A stretch of 62,892 bases of DNA, taken from contig JAGBFR010000006.1 in the NCBI GenBank assembly GCA_017936375.1, positions 1 to 62,892 on the forward strand, written 5' to 3'. The DNA is from Clostridia bacterium (GTDB lineage Bacteria > Bacillota > Clostridia > Christensenellales > Aristaeellaceae). Below are positions 1 to 62,892 of the stretch, piece after piece. The notes under the pieces are model-generated. The model searched no databases and had not been told where the DNA came from. It worked only from the letters and a program-made list of their open reading frames with translations. A program made the position numbers and the translations under genes. Position 1 is the first letter of the stretch, and each line of letters starts with the position of its first letter.

Positions 1-34
1 AAAGTCCCGTGCCTTGCCGCTTGGCGACACCCCA
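1..34 (-). tRNA. tRNA-Gln, 5' part only (cut by window edge)
   Basis: On the minus strand the sequence starts TGGGGTGTCGCCAAGC, the usual start of bacterial tRNA-Gln, runs through the D arm and enters the anticodon stem (CGGGA) and loop (CTTT) before the window ends. The anticodon itself is cut, so Gln(TTG) is inferred from the 5' half. It is the last visible gene of a leftward tRNA operon, 26 bp after tRNA-His. Confidence 0.75.
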
Positions 35-60
35 ACGACCCTACATTCACAGCGAAAAAG

Positions 61-138
61 TGGGGTGAGTAGTGGGGCTCGAACCCACGACCTCCAGGGC
101 CACAACCTGGCACTCTAACCAACTGAGCTATACCCACC
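61..138 (-). tRNA. tRNA-His (GTG)
   Basis: Full cloverleaf on the minus strand. The acceptor GTGGGTA pairs with TACTCAC, the anticodon stem CCAGG/CCTGG encloses the loop TTGTGGC (anticodon GTG), and the T loop is TTCGAGC. The extra G at position -1, opposite discriminator C, is the histidine identity element and is present. CCA is encoded (61-63). Lies between tRNA-Arg and tRNA-Gln in one operon. Confidence 0.95.
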
Positions 139-144
139 ACATAG

Positions 145-218
145 CGCGCCTTAAGGGATTCGAACCCCTGGCCCACGGCTTAGAAGGCCGTTGCTCTATC
201 CAACTGAGCTAAAGGCGC
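145..218 (-). tRNA. tRNA-Arg (TCT)
   Basis: Full cloverleaf on the minus strand. The acceptor GCGCCTT pairs with AAGGCGC, the anticodon stem ACGGC/GCCGT encloses the loop CTTCTAA (anticodon TCT), and the T loop is TTCGAAT. The discriminator is G and CCA is not encoded, so it must be added by nucleotidyltransferase. First gene of the operon, about 50 bp from the promoter. Confidence 0.95.
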
Positions 219-268
219 AGGTTCCGCTATCAATCTTGGCGCTGCGGCGTTCCCGCTGACGAAAATAG

Positions 269-297
269 ATTATACAGGACTCCCCGGCGCTTGTCAA
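269..297 (-). promoter_or_regulatory. Consensus promoter of the tRNA operon
   Basis: On the minus strand, TTGACA (297-292) and TATAAT (274-269) are separated by exactly 17 bp, a perfect housekeeping-sigma promoter just upstream of tRNA-Arg. This strength is usual for stable RNA operons. The rest of 219-377 holds no gene that I can see. Confidence 0.85.
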
Positions 298-377
298 GAG
301 CGATCGATCATTTTTTCCAAATCTTTTTCTCTGTCCGATCGCGATGAAGGCAATGCCTCATACCGCAAAGCATACAA

Positions 378-861
378 TCAGTCAAACATATGCACATCTT
401 CAACATGCATCCGACCGCCGTCAATCGTCAGCACGCAGGCGCGCGCCGCCCCGGCAGGTATTGCCGGCTGAACCGGGATTGAGCAGCAGCACGCCCTGCA
501 CCTCTTCACAGAAGTATGCGTGCGTATGACCAAAGAGCGCCGCATCAGCACCATTCTCAAGCGCCGTATATGCAAGCGAAAGCGCACTGGAGCAAAGATG
601 CCCATGCGTCATATAGATTCGCTTGCCGCCGATCTCCTCCACACGCACCGTCGGAAGCGACGATGAATAGTCGTTATTCCCCTTCACCGCATAAAACGGT
701 ACGCGCCCGGGCAGCAGGCTGATCCTGCCGCACAGATGCATCGCATCCGAAGCGACGTCGCCCAGAAAACAGCACGCATCAATCTGGCCCATCTTTTCAA
801 GCAGCGCATCAAGCGCCTGCTTATCCCCATGGCTGTCGGAGAATACGGCAATACGGGTCAC
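378..861 (-). pseudogene. YfcE/MJ0936-type metallophosphoesterase, frameshifted near the 3' end
   Basis: Starts at GTG 861, overlapping the rdgB stop as GTGA. The frame gives TRIAVFSDSHGD, FLGDV, KGNND, THGH and GHTH, the metal-binding motifs of calcineurin-like phosphodiesterases of the YfcE family, then NPGSAG, and stops early at 421. The expected C-terminal strand (ACVLTIDGGR to VHMFD) continues in another frame to the stop at 378. Adding one GC unit in the GC run at about 438-448 restores a single protein of about 160 residues. Either the gene has a 2-bp contraction or this is a sequencing error. The catalytic core is intact, so a slightly short product could still be active. Co-transcribed with rdgB. 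Confidence 0.8.
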
Positions 862-1460
862 GCCTCTTCCTCCTCCAGCGCAGTGAGCACAGCCTCGATG
901 CCGCGCTTTCTGTGGCTGATGGCGTTCTTCGTCTCCATACTCACCTCGGCAAAGGTCTCCCCCGTCTCGCACTGGAAGAGCGGGTCATAGCCGAAGCCGC
1001 CTGTGCCGCGACGCTCAAAGAGGATCTCGCCGTCGCAGGTTCCCCTGCGGACAATGGCCTCATGCCCCGGACGCACGAGCGCAATCGCCGCCACATAGCG
1101 GCCCGTCCTCGGCGCAGGCACATCCTTCAGATTCTCAAGAAGGAGATCGTTATTCGCCTCATCGTCGCCATGCCTGCCGCAGTAGCGCGCGCTGTACACG
1201 CCCGGCGCGCCGCCCAGCGCATCAACCTCAAGGCCGCTGTCATCCGCAATGGCCGCCTCTCCCGTCACGCGGTAAACATACTCCGCCTTGATCAGCGCAT
1301 TCGCCTCAAAGGTCGTGCCATCCTCCTCGATGTCCGCATCGATCCCCGCGTCGCGCATGGACACAATCTGATACCTGTGTCCCAGAATCGCTGCAAACTC
1401 CTTCAGCTTATTCTTATTGTTGCTCGCCACAATCAGGCGCGGAAGCGTACTCATATCCAT
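858..1460 (-). CDS. rdgB: XTP/dITP pyrophosphatase (RdgB/HAM1 family)
   Basis: This 200-residue protein hydrolyses non-canonical purine triphosphates (dITP, XTP) to monophosphates and so keeps them out of DNA. Visible family motifs are SNNKNKLKEF near the N-terminus, DDSGLEVDALGGAPG (the metal and substrate loop), GGFGYDPLF and the C-terminal SHRKRG. Start ATG 1460 has AGAGGGG about 9 bp upstream; an ATG two codons later is an alternative. The stop overlaps the GTG of the following phosphodiesterase gene, and this rdgB-yfcE pairing is common in Clostridia. Length matches the family. Confidence 0.95.
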   Translation of the reverse strand: MDMSTLPRLIVASNNKNKLKEFAAILGHRYQIVSMRDAGIDADIEEDGTTFEANALIKAEYVYRVTGEAAIADDSGLEVDALGGAPGVYSARYCGRHGDDEANNDLLLENLKDVPAPRTGRYVAAIALVRPGHEAIVRRGTCDGEILFERRGTGGFGYDPLFQCETGETFAEVSMETKNAISHRKRGIEAVLTALEEEEA

Positions 1461-1520
1461 CGGGTTGATCCCCTCTCTGTTATTCTTTGCCGATCAGTAT
1501 ACCATAAATCTCCAGCAAAG

Positions 1521-1546
1521 AAAAGGCCGAACGCAGGATTGCGTTC
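1521..1546 (-). terminator. Intrinsic terminator after gerM
   Basis: On the minus strand GAACGCA-ATCC-TGCGTTC forms a stem followed by GGCCTTTTCTTT. It sits just past the gerM stop. Confidence 0.7.
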
Positions 1547-1555
1547 AGCCCGTCT

Positions 1556-2605
1556 TCATTCGATCATCAAGACCTCAGGGTAGCTTACCGCCACCTCGCT
1601 TGCAGAATTGGCAAAGGCCGGAACCTCCTCAACCGGCGGCTGATACGGCTCGCCGTCCACGAGGATCTTCACCTTCCGCACGCCGGGATAGCGCGTGCAG
1701 GTCAGCATCAGCGCTCGCATCGCCTGTACGCCGCCGTCGCTGTGCTCGGCAATCTTCGTAAAGTCCTTGCTGAAATTGATGGTCACCACGCCGCCGTCCA
1801 TGCTCACGCCAAGCAGCTGCGTGCTCTCAGGCAGCGGCGTTTCCAGCCCGCTGTCCTCCTTCGGCCCACGCAGGAACTCAAAAACAGCCGTCGCGATGTC
1901 GTCGCGCTCATAGACCGTGCGCGAAACAGGAATCAGGAGCCTTCCATCCTGCGCCGGGAAATACATCTGCACCTCCTGCGCATCGGCAAAGACAGACTCC
2001 GCCGTCTCTTCCCTGTTCAGTCCGACGCGCGTATATGAGCCGGAGATGTTCGTCCCATGCGTCAGGCGGTCGATCTTTCTGCCGTCGACCAGGAAGTTGA
2101 CGTCCTTCACCGTGTCAAATTCCGTCAGCGCCCAGACGATCGCCGTGCGCAGATTCTCCTCCTGCTCCTTATCCACGGCGTCCAGCACATGGCTGCTCAT
2201 ATCCACGCGCGCATGACCCTGTGCGATATCCAGATCAAACGTCGTCCCCTCCGGCACGACCGGCACAAGACCCAGCCTCGCCGCCTCCATATCGTTGCCC
2301 GCGCTCTGCACCATCAGACCGAGCGTCGCCTTGGCAATGCCGTCCTGCCTGACAATCTCGCGCTGCACAGGCACGAGATAGCCGTCCCCATCCTCATAAT
2401 AGACAACGGTCTGCTGCATGTCCTGCGTAACAGCCGCCGCAGCCGCCTCACTCACGGGGAGATCGTCGAGCGGCTCTTCATACATCTCCGTGTCTCCGCC
2501 TCTGCCCGTCACCGACAGCGCCAGCACCAGCACAGCAGAGCACGCGATCAGCACCCGCTCCGCATCAGCCCTCCGGATTCTGATCCCGATCTTCGGCCAT
2601 TTCAT
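1556..2605 (-). CDS. gerM: GerM-like protein with two GerMN domains
   Basis: 349 residues. A basic N-terminus is followed by one hydrophobic segment (about residues 18-34), so the protein is probably anchored in the membrane with the rest outside. Two repeated GerMN modules follow (about 75-200 and 215-330), each with a VPV(Q/S)R strand, a LGLM or FEFLRGP helix and a VNFLVDG or VKILVDG strand. GerM is a sporulation/germination protein needed for engulfment and spore cortex in B. subtilis. Function here is inferred from domain content. It is a single gene between rqcH and rdgB with its own terminator. Confidence 0.85.
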   Translation of the reverse strand: MKWPKIGIRIRRADAERVLIACSAVLVLALSVTGRGGDTEMYEEPLDDLPVSEAAAAAVTQDMQQTVVYYEDGDGYLVPVQREIVRQDGIAKATLGLMVQSAGNDMEAARLGLVPVVPEGTTFDLDIAQGHARVDMSSHVLDAVDKEQEENLRTAIVWALTEFDTVKDVNFLVDGRKIDRLTHGTNISGSYTRVGLNREETAESVFADAQEVQMYFPAQDGRLLIPVSRTVYERDDIATAVFEFLRGPKEDSGLETPLPESTQLLGVSMDGGVVTINFSKDFTKIAEHSDGGVQAMRALMLTCTRYPGVRKVKILVDGEPYQPPVEEVPAFANSASEVAVSYPEVLMIE

Positions 2606-2694
2606 TCCTCACCACTCCTTGCCGGTTCATTTCGCTTGATTCTATTCGCCTGCGCTCCGCATCATGACCGCCAAAGCAGCCCATGCAATGGATC

Positions 2695-2723
2695 TTTTCA
2701 TTTGATAAAAAGAATGCTATAAT
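2695..2723 (+). promoter_or_regulatory. Probable promoter of rqcH
   Basis: TATAAT (2718-2723) lies 17 bp after a weak -35 TTTTCA (2695-2700). A TTGATA at 2702 is too close to serve as the -35. Start codon is about 75 bp downstream. Confidence 0.5.
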
Positions 2724-2799
2724 TGTCCTGCTGCCGCGCGGCAGTCCATCACCGATCCTCAAGCCACGCTTCATTATATATGTCAAGGAGGTACGCGCC

Positions 2800-4545
2800 A
2801 TGCCGATGGACGGCGTTCTGCTGGGCTTTGTCGCCCGGGAGCTTGATACCACCCTCAAGGACGGACGCGTCGACCGCGTCATTCAGCCCGAACGCGATGA
2901 GATTCATCTGCTCATCCGCGCACAGGGCGCCAATCACAGGCTCGTGCTCTGCGCCTCGCCAAACGGCGCGCGCGTTCACCTGAGCGCGCACAGCAAGACC
3001 GGCCCGATGGAGCCGCCGATGTTCTGCATGCTCCTTCGCAAGCACCTCTCCAGCGGCCGTGTGCTCAGCGTCCGCAGGATTGCCGGCGACCGCATCCTCG
3101 AGATCGATTTCAGCTGTCTGAACGAATTGGGCGACAATGTCTTGCGCACGCTCGTCATCGAGATCATGGGCCGCCATTCCAACATCATCCTGCGCAGCGC
3201 GGATGGGCGGATCATCGACGCCGCGCGCCACGTCGGCGAGGACATTTCCCGCGTGCGCCTCGTGCAGCCCGGTCTTCCCTATGCCTATCCGCCCTCTCAA
3301 GGCAAGCTTGATCCGGACGCCGCCTCCGCCGAGGAGATCGCCGCCGCGCTCGAGCAGACCGGCGGAAAGCTGGCCAAAGCCATCGGCAGCGTGATCGCCG
3401 GCTTCTCCCCGCAGGCATCCCGCGAGGCTGCCGTGCGCATCGGAATGGATCAGGATACGCTCGTGCAGCAGATCGATGTGCAGGCCGCCGCCCGAGCGCT
3501 GCATGCATACCTGCACGCGCTGCCCGGCATGGGTCCCTGCGCCATCGCCAAGGGCGAGGACGGCGCGCCGGCGGATATCTTCCCCTTCGAGCAGCAGCAT
3601 CTGCCGTTTACAGAGTTTGAATGCTTCCCTGCCGGCCCGAGCGCCGCGCTGGACGCCTATTTCTATGAGCGCGACCGCCGCGACCGCATGGCCCAGCGCT
3701 CCAGCGCGCTGTATCACACGCTCAAAAACCACATCGAACGCTGTGAGAAGAAGATTGCCATTCAGAACGAAGCGCTCTCCTCCGCCGCGCGCATGGAGGA
3801 ATACCGCCAGTACGGCGAGCTTATTCAGGGCAATCTCTACCGGCTGCCGAAGGGCGAGCCCTTTGCCGAGGTGGAGAATTACTACAGTGAGGACTGTGGG
3901 CTGATCCAAATCCCTATGGACGTCTCCCTCTCTCCGGCGCAGAATGCCCAGCGTTACTTTAAGCTCTACCAGAAGGCGCGCGGCGCGCGTACCCTCGCCG
4001 CCGAGCAGAAGGCCAAGGCCGAGCAGGAGCTTGACTACCTCGAGCAGATGCTCGACGACCTGCGCAAGTGCACCGACGCACAGGGGCTCTCCGAGCTGCG
4101 CGGCATGCTTGAGGCCTCCGGCCATGTCCGTGCCGTGCAGAGCCGCATGAAGCAGCGCAGGGAAGCGCCCTCCCAGCCGATGAAATTTCTCTCCTGCGAC
4201 GGCATTGAGATGGAAGTCGGCAAGAATGCCATGCAGAACGAGCGCCTGACCATGGGCGCCAAGGGCGACGAAACCTGGCTCCACGCGCAGAAGATGCCCG
4301 GTTCCCACGTGATCGTGCACGCCTTTGATGTGCCTGAGAGCACGATTGCCGAGGCTGCGATGCTCGCCGCGTATTATTCCAAGGGCGTCCGCTCCGCGCA
4401 GGTGCCCATCGACGTGACGCTTCGCCGCTACATCAAGAAGCCGGGCGGCACGCCTGTCGGCTTCGTCACCTACACGCATCAGCGCACGCTCTATATCACC
4501 CCGGACGAAGCCGCCGTCCGCAGGATCAAGCTCCTTCGCGAATAA
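2800..4545 (+). CDS. rqcH: Rqc2/NEMF homolog RqcH (NFACT protein)
   Basis: 581 residues. RqcH binds stalled 50S-peptidyl-tRNA complexes and directs C-terminal alanine tailing of the stuck chain, which marks it for degradation. The start MPMDGVLLGFVARELDTTL is typical of the NFACT-N domain; a middle coiled coil covers about 290-450; the C-terminal NFACT-R domain has the WLHAQKMPGSHV motif. ATG 2800 is chosen because AAGGAGG lies 8 bp upstream; the open frame runs further upstream without a Shine-Dalgarno. Older annotation calls this family fibronectin-binding protein. Single-gene unit with promoter and terminator. Confidence 0.93.
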   Translation: MPMDGVLLGFVARELDTTLKDGRVDRVIQPERDEIHLLIRAQGANHRLVLCASPNGARVHLSAHSKTGPMEPPMFCMLLRKHLSSGRVLSVRRIAGDRILEIDFSCLNELGDNVLRTLVIEIMGRHSNIILRSADGRIIDAARHVGEDISRVRLVQPGLPYAYPPSQGKLDPDAASAEEIAAALEQTGGKLAKAIGSVIAGFSPQASREAAVRIGMDQDTLVQQIDVQAAARALHAYLHALPGMGPCAIAKGEDGAPADIFPFEQQHLPFTEFECFPAGPSAALDAYFYERDRRDRMAQRSSALYHTLKNHIERCEKKIAIQNEALSSAARMEEYRQYGELIQGNLYRLPKGEPFAEVENYYSEDCGLIQIPMDVSLSPAQNAQRYFKLYQKARGARTLAAEQKAKAEQELDYLEQMLDDLRKCTDAQGLSELRGMLEASGHVRAVQSRMKQRREAPSQPMKFLSCDGIEMEVGKNAMQNERLTMGAKGDETWLHAQKMPGSHVIVHAFDVPESTIAEAAMLAAYYSKGVRSAQVPIDVTLRRYIKKPGGTPVGFVTYTHQRTLYITPDEAAVRRIKLLRE

Positions 4546-4555
4546 ATAACTATAT

Positions 4556-4581
4556 AAAAAGGACGCCGAAGCGTCCTTTTT
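4556..4581. terminator. Bidirectional terminator between rqcH and mocA
   Basis: AAAAAGGACGC-CGAA-GCGTCCTTTTT is a perfect 11-bp stem with A and T tracts on its two sides, so it can end transcription of both converging genes. Confidence 0.9.
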
Positions 4582-4586
4582 CATTA

Positions 4587-5180
4587 TCATTCGTTTTCTG
4601 TCTCCCGCAGCGCCAGCATCTGCGCCAGCGTCTGCGGATCATCCGCATCGTCGAGCTCATGCGGATACAGGCAGTCAACCTCAAGCACATGCTCCCTGTT
4701 GGCTGTGAGTATCCGCTTGGCGCCGCGATCGCCGGCAAGCGCCGACAGCGCCGGATAGAACGCCCGCGAAAAGATCGCCGGATTGCCGGAATGCGTCCCA
4801 TCCCGCAGGCAGGCAAGCCCGCCGCCATGGGCAGCGAATCCTTCAATCAGCCTCGTCAGAGACTGCGCGGTCAGCAGAGGCTGATCTGCCGCCAGAAACA
4901 TCACAGCATCGCACGCCTCCGCTGCATCCAGTCCCAGCTGAATAGAACGGGATATCCCCATTTCAGGCTGGTCATTTTGAATAACCTGCAGCCCTCTCTG
5001 CGCAGCAAGCGCAGCAACCTGCGGATCGGAGACAACGGCGATGCGCAGGTCAAGCCTTACGCTCAGCAGCGCATCCATCACAGCCGCCGCCATGGGCTTC
5101 CCGCCGAAATCCGCCTTCAGCTTCCCGCCGCCAAAGCGTTTCCCCTGGCCTGCCGCAAGCAGCACAGCCGCAATTCTCAT
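4587..5180 (-). CDS. mocA: Molybdenum cofactor cytidylyltransferase-like protein (MocA family)
   Basis: 197 residues. The N-terminus AAVLLAAGQGKRFGGGK is the nucleotide-binding loop of MobA/MocA nucleotidyltransferases; LAADQPLL and SGNPAIF are further family motifs. MocA adds CMP to molybdopterin to make the cofactor used by xanthine dehydrogenase-type enzymes, which fits its place as last gene of the xdh operon. ATG 5180 overlaps the xdhA stop as ATGA. Substrate (CTP) is inferred from context rather than from a residue I can prove. Confidence 0.85.
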   Translation of the reverse strand: MRIAAVLLAAGQGKRFGGGKLKADFGGKPMAAAVMDALLSVRLDLRIAVVSDPQVAALAAQRGLQVIQNDQPEMGISRSIQLGLDAAEACDAVMFLAADQPLLTAQSLTRLIEGFAAHGGGLACLRDGTHSGNPAIFSRAFYPALSALAGDRGAKRILTANREHVLEVDCLYPHELDDADDPQTLAQMLALRETENE

Positions 5181-7471
5181 TCGCGATCCCCCAGCAGGAT
5201 CTTTTCCGCTGTGATCGGCAGATCGCGGACACGAACGCCGCTGGCATTGTATACCGCGTCGGCAATCGCAGGCGCAGGCGTGTTGATGACGCATTCTCCG
5301 ATCGACTTTGCGCCGAAGGGGCCCGTCTTCTCGTAGCTGGGCTCAAATTCCACACGCACGCTGACTGCGTCCACGCGGGCCGGGATCTTATACTGCAGGA
5401 AGGAATTGGTCACTGTCCGTCCGCGCTCGTTCATCGTCGGGCATTCCATCAGCGCCATACCGATGCCCTGCATGAGGCCGCCCTCCGTCTGCACGCGGGC
5501 GAGATTCGGATTGATGACCGTGCCGCAGTCCACCACGCCGACATAATCGACAAGCTTCACCTCGCCCGTCAGCGGATCCAGATCAATCTCCGCACAGCCC
5601 GCCATGAACGGAGGCGGCGAGATCGGCGAACCGCTGGATACACAGGCGGAGATATCCTCGACGCCCGCCATCATGTGCGCATTGGCGATCTCAGTCAGCG
5701 ATACGCTGCGCTCACCGTCAGCCTCGCGCACACAGTCGCCCTCAAAGAGCGCATCCCCTTCGGCAATGCCAAGGAGCTTTGCGCCCACGCGGGTGATCTT
5801 CTTTCTGAGTTCCTCGCAAGTCTTCACAACAGCCATGCCTGTGACATAGGTCGTGCTCGACGCATAGGAGCCGCAGTCATAAGGAGAGGTATCGGTATCC
5901 ACGCCATGAACGGTGATGTTCTCCACAGAGCAGTCAAGGCTCTGCGCCGCCATCTGCGCCAGAACCGTGTCGCAGCCGGTGCCCATATCTGTCGCGCCGA
6001 TGGCCATGTTATACACGCCGTCGTCGCCGAGGCGGATCATCACCGCGCCGGTATCCACGCCGGAAATGCCGGAGCCCTGCATAGCAAGCGCCATGCCGAC
6101 CGCACGGATATGCCCGTTGGGCATGGTATGCGCGGGATATTTTTCATCCCAGCCGATCATTTCCTTCGCACGGGCAAGGCAGCGGTCGATCGCGCAGCTG
6201 CCTGCGATCTCGCCATAGTATGCCGGCATCGTCTCGCCCTCGCGGACAATATTCATCTCACGCACCTTCGCCGGATCCATGTCCAGCGCATGCGCCAGCT
6301 CGTTGACCGCAGATTCCACAGCAAACAGACCCTGAGTCGCTCCGTAGCCGCGGTACGCGCCCGCGCTCATGGTATTGGTATAGACCACATCCCACGCAAA
6401 GCGGAACGCCTTCATATTGTGCGTATAGATCGGGATCGACTTGTGGCCGGACAAACCGACCGTAGTCGGTCCATGCTCGCCATAAGCGCCGGAATTGGAA
6501 ATCGTGTGCAGATCGATGGCGCGGATGGTGCCGTCTTTCATCGCGCCAAGGCGCACATGCATGCGCATGGCATGGCGCGGAGAAGACAGGGTCATCGATT
6601 CCTCGCGCGTGTAGACCAGCATCGCAGGCAGGCCCGTCTTCATCGTCACAATCGCAGGATACTGTTCACAGACCGCGGTCTGTTTTGCGCCAAATCCGCC
6701 GCCGATGCGCGGCTTCACCACGCGCACCTGACTCTTGGGAATATCAAGCGCTGTCGCAATGATGCGGCGCACATGGAAAGGCACCTGCGTAGAGGCCACG
6801 ATCTCCAGCCGCCCATAGGTATCCATGCGCGTGAATGCACGGAAGGTCTCCATCATGCACTGCTGATTGGCCTTTGTCGTATAGACGCGGTCAATCACCA
6901 TGTCGCAGGCGGCGAGCTCCGCCTCAATGTCGCCCTGTTCATCCACACCCTGTGCAACGAGATTGCGCTTATTATCCGCACCGCAGGACGGGACAAGCGC
7001 ACGCCAGTTTTCCTCCGGATGGATGATCGTCTCGTTGTCGATCGCCTCCATAGGATCAAGCACAGCGGGCAGCACCTTGTAGCTGACCTTGATCAGTCGC
7101 ATCGCAGCCAGCGCCTGGCGCTCCGTCTGCGCAGCAACAATCGCAACCGGATCGCCCACACAGCGCAGATGCCTGTCCAGAATCAGGCGATCATACGGGG
7201 AGAATTCCGGGTAGGTCTGACCCGCCTGCGTAAAGCGAACGTCAGGCACATCCTTATAGGTCAGCACGCAGGCGACGCCGGGCGCTTTCTGCGCACGGGA
7301 GACGTCAATCTCCTCGATCATGGCATGCGCGTGCGGGCTGTGCAGGAGCTTAACGCACAGACATCCCTTGGGTGCGATATCCTCAGTATAGACCGGCTTG
7401 CCCATGGTCAGTGCAGCGGCGTCCTTCTTCCGCACGCCCGCGCCGACCGGCTGAAACTTCTTCTCCGTCAT
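5177..7471 (-). CDS. xdhA: Xanthine dehydrogenase-type molybdenum-binding subunit
   Basis: 764 residues, the usual size of the separate large subunit of molybdenum hydroxylases. It has the N-terminal a/b hammerhead domain (GKPVYTEDI; LHSPHAHA) and then the molybdopterin-binding domains, with GGGFGAKQ, the AYRGYGATQ loop and late GIGMALMEC. The enzyme hydroxylates purines (hypoxanthine, xanthine) at the Mo centre and passes electrons to the 2Fe-2S and FAD subunits encoded upstream. The start overlaps the Fe-S gene stop (ATGA at 7468-7471). Another aldehyde or purine hydroxylase is possible; the nucleoside transporter next door favours purines. Confidence 0.88.
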   Translation of the reverse strand: MTEKKFQPVGAGVRKKDAAALTMGKPVYTEDIAPKGCLCVKLLHSPHAHAMIEEIDVSRAQKAPGVACVLTYKDVPDVRFTQAGQTYPEFSPYDRLILDRHLRCVGDPVAIVAAQTERQALAAMRLIKVSYKVLPAVLDPMEAIDNETIIHPEENWRALVPSCGADNKRNLVAQGVDEQGDIEAELAACDMVIDRVYTTKANQQCMMETFRAFTRMDTYGRLEIVASTQVPFHVRRIIATALDIPKSQVRVVKPRIGGGFGAKQTAVCEQYPAIVTMKTGLPAMLVYTREESMTLSSPRHAMRMHVRLGAMKDGTIRAIDLHTISNSGAYGEHGPTTVGLSGHKSIPIYTHNMKAFRFAWDVVYTNTMSAGAYRGYGATQGLFAVESAVNELAHALDMDPAKVREMNIVREGETMPAYYGEIAGSCAIDRCLARAKEMIGWDEKYPAHTMPNGHIRAVGMALAMQGSGISGVDTGAVMIRLGDDGVYNMAIGATDMGTGCDTVLAQMAAQSLDCSVENITVHGVDTDTSPYDCGSYASSTTYVTGMAVVKTCEELRKKITRVGAKLLGIAEGDALFEGDCVREADGERSVSLTEIANAHMMAGVEDISACVSSGSPISPPPFMAGCAEIDLDPLTGEVKLVDYVGVVDCGTVINPNLARVQTEGGLMQGIGMALMECPTMNERGRTVTNSFLQYKIPARVDAVSVRVEFEPSYEKTGPFGAKSIGECVINTPAPAIADAVYNASGVRVRDLPITAEKILLGDRE

Positions 7472-7938
7472 GCGCGCACCTCCCCGGCAGCCATTGCCAG
7501 ATACTTCTTCACCGCGCGCCGCTGGCTCATATAGCCAGAGCAGCGGCACAGATTTCCGGCCAGATATGCGTCGATTTCCTCATCCGTTGCCGCAGGATTC
7601 TCCTTCGCCAGCGCGAGGACATTCATCATCAGACCCGGCGCGCAGAAGCCGCACTGCTCCGCGCCCTCGTCGGCAAGACAGCCGCCCAGCGCCTTGGCCT
7701 CCTCCTGAAGGCCCTCAAGCGTCACGATGCTATGCCCCTCGCAGCGAGGCGCGGGAATAGAGCAGGAGAGTACCGCCTGCCCGTCCATATGCACGGTGCA
7801 AAGGCCGCAATTGGTCGTCTCACAGCCGCACTTCACGCTGCTGATTCCCAGCCCGCGCAGCACGGTATAGAGCGAATCATCCGCTTCGGCCATTGCCGTC
7901 ACCGCCCGGCCGTTGAGCGTAAAACGAATCTCCATCAT
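7468..7938 (-). CDS. xdhC: Xanthine dehydrogenase-type 2Fe-2S subunit
   Basis: 156 residues. The N-terminal plant-type ferredoxin fold has cysteines at 37, 39, 44, 47 and 59; the C-terminal helical domain has the second cluster cysteines at 96, 99, 131 and 133 (CGFC and CRC). It relays electrons from the molybdenum to the FAD subunit. Two ATG codons are adjacent (7938 and 7935); the first overlaps the stop of the FAD subunit and has GGAGGAG 5 bp upstream. Confidence 0.93.
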   Translation of the reverse strand: MMEIRFTLNGRAVTAMAEADDSLYTVLRGLGISSVKCGCETTNCGLCTVHMDGQAVLSCSIPAPRCEGHSIVTLEGLQEEAKALGGCLADEGAEQCGFCAPGLMMNVLALAKENPAATDEEIDAYLAGNLCRCSGYMSQRRAVKKYLAMAAGEVRA

Positions 7939-8717
7939 GCGCGCTCCTCCTCTCCCGCGGCTATACAGTTCATCGCTGCGCGCAGCATAAGAACCGGCGC
8001 GACCTTTCTTCGATATTCTTCCGATGCACGCAGATTCGAGCCGAACGCCGTCCTCTGCGCGATCTCCTCAAAGGCAGCGGCATCCGCCTCTGGCTTCATC
8101 CCTTCTGCGACGATCATCGCGCGCGCAGGCCGCGCGCCAAGCACAAGACGCAGGCCGTCTGCGCCGACGGAGGCGGCGCAAACCAGAATCGGGATGTCCG
8201 TCGCGCTCAGGCGGACGCTCTCCACTGCTGCCGTCCTCCCCTTGGGAATAACGATATGCGTCAGGATATCTCTGTCCCATGCTTCGGTCTGATACTGAGA
8301 AAGCGGCACCTCGCCCCGCTTATACAGCACGACGCGCGTATCCAGCGCCAGAAGCACGGCGCTGACGTCTGAGAAGCCAAATCGGGAATACTCGCTGCCG
8401 CCGATCGTCGCACCACGCCTGAACTGCGTGCCGACAATCGGCGCAAATGCACGCGCAAACACGCCGCCAAAGCAGGCGTTCAGCCCGGCATGCGTCTCCA
8501 CATCCCGCAGGCTAGCCATCGAGCCAATGACAAACGCATCCTCTCTTTCCTCGATCTTGTCAAGACCAAGACGGGAGAGATCGATCGCCGTCTGCTTCTT
8601 CAGGCCGCACATGCGCAGCCACATATTGCCGGCCACGATCACCGAGCTCTTCTTCTGATTAAGCGCATAGGCCTCTTCAAGCGTCTGCGCCATCACATAG
8701 TTTCTGTATGATGCCAT
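7935..8717 (-). CDS. xdhB: Xanthine dehydrogenase-type FAD-binding subunit
   Basis: 260 residues, first gene of the xdhB-xdhC-xdhA-mocA operon. It shows the FAD-binding features of the CoxM/XdhB family: VIVAGNMWLRM near residues 26-36, an IGSMASLRDVE segment, and QFRRGATIGG in place of the common RNxATIGGN loop. Start ATG 8717 follows a GGAGGA. A consensus promoter lies 45 bp upstream. The gene is slightly shorter than many homologs but both FAD and C-terminal domains are present. Confidence 0.87.
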   Translation of the reverse strand: MASYRNYVMAQTLEEAYALNQKKSSVIVAGNMWLRMCGLKKQTAIDLSRLGLDKIEEREDAFVIGSMASLRDVETHAGLNACFGGVFARAFAPIVGTQFRRGATIGGSEYSRFGFSDVSAVLLALDTRVVLYKRGEVPLSQYQTEAWDRDILTHIVIPKGRTAAVESVRLSATDIPILVCAASVGADGLRLVLGARPARAMIVAEGMKPEADAAAFEEIAQRTAFGSNLRASEEYRRKVAPVLMLRAAMNCIAAGEEERA

Positions 8718-8761
8718 GTTCGTCCTCCGCCGCCAGAGCGCGGCCTTACGTATTTGTCATT

Positions 8762-8790
8762 ATTATATAGAAGCCGGATTCATTTGTCAA
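8762..8790 (-). promoter_or_regulatory. Consensus promoter of the xdh operon
   Basis: On the minus strand TTGACA (8790-8785) and TATAAT (8767-8762) are 17 bp apart. The divergent BMP gene promoter lies about 70 bp away, so the two purine units share one intergenic region. Confidence 0.8.
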
Positions 8791-8855
8791 CGGAGCCGTT
8801 TACGGTCAAAATCCGAACATTTCCCGAATAACTCGCATATTATATCGGAAAATTG

Positions 8856-8884
8856 TTGACAATTCCAATGTCATGGCTTAAAAT
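8856..8884 (+). promoter_or_regulatory. Promoter of the first BMP-family gene
   Basis: TTGACA (8856-8861) and TAAAAT (8879-8884) with a 17-bp spacer, about 80 bp before the start codon. Confidence 0.75.
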
Positions 8885-8965
8885 CGATGAGGTTTGTGCC
8901 TAATGAGAATGTGCACAGATTCATGTTTCACTTTCACCACGAACATATCAAAGGAGATTACGATC

Positions 8966-9940
8966 ATGAAGAAGCTTGCTGTGCTGCTTGCGTTCGCGCT
9001 GATGCTCGTCTTCAGCTGCGCCGCCGTCGCCGAGAGCGTGTCCATCGCCATCGTCTACTCTGATACCGTTGACGACAAGGGCTGGTGCCAGTCCATGGAC
9101 AACGGCGTGAAGAACGCTATCGCCAAGGGCTACGAGATCGAGTACACCCCGGTCGAATCCGTGCAGGTTCCGGATGCGCCGAACACCCTTGACCAGCTGG
9201 CCGAGAACTACGATATCATCATCGTCCACGGCGCGCAGTTCACCGCCGCCACCACCGAGATCGCCGCTGAGTATCCGGATCAGGTCTTCGCCATCGGCAC
9301 CAGCGACAAGATCCTGGGCGACAACATCTTCACCTACATGCCCATGTCCGAAGAGCCGGGCTACATCAACGGCATCATCGCTGCGATGACCACCAAGGTG
9401 GGCAAGGTTGGTATCGTCGGCCCGACCGACGGCGGCGACTCTGCCCGCTTCATCCGCGGCTTTGTCAAGGCGCTCAACGACACCAAGCCTGAAGTTGAAT
9501 ACATGCTCTCCTGGACCGGCAGCTTCTCCGACACTGTCGGCGCCGGCGATATCGGCAAGACCTTCATCGAGGCTGGCTGCGACGTGCTCGTCGGTCCGTC
9601 CCAGCAGGCTGTCGGCGCGCTGCGCAATGTCGACGCCGCCGAGGGCGTGATCTGGGTTGGTCAGACCACCTCTCAGATCGTGGACTTCCCGAACTGCGTC
9701 TCCGCCGCTGCGGACTATGACTACTCCGCCGTGCTCATCGAGCTGATCAACCGCACTGCCGAGGGCAAGACCGGCGGCGAGAATATCCCGCTCAACTACA
9801 ACAACGGCGGCTTCGTCTACACCTTCTCCGAGAACGCCGATCTGATGCCGGAAGAGACCCGCGCCGCTGCGCAGGCCGCTCTGGACTCCATGATCGCCGC
9901 TCCGAATACTGTTGATTTCAGCAGCATCGAGCTCAAGTAA
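8966..9940 (+). CDS. BMP-family (nucleoside) ABC transporter substrate-binding protein, copy 1
   Basis: 324 residues: a signal peptide of about 23 residues (MKKLAVLLAFALML), then a BmpA/PnrA-type periplasmic-binding fold starting SVSIAIVYSDTVDDKGW and including the family segments SEEPGYINGIIAA and GKVGIVGPTDGGD. Family members bind purine nucleosides; the YufOPQ-like ABC genes downstream fit. The signal peptide lacks a clear lipobox: a Cys occurs in LVFSCAAVA, but the residue pattern fits signal peptidase I cleavage after AVA better. ATG 8966 follows AAGGAG. Highly similar to the next gene. Confidence 0.9.
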   Translation: MKKLAVLLAFALMLVFSCAAVAESVSIAIVYSDTVDDKGWCQSMDNGVKNAIAKGYEIEYTPVESVQVPDAPNTLDQLAENYDIIIVHGAQFTAATTEIAAEYPDQVFAIGTSDKILGDNIFTYMPMSEEPGYINGIIAAMTTKVGKVGIVGPTDGGDSARFIRGFVKALNDTKPEVEYMLSWTGSFSDTVGAGDIGKTFIEAGCDVLVGPSQQAVGALRNVDAAEGVIWVGQTTSQIVDFPNCVSAAADYDYSAVLIELINRTAEGKTGGENIPLNYNNGGFVYTFSENADLMPEETRAAAQAALDSMIAAPNTVDFSSIELK

Positions 9941-9954
9941 TCTGATCCCCATTC

Positions 9955-9984
9955 GGGCAGCCAGTTTCACGGCTGCCCTTTTTT
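9955..9984 (+). terminator. Terminator after BMP copy 1
   Basis: GGGCAGCC and GGCTGCCC form an 8-bp stem with an 8-base loop, followed by six T. It separates the two BMP genes into independent units. Confidence 0.9.
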
Positions 9985-10029
9985 GATAAACAAAACTTTA
10001 CGAAACTCAAATATTTTTCCATTTTACTC

Positions 10030-10058
10030 TTGACAGACAGACGATGACCTGTTAATAT
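10030..10058 (+). promoter_or_regulatory. Promoter of the second BMP-family gene
   Basis: TTGACA (10030-10035) and TAATAT (10053-10058) with a 17-bp spacer. Confidence 0.7.
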
Positions 10059-10115
10059 TTTCGGTTGGAAATTCAAGCACACTACAACTGAACAGACTGA
10101 AAAGGAGCTATCGAC

Positions 10116-11090
10116 ATGAAGAAGCTGATCGTCCTGCTTGCCGCTCTCCTGATGCTGGCCATCTCCTTCACGGCCGTTGCCGACAGTGTTTCCATCGCCA
10201 TCGTCTACCCGGATACCGTGGATGACAAGGGCTGGTGCCAGTCCATGCACATGGGCGTTGAGAAGGCCATCTCCATGGGCTACGAAATCGAGTACACCCC
10301 GGTCGAGTCCGTCGCCACCGCCGACGCGCCGAACACCCTCGACCAGCTGGCCGAGAATTACGACATCATCATCTGCCACGGCGCGATGTTCAACACCGCC
10401 TGCCAGGAGATTGCTCCGGAATATCCGGATCAGATCTGGGCTGCCGGCACCACCGATCAGCTTTTCGGCGAGAACATCTTCACCTTCATGCCCCAGTCCG
10501 AGGAGCCGGGCTACATCAACGGCATCATCGCCGGCATGATGACCAAGGTGAACAAGGTCGGTATCGTCGGCTCCACCGACGGCGCTGACTCCGCCCGTTA
10601 TGTCCGCGGCTTCGTCATGGGCCTCAACGAGAGCAACCCGGACGCCGAGTACATGCTCTCCTGGACCGGCAGCTTCTCCGACACCGTCGGCGCCGGTGAC
10701 ATCGGCAACACCTTCATCCAGGCTGGCTGCGACGTGCTCGTCGGCCCGGCTCAGCAGGCTGTCGGCGCGCTGCGCAACGTCGCCGCTGCCGAGGGCGTGC
10801 TCTGGGTTGGCCAGACCACCGCTCAGCTCGTCGACTTCCCGGAGGTTGTCGTCGCCGCTGCGGACTATGACTACTCCGCCGTCATCATCGGCCTGATCGA
10901 GCGCACCGCCGAGGGCAAGACCGGCAACGAGTGCATTCCGCTCAACTACAACAACAACGGCTTCGTCTACACCTTCTCCGAGAATGCCGAGCTGCTTCCG
11001 GAAGATGTGAAGGCTGCTGCTCAGGCTGCCTACAACAAGCTCGTCGCCACCCCTGATACGCTGGATTACAAGTCCATCGTTCTCAAGTAA
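10116..11090 (+). CDS. BMP-family (nucleoside) ABC transporter substrate-binding protein, copy 2
   Basis: 324 residues, same length as copy 1 and near-identical over long stretches (for example the DTVDDKGWCQSM, YMLSWTGSFSDTVGAGDIG and NTLDQLAENYDII segments), so the pair arose by tandem duplication. Signal peptide MKKLIVLLAALLMLAISFTAVA has no cysteine at all, hence no lipid anchor. Differences cluster in the ligand-cleft regions (for example VQVPDAP against VATADAP, and IGTSDKILGDN against AGTTDQLFGEN), which could mean different ligands. It has its own promoter and terminator. ATG 10116 follows AAGGAG. Confidence 0.9.
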   Translation: MKKLIVLLAALLMLAISFTAVADSVSIAIVYPDTVDDKGWCQSMHMGVEKAISMGYEIEYTPVESVATADAPNTLDQLAENYDIIICHGAMFNTACQEIAPEYPDQIWAAGTTDQLFGENIFTFMPQSEEPGYINGIIAGMMTKVNKVGIVGSTDGADSARYVRGFVMGLNESNPDAEYMLSWTGSFSDTVGAGDIGNTFIQAGCDVLVGPAQQAVGALRNVAAAEGVLWVGQTTAQLVDFPEVVVAAADYDYSAVIIGLIERTAEGKTGNECIPLNYNNNGFVYTFSENAELLPEDVKAAAQAAYNKLVATPDTLDYKSIVLK

Positions 11091-11101
11091 GCTGTGTGCA
11101 G

Positions 11102-11131
11102 GGACAGCCGCATTTGCGGCTGTCCTTTTTT
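11102..11131 (+). terminator. Terminator after BMP copy 2
   Basis: GGACAGCCGC-ATTT-GCGGCTGTCC stem followed by six T. Confidence 0.9.
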
Positions 11132-11187
11132 CGTGCTTCGGCACAGATCGTTCAGCATTTCTTCTCTGCATATCTTCCGTTATGCTG

Positions 11188-11219
11188 TTGACAATCCAGC
11201 TGATTTCGCTTACTATAAT
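11188..11219 (+). promoter_or_regulatory. Promoter of the nucleoside ABC transporter operon
   Basis: TTGACA (11188-11193) is followed by TACTAT at 11211-11216 (17-bp spacer) overlapping TATAAT at 11214-11219 (20-bp spacer). Transcription would start near 11225, giving a leader of about 200 bases. Confidence 0.7.
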
Positions 11220-11422
11220 TAGAAGGAGCTTTTTGTTTCTCTCCCCGCTCTGACGGACTTTTCGGCATGGCGGATTTCACGTAAGAACGAACAACCGACT
11301 TTGGAAACCCTTAAGACTGTCTGGCCCTGCAAGGCTTAGGACGCCGGGCCAACCGGCTTTCTTTTTGCAGAAACAGACAGTCTTTTTCGAGCAATTCACC
11401 AGAGACAAGACGGAGGATCACC
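11220..11422 (+). promoter_or_regulatory. Structured leader with an attenuator-like hairpin
   Basis: An untranslated leader of about 200 bases precedes the ATPase gene. AAGACTGTCTG (11313-11323) pairs perfectly with CAGACAGTCTT (11374-11384), followed by TTTC, which looks like a long-range terminator. Inside, GGCCC (11323-11327) can pair with GGGCC (11346-11350), and a CCGG-rich part follows. I could not match it to the purine, guanidine, ZTP, SAM, TPP or cobalamin riboswitch consensus. It may be an uncharacterised riboswitch or protein-controlled attenuator for purine supply. Confidence 0.5.
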
Positions 11423-12985
11423 ATGGCAAATCCAATAACCAGCCTTCGCATCGATCACATCACCAAGCGCTTCCCCGGCATTGTCGCCTGCAGCGACATC
11501 TCTCTGTCGGTCGGCAAGGGCGAGGTGCTGGCGCTCGTTGGCGAAAATGGCGCAGGCAAGACCACGCTGATGAACATCCTGATGGGACTGTACATGCCCG
11601 ACGAAGGCAAGATCTACATCAATAACAAAGAGGTTGTCTTCAAGTCCCCCAGCGATGCATTCGCCTGCGGCATCGGCATGGTCCATCAGCAGTACATGCT
11701 CGTACCGAACCTGACCGTCACGGAAAACATCGCGCTGGGTCTGTCTCAGATGCAGGTCGAGCAGGCGGGCAATCACACGCTCGAGCGCATGAAGAAGGCC
11801 GCCAAGCTCGATCTTAACACCGTGCGCCGTCACATCATCGCCATCTCTGAGCATTACGGCCTTGCCGTTGATCCGGACGCCTACATCTGGCAGCTGTCCG
11901 TCGGCGAACAGCAGCGCGTTGAGCTGGTCAAGACCCTTTGCTTCGGCGCGAAGTTCCTGATCCTCGACGAGCCGACCAGCGCCCTTACCCCGCAGGAGAC
12001 GGACGAGCTGATCGCGCTGCTCAAGCGCATGTCCTCCGAGCTGTCCATCATTTTCATCAGCCACAAGCTGGCCGAGGTCAAGGCGCTCTCCAACAAGGTA
12101 GCCATCCTCCGCGGCGGCAAGCTTGTCTTCCGCGGCAATACCGCCGACCACTCCGCAGCTGACATCGCCGCGCTGATGACCGGCCATCAGGTCTATCTCC
12201 CGACCAATCAGAACAAGACCGAGCCCGGCAGACCGATGCTGGAGGTGCATAACCTCTTCGTGCGCGGCGACCGCGGCAACATGGTGCTCAATAAGCTGAA
12301 TCTCACCGTCCGTGCGGGCGAAATCGTCGGCCTTGCCGGCGTCTCCGGCAACGGACAGCGCGAGCTGGCTGAGTCGCTCACCGGCCTGCGCACCATTGAA
12401 AGCGGCGAGGTGCTCCTTGACGGCGTGAGCCTTGTCGGCAAGACGCCCAAGCAGATCATCGCGCAGGGCATGGGCTACGTCCCTGAGGAGCGCAACATCG
12501 AGGGCATTGTCCCGTCCATGAGCATCAAAGAGAACCTCGTGCTCAAAGACATCGCCAAAGCTCCCTTCTCCTTGGGCGGCATGCTGATCAGCGACAAGAA
12601 GATCGAAGAGAACGCAGACGCCATGCGCGAGAAGTTTGACATCCGCTGCTCCAGCGTGAATGTCGCAGCGGGCTCCCTCTCCGGCGGCAATATCCAGAAG
12701 GTCATCCTCGCCCGAGAGATCTCCCGCGGCCCGAAATTCCTGATCGCCGTCTACCCCATCCGCGGCCTTGACCTCGGCGCGGCAGAATTCATCCACAAGC
12801 AGCTGCTTGCCCTGCGCGACAGCGGCGTGGGCATCCTGCTGATCTCCGAGGAGCTTGAGGAGGTCATCAACCTTTCCGACCGGATCGCCGTCATCTTCAA
12901 GGGACAGATCCAGCGCACGCTGGGTCACGGCGAGGCAACGCAGCGCAAGCTGGGCATGATGATGGCAGGGGTGAAAGAGATATGA
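11423..12985 (+). CDS. Nucleoside ABC transporter ATP-binding protein (YufO/NupO-like)
   Basis: 520 residues with two fused ABC domains, the usual architecture for sugar/nucleoside importers. Domain 1 (about 8-250) has Walker A GENGAGKT, signature LSVGEQQRV and Walker B FLILDEPTS. Domain 2 (about 262-515) has the family-typical degenerate Walker A GVSGNGQR, signature LSGGNIQKV and FLIAVYPIRGLD. It powers uptake of the ligand delivered by the BMP proteins. GGAGG precedes ATG 11423. The stop overlaps the next permease as ATGA. Confidence 0.92.
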   Translation: MANPITSLRIDHITKRFPGIVACSDISLSVGKGEVLALVGENGAGKTTLMNILMGLYMPDEGKIYINNKEVVFKSPSDAFACGIGMVHQQYMLVPNLTVTENIALGLSQMQVEQAGNHTLERMKKAAKLDLNTVRRHIIAISEHYGLAVDPDAYIWQLSVGEQQRVELVKTLCFGAKFLILDEPTSALTPQETDELIALLKRMSSELSIIFISHKLAEVKALSNKVAILRGGKLVFRGNTADHSAADIAALMTGHQVYLPTNQNKTEPGRPMLEVHNLFVRGDRGNMVLNKLNLTVRAGEIVGLAGVSGNGQRELAESLTGLRTIESGEVLLDGVSLVGKTPKQIIAQGMGYVPEERNIEGIVPSMSIKENLVLKDIAKAPFSLGGMLISDKKIEENADAMREKFDIRCSSVNVAAGSLSGGNIQKVILAREISRGPKFLIAVYPIRGLDLGAAEFIHKQLLALRDSGVGILLISEELEEVINLSDRIAVIFKGQIQRTLGHGEATQRKLGMMMAGVKEI

Positions 12986-14094
12986 AAAACTTCAAACTGA
13001 TTTATACCGCCGGCGTTATTCTGCTCGCCGTGCTGCTGTCGCTCGGCATTGCATCGCTGATCCTCGCCGTCCTCGGCGCGGATGTGTTCAAGACCTTCTG
13101 GGTCATCTTCTGTTATCCGTTCACCTCGCTCAAGAATCTCTCCGGCGTGATCAACATCATGACGCCGCTGACGTTCGTGGGCGTGGGCATCTGCGTCGCC
13201 TACCGCAGCGGCATCATCAACATCGGCGGCGAAGGCCAGATGCTCTTCGGCCTGCTGTGCGCAATCGTCTTCGCGCTGTATTCCGGTCTGGAGGGCCCCG
13301 CGTCCATTCCGCTGATCATGCTCGCCGGTATGATCGGCGGCGCATTCTGGGGTTTCTTCCCCGGTATCCTCAAGTCGAAATTCGGCGTGAGCGAGCTGCT
13401 CTCCACGGTCATGTTCAACTACATCGCCACACAGCTCTACTCCTACTGCCTGCGCGTTCCGCTGCTTGACCCGGCTGTCGCCGGCGGCGCGGGCGATCCG
13501 CAGACGGTCAAGCTGGCAGAGAGCCAGTGGCTGCCGCGCATCAACGAAGTGATGGAGAATGTGCCCAAGGGCACCCGCTTCCACACCGGCATCTTCATCG
13601 CGCTGGTTCTGGCTGTCATCGTCTATTTCTTCATGTGGAAGACGCCCGTCGGCTTCAAGATGCGCGCCGCCGGCGCCTCTGACCGCGCTGCGCGCTACGG
13701 CGGCATCAGCGTCAACAAGTATCTGGTGCTGGCCATGTGCATCTCCGGCGCGTGCTGCGGCCTCGCGGGAACGGTCGAGATCCTCGGCGTGCATCACCGC
13801 GGCCTTGGCAATTGTACCGGCGGCTACGGCTCCTCCGGTATCGTCGTCGCCCTCTTCGGCGGTCTGCATCCGCTGGGCGTGATTCCCGCCGCGTTCTTCT
13901 TCGCGCTGATCTCCTTCGGCTGCTCTGCGCTGCAGATCAACAAGATTCCCGTTCCCAGCAACGTGATCGACGTGCTGATGGGCCTGGTCATTCTGGTCAT
14001 TGTCGCAGCAAAGCTGATCATCGCCAACCCGTATCTGATGGACCGCGCGCAGCGCAAGGTTCTCTCCCTGCTCAAGAGAAAGGAGGCCGCCTGA
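12982..14094 (+). CDS. Nucleoside ABC transporter permease (YufP/NupP-like)
   Basis: 370 residues, strongly hydrophobic with about nine or ten membrane segments. It has the permease motif region around YRSGIINIGGEGQM, which marks the BPD_transp_2 family of branched-chain amino acid, sugar and nucleoside importers. It pairs with the next permease to form the heterodimeric channel. Overlaps the ATPase stop by four bases and lies one base before the next gene. Confidence 0.9.
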   Translation: MKNFKLIYTAGVILLAVLLSLGIASLILAVLGADVFKTFWVIFCYPFTSLKNLSGVINIMTPLTFVGVGICVAYRSGIINIGGEGQMLFGLLCAIVFALYSGLEGPASIPLIMLAGMIGGAFWGFFPGILKSKFGVSELLSTVMFNYIATQLYSYCLRVPLLDPAVAGGAGDPQTVKLAESQWLPRINEVMENVPKGTRFHTGIFIALVLAVIVYFFMWKTPVGFKMRAAGASDRAARYGGISVNKYLVLAMCISGACCGLAGTVEILGVHHRGLGNCTGGYGSSGIVVALFGGLHPLGVIPAAFFFALISFGCSALQINKIPVPSNVIDVLMGLVILVIVAAKLIIANPYLMDRAQRKVLSLLKRKEAA

Positions 14095-14095
14095 T

Positions 14096-15046
14096 ATGCT
14101 CGACTTCATCGTGCTCTTCCTCACGGTCGGCATTCCCCTTTCCAGCGCGCTGCTGCTGGCGTCTCTGGGCGAGACGGTCAACCAGCGCAGCGGCATCTTT
14201 AACCTCGGCTGCGAGGGCGTCATGTGCATGGGCGCGTTCGTGGGCATGTTCATTCCGTTCCTCGTGGGCGGCTCCGGCCCTGTCGCCTGGTATGTCAACG
14301 TCGCCGGTCTTGTCGCCGCGGCGGTCGTCGGTGCGCTGTTCGGTCTGCTCTTCGGCGTGGTCGTCATCAAGTTCGGCGCGCCGCAGGGCATCGCAGGCAT
14401 CGGCCTTCAGCTCTTCGGCACAGGCCTTGCCGGTTCGTTCTATCGTCACTTCATCGGCGGCGCACAGGGCGTTGCCGGCATTGACGCCATCCGCATTCCG
14501 ATTCTGAGCGATCTGCCGATCGTGGGCAAGATGCTCTTCTCCTGCAATCCGATGGTGTACTTCGCGTTCCTCATGGTGCCTGTCGTGCACTACATCCTCT
14601 TCAAGACCCCGTGGGGCCTGCGCGTGCGCGCCTGCGGCACTATGCCGCGCGCAGCCGACTCGATGGGCATCAATGTGAGCAAGACCCGCTATCAGGCACT
14701 GGCCTTTGGCAGCGCAATGGCCGGCCTCGCCGGCGCCTACCTCTCCCTCTGCTACGCGAAGATCTTTACCGACACGCTCATCGGCGGCCGCGGCTTTATT
14801 GCCGTCGCGCTGGTGTACTTCGGCCGCTGGTCTCCGCTGGGCGTCATGGGCGGCGCGCTGCTCTTCTCCCTTGCGCAGGCGCTTCAGCTCGCCGTGCAGG
14901 CCTATGGCTTCTCTTCCTTCCCGTATGAGTTCCTCGTCATGCTGCCCTATGCGCTGGTCATCGTGGTGCTCATCTTCGTCGGCAAGAGCAAGCACGTCGG
15001 CCCCGCCATGCTGGGCAAGCCCTTCAACCGCGAAATGCGCACCTGA
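14096..15046 (+). CDS. Nucleoside ABC transporter permease (YufQ/NupQ-like)
   Basis: 316 residues, about eight membrane segments, BPD_transp_2 family. NQRSGIFNLGCEGVMCMGAF near residues 24-43 corresponds to the N-I-G-E-G loop of the partner permease. The ATG follows the previous stop by one base with AAAGGAGG about 13 bp upstream. Last gene of the transporter operon. Confidence 0.9.
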   Translation: MLDFIVLFLTVGIPLSSALLLASLGETVNQRSGIFNLGCEGVMCMGAFVGMFIPFLVGGSGPVAWYVNVAGLVAAAVVGALFGLLFGVVVIKFGAPQGIAGIGLQLFGTGLAGSFYRHFIGGAQGVAGIDAIRIPILSDLPIVGKMLFSCNPMVYFAFLMVPVVHYILFKTPWGLRVRACGTMPRAADSMGINVSKTRYQALAFGSAMAGLAGAYLSLCYAKIFTDTLIGGRGFIAVALVYFGRWSPLGVMGGALLFSLAQALQLAVQAYGFSSFPYEFLVMLPYALVIVVLIFVGKSKHVGPAMLGKPFNREMRT

Positions 15047-15064
15047 TTCTCCATCAAGACACAC

Positions 15065-15106
15065 AAATCCCCGCTGCATCCGGACCGGATACGGCGTGGA
15101 TTTTTT
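15065..15106 (+). terminator. Terminator of the nucleoside transporter operon
   Basis: AAATCC (15065-15070) pairs with GGATTT (15098-15103), with an inner ATCCGG/CCGGAT stem, followed by T residues. Confidence 0.7.
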
Positions 15107-15118
15107 ATTTCTCATATG

Positions 15119-15670
15119 TCAAAAGCCAAAGTGTTCCTTGATGCGCTGCGCAGCCTCCTGTGCGCTGACGTCCGTATTGACAATCCTCAGGTAATGGGGA
15201 TCGCTGATCTCCCCCGGCAGGCTCTCGCAGCGGTAGCGCTCGCTCTCGCGGATCAGCCGCGCATTGGAAGCCTCGATATCCCGCTTGGAGGCCTTGTTAG
15301 CAAGCCTGTTCTCCGTCGCATTGCGCGCAAGGCGAACCTCCATCGGCGCATCCAGCTCGACATAGTAGACCTCTGCGCCGGCCTCCTCAAAGATGCCGCG
15401 CACGTGGGCCACATAGTCCCAGTCCGCCTGCTGATTAAACGCCCACATGAATGTGAAGATCAAGCCATAATTGTCCGTCTTCGCAAATTCGCGGAAGATC
15501 ACCTCTCGAATGCCGGCGACGGCAGCCCCATTGAACCCGCCGAAGACCTCCAGCACGGGCTCGATGCTCATGTGATTATGAAAAAGGCGGAAGGGCGTGA
15601 TCTTCGTCAGTTCCTGCCCGACGGTCATCTTGCCCACCGAGGAATCCCCGAACAGCAAAAGCAGCTTCAT
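15119..15670 (-). CDS. P-loop kinase-like protein of unknown substrate
   Basis: 183 residues. MKLLLLFGDSSVGKMTVG holds a Walker A (GDSSVGKM), as in small-molecule kinases of the shikimate/gluconate kinase type. A central DAPMEVRLARN segment and a C-terminal RIKEHFG helix are visible. ATG 15670 is preferred because AAGGGAG lies about 8 bp upstream; the GTG at 15679 overlaps the previous stop but has no spaced ribosome site. Last gene of a three-gene leftward operon. Substrate unknown. Confidence 0.75.
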   Translation of the reverse strand: MKLLLLFGDSSVGKMTVGQELTKITPFRLFHNHMSIEPVLEVFGGFNGAAVAGIREVIFREFAKTDNYGLIFTFMWAFNQQADWDYVAHVRGIFEEAGAEVYYVELDAPMEVRLARNATENRLANKASKRDIEASNARLIRESERYRCESLPGEISDPHYLRIVNTDVSAQEAAQRIKEHFGF

Positions 15671-15675
15671 GCCCT

Positions 15676-16077
15676 TCACTCCCTTTTCTTGCTCTTCTTC
15701 GGCCGCTTGAGCGTCATCATATAGCTTGAATCAATCAGCCAGACGATCTTCTCCATCGGCACGCTGCCGTCCAGCGCAATGGACAGCCAGTGCTGCTTAT
15801 TCATATGATAGCCGGGAAACAGTCCAGCGCCATCGATCAGCGACGGCAGGATAACCGGATCGCATTTGACGTTGAGCACATCAATCGCCCCGTCTCTGTC
15901 CGCACCCAGCTTTCTCCATAGAATGCCCGGCATAACAATGCCAAACCACTTCTTATCCGCATGATGGCGGATCGCGGCGCTGTCCGAATCCTTCCAGAGG
16001 CACTCGGGCGTCACGCCATAGCTCTCATCGATATACCGCACAACCTGCGCGGCGATCGGGTTATCATATGTGCTCAT
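15676..16077 (-). CDS. MmcQ/YjbR family protein
   Basis: 133 residues. The segments KKWFGIVM, VLNVKCDP and GYHMNKQHWLSI match the MmcQ/YjbR fold, a small CyaY-like alpha/beta protein often annotated as DNA-binding, without a proven role. Overlaps the neighbouring acetyltransferase gene by four bases, so it is translated with it. Basic C-terminal tail KRPKKSKKRE. Confidence 0.85.
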   Translation of the reverse strand: MSTYDNPIAAQVVRYIDESYGVTPECLWKDSDSAAIRHHADKKWFGIVMPGILWRKLGADRDGAIDVLNVKCDPVILPSLIDGAGLFPGYHMNKQHWLSIALDGSVPMEKIVWLIDSSYMMTLKRPKKSKKRE

Positions 16078-16514
16078 GTGTCGATCCTGACCATTTCTAT
16101 AAGCGTTTTATTCCTGTAGACGAGGTCCTCACGCGCAGTGAATCCCATCTTCTCCCAGAAGCCGTTGCCCGTGTCATTGCGCGCAAAGACGACAAGCGCA
16201 ACCTTGGTGATGCCTTCCTCACGCAGCGCCTCCAGCGCGGCGTCAACCAGCGCGCGGCCAATCCCCCGTCCTCTCGCATCGGGCAGCGTCGCCGTGTGGT
16301 AGATGTATCCGCGCCGTCCATCGTGGCCGCTGAGGATCACGCCGCAGATGCACGCCTCTTCCTCAGCGACAAAGCAGGTCTGCGGATTCCGGGCCAGATA
16401 GCGCGCAATGCCCTCGCGGGAATCGTCCACGCTGTTGAGCCCCATGCCCTTACAGGACAGCCACAGAGCGTGCACCTCGTCATAATCCGCAAGCGTCATC
16501 CGCCTGATCGTCAT
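16074..16514 (-). CDS. GNAT family N-acetyltransferase
   Basis: 146 residues. Acetyl-CoA binding motif A is RGRGIGRALVD, and the C-terminus has NGFWEKMGF, typical of GNAT enzymes. Substrate unknown. ATG 16514 has GGAGGT about 7 bp upstream; a GTG three codons earlier lies too close to that site. First gene of the acetyltransferase-MmcQ-kinase operon. Confidence 0.88.
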   Translation of the reverse strand: MTIRRMTLADYDEVHALWLSCKGMGLNSVDDSREGIARYLARNPQTCFVAEEEACICGVILSGHDGRRGYIYHTATLPDARGRGIGRALVDAALEALREEGITKVALVVFARNDTGNGFWEKMGFTAREDLVYRNKTLIEMVRIDT

Positions 16515-16548
16515 CAAGCACACCTCCCGATGTCAGGATATTCCACAT

Positions 16549-16577
16549 ATTATACCCGCCGCGCAGCCATCTGTAAA
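16549..16577 (-). promoter_or_regulatory. Promoter of the acetyltransferase operon
   Basis: On the minus strand TTTACA (16577-16572) and TATAAT (16554-16549) with a 17-bp spacer. The spacer and -35 lie within a strong inverted repeat (CCGCCGCGC at 16557-16565 with GCGCGGCGG downstream) that may also end the dCMP deaminase transcript. Confidence 0.65.
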
Positions 16578-16601
16578 GCCGCGCGGCGGATCGTTTTTGA
16601 T

Positions 16602-17066
16602 TCAGATGGTATTCTGCACCTCGTACTGCTCCACGATGACGCCCGCTTCGCGGAAGATCTCCAGGGAGAAGGGATCCGGATAGCCCTCCCTGTACACCAC
16701 GCGCACGATGCCGGAATTGCAGATCATCTTCGCGCAGAGGATGCAGGGCTGATGGGTGCAGTAGAGCGTCGCCCCGTCGATGCTAACGCCCAGCTTCGCC
16801 GCCTGAATGATCGCATTCTGCTCCGCATGCACGGCGTAGCACATCTCATGCCGCGTGCCGGAGGGGATGCCCAGCTTCTTGCGCAGGCACTCGCCGCGCT
16901 CCACGCAGGTCTTGACTCCGGCGGGCGCGCCGTTGTAACCCGTGGTCATCACGCGCTTATCCTTGACGATGACCGCGCCGATCTTCCTGTCCTTCTGATA
17001 GCAGCTGGCCCAAGAGGACACGAGCTGCGCCATCTCCATAAAGCGGTGATCCCATTTGTCAAACAT
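16602..17066 (-). CDS. dCMP deaminase family protein
   Basis: 154 residues. It deaminates dCMP to dUMP for thymidylate synthesis; the family also includes ComEB. The zinc site is complete: H80-A-E82 (HAEQNAI) and C108-x-x-C111 (PCILC). The zinc-proximal NGAPAG loop and the N-terminal [10 protein letters not shown] strand fit. Start ATG 17066 has AGGAGC upstream. Single gene, divergent from the flippase gene. Confidence 0.92.
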
Positions 17067-17176
17067 TGCAAAACGCTCCTTTGCTGTAAAAATCCTTTAT
17101 GTTTACAGAGGAATTCATTCCTCCGCGCGGATATGAATTGAAGTTCTCCTGCATAGGCTTGCGGGAGGTGAGATGC

Positions 17177-18526
17177 ATGACCATGCGGAAAATGCTCAGG
17201 CAGACCCTGTTTCTAAGCGGCGCGCACTTCGTCGTGCGCGTCATGGGCTTTATCATGCGCATCTGGCTTTCTCGCGAGCTGGGCGCTGCGGCGATGGGCA
17301 TTGTAGAGCTTGCCCAGAACGCACAGATGCTGCTCATCACGCCCGTCGTCTCCGGCCTGCCCGCGTCCATATCGCGCATGTGCGCACAAAGCGAACGCCC
17401 TCGCCAGCTGCGGATCCTCCGATGCGGCGTCCTCCTCGCGCTCGCTGTAAGCATCCCACTGATGATTGCCGCATTCCTTCTGCGTGTGCCGCTCGCCCTC
17501 TGGCTGGGCAGCCTGCAGACGCTTCCCGCGCTCATCGTCTATCTGCCGTGCATTCCGATTCTGGGCGTCTCCTGTGCGCTCAATGGTTATTATTACGGCA
17601 CGGGCCGCCCCGTACCGCCCGCGCTGAGCGAGGTGCTGGAGCAGGCTGTTCGATTCCTGCTCTGTATGCGCCTCGTTTCGATGCTGCGCGGCTGGCCAAT
17701 GGTGCTGCGCGCAGCCATCCCCGCGCTGGGCGCGCTGGCAGGCGAACTTGCAGGCCTTTTGCTCATGCTTCTATGCGCCGCACGGCTGGTCCTCGGGCGC
17801 ATACCTGAAAAAACAGAGCCAGCGCGCGGTATTCTTCGTGAAATGCTCTCCCTCGCGCTCCCGCTGACGGGCATGAAATGCGTCTCGTCGCTCATACGCA
17901 CAGTGCAGTCCGTGATGATCCCGGCGCGCCTGGTCTCCTCCGGGCTGGCGCAGCGCGAGGCCATGAGCCTGCTGGGCATGATGAACGGTATGATGATGCC
18001 GGTCATCATGCTGCCCTCGTTCGTCATTTGCAGCCTGTCGATGGTTGCCTCTCCTGAGCTCTCACGCCGTCAGGCGCAGGGCCGCCCGCTGAATGGGATC
18101 ATGCGCCGGACCTTTACCGCTGCGCTGGGCATCAGCCTGCCTGCGATGGCTGCAGTCTGTCTCCTTGCGCCGTTTTTCTCTCTTCGTCTGTACAGGCAGG
18201 CAGAGCTGCTGCCGATGCTGCGGCGCTGCTGCCCGCTGGTTCCGGTGATGGCGCTCGGCCACGTCGCCGGCGCGATGATGAACGGCCTTGGCCTTCAGGC
18301 AAAGTCTCTGCGTATTTCGCTCTTTTCCGGTCTGATCTCGCTGCTCACGGGCTATGTGCTGACAGCCATGCCGCAGCTGCGCCTTTGGGGCGCGGTTATC
18401 GCGCTGGCCGCCGGGCAGCTCGTTTCGCTGTCCTGTTCTGCCGCAGCTCTGCACAGCGCCGTGCAGAAGCGCTCAATGCGCATGGCTTTTCAGCATTCAG
18501 ATCAAAAAACAAACGGCATATGCTGA
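17177..18526 (+). CDS. SpoVB/MurJ-like polysaccharide flippase
   Basis: 449 residues with about 12-14 membrane segments and the MATE/MVF fold of oligosaccharide-lipid flippases. The N-terminal LFLSGAHFVVRVMGFIMRI and GAAAMGIVELAQ match the SpoVB (stage V sporulation protein B) group, which transports peptidoglycan precursors for the spore cortex. ATG 17177 follows GGGAGGTGAG. Assignment to SpoVB rather than another family member is inferred from the sporulating context. Confidence 0.8.
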   Translation: MTMRKMLRQTLFLSGAHFVVRVMGFIMRIWLSRELGAAAMGIVELAQNAQMLLITPVVSGLPASISRMCAQSERPRQLRILRCGVLLALAVSIPLMIAAFLLRVPLALWLGSLQTLPALIVYLPCIPILGVSCALNGYYYGTGRPVPPALSEVLEQAVRFLLCMRLVSMLRGWPMVLRAAIPALGALAGELAGLLLMLLCAARLVLGRIPEKTEPARGILREMLSLALPLTGMKCVSSLIRTVQSVMIPARLVSSGLAQREAMSLLGMMNGMMMPVIMLPSFVICSLSMVASPELSRRQAQGRPLNGIMRRTFTAALGISLPAMAAVCLLAPFFSLRLYRQAELLPMLRRCCPLVPVMALGHVAGAMMNGLGLQAKSLRISLFSGLISLLTGYVLTAMPQLRLWGAVIALAAGQLVSLSCSAAALHSAVQKRSMRMAFQHSDQKTNGIC

Positions 18527-18546
18527 TTATACCATGGCGCACGGCA

Positions 18547-18582
18547 GCATGGCAATCGCCCATCCTGCTGCCATGCGCTTTT
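18547..18582 (+). terminator. Terminator after the flippase gene
   Basis: GCATGGC (18547-18553) pairs with GCCATGC (18570-18576), followed by a run of six T. Confidence 0.75.
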
Positions 18583-18620
18583 TTGCTGTCGTTCAGGCTG
18601 TGATTTGAAGCCTTGCACGG

Positions 18621-18649
18621 TTGCGCCGCGCGCCCCGATGCGATATAAT
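18621..18649 (+). promoter_or_regulatory. Promoter of luxS-mtnN
   Basis: TTGCGC (18621-18626) and TATAAT (18644-18649) with a 17-bp spacer. The leader is short, and I see no SAH or SAM riboswitch. Confidence 0.6.
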
Positions 18650-18692
18650 AAATGCGTTTGAAATCCAGTTATCATCCATGAGGAGGTCGCAT

Positions 18693-19157
18693 ATGGACGC
18701 CATCCGTCAGATCACCAGCTTCACCATCGATCACGACAAGCTGCTCCCCGGCCTGTATGTCAGCCGCGTGGACGGCGACGTGACCACCTATGACCTGCGC
18801 ACCCGCCGCCCCAACACGGGAGACCTGATGGACAATGCCACCATGCACTCCCTCGAGCATATGTTCGCCACCTTCGTGCGCAACGGCGCTCTGGCGGATC
18901 AGATCGTCTATTTCGGCCCGATGGGCTGCCAGACCGGCTTCTATCTGCTCGTCCGCGATGCAGACAACAATGCCGTGCTCGCCGAGGTCCGCAGGACGCT
19001 TGAGCGCACGCTTGAGTATGACGGCCCCGTCTTCGGCGCGGAGCGCAAGGCCTGCGGCAACTACATCAACCTGGATCTTGCCCTTGCCAAAGCGGAAGCG
19101 AAGCGCATCCTTGACGAGCTCTCCGCCCGCCCCGTGACCTTTACCTATGAGGAGTAA
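18693..19157 (+). CDS. luxS: S-ribosylhomocysteine lyase
   Basis: 154 residues. It splits S-ribosylhomocysteine to homocysteine and the AI-2 precursor DPD in the activated methyl cycle. Metal ligands H52 and H56 (HSLEH) and C121 (KACGNY), and the catalytic C79 (MGCQTG), are all present. ATG 18693 follows GAGGAGG. It lies 6 bp before mtnN, so the two consecutive steps of S-adenosylhomocysteine recycling are co-transcribed. Confidence 0.97.
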   Translation: MDAIRQITSFTIDHDKLLPGLYVSRVDGDVTTYDLRTRRPNTGDLMDNATMHSLEHMFATFVRNGALADQIVYFGPMGCQTGFYLLVRDADNNAVLAEVRRTLERTLEYDGPVFGAERKACGNYINLDLALAKAEAKRILDELSARPVTFTYEE

Positions 19158-19163
19158 TATACC

Positions 19164-19847
19164 ATGATCGGAATCATTGCAGCGATGAACGTGGAGATGG
19201 AGGCTCTCCGCGCGCATATTGAAAACCCAGTCTCCGAAACCGTCAGCGGTGTCACCTTTGTGCGCGGCCGCATCGGCAATCACGAGGTCGTCACCGCCGT
19301 GTGCGGCATCGGCAAGGTCTTTGCCGCCCTCTGCGCGCAGACCATGATCCTGCGCTATGCACCGGAGAAGGTGATCAATACCGGCGTCGCCGGCTCCCTG
19401 AGCAGCTTGCTGAACATCGGCTCCATCGCCGTGTCCTCCTGCGTCGTGCAGCATGACATGGATACCTCTCCCCTCGGCGATCCGCTCGGCCTGATCTCCG
19501 GCATCAACAAGGTCGAGCTGCCTGCGGACAAGCTCCTGTGCACAGATCTCGCCGCCTGCGCGGGCGAGCTGGGTATCCACACCGCCAGCGGCCCGATTGC
19601 CTCCGGCGATCAGTTCGTCGCCTCCGCCGAGCGCAAGACCTTTATCACCGACACCTTTGGCGCGATCGCCTGCGAGATGGAGGGCGCAGCCGTCGGTCAG
19701 GTCTGCTATGTCAACAGCGTGCCCTTCTGCATCCTGCGCGCCATCTCGGACAGCGCAGACGGCTCTTCCCACATGGATTACCCCACGTTCGTGAAGATGG
19801 CCGCAGAGCAGTCCGTAAAGCTCATGCTCCGCTATCTCAGCAAATAA
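19164..19847 (+). CDS. mtnN: 5'-methylthioadenosine/S-adenosylhomocysteine nucleosidase
   Basis: 227 residues. It hydrolyses SAH to adenine and S-ribosylhomocysteine, the substrate of LuxS upstream. The signature start MIGIIAAMNVEMEAL holds the catalytic Glu; NTGVAGSL, EMEGAA (ribose-binding Glu) and ISDSAD (catalytic Asp) are present. Length is normal for the family. Confidence 0.96.
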   Translation: MIGIIAAMNVEMEALRAHIENPVSETVSGVTFVRGRIGNHEVVTAVCGIGKVFAALCAQTMILRYAPEKVINTGVAGSLSSLLNIGSIAVSSCVVQHDMDTSPLGDPLGLISGINKVELPADKLLCTDLAACAGELGIHTASGPIASGDQFVASAERKTFITDTFGAIACEMEGAAVGQVCYVNSVPFCILRAISDSADGSSHMDYPTFVKMAAEQSVKLMLRYLSK

Positions 19848-19851
19848 CACC

Positions 19852-19877
19852 AGCCGCCCGACAGCTCTCGGGCGGCT
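19852..19877 (+). terminator. Terminator after mtnN
   Basis: AGCCGCCCGA and TCGGGCGGCT form a 10-bp stem; the following T tract is short and broken (TTCCATTTT). Confidence 0.65.
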
Positions 19878-19918
19878 TTCCATTTTGTGCACATCTCCCG
19901 TTGAATGCATGTCTCTTG

Positions 19919-19947
19919 TAGACAAACAGGACATTTTCCGCTATAAT
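19919..19947 (+). promoter_or_regulatory. Promoter of the YitT-family gene
   Basis: TAGACA (19919-19924) and TATAAT (19942-19947) with a 17-bp spacer, about 45 bp before the start codon. Confidence 0.7.
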
Positions 19948-19992
19948 ATGTGCGTATTCATATCCTCTCCATCAGAGAAAGGGCATATTGTC

Positions 19993-20865
19993 ATGAAAGT
20001 CACACAGGCGAAGCCGCTGAATCAATTCCAGCGCTACATTCTTCTGACCATCGGCATCATGATCACCGCGGTGGGCGTCTATTTCTTCAAATTTCCCAAC
20101 AATTTCTCCACCGGCGGCGTGAGCGGCCTCTCGCTGATCCTGGGGCGCCTGATTCCCAATCCCATCATCACGCCGAGCACGCTGATGCTCATCATCAATG
20201 CAGCGCTGCTGGTTGTCGGTTTTGTTTTTCTTGGCAGGGACTTTGCCTTCAGCACGGTATACTGCTCGATGCTCCTCTCCGTCTCCATGACGGTGATGGA
20301 AAAGATCTGGCCGCTTGCTGCGCCGCTGACAGATCAAGCCTTCCTTGAACTCTGCTTTGCGGTCATCCTTCCGTCCATCGGCTCCTCCATCCTCTTCCAT
20401 CTGGATGGCTCCAGCGGCGGTACGGACATCATCGCCATGATCGTACGCAAGTATACCAACATGAACATCGGCTCCGCGCTGATGGTCGCCGACGCCCTCA
20501 TCACGCTGGCCGCCCTGATCTGCTTTGGACCGGAAGCGGGCCTGTATTCCATTCTCGGCCTGATGATGAAGTCCGTGCTGGTCGACTTCGTGACAGACAG
20601 CTTCCGCACGCGCAAGTGCTTCCAGATCATCACCAACAATCCAAAACCGATTGTCGACTACATCGTCAATACGCTCCATCGCGGCGCAACGCTTGAGCAC
20701 GTCCACGGCGCGTATAACAACACGCCGCGCACGATGATCATCACCGTCCTCAATCGCACGCAGGCTATGGCGCTGCGCCGCTATATTCACAGCACCGAGC
20801 CCAACGCCTTCATAGTCATCACCAACTCAACCGAGATCGTCGGCAAGGGATTCCTCGCCAGCTGA
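19993..20865 (+). CDS. YitT family membrane protein (DUF161-DUF2179)
   Basis: 290 residues. The N-terminal 200 residues hold five or six membrane segments with FPNNFSTGGVSGLS and HLDGSSGGTDIIA, hallmarks of the YitT family. The C-terminal soluble DUF2179 domain (about 215-285) has KCFQIITNN and the HVHGAYNN loop. Cellular role unknown. ATG 19993 is chosen by the match to family N-termini; its Shine-Dalgarno (GAAAGGG) is about 10 bp upstream. Confidence 0.9.
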   Translation: MKVTQAKPLNQFQRYILLTIGIMITAVGVYFFKFPNNFSTGGVSGLSLILGRLIPNPIITPSTLMLIINAALLVVGFVFLGRDFAFSTVYCSMLLSVSMTVMEKIWPLAAPLTDQAFLELCFAVILPSIGSSILFHLDGSSGGTDIIAMIVRKYTNMNIGSALMVADALITLAALICFGPEAGLYSILGLMMKSVLVDFVTDSFRTRKCFQIITNNPKPIVDYIVNTLHRGATLEHVHGAYNNTPRTMIITVLNRTQAMALRRYIHSTEPNAFIVITNSTEIVGKGFLAS

Positions 20866-20887
20866 TCGCCTCGCCATCTGTCCCATT

Positions 20888-20925
20888 CGCCCTGCTTCTC
20901 CCTCAAGGAAGCCGGGCGTTTTTTT
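20888..20925 (+). terminator. Terminator after the YitT-family gene
   Basis: CGCCCTGCTTC pairs, with small bulges, with GGAAGCCGGGCG, followed by seven T. Confidence 0.75.
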
Positions 20926-20998
20926 CCATATTTTTTCCTGGAATGTGGTATTTTTGCTCGCCCGCTCGTCAAAGCATGTGTAAGGAGGTGAGGAGCAG

Positions 20999-21520
20999 AT
21001 GAGCAGCATCAAGGGCCCTGATGACGCTCAAAACCGCGAGGCCACGCTGGAATCGCTGGTTATCCGGTATCAAGCGCAGCTCCTTCGCATGTGCTATCTC
21101 TTTCTGAAAGACAGGGCGCTGGCGGAGGATGCCGTGCAGGAAACATTCATCAAGGCATATAAAAGCATGACTGCCTTCCGTGGCGACTGCAGCGAAAAGA
21201 CATGGCTGATGACCATCGCCATGAATACCTGTCGTGATCTGCGCCGCTCCGGATGGTATCGCTTCTTCGACCGTCGTGTAACGCCGGATATGCTGCCTCA
21301 GGCCGCAGCTCCGTGTAATGAGACGGACGAGGAATTGGCCCTCGCTGTTATGCGGCTGCCGGCGAAACTGCGCGAGGTTATCCTCCTTTATTACTATCAG
21401 GGCATGAATGTCCATGAAATCGCACTGACGCTGGGCATCACACAGTCCGCCGTATCCGGCAGGCTCAAACGCGCAAGGGAAAGACTTCACAATCAGCTTC
21501 AAAGGAGGGACGACGCATGA
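20999..21520 (+). CDS. ECF-type sigma-70 family RNA polymerase sigma factor
   Basis: 173 residues. Region 2 (about 22-90) has DRALAEDAVQETFIKAYKS and the TWLMTIAMNTCRDLRR helix; region 4 (about 113-165) has LPAKLREVILLYYYQG followed by a helix-turn-helix (EIALTLGITQSAVSGRL). No region 3, as expected for ECF sigma factors. The stop overlaps the start of the following membrane protein (ATGA at 21517-21520), a typical sigma/anti-sigma arrangement. Confidence 0.92.
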   Translation: MSSIKGPDDAQNREATLESLVIRYQAQLLRMCYLFLKDRALAEDAVQETFIKAYKSMTAFRGDCSEKTWLMTIAMNTCRDLRRSGWYRFFDRRVTPDMLPQAAAPCNETDEELALAVMRLPAKLREVILLYYYQGMNVHEIALTLGITQSAVSGRLKRARERLHNQLQRRDDA

Positions 21521-22692
21521 ACGATCACGAGGAAAGACTTCGCTTCCAGCAGGCCATCGACCGCCGTCTCTCCGGGCTGACGGAGAATCCCTTTCTCGCC
21601 CAGCGTGTTATCGAAGCCGGGAAAGGAGAATCCCAGAAAATGAAAAGAAAACTCTCTGCGAGCATTGTGCTCGCCGCCGTATTGATCTGCATGTTCATCG
21701 TCAGCGGCGCTGCGGCGGCAAAGCTCGGCGTGTTGAATCTATTCAGCTACGGCGATCAGCTGAATGAACACGCTGCAGGCGGCGTGCAGCGCGTTGCTGC
21801 AAGCGCCAAGGGAAGCGTCATCCGCTATACCGTCGACGAGGCCCTCTATGATAAAGCAGGAAAGAACTTTGCGCTCAGCTTCACCATTGAGAATCTGACC
21901 AACGAGGAAAACCTCTATGTCCTCTGTGAGAGCATCTCCTTCGGTGGTGAGCAAGCGCATCTGCGAAGCATGAATAACATCACTGAATTCATCCTTCCAC
22001 AAGGGACAACGGAAGGCGCCGTACTCGGAGAGCTGCCTGAAGAAGAAAGCAGCAAATGCGAGATGATCGTCACATTTCTTCGCCCGCTCTATCCCTATGT
22101 CGACATGCCATACGAAACCGACGATTTCAGGGCAGCCGCTGCACAGATCCGCGAATCCGGCGGCATTCCCGTTGAAGGCGATGGCATGATCTTTCTTGAA
22201 GAAATGTATGAAATGGGATATGTACCCGCCTTTACCGCCTCAGGCCTGTTCGAGATTGCCGATCGATTCACCTTCTCCTTTGATCTGGAGCCGGGCCTTC
22301 TGGACGACACAAAGCGCGAATACAGCGGCCCCGATCACTTCACATTTGACGACTATGAGCTGCAGGTTCTCAGCGCATACACCACAGCAACCGCCGCATA
22401 TTTCAGAATCGCATACATCACAAGCGAGCCTCCCATTGATCTTGGCAAGGGCTTCGGCCCCGCATGGCAGCTTGCATTCGATGTGCCGGGCTTTGACGCC
22501 TGGACGGGTAACGCAGGCGGCAGCTGGGAAGACCCCGTGCAGCTCGAAGACGGCAGGTACATGAGCGTATACAACTACGAAGCGCTCGACCTCTTCACGC
22601 AGCCCGATACAATCCAGATGCTGCTGGTCACCTATGACGAGACCTATATGCCGACAGTACATGAGGAAGACGCCGTTCTTCTCTCCTTCTGA
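21517..22692 (+). CDS. Probable membrane anti-sigma factor (DUF4179-like arrangement)
   Basis: 391 residues. A short cytoplasmic N-terminus (about 45 residues with QRVIEAGKGE) is followed by one membrane segment (about 46-68, SIVLAAVLICMFIVSG) and a large extracellular domain of about 320 residues with no motif I can name. Genes of this layout translationally coupled to an ECF sigma gene usually encode the membrane-bound inhibitor of that sigma. The sensed signal is unknown. Confidence 0.65.
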   Translation: MNDHEERLRFQQAIDRRLSGLTENPFLAQRVIEAGKGESQKMKRKLSASIVLAAVLICMFIVSGAAAAKLGVLNLFSYGDQLNEHAAGGVQRVAASAKGSVIRYTVDEALYDKAGKNFALSFTIENLTNEENLYVLCESISFGGEQAHLRSMNNITEFILPQGTTEGAVLGELPEEESSKCEMIVTFLRPLYPYVDMPYETDDFRAAAAQIRESGGIPVEGDGMIFLEEMYEMGYVPAFTASGLFEIADRFTFSFDLEPGLLDDTKREYSGPDHFTFDDYELQVLSAYTTATAAYFRIAYITSEPPIDLGKGFGPAWQLAFDVPGFDAWTGNAGGSWEDPVQLEDGRYMSVYNYEALDLFTQPDTIQMLLVTYDETYMPTVHEEDAVLLSF

Positions 22693-22707
22693 TCCCCGCC
22701 CAATTTC

Positions 22708-22744
22708 AAAAAATGCCCGCCAGCTTGAGCCGGCGGGCATTTTT
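22708..22744. terminator. Bidirectional terminator
   Basis: AAAAAATGCCCGCC and GGCGGGCATTTTT form a strong stem between converging genes, with T tracts on both strands. Confidence 0.9.
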
Positions 22745-23313
22745 CATGCCTGTATCTTAGGATATTCCCAGTAATCCCCATATTCAGTTCCGTCATCCCC
22801 TGTCATCTTCCTCTGAGACGGCGCAAAGCCGAGCGCAGCAAACGCCGCCGCACGCGCCTTCGCCTGCGGAATGATCTTGGTCATCATCGTCTGACAGCCA
22901 AACCACTCAAGCGCCTCCGGGAAAAAGAGCGCAGCAATGTCCATGATATCATCCTGCGTCTCATAGTCGCTTGCCAGATCCAGCCTCAGGACAGCTGTGC
23001 CGCGGGGCTGATCTGCCGGCTCGCCGCGGAAGAGTTCAATTGTACCAATAGTGCGTTCCGCACGCCTATCGATGATGGAAAAACGGATAAACCAGCCATT
23101 TTCATACGACCAGATCCAGAAGTCAACAGCCTGTTTCATCCTTTCCATCGTCGTATAGCGGAAATCGTCGCCATTGCAGTTATCTGCGTTAAACAGCGGC
23201 CATGCAGCCGGATCTGCATATACGCGCAGCAGATCCTCGCAGTCCTCCTGTCGAAGAAGGCGAATGGAAAAGCGATCCGCGCTCACCTGCGGACATTCCT
23301 TGTAGACATTCAT
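22744..23313 (-). CDS. GNAT (RimJ-like) N-acetyltransferase
   Basis: 189 residues. FSIRLLRQEDCEDLLRVY near the N-terminus, ERTIGTIELF in the middle and ARAAAFAALGFAPSQRK at the end match GNAT enzymes of the RimJ/RimL type. The acetyl-CoA loop is less conserved than in most members. Substrate unknown. Own consensus-like promoter upstream. Confidence 0.8.
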   Translation of the reverse strand: MNVYKECPQVSADRFSIRLLRQEDCEDLLRVYADPAAWPLFNADNCNGDDFRYTTMERMKQAVDFWIWSYENGWFIRFSIIDRRAERTIGTIELFRGEPADQPRGTAVLRLDLASDYETQDDIMDIAALFFPEALEWFGCQTMMTKIIPQAKARAAAFAALGFAPSQRKMTGDDGTEYGDYWEYPKIQA

Positions 23314-23339
23314 CTGGATCCCACCTTTCTCATGTGCTC

Positions 23340-23368
23340 AGTATAGAACATTTGTTCCCATTTGTCAA
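23340..23368 (-). promoter_or_regulatory. Promoter of the acetyltransferase gene
   Basis: On the minus strand TTGACA (23368-23363) and TATACT (23345-23340) with a 17-bp spacer. Confidence 0.75.
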
Positions 23369-23395
23369 GAAATAGAGGTTCGCCGCCATCCATGA

Positions 23396-23424
23396 TTGCC
23401 GGATTTTTCAGGCTGTGTTATACT
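23396..23424 (+). promoter_or_regulatory. Promoter of the GH3 gene
   Basis: TTGCCG (23396-23401) and TATACT (23419-23424) with a 17-bp spacer. Confidence 0.6.
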
Positions 23425-23458
23425 TGTTTCAAATACACAAGAATCAGGAGGATTCCCC

Positions 23459-26227
23459 ATGAATCACCCCATTCTGGATATGAATGCCTTTGCCGAGACC
23501 GCCCGCCGCACCGTCGCAGAGGGCTGTGTGCTGCTGCGCAACAAGAACCGTGCCCTTCCCCTTGAGCCCGGCTGCCGCACCGCTGTCTTTGGCCGCGCGC
23601 AGATGAATTACTTCAAGAGCGGCATGGGCTCCGGCGGCATGGTCAATGTCCGCTACATCACGGGCATCTATGAAGCGCTGGTGCAGGACGGAAGTCTTCG
23701 CCTCGATGCAAATCTCCGCACCGCCTATGAGGAGTTTGTCAAAGCGCATCCCTTTGATGCAGGCTGCGGCTGGGCGACGGAGCCCTGGTTCCAGCAGGAA
23801 ATGCCGCTTACTGAATCGCTGGTCCGCGAGGCTGCCGCACGCAATGACGCTGCGCTGGTCATCATCGGCCGCACCGCCGGCGAGGACAAGGACAACAGCG
23901 ACGCCCCTGGCAGCTTCCGCCTGACGGATGAGGAGGCGCGGATGCTCGAGCTGGTCTGCCGCCATTTCCCCCGCACAGCTGTGCTGCTCAACACCGGCAA
24001 CATCATCGACATGACCTGGGCTGAACGATACTCCCCCGCCGCCATCCTGTATGTATGGCAGGGCGGTCAGGACGGCGGCCCCGGCGCAGCGGATGTTGTA
24101 ACCGGCCGTATCTCCCCCAGCGGCCGCCTGACGGACACCATTGCCCGCCGTGTGGAGGACTACCCCTCCCACGAAGGCTTCGGCAGCCGCGATGAGCTCA
24201 TCTACGCCGAGGATATCTATGTCGGCTATCGGTACTTTGAATCTTTCGCGCCTGACCGTGTGCTCTATCCCTTTGGTTACGGCCTCTCCTATACGCGCTT
24301 TACGCACGAGCCGCTCTCCCTCACATGGGACGAAAGCGCCGTTCGAATCCTGCACAGGGTCACAAACATCGGCGACTATGCCTCCAAGGAGGTCGTTCAG
24401 GTCTATGCGCAGCTCCCGCAGGGGACACTCGGTCAGCCGTCTCGCGTGCTGTGCGGCTATGCCAAAACGGATATGCTCTCGCCCGGTCAGGCGCAGGATG
24501 TCGAACTGATCATCCCGGCAGACTGCCTCGCCTCCTACGACGATTCCGGCGCGTCCGGCCATCGCAGCTGCATGGTCATGGAGCGCGGTGAATACCGACT
24601 CTACAGCGGGCATAACGTCCGCGAAGCCATCCTTGCGGGCAGCTTCGCGCTGGATCATACGCAGATTATCAAGCAGCTTGCCGAGGCCTGCGCGCCCGAG
24701 AAGCCCTTTGACCGCCTGCGCCCCGTCAACGGGCAGATCGCATGGGAGCACGCGCCGCTGCGCACCGCTTCCCCTGCTGAGCATAGAGCGCGCTGCATTC
24801 CCGCTGAAATCCCTCAGACCGGGGACAAAGGGCTTCGTCTTGAAGACGTCGCTGCCGGCCGCTGCAGCATGGAAGCCTTTATCGCGCAGCTGACAGACGA
24901 GGATCTGTGCTGCATCGTGCGCGGCGAGGGTATGAGCTCTCCGCGCGTCACCCCCGGCACGGCGGGCGCATTCGGCGGCGTAAGCGACCGGCTGGTCGAG
25001 CACTTCGGCATCCCGACCGCCTGCTGCGCCGACGGCCCGAGCGGCATCCGCATGGACTGCGGCAACAAGGCCTTTGCCATGCCCAACGGCACCTGTCAGG
25101 CCTGCACGTGGAATGATGCGCTGATCGAAGAGCTCTACATCTATGAGGGATTGGAGATGCGCAAGTATCAGGTCGACAGTTTGCTCGGCCCGGGCATCAA
25201 CATTCATCGCCATCCACTCTGCGGAAGAAACTTTGAGTATTTCTCCGAGGATCCGCTGCTGACGGGCCGCATGGCCGCAGCCCAGCTGCGCGGCCTCGGC
25301 AAGAGCGATGTAACCGGCACGATCAAGCACTACGCCTGCAACAATCAGGAGAAGCACCGCAGCTTTGTCAGCGCCATTGTCTCCGAGCGCGCGCTTCGGC
25401 AGATTTATCTGCGCGCCTTTGAGATCGCCGTGCGAGAGGGCGGCGCACGCAGCATCATGACCTCGTATAATCCGCTCAACGGCGTCTACACCGCCAGCCA
25501 TTACGATCTGGTCACGCGCATCCTCCGCGAGCAGTGGGGCTTTACGGGCATCGTGATGACCGACTGGTGGGCCAAGGGCACGGAAGAAGGCTGCGAACCC
25601 TCTATCCGAAACGTCGCCGCCATGGTGCGCGCGCAGAACGACCTGTTCATGGTCACAGGCAACCCCTCCGGCAACAGCAACAACGACGATTCTGCAATAG
25701 CGCTTCAGGAGGGTCGCGTTACCCGCGCCGAATACCAGCGCAGCGCGATGAATATCTGCCGATTCGTGATGGATACGCCCGCCTTCCGCCGGAGCGTCGG
25801 CCAGCTCAGCGAACTGGACAGGCAGCTCCAGCAGCTGCGCGATGAGGATGGCGACGTCATCCTGCATATCCCCGAGATCTGGCTGGGCGAGCGCACAATC
25901 ATCCCCGGCGATCAGATCAGAACCGGAAGAGGCGAAACGACGCTCATGCAGATGAAGCTGGAGAAGCTTGGCCGCTTCAGCATCCGCGTCACCTGCCGCG
26001 CAGCCGCACATCTGCCCGCCACTGCACAGCTGCCCCTCTCGCTGATGATTGACAAAACCCCGCTTGGCATGCACACGCTCAGCGGCGACCAGAAGGAATG
26101 GCAGACCGTCGAGCTGGCTGTCGGCGATATCCGCAGGCGTCAGCTCTTCTATGCCGAGTTCTTCTGCGCTGCGGGCGGCCTTGAGATCCGCGAGGTGGAG
26201 GTCATTCGGACAGAAACGTACGCGTAA
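23459..26227 (+). CDS. Glycoside hydrolase family 3 enzyme with permuted domain order
   Basis: 922 residues, no signal peptide, so cytoplasmic. The domain usually at the C-terminus of GH3 comes first (about 1-275; TVAEGCVLLRNKNRALPL, then YPFGYGLSYTRF), followed by a fibronectin-III-like part (to about 385) and then the TIM-barrel GH3 domain (about 460-780) with the catalytic nucleophile D702 in IVMTDWW and substrate-binding KHYACNNQE. A similar swapped order is known from Ruminococcus albus and Butyrivibrio beta-glucosidases. Substrate (beta-glucoside or other) is not certain. ATG 23459 follows CAGGAGG. It may act on oligosaccharides brought in by the importer at 31920-35391. Confidence 0.9.
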   Translation: MNHPILDMNAFAETARRTVAEGCVLLRNKNRALPLEPGCRTAVFGRAQMNYFKSGMGSGGMVNVRYITGIYEALVQDGSLRLDANLRTAYEEFVKAHPFDAGCGWATEPWFQQEMPLTESLVREAAARNDAALVIIGRTAGEDKDNSDAPGSFRLTDEEARMLELVCRHFPRTAVLLNTGNIIDMTWAERYSPAAILYVWQGGQDGGPGAADVVTGRISPSGRLTDTIARRVEDYPSHEGFGSRDELIYAEDIYVGYRYFESFAPDRVLYPFGYGLSYTRFTHEPLSLTWDESAVRILHRVTNIGDYASKEVVQVYAQLPQGTLGQPSRVLCGYAKTDMLSPGQAQDVELIIPADCLASYDDSGASGHRSCMVMERGEYRLYSGHNVREAILAGSFALDHTQIIKQLAEACAPEKPFDRLRPVNGQIAWEHAPLRTASPAEHRARCIPAEIPQTGDKGLRLEDVAAGRCSMEAFIAQLTDEDLCCIVRGEGMSSPRVTPGTAGAFGGVSDRLVEHFGIPTACCADGPSGIRMDCGNKAFAMPNGTCQACTWNDALIEELYIYEGLEMRKYQVDSLLGPGINIHRHPLCGRNFEYFSEDPLLTGRMAAAQLRGLGKSDVTGTIKHYACNNQEKHRSFVSAIVSERALRQIYLRAFEIAVREGGARSIMTSYNPLNGVYTASHYDLVTRILREQWGFTGIVMTDWWAKGTEEGCEPSIRNVAAMVRAQNDLFMVTGNPSGNSNNDDSAIALQEGRVTRAEYQRSAMNICRFVMDTPAFRRSVGQLSELDRQLQQLRDEDGDVILHIPEIWLGERTIIPGDQIRTGRGETTLMQMKLEKLGRFSIRVTCRAAAHLPATAQLPLSLMIDKTPLGMHTLSGDQKEWQTVELAVGDIRRRQLFYAEFFCAAGGLEIREVEVIRTETYA

Positions 26228-26248
26228 TATCCCCTGCGCACAAAACAC

Positions 26249-26280
26249 ACCGCCGGTCTGTATTCTTACAGGCCGGCGGT
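26249..26280. terminator. Hairpin between the GH3 gene and the converging methyltransferase gene
   Basis: ACCGCCGGTCTG pairs with CAGGCCGGCGGT; T tracts are weak on both sides (ATATTC and GTGTGTTTTG). Confidence 0.55.
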
Positions 26281-26284
26281 ATAT

Positions 26285-27103
26285 TCATATTCTTCTATTC
26301 TTTCCCAATTCCCAGAAGGCCAGCGCACCGGCCGCAGCGACATTGAGCGAGTCCACGCCATGGCTCATGGGAATCATGACCGTATAATCGCACAGATCAA
26401 TTGTCTCCTGCCGCAGACCGTCGCCCTCCGTGCCCAGCAGGACAGCCAATCGGCTCTCACTCCGCAGCGCAGGATCATCAATTGAGACAGAATCCTCCCT
26501 GAGCGCCAGCGCAGCCAGTGAAAAGCCCCTCTCCTTCAACTGGGCAAGCCCCTTACCCGGCTGTTCGTCCACATAGACCCACGGCACCTTGAACACCGTG
26601 CCCATGCTCACCCGCAGCGCACGGCGCGAGAGCGGATCACAGCAATCCCTCGTGAGCAGAACGGCGTCCATTCCAAGCGCCGCCGCATTGCGGAAAATCG
26701 CGCCCATGTTGGTCGTATCGACGATCCCTTCCAGCACCGCGACGCGCTCCGCACGGCGCAGAACCATTTCCAGACCATCAGTCGGCTTTCTCTTCATCGC
26801 ACAGAGCACGCCTCTCGTGAGCGCATAGCCTGTGAGTCCGGCGAGCAGCTCACGCTCACCCGTGTAGACGGGGATCTGCGGGCAGCGCGCGAGAAGCCCG
26901 GCAAGCGGCTCCAGCTTTCTGCGCTCCATCAGCATGGAAACGGGTTCAAACCCGGCGTCCAGCGCCGCCGTGATGACCTTTTCGCTCTCGGCGATCAGCA
27001 GGCCATTTTCCGGCGTCTGCCTGCTGCGCAGCTGAGCCTGCGTGAGGCCGATATACGGCGCAAGTTCAGGCAGATTCAGATCGCTGATTTCGATGACAGG
27101 CAT
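26285..27103 (-). CDS. TrmH-family (SpoU) RNA 2'-O-methyltransferase
   Basis: 272 residues. An N-terminal substrate-binding domain (about 1-105) precedes the SPOUT knot domain with the three family motifs: LEGIVDTTNMGAIFRNAAALG, VLLGTEGDGL and IPMSHGVDSLNVAAAGA. It transfers methyl from S-adenosylmethionine to a ribose of rRNA or tRNA; the target is not evident. It lies on the opposite strand between the GH3 gene and the pectin genes. Start ATG 27103 with GGGAGGG upstream. Confidence 0.92.
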   Translation of the reverse strand: MPVIEISDLNLPELAPYIGLTQAQLRSRQTPENGLLIAESEKVITAALDAGFEPVSMLMERRKLEPLAGLLARCPQIPVYTGERELLAGLTGYALTRGVLCAMKRKPTDGLEMVLRRAERVAVLEGIVDTTNMGAIFRNAAALGMDAVLLTRDCCDPLSRRALRVSMGTVFKVPWVYVDEQPGKGLAQLKERGFSLAALALREDSVSIDDPALRSESRLAVLLGTEGDGLRQETIDLCDYTVMIPMSHGVDSLNVAAAGALAFWELGKNRRI

Positions 27104-27134
27104 AGCGCTCCCTCCCTATTCATCTTCTACGCCT

Positions 27135-27163
27135 ATTCTATCAGCCAGGAGAGACCGTGTCAA
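27135..27163 (-). promoter_or_regulatory. Promoter of the SpoU methyltransferase gene
   Basis: On the minus strand TTGACA (27163-27158) and TAGAAT (27140-27135) with a 17-bp spacer. Confidence 0.75.
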
Positions 27164-27198
27164 ACCAAGGCGAACCCGCCAGCCGAAAATCTCGCATA

Positions 27199-27228
27199 TT
27201 GACACGCCTCCCCTCAGCCTCCTATAAT
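27199..27228 (+). promoter_or_regulatory. Promoter of the GDSL hydrolase-PL11-deacetylase operon
   Basis: TTGACA (27199-27204) and TATAAT (27223-27228) with an 18-bp spacer. Confidence 0.75.
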
Positions 27229-27273
27229 GAGATCAGCAAAATTGACCATTCCCCGCAAAGTGAGGGCCTGCGC

Positions 27274-28374
27274 ATGAGTACCACTCCGCCAATCCGCCGC
27301 ATGGAGGATATTGATCCCAATTTCCGTCTGAATGCAGCTGTGCCGAAGGATTATCTGTTTCACGATCCGCATCAGGCGCCATTCTCCATTCACGGACTCG
27401 CCGCAGACGAGGCTGTCTATACCCGTCTGCCGCTATGCTTCCTGCCGCAGTGCAGCGACGGCGTGCGCAATCTCTCCCGCCATCTGGCCGGCGGCTGCAT
27501 CCGCTTTGCCACAGATTCTCCGGGACTGGCGCTCATCTTCCGCCTGACGGACGCAGGCAATATGCCCCATTTCACCGCGTGCGGGCAGAGCGGCATGGAG
27601 CTCTATGAGGAGACGGACGGAGGATTCCGTCAGATTGCCAATTTCCTGCCGGCGATGAACGACGGACGCGGCTGCCGCCTCGAGCAGAGCGTCTATACCG
27701 CGCTGCCGGAGGGCCTGCGCAGCTATGTCCTCTATCTGCCGCTGTACAATGGCCTTGACGAGCTGCTCATCGGCCTTGCTCCCGGCGCCAGCCTGATGCC
27801 CGGCCATATGCCGCGGATCAGAAAGCCCATCGTCTTCTACGGTTCCTCCATCACACAGGGCGGCTGCGCGGCAAAGACAGGCTCCTGCTATACCCACATC
27901 GTCTGCCGCCGGCTGGATGCGGAGCAGATCAACCTCGGTTTTTCCGGCAATGCAAAGGGCGAGGCCAGCATGGCAAAGCATATCGCCGGGCTTGAAATGA
28001 GCGCATTCGTCTTCGATTATGATCACAACGCGCCGGATGCGGCTCACCTTGCGGCCACGCACGAGCCGTTCTATCGCATCATCCGCGATGCGCAGCCGGA
28101 GCTGCCGATTCTCCTGCTCTCCAAGCCCAATACGGATAAGGATCCCGCTGCAGCCGAAGCCCGCGCAGCCATCATCCGGAAGACCTATGAAAATGCTGTC
28201 GCTGCCGGCGACACGCGCGTGCAGATGATCGACGGCAGCACCCTTTTCGGCGATACGGACAGGGAGCTGTGCACCGTGGATGGATGTCACCCCACGGACC
28301 TCGGGTTCCTTCGAATGGCGGACGCCATCACGCCCGTCCTGCGCAGCATGCTTGACAAGGAGGCCAAGAAATGA
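27274..28374 (+). CDS. SGNH/GDSL family hydrolase (probable carbohydrate esterase)
   Basis: 366 residues. An N-terminal beta-rich domain (about 1-180; GLDELLIGLAPGA at its end) is followed by an SGNH domain: block I FYGSSITQGG with the catalytic Ser, block II around NLGFSGNAKGE, and the late DGCHPTDLGF with Asp and His of the triad. This layout is seen in GDSL_3-type esterases. Next to a rhamnogalacturonan lyase it may remove acetyl groups from pectin oligosaccharides (inference). No signal peptide. The stop overlaps the lyase start as ATGA. Confidence 0.82.
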   Translation: MSTTPPIRRMEDIDPNFRLNAAVPKDYLFHDPHQAPFSIHGLAADEAVYTRLPLCFLPQCSDGVRNLSRHLAGGCIRFATDSPGLALIFRLTDAGNMPHFTACGQSGMELYEETDGGFRQIANFLPAMNDGRGCRLEQSVYTALPEGLRSYVLYLPLYNGLDELLIGLAPGASLMPGHMPRIRKPIVFYGSSITQGGCAAKTGSCYTHIVCRRLDAEQINLGFSGNAKGEASMAKHIAGLEMSAFVFDYDHNAPDAAHLAATHEPFYRIIRDAQPELPILLLSKPNTDKDPAAAEARAAIIRKTYENAVAAGDTRVQMIDGSTLFGDTDRELCTVDGCHPTDLGFLRMADAITPVLRSMLDKEAKK

Positions 28375-30812
28375 TTCTCCTCATCGATTCCATTTCTGAA
28401 AAAGGGCTCTCCCTCTCCTGGGATGCCGTCCCCGGCGCAGAGCGCTATTGCCTTCGCTGGGCAGACAGGGAGACCGCAGCAGAAAACTACAAATCCATCA
28501 TCTCACAGGCCTGCTCCCTCTTTTTTCCCCGCGTACCAAGCCTGCCCTACCGCCTTTATGTGCAGGCGCTCGGCAAAGAAAACGCTGTGATCGCTCAATC
28601 AGAAGTCGTCAAAGCGCCCGTAGCCGTCGTCCCGCAGCCGCAGCTGGAAGCGATCGGTCGCGGGCTGACCGCCGTCAAGACGAAGACCGGTGTGTTCCTC
28701 TCATGGCGGCTGCTCCGCCATGAGGTATACGGCGCTGAGCAGACAAGGCTGCAGGCCGCCGACTTCATCGTCTATAAGAATGGCGTCCGTCTCGCCGCCG
28801 TCACCGACAGCACCAACTATTTTGATCCCGCCGGCACAGAGAAGGATACATACGCCGTCGCGCCGGTCATCGGCGGTCAGCAGCAGGCCGTCTGCGAGCC
28901 TGTGCGCGTATGGGAAAAGGGGTATCTCGATATCCCGCTCAAGAAGCCCGAAGGCGGTATCACCCCCGCCGGTCAGGCCTTTGAATACACCGCCAACGAC
29001 ATGTCCGTCGGCGACGTCGACGGGGACGGCGAGTATGAATACATCGTCAAATGGGACCCGACGAACAGTCAGGACGTCTCCATCAAGGGCTACACCGGAC
29101 GCTGCATCATCGACTGCTACAAGCTCAGCGGCCGCCTGCTATGGCGGCTTGACATGGGCCCCAATATCCGGGCCGGCGCGCACTACACGCAGTTCATGGT
29201 GATGGACTTTGACGGGGACGGCAGGGCCGAGATGTCCGTCAAGACCGCGCCCGGTACCGTCATGACCCGATATGCTGAGGATGGCAGCATCCTTTCCCGC
29301 GCCTGTGTCACCCTGCCGCAGGAGGATATCCGCAAGGGCGTCTCGCATGAGGATCACTATGTCTGCTCTGCAGAGGATTACAGGCAGCATGTCGCTGAAA
29401 TGTTTGCTGCGTGGCATGTGCATCCCGAGGTCGTGCGCGGGCAGTGGCCTTCAACGCTGGAGGCATGCTTCGGCATCGAGCAGCGCTATGCCTATCCGCT
29501 TTCCGAAGAGGATGCGCTGGCGCTGGCGGATTGCTTTATCACAGAATATGCCCCCTCACGCTCCCCGCGCAATGAGCTCTGGAAGTTTGAGGGCTTCATC
29601 TACGAGGGGCCGGAGTACCTGACGATGTTTGCCGGCGACGGCACGGAGCTGGAAACCATTCCCTTCCCATTCCCGCGCGTGGACGACGGCCTGCTCTGGG
29701 GCGACTACGCATGGAACAGAATCGAACCCTGCAACCGCGTGGATAGGTTCCTCTCCGGCGTCGCCTATCTGGACGGCCTGCACCCCTCGCTGATCATCTG
29801 CCGCGGATACTATACCCGCACGACAATCGCCGCCTATGACCTCGTCGGCGGGCGGCATCAGCTGCGCTGGTCGGTCGACTCCGGTTTCCTGCCGATGGCC
29901 AATCCCTTCCGCTGCACCCCCGGCGACCCGCAGGACGGCACAGATCTCGTCTATGGTCCGCTCGCGCGGCAGGGCAATCACAGCCTGTCCTGCGCGGACA
30001 TCGACGGCGACGGATGCATGGAGATCATCTATGGCGCTGCCTGCATCGATCACGACGGCACGCTGCTCTATTCCTCCAAGGATCGCCTGCCCGACGGGCG
30101 CATAGCCAAGCTCGGCCACGGCGACTCCATGCATGTGGCGGACATCGACCCGGACATCCCGGGATTGGAGATCTTCAACGTCTTCGAAGAAGGCCGCAGC
30201 GCCCCATACGGCTATGCGCTGCGCGATGCGCAGACAGGCGAGGTTCGCTTCGGCGAGTATTATGAAGGCGATCTTGGCCGGTGCATGATCGGCGACGTCG
30301 CGCCCGGCGTACGCGGACTGCAGGTCTGGAGCCACGGCATGTACGACTGCAAGGGCAACCGGCTTGATCTCCCGGATCCCTCGACCAATGCGCGCATCTA
30401 CTGGCTTGGCGACCTGACCACGCAGGTCACCGACACAGCCGACTACCTGCACAGCGAAAAGACAGGCCGCATCTGCGACCTGACGCGCGGCACAGTTCTC
30501 GCGCCGGAGGACACGCTGACCAACAACGGCACAAAGGGAAATCCCTGTCTAATCGCCGATATCTTCGGCGACTTCCGCGAGGAAATCCTGCTGCGCACGC
30601 GGGATTCCAGCGCCATCCGCATCTATACCACGACCGACCTCACGCAGCACAAGCTGCCCACGTTCATGCACGATCCGCAGTATCGCTGCGGCGTCGCATG
30701 GCAGAACAACTGCTACAACCAGCCCGTCTACCCGTCCTTCTACTATGCGTCCGACATGGACTTCAGGCAGGTATACCCGTGGCTGAATAAACCCCATGAC
30801 AAGGAGGAGTAA
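28371..30812 (+). CDS. Rhamnogalacturonan lyase, polysaccharide lyase family 11
   Basis: 813 residues, YesW/YesX family. N-terminal fibronectin-III-like domains (about 1-185) precede an eight-bladed propeller with many calcium-binding DVDGDGEYE, DFDGDGRAE and DIDGDGCME loops and the VKWDPTNSQD segment. It cuts the rhamnose-galacturonate backbone of rhamnogalacturonan I by beta-elimination. There is no signal peptide, so it probably acts in the cytoplasm on imported fragments, as proposed for the exo-acting YesX. Translationally coupled to the esterase gene and 3 bp ahead of the deacetylase. Confidence 0.92.
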   Translation: MILLIDSISEKGLSLSWDAVPGAERYCLRWADRETAAENYKSIISQACSLFFPRVPSLPYRLYVQALGKENAVIAQSEVVKAPVAVVPQPQLEAIGRGLTAVKTKTGVFLSWRLLRHEVYGAEQTRLQAADFIVYKNGVRLAAVTDSTNYFDPAGTEKDTYAVAPVIGGQQQAVCEPVRVWEKGYLDIPLKKPEGGITPAGQAFEYTANDMSVGDVDGDGEYEYIVKWDPTNSQDVSIKGYTGRCIIDCYKLSGRLLWRLDMGPNIRAGAHYTQFMVMDFDGDGRAEMSVKTAPGTVMTRYAEDGSILSRACVTLPQEDIRKGVSHEDHYVCSAEDYRQHVAEMFAAWHVHPEVVRGQWPSTLEACFGIEQRYAYPLSEEDALALADCFITEYAPSRSPRNELWKFEGFIYEGPEYLTMFAGDGTELETIPFPFPRVDDGLLWGDYAWNRIEPCNRVDRFLSGVAYLDGLHPSLIICRGYYTRTTIAAYDLVGGRHQLRWSVDSGFLPMANPFRCTPGDPQDGTDLVYGPLARQGNHSLSCADIDGDGCMEIIYGAACIDHDGTLLYSSKDRLPDGRIAKLGHGDSMHVADIDPDIPGLEIFNVFEEGRSAPYGYALRDAQTGEVRFGEYYEGDLGRCMIGDVAPGVRGLQVWSHGMYDCKGNRLDLPDPSTNARIYWLGDLTTQVTDTADYLHSEKTGRICDLTRGTVLAPEDTLTNNGTKGNPCLIADIFGDFREEILLRTRDSSAIRIYTTTDLTQHKLPTFMHDPQYRCGVAWQNNCYNQPVYPSFYYASDMDFRQVYPWLNKPHDKEE

Positions 30813-30815
30813 CCC

Positions 30816-31643
30816 ATGTTCAGGCTTCCCGTGATTTACACCTGTTTCCCCGGCGGCAAGCACAAGGTCCTCACCATGAGCTACGACGACGGCCGCACAG
30901 AGGATTACCGTCTGGTCGAGCTATTCAACAAGCACGGCATCAAGGGCACCTTCAACCTCAATGCTGGCATCGACTGGGATGAGCGCCGCATCCCGACGAG
31001 CGAATACCGCACGGTATACGCCGGGCACGAAGTCGCCTGCCACACGTTCACCCATCCGACGATCTCCCGATGCCCGCTCGATCAGGTCGCCCAGCAGGTG
31101 CTCGCCGACAGACGCGGCCTTGAGGAACTGATGGGCTATCCCGTGCGCGGTCTTGCTTATCCCAACGGCTCCTACTCGCAGGACATCATCAACCTCCTGC
31201 CGGCGCTGGGCATCCGCCACGCGCGCGTCGTCCCGACGACGGGCACATTTGCCATGCCGGACAATTTCCTTGAGTGGAAGGGCACCTGCCATCACAACGG
31301 CAATCTGATGGAGCGTGCGCGCCAGTTCGCCGATCTGCATAAGACGCAGTATCTGTACATGATGTACGTCTGGGGCCACAGCTACGAATTCACCGACCGC
31401 GACAACTGGGAGGTCATGGAGGAATTCTGTGAATTCATCGGCGGGCGCGACGACATCTGGTATGCGACGAACATCGAGATCGTGGACTACATGGATGACG
31501 CATCACGCCTGCAGTACAACGCAGCCGGCGACATGGTCTATAACCCCAACGCGCGCAGCGTGTGGATTCAGGTTGCGCTGCCGGGCACGGATACGCGCAT
31601 CATTGAAATCCCCGGCGGTCAGACTGTCCGTCTCTTTGATTGA
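30816..31643 (+). CDS. NodB-type polysaccharide deacetylase
   Basis: 275 residues, carbohydrate esterase family 4. The metal-binding triad D25 (SYDDG), H76 and H80 (HEVACHTFTH) is intact, followed by the LAYPNGSY loop. No signal peptide is evident, so a cytoplasmic deacetylase of oligosaccharides is likely rather than a cell-wall enzyme. The ATG follows the lyase stop closely with AAGGAGGAG overlapping it. Last gene of the operon. Confidence 0.87.
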   Translation: MFRLPVIYTCFPGGKHKVLTMSYDDGRTEDYRLVELFNKHGIKGTFNLNAGIDWDERRIPTSEYRTVYAGHEVACHTFTHPTISRCPLDQVAQQVLADRRGLEELMGYPVRGLAYPNGSYSQDIINLLPALGIRHARVVPTTGTFAMPDNFLEWKGTCHHNGNLMERARQFADLHKTQYLYMMYVWGHSYEFTDRDNWEVMEEFCEFIGGRDDIWYATNIEIVDYMDDASRLQYNAAGDMVYNPNARSVWIQVALPGTDTRIIEIPGGQTVRLFD

Positions 31644-31653
31644 TCCCCTTTAC

Positions 31654-31684
31654 AAAAGGTCTCCTTTTCAAGGAGACCTTTTTC
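31654..31684 (+). terminator. Terminator after the deacetylase gene
   Basis: AAAAGGTCTCCTT-TTC-AAGGAGACCTTTTT, a perfect stem with T run. Confidence 0.92.
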
Positions 31685-31781
31685 TTTTATGCACATGCAC
31701 ATTGTCAACTGACCCGGATGATTATTTTTTATCAATTCTGTCCCTATCCTGCGCAGAATCACTCATTAATTACATTTTCTC

Positions 31782-31810
31782 TTGTATCGTTCAGTCATTT
31801 GTCCTAATAT
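31782..31810 (+). promoter_or_regulatory. Promoter of the oligosaccharide importer
   Basis: TTGTAT (31782-31787) and TAATAT (31805-31810) with a 17-bp spacer, inside an AT-rich gap of about 235 bp. No other gene is visible in that gap. Confidence 0.55.
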
Positions 31811-31919
31811 AGAATCATCAGTTTTCTTTGTCATCAAAGCACATGTTCGCAAGTGCGGAATGGTGCATGTTGCATCAGTTTATCCGCATTTCGGCAGCAA
31901 ATGAACGGAGGGACTTCAC

Positions 31920-32870
31920 TTGAAAAAGGCGGAACGCGCCGCGATTTACGGCACAGGGCGGGCCTACTGGCACCGGCTGAAGATGGATCTCATCGGCCAC
32001 AAATGGCTGTATCTCATGCTCCTTCCCGGCCTGATCTACTTCATCATCTTCAAGTATCTGCCGATGTGGGGCGTTGTCATTTCGTTCCAGAATTTCGTCC
32101 CCTTCTCCGGCGTATTCGGAAGCCAGTGGGTCGGGCTCAAGTGGTTCAGATACTTCTTCTCCAACCCTTCATGGACAAGATACCTGGCCAACACACTCCT
32201 GCTGTCGGTCATGAATCTGGTCTTCTACTTCCCCGCGCCGATCATTCTTGCGCTGCTCCTCAATGAAATGAAGCACGCGCGCTATAAGAAGCTCATGCAG
32301 ACGCTTCTGTATGTGCCGCACTTCATCTCTATCGTCATCGTCGTCTCCATCACCTACGTGATCTTCGGATCCTCCGGCATCATTTACAAGCTGACCCAGC
32401 AGCTGCTGGGAACGGAGATCAAGTATCTGACCGATCCCAAGCTCTTCCGCTGGATGATTATCGGCCAGAGCATCTGGAAGGAGACCGGCTGGGGCACGAT
32501 CATCTTCCTCGCGGCGCTGACCAATGTGGATGTGCAGCTCTACGAAGCGGCTATGGTCGACGGCGCCAACCGCTTCCAGCGTCTTTGGCATATCACGCTG
32601 CCGGCCATCCGCTCCACCATCGTGCTGATGCTCGTGCTGCGCATGGGCTCCGTACTCGATACCGGCCACGATCATCTGATCCTGATGGCCAATTCCCTCA
32701 ACCGCTCCGTATCTCAGACGCTTGACGTCTTCGTCTATCAGCAGGGCCTGCAGTCCGGCCAGTACAGCTATGCGACCGCCATCGGCCTGCTCAAGAGCGT
32801 CGTCAGTCTGATCCTCATCGTCTCGTCCAACAAGGTTGCGCACATGCTGGGCGAAGATGGCCTGTATTAA
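31920..32870 (+). CDS. LplB/YteP-type oligosaccharide ABC transporter permease
   Basis: 316 residues, six membrane segments. It has the long conserved N-terminal KWLYLMLLPGLIYFIIFKYLP segment of LplB proteins and the permease EAA loop (LYEAAMVDGANRFQRLWHITLP) that contacts the ATPase. Start is TTG 31920 with GGAGGG 7 bp upstream; no ATG fits. It works with the next two genes. In B. subtilis the YtcQ-YteP-YtcP system imports rhamnogalacturonan fragments, which fits the pectin genes upstream. No ATPase gene is nearby, so a shared MsmX-like ATPase is expected elsewhere. Confidence 0.9.
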   Translation: MKKAERAAIYGTGRAYWHRLKMDLIGHKWLYLMLLPGLIYFIIFKYLPMWGVVISFQNFVPFSGVFGSQWVGLKWFRYFFSNPSWTRYLANTLLLSVMNLVFYFPAPIILALLLNEMKHARYKKLMQTLLYVPHFISIVIVVSITYVIFGSSGIIYKLTQQLLGTEIKYLTDPKLFRWMIIGQSIWKETGWGTIIFLAALTNVDVQLYEAAMVDGANRFQRLWHITLPAIRSTIVLMLVLRMGSVLDTGHDHLILMANSLNRSVSQTLDVFVYQQGLQSGQYSYATAIGLLKSVVSLILIVSSNKVAHMLGEDGLY

Positions 32871-32885
32871 GGAGGTGGAACCGCC

Positions 32886-33821
32886 ATGACGAAGCAATCT
32901 GTCAAGAAGCCCATGAAGGTCTCCACCGGACCGGTCGGTGCGGATTCCTCTATCGGCAGCCGGATCTTCGACGTCCTCAATTATATCATCATCACCGCCA
33001 TCGCCTTTACGACGATCCTGCCGTTTATCTACATCATCGGCGCATCCTTCGCCTCGGAATATGAATTGACCGTGCGCCCGATGTTCATCATCCCGCAGGA
33101 TGTGACGCTTGACGCATACAAATACATCTTCTCCTCCAACAAGCTGATTCAGGCGTTTGGCAATTCCGTGTTCGTCACCGTCTTCGGCACGATCATCAAC
33201 CTGCTGTTTACCGTCACATTCGCCTATCCGCTCTCCAAGAAATTCCTGCGCGGCCGCAACTTCCTTTTGAACATGGTCATCTTCTCCATGTTCTTCTCCG
33301 GCGGCATGATTCCGGGCTACATCCTCGTCGCCAACTGGCTGGGCATGAAGAACAGCTTCTGGTCCATCCTGCTGCCCGGCGCGATCAGCGCATACAATCT
33401 GATGATCGTCAAGAACTTCTTCCAGAGCATCCCGCAGGAGCTTGAGGAAAGCGCGCTCATCGACGGCTGCAACGACCTGCAGACGCTCATCAAGATCGTG
33501 CTTCCGCTGTCCCTGCCCGTGCTGGCGACCTTCGGCCTGTTCTACGCGGTCGGTCACTGGAACAGCTACTTCGGCGCGATGATCTACCTGACCAACGCGC
33601 GCGACAAGTGGCCGCTGCAGGTCATCCTGCGCGAGATCATCATCGCCTCCACCACCTCTGCCGGCGATATGTCGCTGATGGATCCCAACTTCGTGGAGCC
33701 GCCCGAGCAGTCCGTCAAGATGGCGGTCATCGTGGTCTCCACCGTGCCGATCCTCTGCGTCTATCCCTTCCTGCAGAAGTACTTCGTCAAGGGCGTCATG
33801 ACCGGCGCGCTCAAGGGCTGA
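32886..33821 (+). CDS. LplC/YtcP-type oligosaccharide ABC transporter permease
   Basis: 311 residues, six membrane segments. Typical LplC features are PFIYIIGASFASE, FSMFFSGGMIPGYIL and the EAA-like loop LEESALIDGCNDLQTLIKIVLP. The C-terminus YPFLQKYFVKGVMTGALKG is a family signature. ATG follows AAGGAGGTGG. Second gene of the importer operon. Confidence 0.93.
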   Translation: MTKQSVKKPMKVSTGPVGADSSIGSRIFDVLNYIIITAIAFTTILPFIYIIGASFASEYELTVRPMFIIPQDVTLDAYKYIFSSNKLIQAFGNSVFVTVFGTIINLLFTVTFAYPLSKKFLRGRNFLLNMVIFSMFFSGGMIPGYILVANWLGMKNSFWSILLPGAISAYNLMIVKNFFQSIPQELEESALIDGCNDLQTLIKIVLPLSLPVLATFGLFYAVGHWNSYFGAMIYLTNARDKWPLQVILREIIIASTTSAGDMSLMDPNFVEPPEQSVKMAVIVVSTVPILCVYPFLQKYFVKGVMTGALKG

Positions 33822-33900
33822 TCCCTTCCCCCATTCTTCGGTTATCAGCGGCACAGCGCTTGTGCTGCCTGAAATAACAAAAATACAAGGAGGAAACACT

Positions 33901-35391
33901 ATGAGGAAACTGCTTGCCCTGGTTCTGGCCATGCTGGCGCTCGTCGCGATGATGAGCTTCGCCGTGGCGGAAGAGCCCCTGACCCTCACCGTCATGCTGC
34001 CCGACTTCTATACGGACGTCGACTTCGAGACGGAGAACAACCCGGTTCTGGACGCCATCGAGGCGGCCTCCGGCGTGCGCCTTGACATCCAGTGGGTCGC
34101 CAACTCCTCTTACGGCGACATGACCAGCCTCACCCTCGCCGATCCGGACAACATGCCCATGCTGATGGTCGCCACCGGCGCGCGTGATCCGATCATCGTG
34201 AACTCCGCCCGCGCCGGCGCGTTCTGGGACATCACTGATTACATCAAGGATTACCCGAACCTCGCCGCCGGCTCCGAAGGCATCTACAACAACATCTCCG
34301 TCGACGGCCGCCTCTACGGTATCTATCGCTCCCGCGCTCAAGCGCGCGGCGGCATCTACTACCGCAAGGACATCGCCGCTCAGATGGGCATCACCGAAGA
34401 GCCGAAGACCATCGAAGAGCTGACCGCTCTGGCCAAGGCCCTCTCCGACTACAGCGACGATACCTACGCGCTGAACATGGTCAAGTACGTTGCCGGCACC
34501 ATCGGCATCATCACCGTCGCCCATGGCGCGCCGTTCAACTGGGGCGTCAACGCCGAAGGCCAGATCTACCCGGCTCATCAGGATCCGGCGTTCCTGGAGG
34601 GCCTCAACTGGCTGCGCAGCCTCTATGCTGAGGGCGGCATCAATCCCGACTTCATGACCATCGAGTCCGGCGAGTGGGACAGCATCGAGCGCACCGGCAA
34701 GGCCTTCATGCGCTTTGACTGCATGGACAACTGCTACCGCCAGCAGGAGTGGTTCGAGAAGAACGAAGGCGTCACCGAAGAGATCTGGGCGATGGTTCCG
34801 GCCGTTGCCGCCGCTGACGGCAACATGTATATGTGGCCGCAGAACGCCGGCTACTCCGGTGAGATCGTGATCACCAAGGCTGTCAAGGACGAGGAGACCC
34901 TGAAGAAGGTCCTCGCGTTCCTCGACTGGACCAACAGCGCCGAAGGCCAGACCCTCATCAACTGGGGCGTCGATGGCGAAACCTTCTGGATCCGTGAGGA
35001 CGGCTTCCGCTACACCAACCCGGCCGACGACGTCGATATGAGCCTGCAGGTTCAGACCCTCCAGCACAGCCTCAACCAGCTGGGCACCAACGTCACCGGC
35101 GACCTGACCCCGGCCATGAAGCTCACCACCCTGCGCGAGGAGTACAACAGCTATCAGAAGTCCATGATGGAATACATCGTGAACGATCCGTGCCACCCGC
35201 TCACCAGCGAGACCTACAACAGCTTCGGCACCACCCTCTCCCAGATGCTCGAGGATGCTCACGTTCAGTACATCGCCGGCATCATCAACGAGGACGAGCT
35301 GCGCGCTGTCTGGCAGGCCTGGAGCGATGAAGGCGGCGCCATGATGACCATGGAGTACAACGAGGCCTATCAGGCTTCCATCGCGAAGTAA
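33901..35391 (+). CDS. Extracellular oligosaccharide-binding protein (LplA/YtcQ-like)
   Basis: 496 residues, family 1 extracellular binding protein. The signal peptide MRKLLALVLAMLALV ends in AVA-E without any cysteine, so it is not a lipoprotein. Conserved parts include NNPVLDAIEAASG, YYRKDIAAQMGI and WGVDGE. It should deliver rhamnogalacturonan or related fragments to the LplB/LplC permeases. ATG 33901 follows AAGGAGG. It ends with EWYN-like YNEAYQASI and a strong terminator. Confidence 0.9.
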   Translation: MRKLLALVLAMLALVAMMSFAVAEEPLTLTVMLPDFYTDVDFETENNPVLDAIEAASGVRLDIQWVANSSYGDMTSLTLADPDNMPMLMVATGARDPIIVNSARAGAFWDITDYIKDYPNLAAGSEGIYNNISVDGRLYGIYRSRAQARGGIYYRKDIAAQMGITEEPKTIEELTALAKALSDYSDDTYALNMVKYVAGTIGIITVAHGAPFNWGVNAEGQIYPAHQDPAFLEGLNWLRSLYAEGGINPDFMTIESGEWDSIERTGKAFMRFDCMDNCYRQQEWFEKNEGVTEEIWAMVPAVAAADGNMYMWPQNAGYSGEIVITKAVKDEETLKKVLAFLDWTNSAEGQTLINWGVDGETFWIREDGFRYTNPADDVDMSLQVQTLQHSLNQLGTNVTGDLTPAMKLTTLREEYNSYQKSMMEYIVNDPCHPLTSETYNSFGTTLSQMLEDAHVQYIAGIINEDELRAVWQAWSDEGGAMMTMEYNEAYQASIAK

Positions 35392-35405
35392 TTTCATTTC
35401 CCCGA

Positions 35406-35434
35406 CCGCCGTCCCGAAAGGGGCGGCGGCCTTT
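35406..35434 (+). terminator. Terminator of the importer operon
   Basis: CCGCCGTCCC-GAAA-GGGGCGGCGG stem followed by CCTTTTGCTTT. Confidence 0.85.
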
Positions 35435-35466
35435 TGCTTTATTAAGCAAAGTCCTCCTCCAAATCA

Positions 35467-35495
35467 TTGACGAACCCTTCGCATCTTTATATAAT
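35467..35495 (+). promoter_or_regulatory. Promoter of glnA
   Basis: TTGACG (35467-35472) and TATAAT (35490-35495) with a 17-bp spacer, 40 bp before the start codon. Confidence 0.8.
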
Positions 35496-35534
35496 ATAGT
35501 GAAACGCACTATTCTTGAGAGGAGCACCACTTCT

Positions 35535-36959
35535 ATGTCCAGAACTGTTCAGGATATCATGAGAATCATCGAGGAAAACGGCATCCAGATGGTTGATTTC
35601 AAGATGGTTGACATCAACGGCCAGTATCGTCATGTGACCATTCCGGCAAATCACTTTTCCGAAGATACCCTGCGCGACGGCGTGGGCTTTGACGCCTCCA
35701 ACTATGGCTATGCTGTCGTAGAGAAGAGCGACATGGTCTTTATCCCCGATCCCGATACGGCCGTGGTCGATCCCTTCTGCTCGATCCCCACGCTCTCCAT
35801 GACCGGCAATGCCATGATCATCGACAGCCCGGAGAATCGCCCGCTGGCGCAGTATCCGCGCAACATCGTCCTTGCCGCCGAGCAATATATGAAGAACACG
35901 GGCATCGCCGATACAATGCTGATCCTGCCCGAGTTTGAATTCTATCTCTTTGATCAGGTTGGCTGGGATGTGCAGCCCAACTGTGTCGCCGCCTCTGTGG
36001 ACGCCAACCAGTCCTACTGGAACAGCGCCGGAGAGGGCCGCGGCGTGATCGTGCCCAAGCAGAAGGCCTATCATGTCGCCAAGCCGCTGGACACCTCCTA
36101 TGAGTGCAGGAGCGAAATGTGCCTGCTGATGGAAAACGCCGGCATCCCGATCAAGTATCATCATCCCGAGGTCGCCGCATCCGGCCAGTTTGAAATCGAG
36201 CCGAAGCTTGGCCAGATGAGCAAGATGGCGGACGCAACCATGATGATCAAATACATCATCCACAATACCGCCATCAAGCATGGCAAGAGCGCCACCTTCA
36301 TGCCCAAGCCCATCTACGGCGAGGCCGGCAGCGGCATGCATGTGCACATGCTCCTGCTGAAGGACGGCGAGCCCGTCTTCTCCGACGATAACGGCTATTC
36401 CCACCTGAGCAAGACCGCTCACTACTTCATGGGTGGTCTGCTCAAGCACATTGCCTCCCTCTGTGCGCTGACCAATCCGAGCACCAATTCCTTCAAGCGT
36501 CTCGTCCCGGGTTTTGAGGCGCCGGTGACGATCGGCTATGCGACCTCCAACCGCAGCGCCGTCATCCGCATCCCCGCCTACGCGAAGACGCCCAACCTGC
36601 GCCGCTTTGAGCTGCGCAATCCGGATGCAACCTGCAACCCGTACTTCTGCTATGCCGCCATCCTGATGGCCGGCCTCGACGGTGTGAAGAATCAAATTGA
36701 TCCGCACGAGAATGGCTGGGGCCCGTATGATATGAACCTGTATAACCTCCCCGACGAGGAAAAGGCCAAGCTCAAGGGCCTACCCACCTCGCTGGAGGCT
36801 GCGCTTGACGCACTGGAGGCCGACCACGACTACCTGACCGCCGGCGGCGTCTTCCCCGAGGCCCTGCTGGAAAACTTCATCAAGACCAAGCGTGCCGAGT
36901 GCCGCCGTATGGCTTCCATTCCTCACCCGGCTGAGTTTGAAAGCTACTACAACCTCTGA
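35535..36959 (+). CDS. glnA: Glutamine synthetase (type I)
   Basis: 474 residues. It makes glutamine from glutamate, ammonia and ATP. The N-terminal beta-grasp domain starts QMVDFKMVDINGQYRH; catalytic-domain motifs include PEFEFYLF, the GSGMHVHMLL metal and ammonia site, and RSAVIRIPAYA near the ATP site. No regulatory GlnR gene or obvious inverted operator lies beside it. It stands alone between its own promoter and terminator. Confidence 0.95.
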   Translation: MSRTVQDIMRIIEENGIQMVDFKMVDINGQYRHVTIPANHFSEDTLRDGVGFDASNYGYAVVEKSDMVFIPDPDTAVVDPFCSIPTLSMTGNAMIIDSPENRPLAQYPRNIVLAAEQYMKNTGIADTMLILPEFEFYLFDQVGWDVQPNCVAASVDANQSYWNSAGEGRGVIVPKQKAYHVAKPLDTSYECRSEMCLLMENAGIPIKYHHPEVAASGQFEIEPKLGQMSKMADATMMIKYIIHNTAIKHGKSATFMPKPIYGEAGSGMHVHMLLLKDGEPVFSDDNGYSHLSKTAHYFMGGLLKHIASLCALTNPSTNSFKRLVPGFEAPVTIGYATSNRSAVIRIPAYAKTPNLRRFELRNPDATCNPYFCYAAILMAGLDGVKNQIDPHENGWGPYDMNLYNLPDEEKAKLKGLPTSLEAALDALEADHDYLTAGGVFPEALLENFIKTKRAECRRMASIPHPAEFESYYNL

Positions 36960-36966
36960 TTCACGC

Positions 36967-36996
36967 AAAAAGCTCCGGCAAACGCCGGAGCTCTTT
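36967..36996 (+). terminator. Terminator after glnA
   Basis: AGCTCCGGC-AAAC-GCCGGAGCT stem with flanking A tract and CTTTTG. Confidence 0.88.
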
Positions 36997-37011
36997 TGTT
37001 ATACTTGTCAA

Positions 37012-37569
37012 TTATCTGATGCTGTCCGCCGGGACAAAGCCGCGAATCGGCGTGCCGTCGATTACAGATTCAACATATGCCCAGTTGAGGCCGTTATAAT
37101 AATCGGCCAGATAGGTCACCGTCGCGCCGGCATTGATATAGCCGATCGGATTATTGAGCGAGGACGGGTCGTCGGTAAAGATGCACTGCTTCGTGATCTG
37201 CCTGCTCGTATAGTCAAAGTGGAGCGCCTTGGCGGAGGTGTTTTCAGAAATATCCTCGCGGGTCACATAGCCCACGCGGGTACCGCTGCTCGTGCTGTAG
37301 GTAACCAGCAGCCAGTTCCCCTCCTGGCCTGCGCAGTAGATCGCCTCGTCGGAGGATACCTTCGCCCAGCCATTCGCACCGCGCCAGTAATGCCTGCCGG
37401 GGCCGGAATAGACCTTAAAGGTCTGACCGCCAAGGAAACCCTTATACTGGAAATTGAGCGAATTGCTCTCCGGGAAGGTCATCACATTCGCCGAAGCAGC
37501 GGCGGAAGTCATCACCAGCGCAAGCAGAAGGCACAGCGCGGTCATCATGCGGATTGTCTTATTCATCAT
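37012..37569 (-). CDS. Secreted SH3-domain protein
   Basis: 185 residues. Signal peptide with cleavage after SAAASA, then two bacterial-SH3-like modules (about 45-110 with YSGPGRHYWRGANGWAKV and WLLVTYSTSSGTRVGYVTRED; about 125-185 with ATVTYLADYYNGLNWAYVE). Such proteins usually bind cell-wall material; the exact role is unknown. Two ATG codons are adjacent at 37569 and 37566, both within reach of GGGAGG. Own promoter upstream. Confidence 0.8.
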   Translation of the reverse strand: MMNKTIRMMTALCLLLALVMTSAAASANVMTFPESNSLNFQYKGFLGGQTFKVYSGPGRHYWRGANGWAKVSSDEAIYCAGQEGNWLLVTYSTSSGTRVGYVTREDISENTSAKALHFDYTSRQITKQCIFTDDPSSLNNPIGYINAGATVTYLADYYNGLNWAYVESVIDGTPIRGFVPADSIR

Positions 37570-37617
37570 CTCTTCCTCCCTGTTTCTGCCCGAATGGGCA
37601 TCCCTTAATCTGTATTC

Positions 37618-37646
37618 AGCATAGCAAAACACAGAAGACATGTCAA
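37618..37646 (-). promoter_or_regulatory. Promoter of the SH3-domain gene
   Basis: On the minus strand TTGACA (37646-37641) and TATGCT (37623-37618) with a 17-bp spacer. Confidence 0.7.
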
Positions 37647-37680
37647 TGTCTTTGCGCAAATCCTTCTACCCACAGTAAAG

Positions 37681-37712
37681 AAAAGAAACGCTGCAGCTGC
37701 AGCGTTTCTTTT
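37681..37712 (-). terminator. Terminator after the YhcN/YlaJ gene
   Basis: A 32-bp perfect palindrome (AAAAGAAACGCTGCAG and its complement) with T-rich flanks just past the lipoprotein gene. Confidence 0.85.
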
Positions 37713-37732
37713 CTTATCTTCTCTTAGCTATC

Positions 37733-38281
37733 TTACATGCCCGTGATCCTGTCCCACAGGTCTCCGAAGTCATCGGCCAGCTCGTCAAGGCCGGTCGCCT
37801 GACCCACGCGCGCAGCAAGGCTCTTCACCTGGCCGTAGAGCGTGCCGTCATCCGTGATGCGCACATCGGTCAGTCCGTCGTCAACCTTCTGCACAGCCTG
37901 CGTGATGGTCTCCTTCATGCGGTCGTCAAGACCCGCGCTGTACTGATCGTCAAACTCCACTGCGATCAGCACGCGGTCGTCCCGCACGATTGTCTCCGCA
38001 TCGTCCACCTCGCTGATGCGCTCGACAGCCTCGCTGATCTGCTCAGCAAGCCTGCCCGCCTGAGCCGGCGTCATCCCCGCAGCGGCGGACGTATTCATCG
38101 GCTGCGCGGACGTCATCGGTTCTGCCGTGGGCTGCATCATCTCCATGGTCGCCGCAGGCGCAGGCGAATGCGTGGCAGCGGGAGCGGCTGTCGCCGTCGT
38201 GCCCTTGGCATTGGCAGTGCAGCCGTTCATGACAATGCTCGCTGCGCCGATGCACAGCAGAGTAAGCATTCTTTTTTTCAA
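37733..38281 (-). CDS. YhcN/YlaJ-family sporulation lipoprotein
   Basis: 182 residues. The N-terminus has a true lipobox (VMNGC, Cys about residue 21). A Pro/Ala/Thr/Met-rich linker follows (about 25-70), then the YhcN/YlaJ domain with ETIVRDDRVLIAVEF. Members are found in the forespore and spore inner membrane. Start is TTG 38281 with AGGAGG 8 bp upstream; ATG 38269 is an alternative. Confidence 0.82.
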   Translation of the reverse strand: MKKRMLTLLCIGAASIVMNGCTANAKGTTATAAPAATHSPAPAATMEMMQPTAEPMTSAQPMNTSAAAGMTPAQAGRLAEQISEAVERISEVDDAETIVRDDRVLIAVEFDDQYSAGLDDRMKETITQAVQKVDDGLTDVRITDDGTLYGQVKSLAARVGQATGLDELADDFGDLWDRITGM

Positions 38282-38361
38282 TTGAATCGCCTCCTTGCAC
38301 GCTATTGTGCGCCGCAGGAAGCAAAACTATCATCAAAAAGCCGCTGAATCAAAGGAAATTT

Positions 38362-39837
38362 TTACTCATCATAGAATGTGCATCCGCCGACAAACTCCCG
38401 CAGAATGGACGTCGGCGGAATCTCATCCTCATCGACGCAATCCGAAAAGTAATTCAGGAATTTGACCAGACGCCGGGCACGCACATAATACGGCGAACTC
38501 TCCTCAATGGCGCAGAGCATCGGATAGGCGTACTTTTTCAGGACAGCAATCTCATAGAGCAGCGAGGAATTGAACATGACGTCCGCCCGTTCCTGATACG
38601 GGAAAATATACTTCTCCTCACCCGCGCGGACGCTGTCCCACATCTGCAGCGTCTGCAGCGCGCTCGTGTTCCTCGTCCTGTGATCGCGCACCATACGGCG
38701 CATCAGGCGCACATCCGTCGCGCGGATACGGTTATGCCCATCGAGATTGAGCTGCGCCAGCGCGCTGATATACACACGGAACGTCAGCTCGCTGGGAATA
38801 TCCGTGCATAGCGCGCTGTTAAGCCCATGGATGCCCTCAACGATCAGCACCTGATCCTCTGTAACGCGCAGCGGCACGCCATGTTCCATCCGGCTCTTCG
38901 TCTTGAAGGAATACCGCGGTATCTCGACCTCATGTCCTGCCAGCAGCGCAACCAGATGCTCATTGAACAGCGGGACGTCAATCGACTCCAGACACTCAAG
39001 ATCCGGCTTTCCCTGCTCATCCAGCGGAATCTGATCGCGATTGAGATAGTAATCATCCAGAGAGATCGCCACCGGGCGCTTGCCGCTGACCCGCAGCTGC
39101 ACGCTCAATCGGTTGGCAAAGGTCGTCTTACCGCTTGAGGAAGGCCCTGCGACAAAGACGATCCTCGCGCCGCGGGCCACAATCCGCTCGGCAATCTGCG
39201 CAATGCTGCGCTCATGGAGCGCCTCGTTGACGCGGATAAAGCCGCGCACCTCACCCTTGGCGATAATGTCGTTGAGATCCGCCGCGCTCTCGCACTGCAG
39301 GATGGCTGAATGCTCATTGGCCTGCGCATAGGTGTGCATCAGCTGCGGTCTTTCCGCAAAGGGAGCCGGCGGTCCGTCCAGATCCTCACCCGGAAGCAGG
39401 AGCACCATGCCCGGATAATAGAAGCGAAGCGCAAAGCTGCGGATTTCACCGGTCGATCTGACCATATCGCCATAGAAATACTCGCTCAGCCCATCGCAGG
39501 TATAGACGTCAAAATAATCAAACGGCCTGTACGCAAGCAGCCTGACCGTATCATCCTGCCCCTTTTCGGCAAAGTAAGCCATCGCGCCCTCGCGCGTCCA
39601 GCGGGAGCGGACGATCGGCAGATCGCGCTCAACAATACCGCGCATCCTCTGCTCCAATTCACGAACGGCAGCCGCCGTCAGTTCCATGCCTGTGACATTC
39701 ATATACAGCCCATAGCCGATACTGTGCTCAAAGCGCACCTTTGCCTGCGGCGCCATATCCCTGAGCGCGAGGAGCAGAATCAGCCTTGCGCTGCGCTCAT
39801 AGATGCGGCGTTCTTCTTCCTTATTGTGTCCGATCAT
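38362..39837 (-). CDS. Nucleoside (uridine-type) kinase with ThrRS-like N-terminal domain
   Basis: 491 residues. The first 200 or so resemble the second additional (SAD/editing-like) domain of threonyl-tRNA synthetase (FEHSIGYGLYMNV; CDGLSEYFYGDMV). A P-loop kinase of the uridine kinase/phosphoribulokinase type follows: Walker A GPSSSGKTTFANRL, SLDDYYLNR and VEGIHGLN. Many relatives also have an N-terminal TGS domain, which is missing here. Expected to phosphorylate a nucleoside such as uridine. Confidence 0.87.
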   Translation of the reverse strand: MIGHNKEEERRIYERSARLILLLALRDMAPQAKVRFEHSIGYGLYMNVTGMELTAAAVRELEQRMRGIVERDLPIVRSRWTREGAMAYFAEKGQDDTVRLLAYRPFDYFDVYTCDGLSEYFYGDMVRSTGEIRSFALRFYYPGMVLLLPGEDLDGPPAPFAERPQLMHTYAQANEHSAILQCESAADLNDIIAKGEVRGFIRVNEALHERSIAQIAERIVARGARIVFVAGPSSSGKTTFANRLSVQLRVSGKRPVAISLDDYYLNRDQIPLDEQGKPDLECLESIDVPLFNEHLVALLAGHEVEIPRYSFKTKSRMEHGVPLRVTEDQVLIVEGIHGLNSALCTDIPSELTFRVYISALAQLNLDGHNRIRATDVRLMRRMVRDHRTRNTSALQTLQMWDSVRAGEEKYIFPYQERADVMFNSSLLYEIAVLKKYAYPMLCAIEESSPYYVRARRLVKFLNYFSDCVDEDEIPPTSILREFVGGCTFYDE

Positions 39838-39863
39838 GCTGTCCTCCTGCTATACAAAATCAC

Positions 39864-39927
39864 AAAAGCCCTCCGGTAAACCGGAAGGCTTTTATCCCGC
39901 CCGGCGCCCTCCGAAGGGCCGGGTGCT
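39864..39927 (-). terminator. Terminator hairpins after the flavoprotein gene
   Basis: Two stems lie between the flavoprotein stop and the kinase start: AAAAGCC(C)TCCGGT with ACCGGAAGGCTTTT at 39864-39893, and a GCCCGG/CCGGGT stem at 39900-39926. On the minus strand the first is followed by TTTTGTGATTTT. Confidence 0.75.
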
Positions 39928-39940
39928 GTTTGATGATATG

Positions 39941-41209
39941 TCATGCTTCCTGCGCGTACGCCGCGGCACTCCTGCCTGCAAGCGCGCCGGTGGAGAAGGC
40001 AATCTGCAGATTAAAGCCGCCGGTGTGCGCATCCACGTCGATCACCTCGCCGGCAAAGAACAGACCGGGCGCCAGCTTGCTCATCATCGTGCCGGAATTG
40101 ATTTCCCGGACCTCGATGCCGCCCCTGGTGACAATCGCCTCTTCAATCGGACGCGTGCCGTTTACACGAAGCGGCAGGCCCTTGAGCATCGCGCCGATCG
40201 TCAGCCGCTGTTCACGGGTGATCTGATTGATCGGCGTCTCCGGCGAGAGGCCGCAGATCTCCGCAAAGACGGGCGCCATTCGAGACGGCATCAGCCCGAC
40301 CAGCACGGAGGAAAGCTGCTTTCTGGAATTCTCAGCGAACTCCCTCTGCAGTCTGGCGTCCACCTGCTCCGGCGTGAGCGCCGGCTTCATATCCAGCGTG
40401 ACGCTGGCAGAAGCGTAATCCTCAGGCATATGGCTGCTCAGCTCGATGATCAGCGGACCACTGACGCCGAAATGCGTAAAGAGCATCTCTCCCAGCTCGC
40501 TGTAAATCGTCTTTTTGCCCACCTTGGCCTGTATGCGTACGTTTTTAAGGGAAAGCCCCTGCAGCAGCTGCGGCCACTTCTCCCCGATCGTCAGCCCGAC
40601 AAGCGAACCCTTGAGCGGCGTGACGCTGTGTCCATTCTCCGCAGCGAAGCGATGTCCATCGCCCGTGCTGCCGGTCGAGGGATAGCTGACGCCGCCGGTA
40701 GCGATGATGACGCTCTTCGCCCGGAACTCGCCCCCCTGCACGAGGCGCACACAGAATACATCATCTTCCCTGACGACACGCGAGACGCCGGTGTTCAATT
40801 CCACGTCCACACCCGCATCCTTCATCCCTCGGGCAAAGGCACGCGTGACGTCGCTGGCCTTATCGCTCTCAGGAAAGACGCGGTTGCCGCGCTCGACCTT
40901 GGTCGGCGTGCCCAGCATCTCAAGCAGCGACGTCACATCCTCATAGGTGAACTGGCGCACCGCTGCGTTCAGAAATTTCGGATTGCGCGGCACCTGAAGA
41001 AAGAAATCCTCCAGATCACAGGCATTGGTCACATTACAGCGCCCTTTGCCGGTGATATAGATCTTCTTGCCCAGCTTCTCATTCTTTTCAAGCAGAATCA
41101 CCTGCGCGCCCGCCCATGCAGCCTGCAGCGCAGCCATCATGCCCGCCGCGCCGCCGCCGATGACCAGCACATCACACGCGGTCTTTGCCAACATAGACCC
41201 TGTACTCAT
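39941..41209 (-). CDS. HI0933/BaiN-like flavoprotein oxidoreductase
   Basis: 422 residues. FAD-binding GGGAAGMMAA and LLEKNEKLGKKIYITGKGRCN are signatures of the HI0933 (YhiN/BaiN-like) family; ATGGVSYPSTGSTGDGH and a late DVDAHTGGFNLQIAFSTG complete it. The family is widespread, mostly uncharacterised, and includes bile-acid delta-reductase-type enzymes; sequence alone does not support that here. ATG 41209 has AAGGAA upstream and overlaps the RpiR gene by 38 bases, so both are co-transcribed. Confidence 0.9.
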   Translation of the reverse strand: MSTGSMLAKTACDVLVIGGGAAGMMAALQAAWAGAQVILLEKNEKLGKKIYITGKGRCNVTNACDLEDFFLQVPRNPKFLNAAVRQFTYEDVTSLLEMLGTPTKVERGNRVFPESDKASDVTRAFARGMKDAGVDVELNTGVSRVVREDDVFCVRLVQGGEFRAKSVIIATGGVSYPSTGSTGDGHRFAAENGHSVTPLKGSLVGLTIGEKWPQLLQGLSLKNVRIQAKVGKKTIYSELGEMLFTHFGVSGPLIIELSSHMPEDYASASVTLDMKPALTPEQVDARLQREFAENSRKQLSSVLVGLMPSRMAPVFAEICGLSPETPINQITREQRLTIGAMLKGLPLRVNGTRPIEEAIVTRGGIEVREINSGTMMSKLAPGLFFAGEVIDVDAHTGGFNLQIAFSTGALAGRSAAAYAQEA

Positions 41210-42038
41210 CCCAGATTCCTTCCATCAGTCTGAAGTGCTCGGACAGCTCCTCCTTGCGGCGCAGACCCAGAGCGACGATCAGCGCATTGATCACGGACAA
41301 CGGCGCCGCCATCGAGTCGACGAAGGAGGCCATATCCGTCCTCGCCGTCAGGCACACGGAGCTCGTCGCATAGATCGGAGACATCGGGCCGTCAGTCAGG
41401 CCGATGACCTGAGAGCCGCGCGCCTTGGCGAAATTCATTGCCTCAAGGGTACGTGTGGAATAGCGCGGGAAGCTGATGCCAAAGAGCAGGTCGCTCTCGT
41501 TGATGCGGCTGATCTGCTCAAACACATCGCCGCTCGCCTCCGAGACGATGCGGACATTATCAAAAATGAAGTTGAGATAATAGGCCAGGAACTGCGCGAT
41601 CGGCGCCGCAGAGCGGAGGCCCATGACATAGATATTGCGCGCGGCAATGATCTTATCCACGACCTCGTCAAAGGCGGCGGAATCGATCTCCTCCGTCGTC
41701 GTGCGGATATTCTGCATATCCGCATGCAGCACAGTGCGGAGCACCTCGCTCTGGTCAATATCGTTCGCCATCTCAAACCGCTGCACGGCGGTCAGCCAGT
41801 GGCGTACGAGCTCCTGCAGCGCGCGCTGGAGCTGCGGATAGCCCTCATAGCCCATTGCAGAGGCAAAGCGAACAACCGTCGACTCGCTGACGCCGACCTT
41901 CTCGCCCAGCTTACTCGCCGTCATAAAGACAGCCTTATCATAGTGCTCTACGATATATTCCGCAATCTTGCGGTGACCCTTGCTCAGACGCTTACCGGAC
42001 TGGTTGAGCCTGCGCATCATGTCCTGCATGTCCTGCAT
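41172..42038 (-). CDS. MurR/RpiR-family transcriptional regulator
   Basis: 288 residues. The N-terminal HTH_6 domain (about 1-77) has LSKGHRKIAEYI and VGVSESTVVRFASAMGYEGYPQLQ; the C-terminal SIS domain (about 120-260) binds a phosphosugar (IYVMGLRSAAPIAQF; ISFPRYSTRTLE). Ligand unknown. Two short palindromes upstream may be its operator. First gene of the operon with the flavoprotein. Confidence 0.92.
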   Translation of the reverse strand: MQDMQDMMRRLNQSGKRLSKGHRKIAEYIVEHYDKAVFMTASKLGEKVGVSESTVVRFASAMGYEGYPQLQRALQELVRHWLTAVQRFEMANDIDQSEVLRTVLHADMQNIRTTTEEIDSAAFDEVVDKIIAARNIYVMGLRSAAPIAQFLAYYLNFIFDNVRIVSEASGDVFEQISRINESDLLFGISFPRYSTRTLEAMNFAKARGSQVIGLTDGPMSPIYATSSVCLTARTDMASFVDSMAAPLSVINALIVALGLRRKEELSEHFRLMEGIWDEYRVYVGKDRV

Positions 42039-42059
42039 TGCCGTTTCGCCCTCCTGAAT

Positions 42060-42094
42060 ATGAATTCATGGATTCTATGTTGATATTCTATCAA
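42060..42094 (-). promoter_or_regulatory. Candidate RpiR operator palindromes
   Basis: ATGAATTCAT (42060-42069) and TTGATA-TTC-TATCAA (42080-42094) lie directly upstream of the RpiR start, the second of a size and symmetry seen in RpiR/MurR operators. A TAGAAT at 42070-42075 (minus strand) may be the -10. Autoregulation is an inference. Confidence 0.4.
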
Positions 42095-42107
42095 ATAATG
42101 CAAAAAA

Positions 42108-42135
42108 ATGCAAGAAGAATTCCTCTTCTTGCATT
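42108..42135 (-). terminator. Terminator of the VanW-SurE operon
   Basis: AATGCAAGAAG and CTTCTTGCATT form an 11-bp stem; on the minus strand a T run (TTTTTTTG) follows. Confidence 0.85.
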
Positions 42136-42156
42136 GCATTTCCTGTTTAAAGGGCT

Positions 42157-42897
42157 TCAAGCCTCTTTACGCGCATTCGTCGCTTCGCTGTCCGTCATAT
42201 CGTAGTTCAGCACAGTCATGGTCGCATAGCCGCGCATCAGCCACGAATAGTCGTCGTCCGCAATGGGCATGGACGGATCCAGATGTCCCGTAAGCGTGTA
42301 GGTGATTGCGCCGCTCTCATCCGTGCTGGGGATGTAATCATCCAGATAGCGCAGCACGCCAAGCGGCGCGGGCATAAGCCCTTTCGCCTCATCAGCGTCC
42401 GGGTAATTGAGATTGAGCACGGACAGCGGCGGCAGCGGGCAAAGGCGAATCTTTTCAAGCGCCTCAACAGCCATCTGCGCAGCCAGCGGATAGGTGTCCT
42501 CCCTGTTAAAGGCCTGAGAAACCGCAATGGCCGGACAGCCCATGAGCGAGCCCTCCATCGCCGCGGCCACCGTACCGGAATACAGCACGTCGGTACCGAT
42601 ATTATGTCCATGATTGACGCCGGAAATCACAGCCTCCGCCTGCGGATACAGCTTCTTAATGGCCAGCTTCACGCAGTCTGCCGGCGTGCCGCTGATGGCA
42701 TAGGCATGCGCAGCGCCCTCCAGCTCAACCTCCCGGACGCGCAGCGGCTTGCCCAGAGACAGACTGTGGCTCGCAGCAGAGCGCTGGCTGTCCGGCGCAG
42801 CGACGACAACCTCATGCCCCGCAGCAGCAAATGCCTTTGTCAGCGCGGCAATGCCAGGCGCAAAAATGCCATCATCGTTTGAAATCAGTACCCTCAT
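42157..42897 (-). CDS. surE: 5'/3'-nucleotidase SurE
   Basis: 246 residues. Survival protein E, a metal-dependent nucleoside monophosphatase. Metal ligands Asp8 and Asp9 sit in the start motif LISNDDGIFAPG; SQRSAASHS and SGVNHGHNIG are the other active-site motifs. The start overlaps the stop of the VanW gene as ATGA. Length is normal. Confidence 0.94.
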   Translation of the reverse strand: MRVLISNDDGIFAPGIAALTKAFAAAGHEVVVAAPDSQRSAASHSLSLGKPLRVREVELEGAAHAYAISGTPADCVKLAIKKLYPQAEAVISGVNHGHNIGTDVLYSGTVAAAMEGSLMGCPAIAVSQAFNREDTYPLAAQMAVEALEKIRLCPLPPLSVLNLNYPDADEAKGLMPAPLGVLRYLDDYIPSTDESGAITYTLTGHLDPSMPIADDDYSWLMRGYATMTVLNYDMTDSEATNARKEA

Positions 42898-43961
42898 TCA
42901 TTTCCTCCTGTTTCGCTGCCCGGCGCCGCCTCTTCCTGCTCGTAATCCCGGAACAGGAACGCCGTCATCACACCGCTGAGATTCTCAAACTCAATCCGTA
43001 CATCATAAGGCAGGATATTGCGGAAGACCATATCGCTCACAGCGCTGACCGTAGCGTCAAATCCGGCAGGCAGATAGCTCACCCCGCCCTGGCTGTGCCA
43101 GTTCATATCCTCAATCACCGTTGGCACGCGCAGCACGATGTTGTAAATCGTGCTGCAGACCTGACAGACGCCGCCGCCATAGCCCATCTTGCTCTCCCCC
43201 GAGAGGATCGGCGCAGAGCGATAGCCATTCTCCTTGGTGTATGGCCCGCAAATCGCGTTAAAGGAGAAGCTCTCGCCCGCCTTCACGCGGATGCTGGTCA
43301 GCCGGTTGGCAGCCAGCGCGATATTGTACATCCGGCCGGCATTTCCCTCCTTGGAGGCTGCCGTCGTATAGAATGTCGTAAAGGCATAGAGCAGATCGCC
43401 CGGCTGCGCCTCATCCCACGGGGTGAAATCATACAGCTTGAGCGCATCCGCCTTCACACTGACATTCTCAGGCTCTCTTTTGTAAGGGAAATAGGCGCGT
43501 CCATCCCGGAGTTCCTCGATGGAAAGCCATGATCCTGCCTTCACCTGAATGGCATAGCGATAGCCCTCAGGCTTAAAGCTGATATCCCGGAGGACATATC
43601 CCACCGCCGTATGCTCGCTCACGCCGGGCATGGGCCCATCGAAGGGATCCTTGCGCTGCACGCGCTCGATATACTTGGTCTGCACATAACCAGGCTCGCC
43701 ATTGTAATCAATGCGCGTCCATGTGCGTCCCTTTTTATAGACGTCGACTGTCGTTCCGGCTTCAACGCTGCCAATCTTATAGGAATCCGCATCGCCCCGC
43801 TTGCGGACAGTCATGTCCTTGCCGATATAGCCGTAAAACTCCGCAATCTCCTGCGTCTCCTCTGCGCCAGCACAGACGGACGTCAGCGCCAGAATGCTCA
43901 GCAGAATCGCGATAAAAACCATGTGCAGGTCGCTTCCCCTGCCGTATCCACAGGCGCGCAT
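42894..43961 (-). CDS. VanW-family protein with one SH3 domain (second of a pair)
   Basis: 355 residues. Signal peptide/membrane segment (about 14-32, VFIAILLSILALTSVCAGA), one SH3-like module (about 40-100, MTVRKRGDADSYKIGSVEAG) and a VanW domain (about 185-335) with AGESFSFNAICGPYTKENGY and GYGGGVCQVCSTIYN. VanW proteins are extracytoplasmic and of unproven role, found in sporulating Firmicutes and in vancomycin-resistance clusters. The start overlaps the stop of the preceding VanW gene (TGATG). Confidence 0.87.
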   Translation of the reverse strand: MRACGYGRGSDLHMVFIAILLSILALTSVCAGAEETQEIAEFYGYIGKDMTVRKRGDADSYKIGSVEAGTTVDVYKKGRTWTRIDYNGEPGYVQTKYIERVQRKDPFDGPMPGVSEHTAVGYVLRDISFKPEGYRYAIQVKAGSWLSIEELRDGRAYFPYKREPENVSVKADALKLYDFTPWDEAQPGDLLYAFTTFYTTAASKEGNAGRMYNIALAANRLTSIRVKAGESFSFNAICGPYTKENGYRSAPILSGESKMGYGGGVCQVCSTIYNIVLRVPTVIEDMNWHSQGGVSYLPAGFDATVSAVSDMVFRNILPYDVRIEFENLSGVMTAFLFRDYEQEEAAPGSETGGNE

Positions 43962-45415
43962 CAGCTTGCCCTGTAGACGCGCACGGTCAGCACGCCGCCC
44001 TCCGCCTGCAGCGCAAAGCGGACGTCATACGGCAGCGCATTGCGCAGGCGCAGATCGATGTTTCCATTACCCACGGCAGAGTCAAAATACAGCGGCGCAT
44101 AGGAAATTCCATAGGAGGAATGCACCTGCCACTTCACCGTCTCAATGGGGATCTGCAGGATCGCATTATAGAGCGTGGTGGAAACCTGACAGATGCCGCC
44201 GCCGTATCCGAGCTTATCTCTGGAGGTGTAATTGATGATCGGCCCTTCCATGTAGCCATTGCCCTTGGTATAGGGCGCGCAGTAATCATTGAAGTGGAAC
44301 GTCCCATCGGACGGAAGAATCAGGTCATTGAGCCGGACGACGCCCTGCATGATGTTATGCAGGCGGCCAATCTGTGTCTGCGTCCTCTGCTCGGGATCGT
44401 AGTATGTGGAATAGACCGCAATCAGATCGCCCATCTGCGCCTGATCATACGGCACCACCGTCTCCAGCTCAAGGCTGCCCGTCGCCTGAATCCTGCCCGT
44501 AATCCTGTCATAGGGCAGCGCAACAGACATATCCTCCTCCAGCGCACCGACAGCCATGATGCTACCCGCAGGCACACTGCGCAGCAGCTCGCCCGTCTCG
44601 CTGTCAAAGATCTCGACCTCTTCCACCGCGCGTGCAGCATAGGGATACCATTTCACCCCGGGGACATACGGTCCATAGGGATCATATCGCGTAAAATACC
44701 GCAGATGATCGCCGCGGACATAGCCGCTCGTTCCATCCTTCTGCACGCGGGCCCACTGGCCATCCGTCTCCATGACGTCAACCCATTCATCCTGATAGAC
44801 CGTGCCCACAAGCCCGGCATTCTTGTCAGGTTCGCGGCGCATGGAGAGATTGACGTCCGCCTGCGCCATGTAATTGGCTTTGAACGCCGGCTCGGGAATA
44901 AACTCCTGCGGCACCTCATATCCCTCGCGTGCAGGCGCAAGCTCCAGCACAGGCGCTGCGAGCACATAGCCCTCTATGCCCTGCTTGACAACCTTGTGCC
45001 ATTCAGAGCCAAGCTCCAGAATATAGACCGTCTCGCCCTCGGAAAGCGACTGCATTTTCTTGGCAGACTTGCTCTTCTTGGCGCGAATGGTCAATTCCTT
45101 CTGCGCGACGCCGGTATACTGCGCCGCCGCTTCGTCGTTATAACCCGCAGCGGCAGCAAGGTCTTCCACATTCTTGGAAAGAATATAGCCCTTTACGCCG
45201 TTCTTCTCAATGCGCGTCCACTGCTCTTCGTACGCAAGAATGCTGATGAACTCCCCCGCCTCCACGCTGCCAAGCTTTTTGGCGGAGGTAGACTTTTTCT
45301 CTCGTATGGTCATGTTCTTTGTGACCGTCGCCGTATAGATGACCTCCTGCGCTGCGGCGACACCAAGCACAGCGCACAGCAGCAGGAGAATCAGAAAAGA
45401 GATGATCTTCTTCAT
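43961..45415 (-). CDS. VanW-family protein with three SH3 domains (first of a pair)
   Basis: 484 residues. Signal peptide (MKKIISFLILLLLCAVLGVAA), then three SH3-like repeats (about 33-90, 100-155 and 185-240; each with a MTIREKKS, LTIRAKKS or LSMRREPD strand) and a C-terminal VanW domain with YGGGICQVSTTLYNAIL. The repeats probably bind cell wall. ATG 45415 is preferred over 45439 because AAGGA lies 7 bp upstream and the signal peptide begins there. First gene of VanW-VanW-surE. Confidence 0.88.
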   Translation of the reverse strand: MKKIISFLILLLLCAVLGVAAAQEVIYTATVTKNMTIREKKSTSAKKLGSVEAGEFISILAYEEQWTRIEKNGVKGYILSKNVEDLAAAAGYNDEAAAQYTGVAQKELTIRAKKSKSAKKMQSLSEGETVYILELGSEWHKVVKQGIEGYVLAAPVLELAPAREGYEVPQEFIPEPAFKANYMAQADVNLSMRREPDKNAGLVGTVYQDEWVDVMETDGQWARVQKDGTSGYVRGDHLRYFTRYDPYGPYVPGVKWYPYAARAVEEVEIFDSETGELLRSVPAGSIMAVGALEEDMSVALPYDRITGRIQATGSLELETVVPYDQAQMGDLIAVYSTYYDPEQRTQTQIGRLHNIMQGVVRLNDLILPSDGTFHFNDYCAPYTKGNGYMEGPIINYTSRDKLGYGGGICQVSTTLYNAILQIPIETVKWQVHSSYGISYAPLYFDSAVGNGNIDLRLRNALPYDVRFALQAEGGVLTVRVYRAS

Positions 45416-45473
45416 ACGTCCATCCTTACATAAAACCATGTAATAGACCCAAATGCAGCAATTCTTGGTTCAG

Positions 45474-45521
45474 AAAAGGACTGACCGGAGATACGCTCCC
45501 GCGCACCGCCCGCATCAGTCC
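45474..45521 (-). terminator. Terminator of the efp operon
   Basis: GGACTGA (45478-45484) pairs with TCAGTCC (45515-45521) around an inner GC-rich stem; on the minus strand TTTTCTG follows. Confidence 0.7.
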
Positions 45522-45540
45522 TTCTGCTGTAGCAATGGGA

Positions 45541-45969
45541 TTACTCTTCGTCGTCCTGTTCGTCCTCTTCGAACACCTTACGATGGCAGTTCGGACACAG
45601 GTGCTCCTCTTCCATGTCGAAGGCTTCCTCGTCAAAGAAGATGACCGTGCCGCAGTGCGGGCACTCATACTCGATCAGGGCGTCCATGTCCTCATCGTCG
45701 TCGTCATCGTCCTCGTCGTCATCCTCATCGTCGTCGTCATCATCGTCGGAGAAAAGCGCTTCCTCCAGGTCAGAGACGTCGTCGTCGATCTCTTCGACAT
45801 ACTGCTCAAGCTCGCTCAGCCTGGCTTCCATCTCAGCGTTCTTCTCGGCAAACGCCTCGAGCGCATCGATCATCGCCAGCATCAGCTTGCCCTGATCAGA
45901 CTCGGCATTGACGCCAAGCCCTTCAGCAAGGCCCTTGAGATACGCAACTTTCTCGCCCATTCTGCTCAT
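45541..45969 (-). CDS. CD1247-like protein with acidic run and zinc ribbon
   Basis: 142 residues. An N-terminal helical domain (about 1-70; YLKGLAEGLG, then MIDALEAFAEKNAEME) matches the CD1247 N-terminal domain found in Clostridia. About 20 consecutive Asp/Glu follow (about 74-93), then a zinc ribbon with CPHC and CPNC pairs. Function unknown. The ATG lies 33 bp after the efp stop, so the two are probably co-transcribed. Confidence 0.82.
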   Translation of the reverse strand: MSRMGEKVAYLKGLAEGLGVNAESDQGKLMLAMIDALEAFAEKNAEMEARLSELEQYVEEIDDDVSDLEEALFSDDDDDDDEDDDEDDDDDDEDMDALIEYECPHCGTVIFFDEEAFDMEEEHLCPNCHRKVFEEDEQDDEE

Positions 45970-46002
45970 GCTCAGGCCGCCTTTCTGCGAAAACAGTTCG
46001 CC

Positions 46003-46560
46003 TTACGCGCGGGACATGTAGGAACCGTCGCGGGTATCCACACGGATCTTGTCGCCGATGTTGATGAACAGCGGAACAGAGATCTGATAGCCAGTCTCCA
46101 GGGTCGCCGGCTTGGTGGTGTTGCTGGTGGTGTCGCCCTTGAAGCCCGGCTCGGTGTCGGTAACCTCGAGCACGACGAAGTTCGGCGCCTCAACAGAGAA
46201 GGCCTTGCCCTTGAAGAAACGGATGGTGGCCATGGTCTCTTCCTTCATGAACTGGATAGCCTCCTCGACCTGATCCTGGGTCAGCGGGATCTGCTCGAAG
46301 CTCTCCGGATCCATGAAGTAGTAGAACTCGCCGTCGGTGTAGACGTACTGCATTTCCTTGGTCTCGATGGTCGCGCGCGGCTGCTTATCGGTCGGGTTGA
46401 AAGAACGCTCAACCACAGCACCGGTCATGACGTTCTTGAGCTTGGTGCGAACAAAAGCAGCGCCCTTGCCCGGCTTAACATGCTGGAAATCAACGATGGT
46501 CCAGACGCCGCCTTCCCACTCGATCGTCACGCCCTTACGGAAATCGCCTGCATTAATCAT
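46003..46560 (-). CDS. efp: Elongation factor P
   Basis: 185 residues. EF-P relieves ribosome stalling at proline runs. The KOW-like N-terminal domain has the tip loop VKPGKGAAF with Lys32, the residue modified in many species; OB-fold domains II and III follow (YEYMD-like [11 protein letters not shown]; the C-terminal [11 protein letters not shown]). ATG 46560 follows GAGGGA and matches the family N-terminus [10 protein letters not shown]. Confidence 0.97.
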
Positions 46561-46661
46561 GTGGAATCCCTCCAAATACTGTAAATATCCTGTATCTGAT
46601 GCACGCCGAACACCTTCCGCGTGCGGATGATGCCAAATCAGCCATGTGCATTCGTATAAAG

Positions 46662-46690
46662 ATTCTACCACGTTTTTGCTGAAAGATCAA
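46662..46690 (-). promoter_or_regulatory. Promoter of efp
   Basis: On the minus strand TTGATC (46690-46685) and TAGAAT (46667-46662) with a 17-bp spacer. The rest of 46691-46850 holds only a possible TACAAT (46795-46800) for the MFS gene. Confidence 0.65.
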
Positions 46691-46850
46691 GCGTTTTCCG
46701 TACTTTGACAGCCCTTCACACCTTATATCGGTGAATTTTATTTAATCCGTGTAAAATTCAATGGATAGCGATGGGATTTCGCCGTTATTCGTGGTACAAT
46801 ACTTCATACTGATTATCCCGTTACCAAGAAAGTGCAGGAGGACGCTCATC

Positions 46851-48131
46851 ATGAAGCTCAATTACAAACGCACCTTTCTGGTCGGCCTTGCCTTTTTATC
46901 CATCAGCGCATTCTGGCAGGCATACGACAATCTTGTTCCCCTGATTCTTCAGAACACCTTCCACCTCAATGAATCGCTGATCGGCGCCATCATGGCCATC
47001 GACAATGTGCTCGCCGTCTTCCTGCTGCCCATCATCGGCACGCTCTCGGACAAGGTCGACACCCCGCTTGGCAAGCGTACGCCTTTCATCATCGGCGGCA
47101 CAGCGGCGGCGGTCGTCTTCATGATGCTGCTTCCCTGTGCCGATCATACGCAGCAGCTGATGCTGTTCATACTGGCGCTCGGGCTGACCCTTCTGTCGAT
47201 GGCCTGCTATCGCTCCCCGGCCGTCGCGCTCATGCCGGATCTGACGCCCAAGCCGCTGCGCTCTGCGGCAAACGCCGTTATTAACCTGATGGGCGCCGTC
47301 GGCGGCCTCTATGCGCTGCTGCTCATCCAGTTCCTTGTGCCCAAGACCGAGCGCCCGAGCTACGCGGCCGTCTTTATCGGCATCGCCCTGCTGATGGTCG
47401 CCTCCGTCGTCGTTCTTGTAGCCACGATCCGCGAGCGCAAGCTCGCCGCGCAGATTGCCCGCGAGTATCCGGATGAAGAGGACGCCGCCCCCTCTGCTGC
47501 GCAGCCCAGCGGCAAGCTCGCGCCGGACGTCATGCGCAGCCTCCGGCTGATTCTCATCTCCATTTTCCTCTGGTTCACCGCCTATAATGCTGTGACCACA
47601 GCCTTCTCCCGCTATGCCGTCACCGTCTGGAAGATGGAGGGCGGCGGCTTCGCCAGCTGCTTGATGGTCGCCATGGTCGCAGCCATCATCAGCTACATTC
47701 CCACGGGCGCGCTTGCCTCCCGCATCGGCCGCAAAAAAACGATCCTCGTCGGCCTTGCGCTGATGCTGATCAGCTACACCTCCGTGCTCTTCTATCCGAC
47801 GTATCATGTCTCCGCCAATCTTTTCTTTGCGATGATCGGCATCGGCTGGGCCGCTGTCGGCGTCAATTCGCTCCCGATGGTTGTGGAGATGAGCAAGGGC
47901 AGCGAGATTGGCAAATATACCGGCCTGTATTACACCTTCTCCATGACCGCCCAGATCTTCACGCCCGTCATCTCCGGCGCGCTGCTTCAGTATGTATCCT
48001 ACAGCACGCTCTTCCCGTATGCGATGTTCTTTACCTTCTGCGCAATGATCACCATGAGCATGGTCCGCCACGGAGATTCCAAGCCCATTCCCAAGAAGAG
48101 CAAGCTCGAACAGTTTGACACCGAAGACTGA
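46851..48131 (+). CDS. MFS transporter (SLC45/GPH sugar-type)
   Basis: 426 residues, 12 membrane segments. The loop after helix 2 has GTLSDKVDTPLGKRTPFI, matching SLC45-like and glycoside-pentoside-hexuronide transporters. The central cytoplasmic loop is charged (about 205-225). Substrate unknown, perhaps a disaccharide. ATG 46851 follows CAGGAGG. A GDPD gene follows 26 bp later. Confidence 0.85.
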   Translation: MKLNYKRTFLVGLAFLSISAFWQAYDNLVPLILQNTFHLNESLIGAIMAIDNVLAVFLLPIIGTLSDKVDTPLGKRTPFIIGGTAAAVVFMMLLPCADHTQQLMLFILALGLTLLSMACYRSPAVALMPDLTPKPLRSAANAVINLMGAVGGLYALLLIQFLVPKTERPSYAAVFIGIALLMVASVVVLVATIRERKLAAQIAREYPDEEDAAPSAAQPSGKLAPDVMRSLRLILISIFLWFTAYNAVTTAFSRYAVTVWKMEGGGFASCLMVAMVAAIISYIPTGALASRIGRKKTILVGLALMLISYTSVLFYPTYHVSANLFFAMIGIGWAAVGVNSLPMVVEMSKGSEIGKYTGLYYTFSMTAQIFTPVISGALLQYVSYSTLFPYAMFFTFCAMITMSMVRHGDSKPIPKKSKLEQFDTED

Positions 48132-48157
48132 TCCAGCAAACCAAAGGAGGAACCGCT

Positions 48158-48973
48158 ATGATTACCCTACTGATTCTCCTCGCCGTCGTCGTGTCGGCCT
48201 ATCTCTTTCTCATCATGCCGCGTATGGCAGGAAGGCCCGATTTTTCCCCGCTGATGGGCTGGCACTATGCCCACCGCGGTCTACACGACAATGCATCCGA
48301 CGCGCCCGAAAACTCCATGGCCGCCATCCGCAAAGCCGTAGACGCCGGATACGGCATCGAGTTCGACGTCCAGCTGACAAAGGACAGGGTTCCCGTCGTC
48401 TTTCATGACGAATCGCTCAAGCGCGTCTGCGGCGCAGCGGGCAATGTCCGGGATTACACCTACGATGAATTGCAGGCCTTTCCTCTCATGAAGAGCGAGG
48501 AGCGCATCCCGCGCTTTGCCGACGTGCTTTCCGCCGTGGATGGCCGCGTTCCGCTGATCATTGAAATCAAGATCCACGAAAACGCCGCCGAGGTCTGCTC
48601 CACAGCTGACGCCGTACTCAAGCTCTACAGCGGTCCCTACTGTATGGAATCCTTCCATCCGCTCGCTGTCCATTGGTATCGCAAAAACCGTCCTGAGGTC
48701 ATTCGCGGCCAGCTCTCCTCCAATTTCAACAGTGCGGACAAGCGCGAACCCTTCAGCCAGTTCCTCGTGCATCATCTGCTGACCAATTTCCTCGCGCGGC
48801 CGGATTTTATTGCCTATGCGCATGCGCACAAGGGCAACCTCTCCCGCCGCCTTTGCCGCACGCTCTTCGGCGCGTTGAGCGTCGCATGGACGCTCCGCTC
48901 TCAGGAGGAGCTTGACGCCTGCAGAGACGACTTTGACCTCTTTATCTTCGAGAGCTTCATTCCCAAGTCATAA
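48158..48973 (+). CDS. Glycerophosphodiester phosphodiesterase, membrane-anchored
   Basis: 271 residues. One N-terminal membrane helix (about 3-22) precedes a GDPD TIM barrel: HRGLHDNASDAPENSMAA (metal-binding His and Glu), GIEFDVQLTKDRVPVVFHD, and PLIIEIK. It hydrolyses glycerophosphodiesters from phospholipids to glycerol 3-phosphate. ATG follows AAAGGAGG. Confidence 0.92.
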   Translation: MITLLILLAVVVSAYLFLIMPRMAGRPDFSPLMGWHYAHRGLHDNASDAPENSMAAIRKAVDAGYGIEFDVQLTKDRVPVVFHDESLKRVCGAAGNVRDYTYDELQAFPLMKSEERIPRFADVLSAVDGRVPLIIEIKIHENAAEVCSTADAVLKLYSGPYCMESFHPLAVHWYRKNRPEVIRGQLSSNFNSADKREPFSQFLVHHLLTNFLARPDFIAYAHAHKGNLSRRLCRTLFGALSVAWTLRSQEELDACRDDFDLFIFESFIPKS

Positions 48974-48988
48974 GACGCCCTATCGCAA

Positions 48989-49024
48989 AGCGCAGCGTTT
49001 CTTCAGAGACGCTGCGCTGTTTTT
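48989..49024 (+). terminator. Terminator after the GDPD gene
   Basis: AGCGCAGCGT and ACGCTGCGCT form a 10-bp stem, followed by GTTTTT. The opposite strand could also use it for sigK. Confidence 0.85.
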
Positions 49025-49047
49025 ACGCTATTCGCCGTTTTCTGCTC

Positions 49048-49419
49048 TTATTCCGATGTACCCTGTTCAAAAGCAAGCTTCAGCCTCTCCATGGCCTTTT
49101 TTTCAATCCGGGAGACATAAGAGCGGGAGATACCCAGCATCTGCGCCACCTCCTGCTGGGCATGCATCTGTCCATCCAGAAGGCCATAGCGCATATCAAT
49201 CACCGTTTTTTCTCTTCCTTTGAGGCATTGATCAGCCAGTCTACGCACGCTCTGCAGGCTGAGCCTGCGCTCCACCTCGCCATGCACATGCGCCTCGTCC
49301 GTTCCCAATACGTCGCTGAGCGTAACCTCATTGCCCTCTGCGTCCGTGCCGATAGGCTCCTGAAGGGAGACCTCCCCCTTCCTTTTCTGGCTGGCGCGCA
49401 GGCACATGAGAATTTCATT
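49048..49419 (-). pseudogene. sigK: C-terminal half of sigma factor SigK, split by an intervening element
   Basis: 123 codons beginning N-E-I-L-M and holding the end of region 2, region 3 (KGEVSLQEPIGTDAEGNEVTLSDVLGTD) and region 4 (LGISRSYVSRIEKKA) of SigK, the last mother-cell sigma factor of sporulation. In B. subtilis and C. difficile sigK is interrupted exactly before this N-E-I-L-M by the skin element; the N-terminal part (regions 1 and 2) is not adjacent here. The open frame continues upstream but that part lies inside the recombinase gene and is not SigK-like. This is best read as a developmentally split gene, not decay. SigE is less likely from the sequence. Confidence 0.88.
49411..49419 (-). 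other. Recombination core (att half-site) of the sigK element
   Basis: On the minus strand AATGAAATT lies at the exact join between skin-like DNA and sigK. AATGA is the conserved crossover sequence of the B. subtilis sigK rearrangement. The same bases carry the TGA stop of the recombinase gene (49417-49415). The partner site should lie beyond the right window edge. Confidence 0.7.
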
Positions 49420-51241
49420 TACTATCTGTTCTCTGTTGTAACAGCGGGCTGAGCCCGCTTCCACTTGCGCTTCGCGGCGGCCTGAGGCCGCTTTCGGTTG
49501 CGCTTCGCGCCGTATCAGCGACGTTTCCTTCGCACGGAAGGTGCTCGGAAACTGCTTCGTCATCATCAAGGGAAAGTATGCCTGTGAGATCAACGTCGCC
49601 CTCCGCACCGAAGAGAACCAGATGCGCCTTTTCGCCGTCCCATACCACCTTGCGCACCAGCGTGCTGATCATCGTGCGCTGCTGCTCAAGGCCAAGCCCG
49701 TCGATGCTCCCGGCAAATGTGGTCAGCAGATCACGCAGGACGTCGAACTCGCTGTCACTGAGCTCCTGCTGACTGGCCAGCGCTTCCATCTCGCTGAGAC
49801 GGATCTCCATCGCCTCGCGTTCGCACCCCAGCGCCTCGATGCGACAGGACACCTGCCTGCGCGCCACGCCCTCGGTCATATCCGCCAGGGAGTCGACCAG
49901 CGCTGTCATCTTCTTATCCAGCTGCGCAAGCTCTTCCTGCAAGCCGGCGCGCGTTTTATCCACATCCTCGCGCTTGCCTGTGTAGAACTTCTTGCTCTCC
50001 TCCAGCTGGGCAAGGAAGTTCTCCTTGTCCTCGCCCAGCTGCTTGATCTCCTCAATGATCGCGCTGTCGAGCCAGTTGCCGCGAACGTTCTTGCGGTTGC
50101 AGAGCTCCTTCCTGCTGCGCTCCTTCATGTTACAGACGTAAGTATATTGAAATCCGCCGTCCGGATCGGGCCGCTTGGAGACCTTCGGATACATCTTGTT
50201 GCCGCATGCACAGAACAGCAGTCCCGTCAGCAGCGCTTCGTGGCTGCGCGGCCTGCGGAAGGCCTTCGACTTGTTCTGATTAAGCAACCGCTGCACCTTC
50301 AGCCATTCCTTCGAGGGAATCAGACCGACATGTGCGCCGACCGCGATGATCCATTCCTCAATCGGCAGATAGACCGTCGATTTGCCCTTGTTCTGATCGG
50401 TGCGGTTGTAGCACATCACGCCGTGCTGCCCGTCGAATGCAGAGCGCTCAGAGAAGAGGTCCGCGTCCTTTTCGAGGAAGTAATCATACACCGCGCCGTC
50501 GGCCACAACATAAACAGGGTTCTGCAGAATCGCCTTGATCGAGAAGCGCGTGAACTGGTAGCCGTTCTTCGTCGTGACGCCGCGCCTCATCAGCTCCGCT
50601 TCCGTCGAGGTGAGCGACCGCGTCTCAAGGAAAAGATCATACACCATCCGGACGATCTGCGCTTCTTCCTCAACAAGCCTGAGCTTGCAGGCCTTCTTCG
50701 TCTTGCCGTCCACGGTCACGCTCTTCACGCTCTCAGAGACGAAGCCCGTCGGCGTGATGCCGCCCAGCCAGCGCCCGGTCTTCGCCAGCTCATGCATGTT
50801 GTCGCGGATGCGCTCGGCGATCGTTTCGCGCTCCAGCTGAGAAAACACCGAGGCGATATACATCATCGCGCGGCCCATCGGCGATTCCGTATCGAACTGC
50901 TCGCGGATGGAGATGAATGCCACGTTCAGCCTGCCCAGTTCCTCGATGAGCGTGGAGAAGTCGCTGATGTTTCGGCTGATGCGGTCGAGACGATAGACGA
51001 TGATCGCGTCGATCTCATGCGCACGCGCCGCCTTCATCATTTTCTTAAAATCCGGCCTTTCCAGATTGCCGCCGGAGAACCCCTCATCCTCATATATGAG
51101 AATATCTTTCTCCTTCACGTCCGCGTAGTGCATGCGGATGAACTCGCGGCAGAGCTCGACCTGATTGCCGATGCTCTCTCCCTTGCCGGTGAACTTCGAC
51201 TTACGGGAGTAGATCGCGACGCGGCGGATGTTTCCCTTCAT
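49415..51241 (-). CDS. spoIVCA: Large serine recombinase (SpoIVCA-like)
   Basis: 608 residues. N-terminal resolvase domain with catalytic S12 (AIYSRKS), GFSGGNLERPDF, YRLDRISRN and SPMGRAMMYIASVFSQLERE. A recombinase domain (about 160-280), a zinc ribbon (FCACG; VCN and LCN cysteines, about 335-390) and a long coiled coil (about 410-500) follow. The C-terminus ends in two 11-residue repeats. SpoIVCA excises the skin element in the mother cell so that an intact sigK forms; position and orientation here fit that job. Somewhat longer than B. subtilis SpoIVCA. ATG 51241 with GGGGTG upstream. Confidence 0.9.
   Translation of the reverse strand: MKGNIRRVAIYSRKSKFTGKGESIGNQVELCREFIRMHYADVKEKDILIYEDEGFSGGNLERPDFKKMMKAARAHEIDAIIVYRLDRISRNISDFSTLIEELGRLNVAFISIREQFDTESPMGRAMMYIASVFSQLERETIAERIRDNMHELAKTGRWLGGITPTGFVSESVKSVTVDGKTKKACKLRLVEEEAQIVRMVYDLFLETRSLTSTEAELMRRGVTTKNGYQFTRFSIKAILQNPVYVVADGAVYDYFLEKDADLFSERSAFDGQHGVMCYNRTDQNKGKSTVYLPIEEWIIAVGAHVGLIPSKEWLKVQRLLNQNKSKAFRRPRSHEALLTGLLFCACGNKMYPKVSKRPDPDGGFQYTYVCNMKERSRKELCNRKNVRGNWLDSAIIEEIKQLGEDKENFLAQLEESKKFYTGKREDVDKTRAGLQEELAQLDKKMTALVDSLADMTEGVARRQVSCRIEALGCEREAMEIRLSEMEALASQQELSDSEFDVLRDLLTTFAGSIDGLGLEQQRTMISTLVRKVVWDGEKAHLVLFGAEGDVDLTGILSLDDDEAVSEHLPCEGNVADTARSATESGLRPPRSASGSGLSPLLQQRTDSK
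49444..49509. repeat. Two tandem 33-bp units, each with a 15-bp palindrome
   Basis: Units at 49444-49476 and 49477-49509. Each starts with a palindrome (GCGGGCTGAGCCCGC or GCGGCCTGAGGCCGC) and ends in a near-identical arm (TTCCACTTGCGCTTCGCG or TTTCGGTTGCGCTTCGCG). They lie 25 bp from the recombination core, inside the 3' end of the recombinase gene, and encode two 11-residue repeats. Confidence 0.85.
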
Positions 51242-51280
51242 GGTGCTTCACCCCGTTTCATTTGATGTTATTTCGTCATT

Positions 51281-51309
51281 ATTGTACCTTAGCGTAATGC
51301 GTCTGTGAA
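51281..51309 (-). promoter_or_regulatory. Probable promoter of the recombinase gene
   Basis: On the minus strand TTCACA (51309-51304) and TACAAT (51286-51281) with a 17-bp spacer. B. subtilis spoIVCA is read by SigE; I cannot tell whether this is a SigA or a SigE-type site. The gap 51310-51495 shows only a GGCGCG/CGCGCC hairpin (51366-51387). Confidence 0.45.
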
Positions 51310-51495
51310 GAGGGTTTTCATTTTTCCTGAGGTTTTGGTGTGAGAAATAGGATGGAATAGGAAAAGGCGCGCCAGATCAAGCGCGCCCAGTATTCTATCT
51401 TCCTCATTGTTTCAATCATTGATGATCGCCGATCACAGATGCCGTATGTGATTCCATGGACCATCTCAGCGAGTCAACAGATGATCACAATCCTG

Positions 51496-53130
51496 TTATC
51501 GTCCAATAAACTCCATCAGCTGCTGGATATTCTTTTTGCCAAAGGTGATCCGGTCGTCACCCATCACCAGACATGGCACGCTCATCACGTTATACTGCTT
51601 TTTCATCTGCTCAAAATGCGCAAGATCATACGCTTCGGCAGTGATTTTCGGATTGAGCGACGCCATGCGCTGCGCTGCAATCACCAGATCGGGACACATC
51701 GTGCAGGATAGAGAGACGAGGATCTTCATGCTGACGGGATGCTCAATCGCCTCGATAGCCCGTCTGATATCCTCGTCCAGCGCCTGTCCCGGGCCGCTGG
51801 CATTGTACAGCCCCAGCACAAAAGACGTGAATTCATGCCCCCCGGGAACGCCATGGAAAGCAAGCCCCGTCGGCGTTCCATCCGCCAGGCAGATCTGAAC
51901 GCAAGGCGCCATTTCCGAAGAGGCATCGCGCCGAGCCACCTGCATGCTGAGCTTGTCCGTCATCTCCGCCAGAGATGAGATAAAGGATTCCAGCTCCGCC
52001 GAGACCGGACGGCTGTCCAAATAAAGCGTCAAACGCAGCGGACGAGCCATCCGGCTGAACACAGTGTCCAGCTGCCGACACATTTCCGGCGTGAACACGG
52101 AATCGCTCTCATGCGCGTCTTCCTCAGGCGCGGAGGATATCTCTTTCTTCTCAGACGTTAGCTGCTGCGGGTGAATGCCTGTTTTTCGCTGCATCATCGC
52201 GGCGTATTTTTCCAGCTCCGTTGCGGCCAGCGCGCCGTCGCCCGTGGCCGTCACCACCTGACGCAGCGGCTTGATGCACACATCGCCCGCCGCATATACG
52301 CCCTCCACGCTGGTTTTGAGCGTTCCGTCCGTAATCACGTAGCCCTTATCATCCAGCCTGACAAGTCCTTTCACCAGATCGGTCGCCGGTTCATAGCCAG
52401 CAAAGACAAATACGCCGAAGGTTTCTCCGTCTTGGCTTTGATACTCCGTGATCTCACCGGTCTGCGTGTTCTTCCATCGCGCGTGGTCAAGGCCATTTTC
52501 TCCGGAAACCTCCAGCAGCTCTGTGAAGGGCAGAATCGTGATCTTCTCATGCTGCCGGGCAGGCTGAGCCGCCGCCTCGGCGCAGGTAAAGTCCTCGCTC
52601 CTCATCAGGATGGTGACATGCCGGGCAAATTTCGTCAGGAAAACGCTTTCTTCTGCCGCTGCAAAGCCGCCGCCCACGACAAACACTTCCTTGCCGGTGA
52701 AAAACTCGCCGTCGCAGGTAGCGCAGTAGGCAACGCCCCGGCCCTTGTGTTCCTCTTCGCCCTTGAAGCCCACCATGCGGGGATGCGCGCCCGTGGCCAG
52801 CAATACGCCGAAGCACCGAAAATCTCCCCGCCCGGTGCGAACCGTCTTGATATCGCCCGTCAGATCCAGCCCGGTGGCCTCCGCCAATAGAAATTCCGCG
52901 CCGAATGCCTCCGCCTGCTGCTGCATGGTATCTGTCAGCAGCTTTCCGCTGGTTTTGCCGATACCGGGATAATTGACCACCTCGTGCGTAATGGTGATCT
53001 GCCCGCCAAACTGTTCCCTTTCCAGCACCAGCACCCGATAGCGCGCCCGGGCAAGATAGATGGCGGCGGTGAGCCCTGCAGGCCCACCGCCGATGATAAT
53101 CACATCATAGAGGTTTTTTGCGCTTGTCAT
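51496..53130 (-). CDS. ahpF: AhpF-type peroxiredoxin reductase with permuted domain order
   Basis: 544 residues. The first 310 are a thioredoxin reductase-like flavoprotein: FAD site IIGGGPAGLTAA, redox CATC at 136-139, NAD(P)H site VVGGGFAAAEE and late AAGDV. The last 190 resemble the AhpF N-terminal tandem thioredoxin folds: F1 with GHEFTSFVLGL and F2 with SLSCTMCPD (CxxC 476-479), LNPKI and VMSVP. In normal AhpF these come first, so the order is swapped. It should reduce the AhpC encoded just upstream. ATG 53130 overlaps the ahpC stop (TGATG). Confidence 0.88.
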   Translation of the reverse strand: MTSAKNLYDVIIIGGGPAGLTAAIYLARARYRVLVLEREQFGGQITITHEVVNYPGIGKTSGKLLTDTMQQQAEAFGAEFLLAEATGLDLTGDIKTVRTGRGDFRCFGVLLATGAHPRMVGFKGEEEHKGRGVAYCATCDGEFFTGKEVFVVGGGFAAAEESVFLTKFARHVTILMRSEDFTCAEAAAQPARQHEKITILPFTELLEVSGENGLDHARWKNTQTGEITEYQSQDGETFGVFVFAGYEPATDLVKGLVRLDDKGYVITDGTLKTSVEGVYAAGDVCIKPLRQVVTATGDGALAATELEKYAAMMQRKTGIHPQQLTSEKKEISSAPEEDAHESDSVFTPEMCRQLDTVFSRMARPLRLTLYLDSRPVSAELESFISSLAEMTDKLSMQVARRDASSEMAPCVQICLADGTPTGLAFHGVPGGHEFTSFVLGLYNASGPGQALDEDIRRAIEAIEHPVSMKILVSLSCTMCPDLVIAAQRMASLNPKITAEAYDLAHFEQMKKQYNVMSVPCLVMGDDRITFGKKNIQQLMEFIGR

Positions 53131-53693
53131 CACAGCTGTCCCACCAGATCCAGGCTGGGTTTCAGCGTTTCGGCGCCGGGCGTCCAGTTGGCCGGGCAGA
53201 CCTGATCGCCGTGAGCATGGACAAACTGGCACGCCTGCACCTTGCGCAAAAGCTCCTCCGCATTGCGGCCCACGTTGCCTGCAGTCACCTCATAGCCCAC
53301 GATCTTTCCCTCGGGATTGATGATGAACGTGCCCCGCTCCGCCAGACCGTCTGACTCGATCAGCACCTCAAAGTCGCGCGACAGCGCATGGGTGGGGTCG
53401 GCCAGCATGGGATAGTTGAGCTTGCGGATACGCTCGGAGGCGTCGTGCCATGCTTTATGCACAAAGTGCGTGTCCGTGGACACGGCATAAACCTCGCAGC
53501 CGATGCCGCGGAACTGCTCATACTTGTTTGCAAGATCCTCCAGCTCCGTGGGACAGACGAATGTGAAGTCCGCGGGATAAAAGAAGAAAACGCTCCATTT
53601 TCCGAGGATATCCTCCTTGGAGATGAATTTAAATTCGTTTCCGTGATACGCGTAAACCTTGAAATCGGATACTTCCTTATTGATCAGGGACAT
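53130..53693 (-). CDS. ahpC: Alkyl hydroperoxide reductase C (2-Cys peroxiredoxin)
   Basis: 187 residues. Peroxidatic Cys47 in ADFTFVCPTE and the resolving Cys in the C-terminal QVCPANW are present. It reduces H2O2 and organic peroxides. It lies between dfx (3 bp upstream) and the AhpF-type reductase (overlapping), so one transcript makes superoxide reductase, peroxidase and its reductase. Confidence 0.95.
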   Translation of the reverse strand: MSLINKEVSDFKVYAYHGNEFKFISKEDILGKWSVFFFYPADFTFVCPTELEDLANKYEQFRGIGCEVYAVSTDTHFVHKAWHDASERIRKLNYPMLADPTHALSRDFEVLIESDGLAERGTFIINPEGKIVGYEVTAGNVGRNAEELLRKVQACQFVHAHGDQVCPANWTPGAETLKPSLDLVGQL

Positions 53694-53695
53694 GT

Positions 53696-54076
53696 TTATT
53701 CCTCCTTTTTCCACAGGTCGTGCTGATTGCAGAACGCCCAGACCGAGCGAACCTCGTCCCCCTTGCACAGGGCAAACTTGGCTTTGGGCTTGTCGGTCGG
53801 CTTCAGGTGCGCATACTGGATGACGTGCTCCGCCTCCAGGCAGATCCATTCGATATAGTGCTCCTGCGTCATGGGATGCTCCACAGATCCAACCGTCACG
53901 TGAACGGTATCGCCGTCTTTGTGATAGACCGGAATATGCTTCTCGCCGGAAGCTTCGGTGGTTCCCGGCTCCAGGCGGCGCATCTTTTCGCCGCAGCACT
54001 GCACGCTCACGCCGGCATCGTGGATCATCGCCATGATATTGCCGCAATGTCGGCAGGTATAGAACGTTTGCTTCAT
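53696..54076 (-). CDS. dfx: Desulfoferrodoxin (superoxide reductase)
   Basis: 126 residues. The N-terminal desulforedoxin-like domain has a CRHC pair and a CC pair for one iron; the C-terminal neelaredoxin domain has EKHIPVY, HVTVGSVEHPM and the CNQHDLW end with the Fe ligands. It reduces superoxide to H2O2 without making oxygen, a typical defence of anaerobes. Start ATG 54076 with GGAGGG upstream. First gene of dfx-ahpC-ahpF. Confidence 0.92.
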   Translation of the reverse strand: MKQTFYTCRHCGNIMAMIHDAGVSVQCCGEKMRRLEPGTTEASGEKHIPVYHKDGDTVHVTVGSVEHPMTQEHYIEWICLEAEHVIQYAHLKPTDKPKAKFALCKGDEVRSVWAFCNQHDLWKKEE

Positions 54077-54175
54077 GCAATTCCCTCCTTCAGCATCAAG
54101 TATGTCCTGCCCGCGATAAATAATGCGCCGAAACGGGGACATAATAGCATGCAGTACCTGCAAGGAGTGTATGCG

Positions 54176-55591
54176 ATGGAAGCAAACAGATCCTATGTGA
54201 AAGGATTTATTCCCTATGCGCTGGCGGCGTTTCTTATCAGCGTGGTCGGCGGTTTTTCTGCCGTGCTGGGCCCGGCCTTTGTTAAGGACATGGGCATTGC
54301 CTACAACAATACGACGTGGACCGCGCTGGCGCAGGCGATGTCCACCGCTGCCTGCGCACCGATCCTTGGCAAGCTGGGCGACGTGCTGGGACGGCGCTTC
54401 ACGCTGCTTGTCGGCATCATCGTCTACACGCTGGGCAATGCGCTCGCAGCGCTCGCGCCGTCGCTGACGGTGATGCTGATCGCCCGGTTCATCGTCGGCG
54501 TGGGCAGCGCGGCGGTCGCGCCGGTGGTTTTGTCCTATATCGTCACCGATTTTCCGCCCCATGCCGTCGCCAAGGGCTTCTCCATGTACATGCTGATTTC
54601 CAGCGCATCGGTGGTCTTTGGCCCGGCGCTGAGCGGCCTGATCATCAACGCCTATGGCTGGCGGGCGATGGTCTGGGTCTGCGTGGCGATCTGCATCGCG
54701 GTGTTCATCCCCTGCGCGCTGCTTAAGGACAAAAACGCGCCGCACTGCAGACGGCTTGATCATTTCGACACTCCGGGCGCGGCGCTGGTGCTGATCTTCT
54801 TCAGCCTGATGCTGTGCATTCCATCCTTCGGCCAGAACTTCGGCTGGGGATCCTCCGCGTTCCTTAGCGTGCTGATCGCCACGCTGATCGCGCTTGCCGC
54901 CCTTGTGCTGGCTGAGCGCAGGGCTGTCCATCCCATTCTGCCCGGCAGCTTCATGCGCCGCCGCTTCTTCATCCTCAGCGTGCTGGCGCTGACGCTCACG
55001 CAGGGACTGATGCAGGCGAACATGACCAACACCATCGTGTTTGTCAACTATACGCAGCCGGACAATACTGTGATCTCCGCCTATGCCATTTCGGTGATGT
55101 ATCTGGGCATGTCGCTGGGCGCGGTATTCCTGGGGCCGCTGGCAGAACGGTTTGAACCGCGTGCCGTGCTGTCCTTCTCTCTGCTGCTGACCGGCGTCAG
55201 CTGCGCGCTGCTGCTGCGCTTCACCGCAGACGCCTCTGTGCTGCTGCTGATGTCGGCGCTGGGCCTGCTGGGCTTTGGCCTTGGCGGCAACGGCACGATC
55301 TTCATGAAAGTAGCGCTGAGCGACCTGCCCAGCAATCAGGCAGGCGCGGCCACGGGCACATACGGCCTGTTCAGGGATCTGGCTGCGCCCTTCGGCGTGG
55401 CTGTCTTCGTGCCGCTGTTTACCAATCGGATCACCGGCTATATGGCGCAGGGTCTGTCGGGCGCGGACGCTGCCGTGCAGTCCATCCATTCCCTGGCGAT
55501 CATCGAAATCCTTTGCGCAGCGGCAGGCATCGCCGTCGTACTGATGCTGCCCCGCATCCATCAGGAGAGGAGAAATCAATATGCGTCTTAA
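54176..55591 (+). CDS. MFS transporter (drug/anion efflux type), possible bile-acid transporter
   Basis: 471 residues, about 14 membrane segments. It has the MFS motif-A loop GKLGDVLGRRFTLLVG and motif C-like VVFGPALSGLIINAYGWRAMVWV of the DHA families. ATG 54176 follows AAGGAG. It runs divergent from dfx and overlaps the dehydrogenase gene by 11 bases, so the two are translationally coupled. A role in moving the substrate or product of the dehydrogenase is inferred only. Confidence 0.82.
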   Translation: MEANRSYVKGFIPYALAAFLISVVGGFSAVLGPAFVKDMGIAYNNTTWTALAQAMSTAACAPILGKLGDVLGRRFTLLVGIIVYTLGNALAALAPSLTVMLIARFIVGVGSAAVAPVVLSYIVTDFPPHAVAKGFSMYMLISSASVVFGPALSGLIINAYGWRAMVWVCVAICIAVFIPCALLKDKNAPHCRRLDHFDTPGAALVLIFFSLMLCIPSFGQNFGWGSSAFLSVLIATLIALAALVLAERRAVHPILPGSFMRRRFFILSVLALTLTQGLMQANMTNTIVFVNYTQPDNTVISAYAISVMYLGMSLGAVFLGPLAERFEPRAVLSFSLLLTGVSCALLLRFTADASVLLLMSALGLLGFGLGGNGTIFMKVALSDLPSNQAGAATGTYGLFRDLAAPFGVAVFVPLFTNRITGYMAQGLSGADAAVQSIHSLAIIEILCAAAGIAVVLMLPRIHQERRNQYAS

Positions 55592-56378
55592 GGGTAAAGT
55601 CATCCTTGTCACCGCTTCCACCCGGGGTATCGGTCTGGCCATCGTGAGGGCTTGCGCCAAAGAGGGCGGCATCATCTGCATGGCCGCCCGCGATCTCACC
55701 CGCGCTCAGGAAATCGCCAATCAGCTTTGCAGCGAAGGCTGCCGCGTGCATTGCGTCTACAACGACGCCACCAAGCCGGAAACCTTTCTTTCCATGGTCG
55801 AAGAAACCGTTGTAAAGGCCGGGCGCATCGACGTGCTGGTCAACAACTTCGGCACCTCCAATCCGGGCCGGGATCTGGATTTTACGCACACCGATCCGGA
55901 GGTCTTCATGAGCACCGTACAGCTCAATCTGCGCAGCGTGTTCATGACCAGCCAGGCTGCCGCCAGACACATGGCCAAACAGGGTGGCGGAAGCATCGTC
56001 AATATTTCCTCCGTGGGCGGCAGTGTGCCAGATATCTCGCAGATTGCCTACGGCACAAGCAAGGCAGCAATTAACTACCTGACAAAGCTGATCGCCGTTC
56101 ACGAAGCGAAGAACAAGATCCGCTGCAACGCCGTTCTGCCCGGCATGACCGCCACCGAAGCGGTGGAAAAGCACCTGAGCGGCGATTTCCGCGCGCTGTT
56201 TCTGAGGCATATTCCGCTCGGCCGGATCGGCCTGCCGGAGGAGATCGCGCAGGCAGTCATCTATTTTGCCAGCGACGAATCGGCTTATACCACCGGGCAG
56301 ATTCTCAGCGTATCCGGCGGCTTCGGACTGGGGACGCCGCTTTACGGCGAGCTATCCGGAAAGGACATGCGCAGGTGA
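55581..56378 (+). CDS. hdhA: Short-chain dehydrogenase resembling clostridial 7alpha-hydroxysteroid dehydrogenase
   Basis: 265 residues, classical SDR. Cofactor loop TASTRGIG (11-18), Arg37 (AARD) suggesting NADP(H), NN(F)G at 89-91, tetrad N116, S144, Y157, K161. The segments VPDISQIAYGTSKAAIN, IRCNAVLPG, FASDESAYTTGQI and the end GGFGLGTPLYGE closely follow, from memory, the NADP-dependent 7alpha-HSDH of Clostridium sardiniense/absonum, which oxidises the 7-hydroxyl of bile acids. A generic 3-oxoacyl reductase-type SDR remains possible. Confidence 0.68.
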   Translation: MRLKGKVILVTASTRGIGLAIVRACAKEGGIICMAARDLTRAQEIANQLCSEGCRVHCVYNDATKPETFLSMVEETVVKAGRIDVLVNNFGTSNPGRDLDFTHTDPEVFMSTVQLNLRSVFMTSQAAARHMAKQGGGSIVNISSVGGSVPDISQIAYGTSKAAINYLTKLIAVHEAKNKIRCNAVLPGMTATEAVEKHLSGDFRALFLRHIPLGRIGLPEEIAQAVIYFASDESAYTTGQILSVSGGFGLGTPLYGELSGKDMRR

Positions 56379-56422
56379 GCCGTGCTGGATCATGGCAGCA
56401 TAGCGGCGATATCACAGCAAAA

Positions 56423-56465
56423 GCCCAGAAATCAAGCTCTGCATGATTTCTGGGCCATGTTTTTG
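56423..56465 (+). terminator. Terminator after the dehydrogenase gene
   Basis: GCCCAGAAATCA and TGATTTCTGGGC form a perfect 12-bp stem, followed by CATGTTTTTG. Confidence 0.88.
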
Positions 56466-56543
56466 TTTTCCCGCGTGCATTCTGTCGCGGAAAAAGCCTG
56501 TGCCTTTTGCTCAATGGCATTCATTTGGCTTTTCTGTTTTTCT

Positions 56544-57314
56544 TTATTCAAACTCCGGCAGGTTCTCTTTCTTCCTGCGGACGAAGACATATGTCTGCGC
56601 ATCGGAATACGTCTCATCATAGCGATAATCCTGCCCCTCAAACGCCTTGATGTCCTCCGGATTCTCGATTCCGTTCACCGCCATGAAGCGCACCATCTCG
56701 CCGCGCGCCATCTTGCACATGGTACCCTTCTCGATGATCTTTCCATCCTTCTCTTCGCCGAAGACACAGGTGATCATCCTCTTATCCTTGGGCAGATATT
56801 TGGATATACAGACGCTGTACTCCTTGGAAGCCAGGTTGATCACATAGTCCGCTGCATCCAGCACGCTGCGCGCCAGCGCTTCTCCCCAGAAGGTGTAGAG
56901 GTCTTTGGCGTCGCCCATGCGCAGCTTTGCCTGCATCTCCAATCGATACGGCGTCACGCCGTCCATCGGGCGCAGCACACCATAAAAGCCGGACAGAATG
57001 CGCAGGTGCTCCTGCACATAATCGTATTCCTTCTGCGTGAATACGTCCGGCGCCATGTACTGATACTGTATGCCTTCGTAGGCGATGATCGCCGGCGTGA
57101 GGTTTCTGTGCAGATCCATATCATGCAGGCGCTGAGCATTGAGCGCCGCAATCTGATCGTTGCACTTCCAGAGCTTCTGAAGTTCCTCGCTGGACATGCC
57201 ACGAAGCCGGTCAAGCAGCTGCTGCGTCTGGGGAAGAAACACCGGCAAATCGCGATACGGCAACGTATCCGTATCCGCGTTCATCTTCTTCGCCGGGGAT
57301 ATGATGATGCGCAT
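56544..57314 (-). CDS. yaaA: Peroxide stress protein YaaA (DUF328)
   Basis: 256 residues. It starts with the family signature MRIIISPAKKM; QYQYMAPDVFTQ, SGFYGVLRPMDGVTPYRLEM and the TYVFVRRK end fit YaaA. In E. coli YaaA lowers free iron under H2O2 stress and so limits DNA damage. One base separates it from the bcp gene, so both are one operon. Confidence 0.93.
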   Translation of the reverse strand: MRIIISPAKKMNADTDTLPYRDLPVFLPQTQQLLDRLRGMSSEELQKLWKCNDQIAALNAQRLHDMDLHRNLTPAIIAYEGIQYQYMAPDVFTQKEYDYVQEHLRILSGFYGVLRPMDGVTPYRLEMQAKLRMGDAKDLYTFWGEALARSVLDAADYVINLASKEYSVCISKYLPKDKRMITCVFGEEKDGKIIEKGTMCKMARGEMVRFMAVNGIENPEDIKAFEGQDYRYDETYSDAQTYVFVRRKKENLPEFE

Positions 57315-57315
57315 T

Positions 57316-57780
57316 TTACTTATCTCCCGTCAGGTACGCGAGGATTTCTGCTGCATTGGTATCCGGCTTGACCTTGGGCATCGCCTTTTCGATCATGCCG
57401 TTTTCGTCGATCACATACGTCGTGCGCACAACGCCCATGCTCACCTTGCCGTAGAGCTTCTTCTCCTGCCAGACGTCGTATGCCTTGATCGCCTCAAGCT
57501 CCGGATCCGCCAGCAGGATGAACGGCAGATCGTGCTTCGCGGCAAACTTCGCATGCGAAGCGACGGAATCCTTGCTCACGCCGATGACGACAGCATCGAG
57601 GGATTTGAACGCTTCAAAGCTTGCTGCAAACGCACAGGCCTGCCGCGTACACCCGGGCGTGTTGTCCTTCGGATAGAAATACAGAACGACCTTCTTACCA
57701 AGGAAACTAGACAGGGAAACGGAATTACCGTCCTTGTCAAAAAGAGTAAAGTCAGGTGCCTTTGCGCCAATTTCAAGCAT
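57316..57780 (-). CDS. bcp: Thioredoxin-dependent thiol peroxidase (Bcp/PrxQ)
   Basis: 154 residues. Peroxidatic Cys in YPKDNTPGCTRQAC with the second Cys five residues later, as in PrxQ-type enzymes. It reduces hydroperoxides with thioredoxin. The RTTYVIDENG strand is typical. It forms an oxidative-stress pair with yaaA. Confidence 0.95.
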   Translation of the reverse strand: MLEIGAKAPDFTLFDKDGNSVSLSSFLGKKVVLYFYPKDNTPGCTRQACAFAASFEAFKSLDAVVIGVSKDSVASHAKFAAKHDLPFILLADPELEAIKAYDVWQEKKLYGKVSMGVVRTTYVIDENGMIEKAMPKVKPDTNAAEILAYLTGDK

Positions 57781-57829
57781 GATGATTTCTCCTTCAGCAA
57801 ATTCTTTATATATGATTCTTTCCGGAAAG

Positions 57830-58303
57830 TCAGTTTTCCTCTGATGGTTGATTATCCGCTGCGATCTGCATCAGCAGCTTTCGAAACGCCCCTTCAAAGG
57901 CTTCATCTTCTTCCTTCGTCCTCTTCTTCGGCCCTTTGAGATGATGCTTCCCCTTGCCCATTCTCGCCTTTCGCGCCAGATGGCGCTCCATGAGCATCTG
58001 GTCGATGTTTTCCTGCGTATACAGTCCGCCGCTCTGATGAATCGCATACGCACCCTTACCAAGCGCCAGTGCCGCCACACCGTAGTCCTGCGTCACGACG
58101 ACGTCGCCTCGTCTGCACAGATTGATCAGCGCAAAATCCACTGCGTCTACACCGGCTCCAATCACTTTGATTTCGCTGTACTCGGAAGTCAGCGCATGAT
58201 TCGTATCGCACAGCAGCGTCACAGGAATGCCGCTGGCTTTCGCCACGCGCTCAACAATCCGCACCACCGGACACGCATCCGCATCAACAAGAATTCTGGG
58301 CAT
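57830..58303 (-). CDS. YaiI/YqxD family protein (DUF188)
   Basis: 157 residues. PRILVDADACPVV at the start and TQDYGVAALALGKGAYAIHQSGG are the family signatures; the PIN-like fold suggests a nuclease, unproven. It lies 50 bp upstream of bcp on the same strand, perhaps in the same operon. The tail is charged (KGPKKRTKEEDE). Confidence 0.92.
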   Translation of the reverse strand: MPRILVDADACPVVRIVERVAKASGIPVTLLCDTNHALTSEYSEIKVIGAGVDAVDFALINLCRRGDVVVTQDYGVAALALGKGAYAIHQSGGLYTQENIDQMLMERHLARKARMGKGKHHLKGPKKRTKEEDEAFEGAFRKLLMQIAADNQPSEEN

Positions 58304-58382
58304 GAATTATCTCCTCTGCGTGATCTTTATGATCGTCATCTCATTATATCATGACCCTGCGCTTCATCACAGGGTAAATCCA

Positions 58383-59237
58383 TCACACCGCGGTTTTCGT
58401 ATTTACTTCTTCCCCGATATGCGGCGCATGCATTTTCACTTGCGACTGTGCAGCCATCGCGTTCATCAGCCGAAGCATCAGCTGTGCTAACAGCGAACGC
58501 GAAACATCATCCATCGGGATTCTCTCGTTCAGTTTTTCCAGCACGATAAAGATGACGTCTTCCTTTTCGATCTTCTCCCTCCTTCCCCACTTCGCGCGGA
58601 TCTTCTCCCTGAAAGCGTTCAGCATGGAAGCCGTCATCGTCTGCTTGGGCAATTCGCGATGATCCATCTTCTTCACATCGCGAAGAATTTTCATAAAGAG
58701 ATTTTTGATTTTCTCCATATCCGCTTCGTGCGTGCAGAGTTTCTGTGCACTCAGTTGGAGCATGTCCTTCTGAACTTCCTGCTGTTTTTTCGGCCGGCTC
58801 ATGCTCCATTCGTCCGCCATGTCCGTCATAAAGTCAATCATTTCATTGCGGGCCATGTTGCCAATCTCAAGGCTGTTGTCCAGATATGCGCGCATCAGAA
58901 AGAGCACCTTTGCAAATTCTTTGTGCTCCAGCAAACGGCTGAGCATCTCCAAATCCAGTTTGCCGCTCGCAAGCTGAATGGCAGCGTCTTCAGAAATATT
59001 CATCTGAACGACGTCCAGATTTTTCTTCGTCCGCACGTCAGTCAGCCCCAGAAGATAATCCGCCGACACATCAAACACTTCCGCAAGCCGAATCAGAATA
59101 TCGCTGCTGAGCGTTCCGGTTTCGCCGCTTTCACTTCTGCTGACCTGCGAATGACTGATGCCAAGCCTCCTTGCAAGCTCCGTTTTCTTCCAGTTGCGTT
59201 CTTCTCTGAGTTGGGTGATTCTCATTCCGATCTCCAT
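58383..59237 (-). CDS. XRE-family helix-turn-helix regulator
   Basis: 284 residues. An N-terminal HTH_3 domain (about 5-60) has ELARRLGISHSQVSRSESG; a further 220 helical residues without a motif I recognise follow, possibly for ligand or partner binding. Regulators of this kind often sit at the edge of integrated elements. ATG 59237 has AAAGGAG 8 bp upstream; TTG 59261 has none. It is divergent from the mobilisation genes. Confidence 0.85.
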   Translation of the reverse strand: MEIGMRITQLREERNWKKTELARRLGISHSQVSRSESGETGTLSSDILIRLAEVFDVSADYLLGLTDVRTKKNLDVVQMNISEDAAIQLASGKLDLEMLSRLLEHKEFAKVLFLMRAYLDNSLEIGNMARNEMIDFMTDMADEWSMSRPKKQQEVQKDMLQLSAQKLCTHEADMEKIKNLFMKILRDVKKMDHRELPKQTMTASMLNAFREKIRAKWGRREKIEKEDVIFIVLEKLNERIPMDDVSRSLLAQLMLRLMNAMAAQSQVKMHAPHIGEEVNTKTAV

Positions 59238-59426
59238 GTGTGTTTCTCCTTTCTCGTCCAATTCTGCACAGCATCTATTTCATCTTGTATGCCGATTTGC
59301 AATTCCGTGCAGAACCCAGCGCATGCCTTTAGACTCTGCTACAATGGCACCACGATCTGACGCGGCAGTCCGTCATCAGGAACAAGCCGTACGCCATATC
59401 ATGGAGCAGTCGGGAGGTGTTGCGCT

Positions 59427-59618
59427 ATCAAGGCTCGGCAAAAAATCTGCATCGTCGTGCATAAGCCCTCAACCCCTGAAGGGCAGCGCGAACTGATGGC
59501 GCGCACAGCCTCCGCACACGCTGATGCCGTCAGCAGTCATCTTCGAAATCTGAACTGCTCCGGCAAGCAAAAGGCTGCACTCATCGACGCAGTGATTCAG
59601 ACTACCAGACAGCAATAA
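59427..59618 (+). CDS. Small unidentified reading frame, start unclear
   Basis: A frame open from a TGA near 59358 to TAA 59616 encodes a protein-like stretch (KICIVVHKPSTPEGQREL, then a helical ARTASAHADAV and SGKQKAALIDAVI). A ribosome site GGGAGG (59412-59417) lies 9 bp before an ATC codon at 59427; the first normal starts are GTG 59457 and ATG 59496. Short genes of this type occur near clostridial mobilisation genes. It may be a real small gene with a rare start, or a remnant. The rest of 59238-59426 shows no gene. Confidence 0.35.
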   Translation: MKARQKICIVVHKPSTPEGQRELMARTASAHADAVSSHLRNLNCSGKQKAALIDAVIQTTRQQ

Positions 59619-59649
59619 GCGCTTGCGCACAACAGCGTTCTCACCCGAG

Positions 59650-59679
59650 GGTATCCCAAGAAACTGGGATACCTTTTTT
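59650..59679 (+). terminator. Terminator before the mobilisation genes
   Basis: GGTATCCCA-AGAAAC-TGGGATACC stem followed by six T. The hairpin upstream of the relaxase operon could also be part of an oriT. Confidence 0.8.
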
Positions 59680-59852
59680 CTTTGTGCAAAATACCCCCTC
59701 TATGAATCACCAGAAAAAACGCCCCAAAGTTGCCTTCTTTCAGAAAAATAATCTTCAACAATTTTCAAAACGTTCAGCTTTTTCATTTCGCGCAAATAAC
59801 ACTCCCTAATATCCGTGACAAATTCAAGGGGATTCTCAAAGGAGCCACGCAT

Positions 59853-60164
59853 ATGGCTATCCGCGACGAAATTCGCGACCCTCTGCACCAGCAGCTCGAC
59901 AACGCAAACGCACAGAATCTTCTCTACGAACACCGCATCACGCGTCTTGAAAACCGCAGCCAGTATCTCGCAAACGGTGACCGAAGAAAACGCGTGCACC
60001 ACCTGTGCAACATGGGCGGCGCAATCCAATCTCTCTCTCCTCAGGCAGACGCATTGCCCAAGCCGCTGTTCTACGAATTCATGGAAGAAGTTTTTGCGCT
60101 CGCCGACGTACAGCGGCTGCTCGATGATTTTTCTTCGAGGGCAGCCAAGCCGGAGGACCTGTGA
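59853..60164 (+). CDS. DUF3847 family protein
   Basis: 103 residues. A predicted coiled coil (HRITRLENRSQYL) and a short basic motif (NGDRRKRVHHLCNMGGAIQSL) match DUF3847, small proteins encoded directly before MobA/MobL relaxases in clostridial elements and perhaps relaxosome accessories. ATG 59853 has AAGGAG 8 bp upstream. The stop overlaps the relaxase start. Confidence 0.78.
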   Translation: MAIRDEIRDPLHQQLDNANAQNLLYEHRITRLENRSQYLANGDRRKRVHHLCNMGGAIQSLSPQADALPKPLFYEFMEEVFALADVQRLLDDFSSRAAKPEDL

Positions 60165-61623
60165 TGGCGCTTTTTCATTTCAGCGTCACGCAGGTTCGGC
60201 GCAGTGCCGGTCAGAGCGTCATCGCTTCCGCCGCATATCGCGCAGGCGAAAAACTCTACAGCGAATACTACGGCGAAACCAACGACTACACCCGCAAAGG
60301 CGGCGTCATCCATACAGAGATTTTTCTTCCGCCTCACGCGCCGGACATTTACCGCGATCGGGCTACGCTCTGGAACGCCGTCAAAAAATCCGAAAAACAT
60401 CCCAAAGCTCAGATCGCCTACAGCTCCGATATCGCGCTGCAAAGCGAACTCACGATGGAAGAGAATATCGTGCTCGCTCGCGAATTCGTGCAGGCGAATC
60501 TCGTTGCCAAAGGTATGATTGCAGACCTTGCCGTACATGCGCCAGACAAGGAAGGCGGCCTCTCCAATCCTCACTTCCACGTACTGACCACCATGCGCCC
60601 GCTGAATCCGGACGGATCGTTCGCTGCCAAGCAGCGTCGAGAATATGCGCTCGACGAACACGGCAACCGCATCCGCGACGGCGACGGCAAGTACGTTTTC
60701 AATGCCATTCACACCACGGACTGGCACGCACCCGAAACGCTGGAAGCGTGGCGCGCTGCGTGGTGCGATCTGGTCAACCGCCGCTTTGAAAAAAAGGACC
60801 TCCCCTGCCGCATCGATCACCGATCCTACGCGCGGCAGGGAATCGACCAGATTCCCACCGTTCACGAAGGACCAAACGTGCACAAGATGGAATCCAAGGG
60901 CATCCGCACCGAAAAGGGAGAGCTCAATCGCTGGATCAAAACGACGAACCGGCTCATCTGCGACTTGCGCAAAAAGATTGCTGCACTGAAGGATTGGATG
61001 GAGGAAATCCGGGAAGAGCTTTCCAAACCCGAAGTGCCGCCGCTGATTCAGCTGCTCTGCGACCATTTTGAAAAACGCAATCAGGATGCGTATTCCAACA
61101 AAGGCAAGGTCCGCAACCTCAAGCAGTTCAGTGAAGTGATCAACTTCCTTGAGCAGCAGAATATCCGCACGCTTGATGATCATGAATTCCGTGTCAATTC
61201 CATTCGGGAGGAATTCCATACGCTTACCGATTCCCTGCAGGCAAAACAAAACGGATGGATGAACTGAAAAAGCTGATTTAAACCGCCGAGACTTACAAGG
61301 AGCTGAAACCCATCTTTGATGAAATGAATCAGATTCATTGGAAGGGCCGACGTGAAAAGTTCGCGCAGGAACACGACTCAGATCTCCGACGCTTCTACGC
61401 AGTGCGCCGCGTCTTGCAGGAGATGGTCGGCGACAAAAAGCTGCCGCCGAAGGCATGGCAAAACGAATTCGATCAGCTCAAATCAGAATATGGCAAGCTC
61501 GCCGCAGGCTATAAGCCGATCCGCGAAGAGATGCTCAAGCTCCTGCAGGTGCAGCACAACGTAGACGCAATTCTCAAAGACCGAGGCATCGATCCAAAGC
61601 ACCAGAATGAACAAACCAGATAA
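60164..61623 (+). pseudogene. mobA: MobA/MobL relaxase, broken by a frameshift and a stop
   Basis: The first 367 codons (60164-61267) are a MobA/MobL relaxase domain: FSVTQVRRSAGQSVIASAAYRAGE with a Tyr, and NPHFHVLTTMRPL with the metal-binding His pair. The frame then stops, but a matching C-terminal part continues in another frame: MDELKKLI (61255), an in-frame TAA at 61279, then TAETYKELKPIFDEMNQIHWKGRREKF to 61623. One A missing in the run 61248-61251 and a CAA-to-TAA change explain both lesions. The N-terminal catalytic domain could still be made. Such relaxases nick oriT for conjugative transfer. Confidence 0.85.
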
Positions 61624-61637
61624 CGGAGGAATTGCAA

Positions 61638-62633
61638 ATGAAGCAAAATCAACTACCCAGCGAACCGATGCTCTCACCCGTTCCCATGATCTGCATGCAA
61701 AACGTCGAGCAAACCAAAGTAAGTTGGCTGTGGTATCCCTACATTCCTTTCGGCAAGCTAACCATTCTGCAGGGCAATCCCGGCGAAGGCAAAACATACT
61801 TTGCCATGCAGCTGGCTGCCGCATGCACAACAGGAAAAGCACAGCCGAACATGACGCCGCTTGAACCATTCAACGTAATCTACCAAACCGCAGAGGACGG
61901 ACTCGGCGACACGGTAAAGCCGAGACTGATCGAAGCCGGAGCAGATCTCAGCCGCGTGCTGGTGATCGACGACGGCGACACTCCGCTGACGCTCTCCGAT
62001 GAACGAATCGGGCGCGCGATTACGGAGAATCGGGCGCATCTGCTGATCATCGATCCCATTCAGGCCTTCCTCGGCGCTGACGTGGACATGAACCGCGCCA
62101 ACGAAGTTCGCCCCGTTTTCCGCAAGCTCGGCGATATCGCCCAGCGTCACGCCTGCGCAATCATCCTGATCGGCCATCTCAACAAAACCGTCGGCGCTCA
62201 GAGCACCTATCGCGGCCTCAGCTCCATCGACATGACCGCTGCCGTGCGCAGTCTGCTCTTCATCGGCAGAGTCAAAAACGATCCTACCACCCGTGTGCTC
62301 ACGCACGAAAAGAGCTCGCTTGCACCACCCGGCAAGTCCCTCGCCTTCTCGCTGGGTACTGAAGAAGGATTCAGCTGGATCGGCGAATATGCCATCACCG
62401 CGGACGAGCTTCTGTCCGGTGAGGAGCATGCACAGACCAAGGTTGAGCAGGCCCAAAGCCTCGTCTTCTCCATGCTCAAAGGGTCCCGCACCTGCCGGAG
62501 CTCCGACATCGAAAAAGCAGCGGCTGAGCAAGGAATCGCCCCGCGCACCGTGCGCATGGCCAAGCAGCAGCTGGCGGGAAGGATCAAGATGTATCGCGAG
62601 GGAACTCAGTGGGTGGTTTGCATGAGGGAATGA
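61638..62633 (+). CDS. repA: RepA-like AAA ATPase of a mobile element
   Basis: 331 residues. Walker A GNPGEGKTYFAMQLA (about 47-61), Walker B HLLIIDPIQAFLG and GHLNKTVG place it in the RecA-like AAA_25/RepA hexameric helicase group of plasmids and integrated elements. The C-terminal 80 residues resemble a winged helix (AAAEQGIAPRTVRMAKQQL). ATG 61638 has GGAGG 8 bp upstream; 14 bp separate it from the relaxase remnant. Confidence 0.88.
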   Translation: MKQNQLPSEPMLSPVPMICMQNVEQTKVSWLWYPYIPFGKLTILQGNPGEGKTYFAMQLAAACTTGKAQPNMTPLEPFNVIYQTAEDGLGDTVKPRLIEAGADLSRVLVIDDGDTPLTLSDERIGRAITENRAHLLIIDPIQAFLGADVDMNRANEVRPVFRKLGDIAQRHACAIILIGHLNKTVGAQSTYRGLSSIDMTAAVRSLLFIGRVKNDPTTRVLTHEKSSLAPPGKSLAFSLGTEEGFSWIGEYAITADELLSGEEHAQTKVEQAQSLVFSMLKGSRTCRSSDIEKAAAEQGIAPRTVRMAKQQLAGRIKMYREGTQWVVCMRE

Positions 62634-62754
62634 TCACAAGGGCAAGTTCGAATATGCTCTCTTGCTATTTCAGTATATGCTCTAAATATGCAAATAACTT
62701 GCAATCCTGGTAAAACAAATTCGATCAATCCCATCCCATCAGATCTTAGCCAAA

Positions 62755-62892
62755 TCAAAACCACCGGCTAAGCCGGTGGTATGTTCCACGCCTTCAAGGC
62801 GAATGTACTAGCAGCGTCTCAAGACGCACCGAATAGTCCGGCAACCGCATGGTTATCTCAGGCCGCCGCTAAAGCGGCCTGTTTTTTATGCC
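62755..62892. mobile_element. Hairpin array, possible IS200/IS605-type element end (cut by window edge)
   Basis: Four short stems in a row: ACCACCGGC/GCCGGTGGT (62760-62780), CGCC/GGCG (62789-62801), GCGTCT/AGACGC (62814-62827) and CAGGCCGC/GCGGCCTG (62859-62881) with six T after the last. Strings of such hairpins with TAA or CAA loops are typical of subterminal regions of IS200/IS605 transposons. The transposase itself would lie outside the window. 62634-62754 shows no gene. Confidence 0.4.

Follow-up and report, generated by a model that had tools for sequence, protein, structure and literature searches.

An integrative mobilizable element with oxidative-stress cargo splits sigK in a Clostridia bacterium and is probably excised during sporulation

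The sigK junction and its flank

The window, that is, the whole stretch of DNA analysed (62,892 bp), is the entire contig C73 of a 2.85 Mb assembly in 75 contigs with an estimated completeness of 80.9 %, and it ends 13.4 kb into an element that interrupts sigK (Table 1). Since the window is the whole contig, the 5′ half of sigK is not seen in it. The 3′ half is intact, reading NEILMCLRASQ... up to its stop codon. Its best family is SigK, matched from model positions 104/106 onward only (PRK05803, E 1.5e-43; TIGR02846, E 3e-43), with scores under the whole-protein cut-offs because only half a protein is present. In blastn comparisons with the intact sigK of five relatives (loci L063, L065, L072, L073 and L077), homology ended at position 49419 or 49420 in all five cases, at the start of the AATGA codons (N-E); homology to the attR of G019, a sister species in the same genus, continued past this border up to 49444. 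The border in sigK is precise and not a product of chance. The SigK models and the five-locus border agree with the original prediction that the fragment starts at the N-E pair before I-L-M where skin elements split sigK. The reading frame listed for this region (49048-49608) extends into non-SigK sequence, the SigK portion being 49048-49419.

The adjoining gene encodes a complete large serine recombinase (LSR) in which the three LSR domains are all present. The last codons of the gene overlap the attR junction and its stop falls within it, in line with the prediction of a recombinase gene touching the split point. This enzyme had been predicted to be of the SpoIVCA type; a serine recombinase at sigK stands, and the type is here revised to LSR, the nearest NCBIfam models, XisF and Ccr, scoring under their cut-offs. 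At the 3′ end of the LSR gene, 115 bp (49445-49559) did not align to G019, and the window has two palindromic repeats there.

The sigK 3′ half is constrained like an intact sigK. Compared with 12 intact genes of the genus (13 were given, and L064 was dropped because the motif could not be traced over its whole length), it showed a median non-synonymous proportion of 0.147, versus 0.145 among the intact genes themselves (66 pairs), with synonymous proportions of 0.63 and 0.56, respectively. On the chromosomal side, the flanking MFS gene lies between what we take to be an elongation factor P-like gene (46006-46671, minus strand) and a GDPD-like gene (48158-48970, plus strand).

Table 1. Coordinates of the features at the interrupted sigK locus, given as positions in the window.
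Feature	Coordinates	Strand	Evidence or remarks
Chromosomal flank outside the element	46006..48970		46279-49419 collinear with G005 beside its intact sigK
Flank MFS gene	46761..48128	+	
sigK 3′ half	49048..49419	−	First residues N-E-I-L-M-C, stop at 49048; SigK models, blastn border
attR	49410..49444	−	Element arm CTGTTACA...GATAGTA joined to core/host AATGAAATT
Large serine recombinase (LSR), 608 aa	49415..51241	−	Resolvase, Recombinase and Zn-ribbon domains
AhpF/thioredoxin-reductase-like flavoprotein with thioredoxin domain	51499..53232	−	Pfam PF07992, PF13192; ORF bounds, real start probably near 53130
AhpC-type peroxiredoxin	53133..53750	−	Pfam PF00578, PF10417
Desulfoferrodoxin (superoxide reductase)	53702..54082	−	Pfam PF01880, PF06397
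MFS transporter	54128..55588	+	Pfam PF07690
Short-chain dehydrogenase	55581..56375	+	Pfam PF13561
Peroxide stress protein YaaA	56547..57314	−	Pfam PF03883
Peroxiredoxin, AhpC-TSA family, presumably Bcp-type	57319..57780	−	Pfam PF00578; the Bcp assignment is our own interpretation
YaiI/YqxD family (DUF188)	57833..58303	−	Pfam PF02639
XRE-type repressor-like regulator	58386..59261	−	Pfam HTH_3
Candidate recombination directionality factor, 63-codon ORF	59427..59618	+	Apparent ATC start behind GGGAGGTG
DUF3847 protein, immediately upstream of the relaxase gene	59730..60161	+	Pfam PF12958; ORF bounds
MobA/MobL relaxase	60161..61264	+	Pfam PF03389, E 2.2e-84
AAA_25 RepA/DnaB-like ATPase	61632..62630	+	Pfam PF13481

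Gene content of the element

The visible part of the element, from the junction to the contig end, has five oxidative-stress genes among its cargo, and the Pfam hits over its 13.4 kb included no phage structural domain and no conjugation pore gene. The LSR and the MobA/MobL relaxase lie within one block common to G019, whose contig stops inside the relaxase gene. Relaxase homologs occur in at least 10 of 80 LSR-related loci (the best 80 of 412), a lower bound because the loci span at most 10 kb on each side; the RepA-like ATPase had no tblastn match at E ≤ 1e-4 in 87 loci, so that the relaxase alone recurs. The visible part is an integrative mobilizable element with oxidative-stress cargo. A cargo unlike that of known skin elements had been anticipated, and the relaxase, the RepA-like ATPase and the antioxidant genes confirm it. 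The description of the element as skin-like holds for the interruption of sigK together with a serine recombinase, but not for a phage-like character, the visible part being mobilizable and relaxase-bearing.

Comparison with the sister species and horizontal movement

A search of 60 genomes (our own and 59 relatives) with the SigK model gave a match above the cut-off in 20, and intact sigK is therefore common. G019 has both a 3′ half (contig C35) and a 5′ half (C75), G016 a 5′ half only, and G040, from another family of the order, both halves on two contigs. The 5′ half of G019 ends in RCIEN, and its attL arm is inverted relative to attR. Arms of the CTGTTACA/TGTAACAG type are present in the window (attR), G019 (both sites) and G016 (attL), the form in the two attL sites being TGTAACAG, the inverted counterpart of the attR arm of the window.

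The G019 contig carries the same recombinase (96 % identity) and the same cargo in the same order, plus one esterase-like gene. From 49560 to 60412 the window is 91.1-94.5 % identical to G019 in three blocks, versus 73.2 % in the sigK 3′ half, 75.1 % in 42514-46698 and 83.6 % in 41152-42231 (one conserved gene) on the chromosomal side, and the jump in identity between element and flank is located at the sigK site. Contamination is not the cause, because each species' own contig spans the junction. This identity pattern indicates that the element has moved horizontally between species, and recently.

Cargo-type genes were also found beside intact sigK genes, namely ahpC and ahpF in G008, yaaA, bcp and yaiI in G003, and bcp in G009 and G012, so that host DNA near sigK may have supplied some of the cargo or swapped genes with it. 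The cargo being plain host DNA was considered and rejected as the whole story, since identity to G019 is 91-94 % across the block and about 75 % on the other side of the junction.

Association of the recombinase group with sigK

The genome collection contained 412 relatives of the LSR; the best 80, among them that of G019 itself, were retained. Among these 80, tblastn located a sigK 3′ half downstream of the LSR and in the same orientation in 73, and L101, recognised by eye in translation, raises the figure to 74. Six remain: in L111 the contig stops at the attR arm, in L115 an inverted sigK 5′ half adjoins the LSR, in L137 and L139 the 5′ half lies on the other side of the LSR, in L133 the attR arm is joined to non-sigK DNA, and in L150 neither half was seen.

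In a quick tree of 109 LSRs, which carries long-branch warnings, a set of 90 (SH-aLRT 98) comprises 83 adjacent to a 3′ half, two to a 5′ half and five scored as not seen (L101, L111, L133, L139 and L150). The trait of lying on the 3′ half needs 10 changes on this tree, against a mean of 16.1 after shuffling, with none of 500 shuffles as low. Location on sigK does not define one clade, because the sigK-adjacent L061, L178-L180 and L183-L187 fall among LSRs not seen at sigK. When genomes of the class were drawn evenly, the LSR was found at E ≤ 1e-110 in 24 of 291 (own included), and 18 of the 26 LSR loci in the 290 other genomes have a sigK half within their 1.5-kb flanks, the 3′ half in 17 of them and, in L177, just an inverted 5′ half; species may overlap between these 26 loci and the set of 80. 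LSR loci on a sigK half include named isolates of Gemmiger, Faecalibacterium and Holdemania. Judged from these sequences, the LSR group is mostly found at sigK.

The presence of both halves was examined in 40 genomes of the best 80 LSR relatives, and the following counts apply among the matches listed. Both halves are on one contig in at least 18 of the 40, on two contigs in 14, and eight show one half or an unclear picture. All 18 one-contig cases have the halves on the same strand, in direct orientation, with the 5′ half upstream and at distances from 3.5 kb (G092) to 40 kb (G098). A second full-length SigK-model match was present in four of the 40 (G080, G088, G090 and G096), and some relatives may therefore have a further sigK besides the split copy. 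In the loci with both halves, joining them at the AAT core yields the SigK frame in all 13 complete elements; the joined frame is free of stops in 11 of them and contains one in each of L136 and L152. The cultured commensal Catenibacillus scindens DSM 106146 has its two halves on one contig, separated by 9.8 kb. The arms of the element are inverted repeats in many relatives, with attL GCTATCCTC...ATGCGTTT versus attR AAACGCAT...GAGGATAGC.

A small ORF as candidate directionality factor

Apart from the LSR, six small elements (3.5-5.7 kb) have a single small ORF in common, which runs in the opposite direction to the LSR gene. A profile built from these six, and rebuilt once from its own matches, matched 33 of 106 sequences searched (L058 and L081 being the same contig), including the window, G019 and, weakly, G040. 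An ORF of 60-75 aa is present in all 13 complete elements first examined, seven of them outside the profile seed; the profile search detected none beside the sigK-adjacent LSR of G282 (L204). Among the 291 class genomes the small ORF occurs in 11, ten of which also have the LSR (hypergeometric P = 2e-11; 2e-10 when our own genome is left out), a test that favours itself to a degree because the profile was derived from LSR-linked ORFs. The lone genome with the ORF and no LSR, G175, has a weak match (E 8.7e-5). In three further genomes (L199-L201), none of which contributed to the model, the small ORF immediately precedes the LSR in the same orientation (E 1.4e-9 to 2.6e-11 with the database size set to 100). 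The insert of the 1.65-kb elements of one genus (L183, L184 and L187) consists only of a diverged small ORF and an LSR of 449-455 aa that ends soon after the Zn ribbon.

Searches of Pfam and NCBIfam with the small ORF returned no convincing family, only weak matches that were all under the cut-offs. An AlphaFold2 model gives a two-helix hairpin (mean pLDDT 87.4, pTM 0.51). From its distribution we propose this ORF as a candidate recombination directionality factor (RDF) of the LSR.

The codon at the homologous start position is ATC in 17, ATT in four, ATG in nine and TTG in one of 31 sequences, which are related and not independent; the count leaves out the duplicate L081 and the unplaceable L101. 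This codon lies mostly 5-8 nt behind GGGAGGTG or a variant of it. In the window, G019 and L135 there is no in-frame ATG, GTG, TTG or CTG between the upstream stop and the ATC/ATT-position codon, and the next ATG, GTG or TTG is 8-10 codons inside the ORF; many other ATC/ATT members have an in-frame GTG overlapping the ribosome site as an alternative start. Coding constraint is visible from the start codon on: in 36 pairs of nine related sequences, substitutions at codon positions 1/2/3 numbered 359/231/691, and differing codons were synonymous in 554 cases versus 456 not, against 15 versus 211 upstream, where comparison without gaps lets misalignment inflate the count. The window/G019 pair is too close for this judgement (3/6). 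Translation of the small ORF appears usually to start at AUC or AUU.

Whereabouts of the sigK 5′ half

Neither the SigK nor the sigma-r2 models detected a sigK 5′ half in our own assembly. An intact sigK elsewhere in the genome, which would leave the fragment a plain pseudogene, was also looked for, and the 80.9 %-complete assembly has none. Other SigK-model matches at E ≤ 0.001 lie on contigs C8, C13, C39 and C18, and we read them as SigE, SigG, RpoD and SigF, respectively. Together with these sporulation sigma-factor matches, the genome has a SpoIIID match (E 2e-27) under the curated cut-off.

The genes preceding the intact sigK of G005 were found on our contig C10 with 81 % identity. There, the ancestral upstream neighbours of sigK lead into another gene block, with no sigK 5′ half; we read the genes that follow as a Tct transporter and leu genes. 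The gene adjoining the 5′ half in G019 and G016 was not found in our assembly, and the genes upstream of the G019 5′ half gave one strong match there, on C28, where no 5′ half is present and the surrounding 12 kb align to G019 over the matched part only. As the 5′ half is absent from the assembly and its place on C10 is occupied by other genes, it is unassembled, moved or lost.

Proposed mechanism and alternatives

We consider it likely, at roughly 75 %, that the window holds the recombinase end of an integrative mobilizable element lodged in sigK, and that excision in the sporulating mother cell restores the gene. The LSR would have recombined attP with an attB inside sigK whose core is the AAT of the N-E codons. 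After this insertion the 5′ half would border attL, and the 3′ half would border attR, the end seen in the window. The relaxase and the RepA-like ATPase would serve mobilization, and the cargo would provide peroxide and superoxide defence. In vegetative cells sigK would remain split. Once the mother cell sporulates, the small protein would cause the LSR to recombine attL with attR, releasing a circle and restoring an in-frame sigK. The split site, the att arms, the LSR, the relaxase, the movement between species and, in relatives, the direct-repeat geometry and in-frame joins are seen directly. From these, the relatives and the published C. difficile system we infer excision and its timing in sporulation, so that the element probably leaves the chromosome as the spore forms; what the small ORF does, and that our own genome has a 5′ half, are likewise inferred.

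The element might instead be a dead remnant, the 5′ half having been lost in this lineage, so that sigK could not be rebuilt, the strain would no longer complete sporulation, and the LSR and cargo would survive purely as a mobile element. The lack of a 5′ half in an 81 %-complete assembly fits such a loss, as do the ancestral upstream genes of C10 that run directly into other genes and the case of G003, where a degenerate sigK N′ 11 kb upstream of an intact sigK exemplifies decay of a 5′ half. We nevertheless regard it as unlikely, because constraint on the 3′ half equals that on intact sigK genes; moreover, the LSR, the 3′ half and the small ORF are all open, the sister G019 retains both halves, and the contig merely ends 13.4 kb into the element, with 19 % of the genome estimated missing.

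That phage genes of a B. subtilis-type skin lie beyond position 62892 seems very unlikely given the relaxase, RepA-like ATPase and metabolic cargo in a visible 13.4 kb with no phage structural domain among its Pfam hits, and the relaxase homologs that recur in related loci, even though an XRE regulator is present and published skin elements are called prophage-like in the accessible part of one report (PMC5025042). A chromosomal rearrangement or assembly join that placed an unrelated LSR gene beside a sigK fragment, with no site-specific insertion, would account for the cargo genes beside intact sigK in some relatives and for a sigK upstream context that varies between most relatives listed; it is hard to credit when an independent species assembly (G019) has the identical junction and LSR, the att arms match those of two 5′-half junctions, and 74 of the best 80 of 412 LSR relatives are on sigK.

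Relation to known elements

The principle of the skin element is already known. In B. subtilis, the phage-derived skin of about 48 kb splits sigK and is excised in the mother cell by the serine recombinase SpoIVCA. The window element is alike in the split sigK and the serine recombinase, with excision known in B. subtilis and proposed here, and unlike in gene order, size and phage origin. LSR-type integrative mobilizable elements with a MobA/MobL relaxase form a general class, with which it shares LSR, relaxase and RepA-like ATPase; unlike them, it sits in sigK and is proposed to undergo developmental excision. As predicted, the lineage differs from both model species of skin excision. In the C. 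difficile skin (LSR CD1231, RDF CD1234), as far as the accessible part of the report describes it, sigK is interrupted and the LSR gene lies immediately upstream of the sigK 3′ moiety (PMC5025042). The same part describes the RDF as a 72-aa skin protein, at that time without similarity to database proteins, to which our 63-codon candidate is likened by size and not by sequence (PMC5025042). On this account, the two elements share the sigK target, the gene order and att sites with inverted arms, whereas the C. difficile skin is prophage-like as published and the window element is relaxase-bearing and mobilizable, with antioxidant cargo (PMC5025042). The gin element of B. cereus, a non-prophage gene-intervening element with a sporulation-specific rearrangement in the portion of the report consulted, resembles it by description, its target being gerE instead of sigK (PMC5595907).

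Our search of the open literature, most subscription papers lying outside it, recognised no report that sigK elements are broadly distributed among gut Clostridia, nor one of an RDF initiated at AUC or AUU. As far as that literature shows, what is new is how widely the elements occur in Clostridia, the existence of a mobilizable type carrying oxidative-stress genes and of a minimal form with two genes, and the family of small ORFs with near-cognate start codons. More broadly, sigK could be a widespread parking site in Clostridia for largely sigK-dedicated LSR elements, from two-gene 1.65-kb units to cargo-bearing mobilizable ones, controlled by an undescribed small directionality factor whose mostly AUC/AUU start behind a very strong ribosome site would be a brake on excision until late sporulation; we advance this wider proposal tentatively, our confidence in it falling a little short of even. 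Should the splits prove real and reversible, gut Clostridia would commonly undergo programmed DNA excision late in sporulation, sigK would be overlooked or wrongly called in gene surveys, and the element would be a mobile vehicle for genes of oxygen defence. With its minimal elements and candidate RDF, the system lends itself to direct tests of the mechanism in E. coli.

With the SpoIIID motif KRTAACARK as given in the accessible part of the C. difficile report (PMC5025042), no SpoIIID-like site was found in the 230 bp upstream of the small ORF in the window. A resemblance of the CTGTTACA att arms to the same motif is offered only as an idea.

A possible decayed form and minimal forms of the sigK element

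In genome G003, a degenerate sigK 5′ fragment is situated 11 kb upstream of an intact sigK, and the interval between them contains yaaA, bcp and yaiI together with an alignment remnant of the end of the element's XRE gene. The fragment, the cargo genes and the XRE remnant look like a decayed element. The insert dividing sigK is only ca. 1.65 kb long in L183, L184 and L187 (loci from G153, G277 and G119, respectively), where it comprises a 70-codon ORF and, downstream of it, a short large serine recombinase (LSR) gene; in L187, both genes overlap at ATGA.

Coordinates of features in the window and in relatives' loci
Feature	Locus (genome)	Coordinates
Palindromic repeats, 3′ tail of LSR gene	window	49444–49510
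Intact sigK	L063 (G003)	4113–4826
Degenerate sigK 5′ fragment	L063 (G003)	16040–16348
XRE-type regulator ORF, just inside sigK 5′ half	L059 (G019)	1220–1855
XRE-type regulator ORF, just inside sigK 5′ half	L062 (G040)	1222–1680
Diverged sigma factor	L075 (G021 C4)	8101–8634
attR arm joined to non-sigK DNA	L133	from 11696

Host range and placement of the recombinase

LSR genes with sigK 3′ halves also occur in isolates of Gemmiger, Faecalibacterium and Holdemania (L102, L106, L141, L147, L155, L158 and L082), groups that have been described as non-sporing. The sigK LSRs of L082, from Holdemania (Erysipelotrichaceae), and L085, from a Lachnospiraceae MAG, are nearly identical (path of about 0.02 in the LSR tree), pointing to transfer between families. 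In L115 and L177, an LSR of a related kind adjoins the sigK 5′ half, in inverted orientation, rather than the 3′ half. The attR arm in L133 is joined to non-sigK DNA, possibly reflecting ectopic insertion of a sigK-type element.

Recombinase tail and a SigK-like factor

The two palindromic repeats in the tail of the window LSR gene, GCGGGCTGAGCCCGC and GCGGCCTGAGGCCGC, are each adjoined by a GCGAAGCGCAA-type word. This word was not found in the G019 contig examined, and the tails of the two LSR proteins therefore differ. The diverged sigma factor of G021 matches SigK positions 46–222, and this genome additionally contains a near-full-length sigK match.
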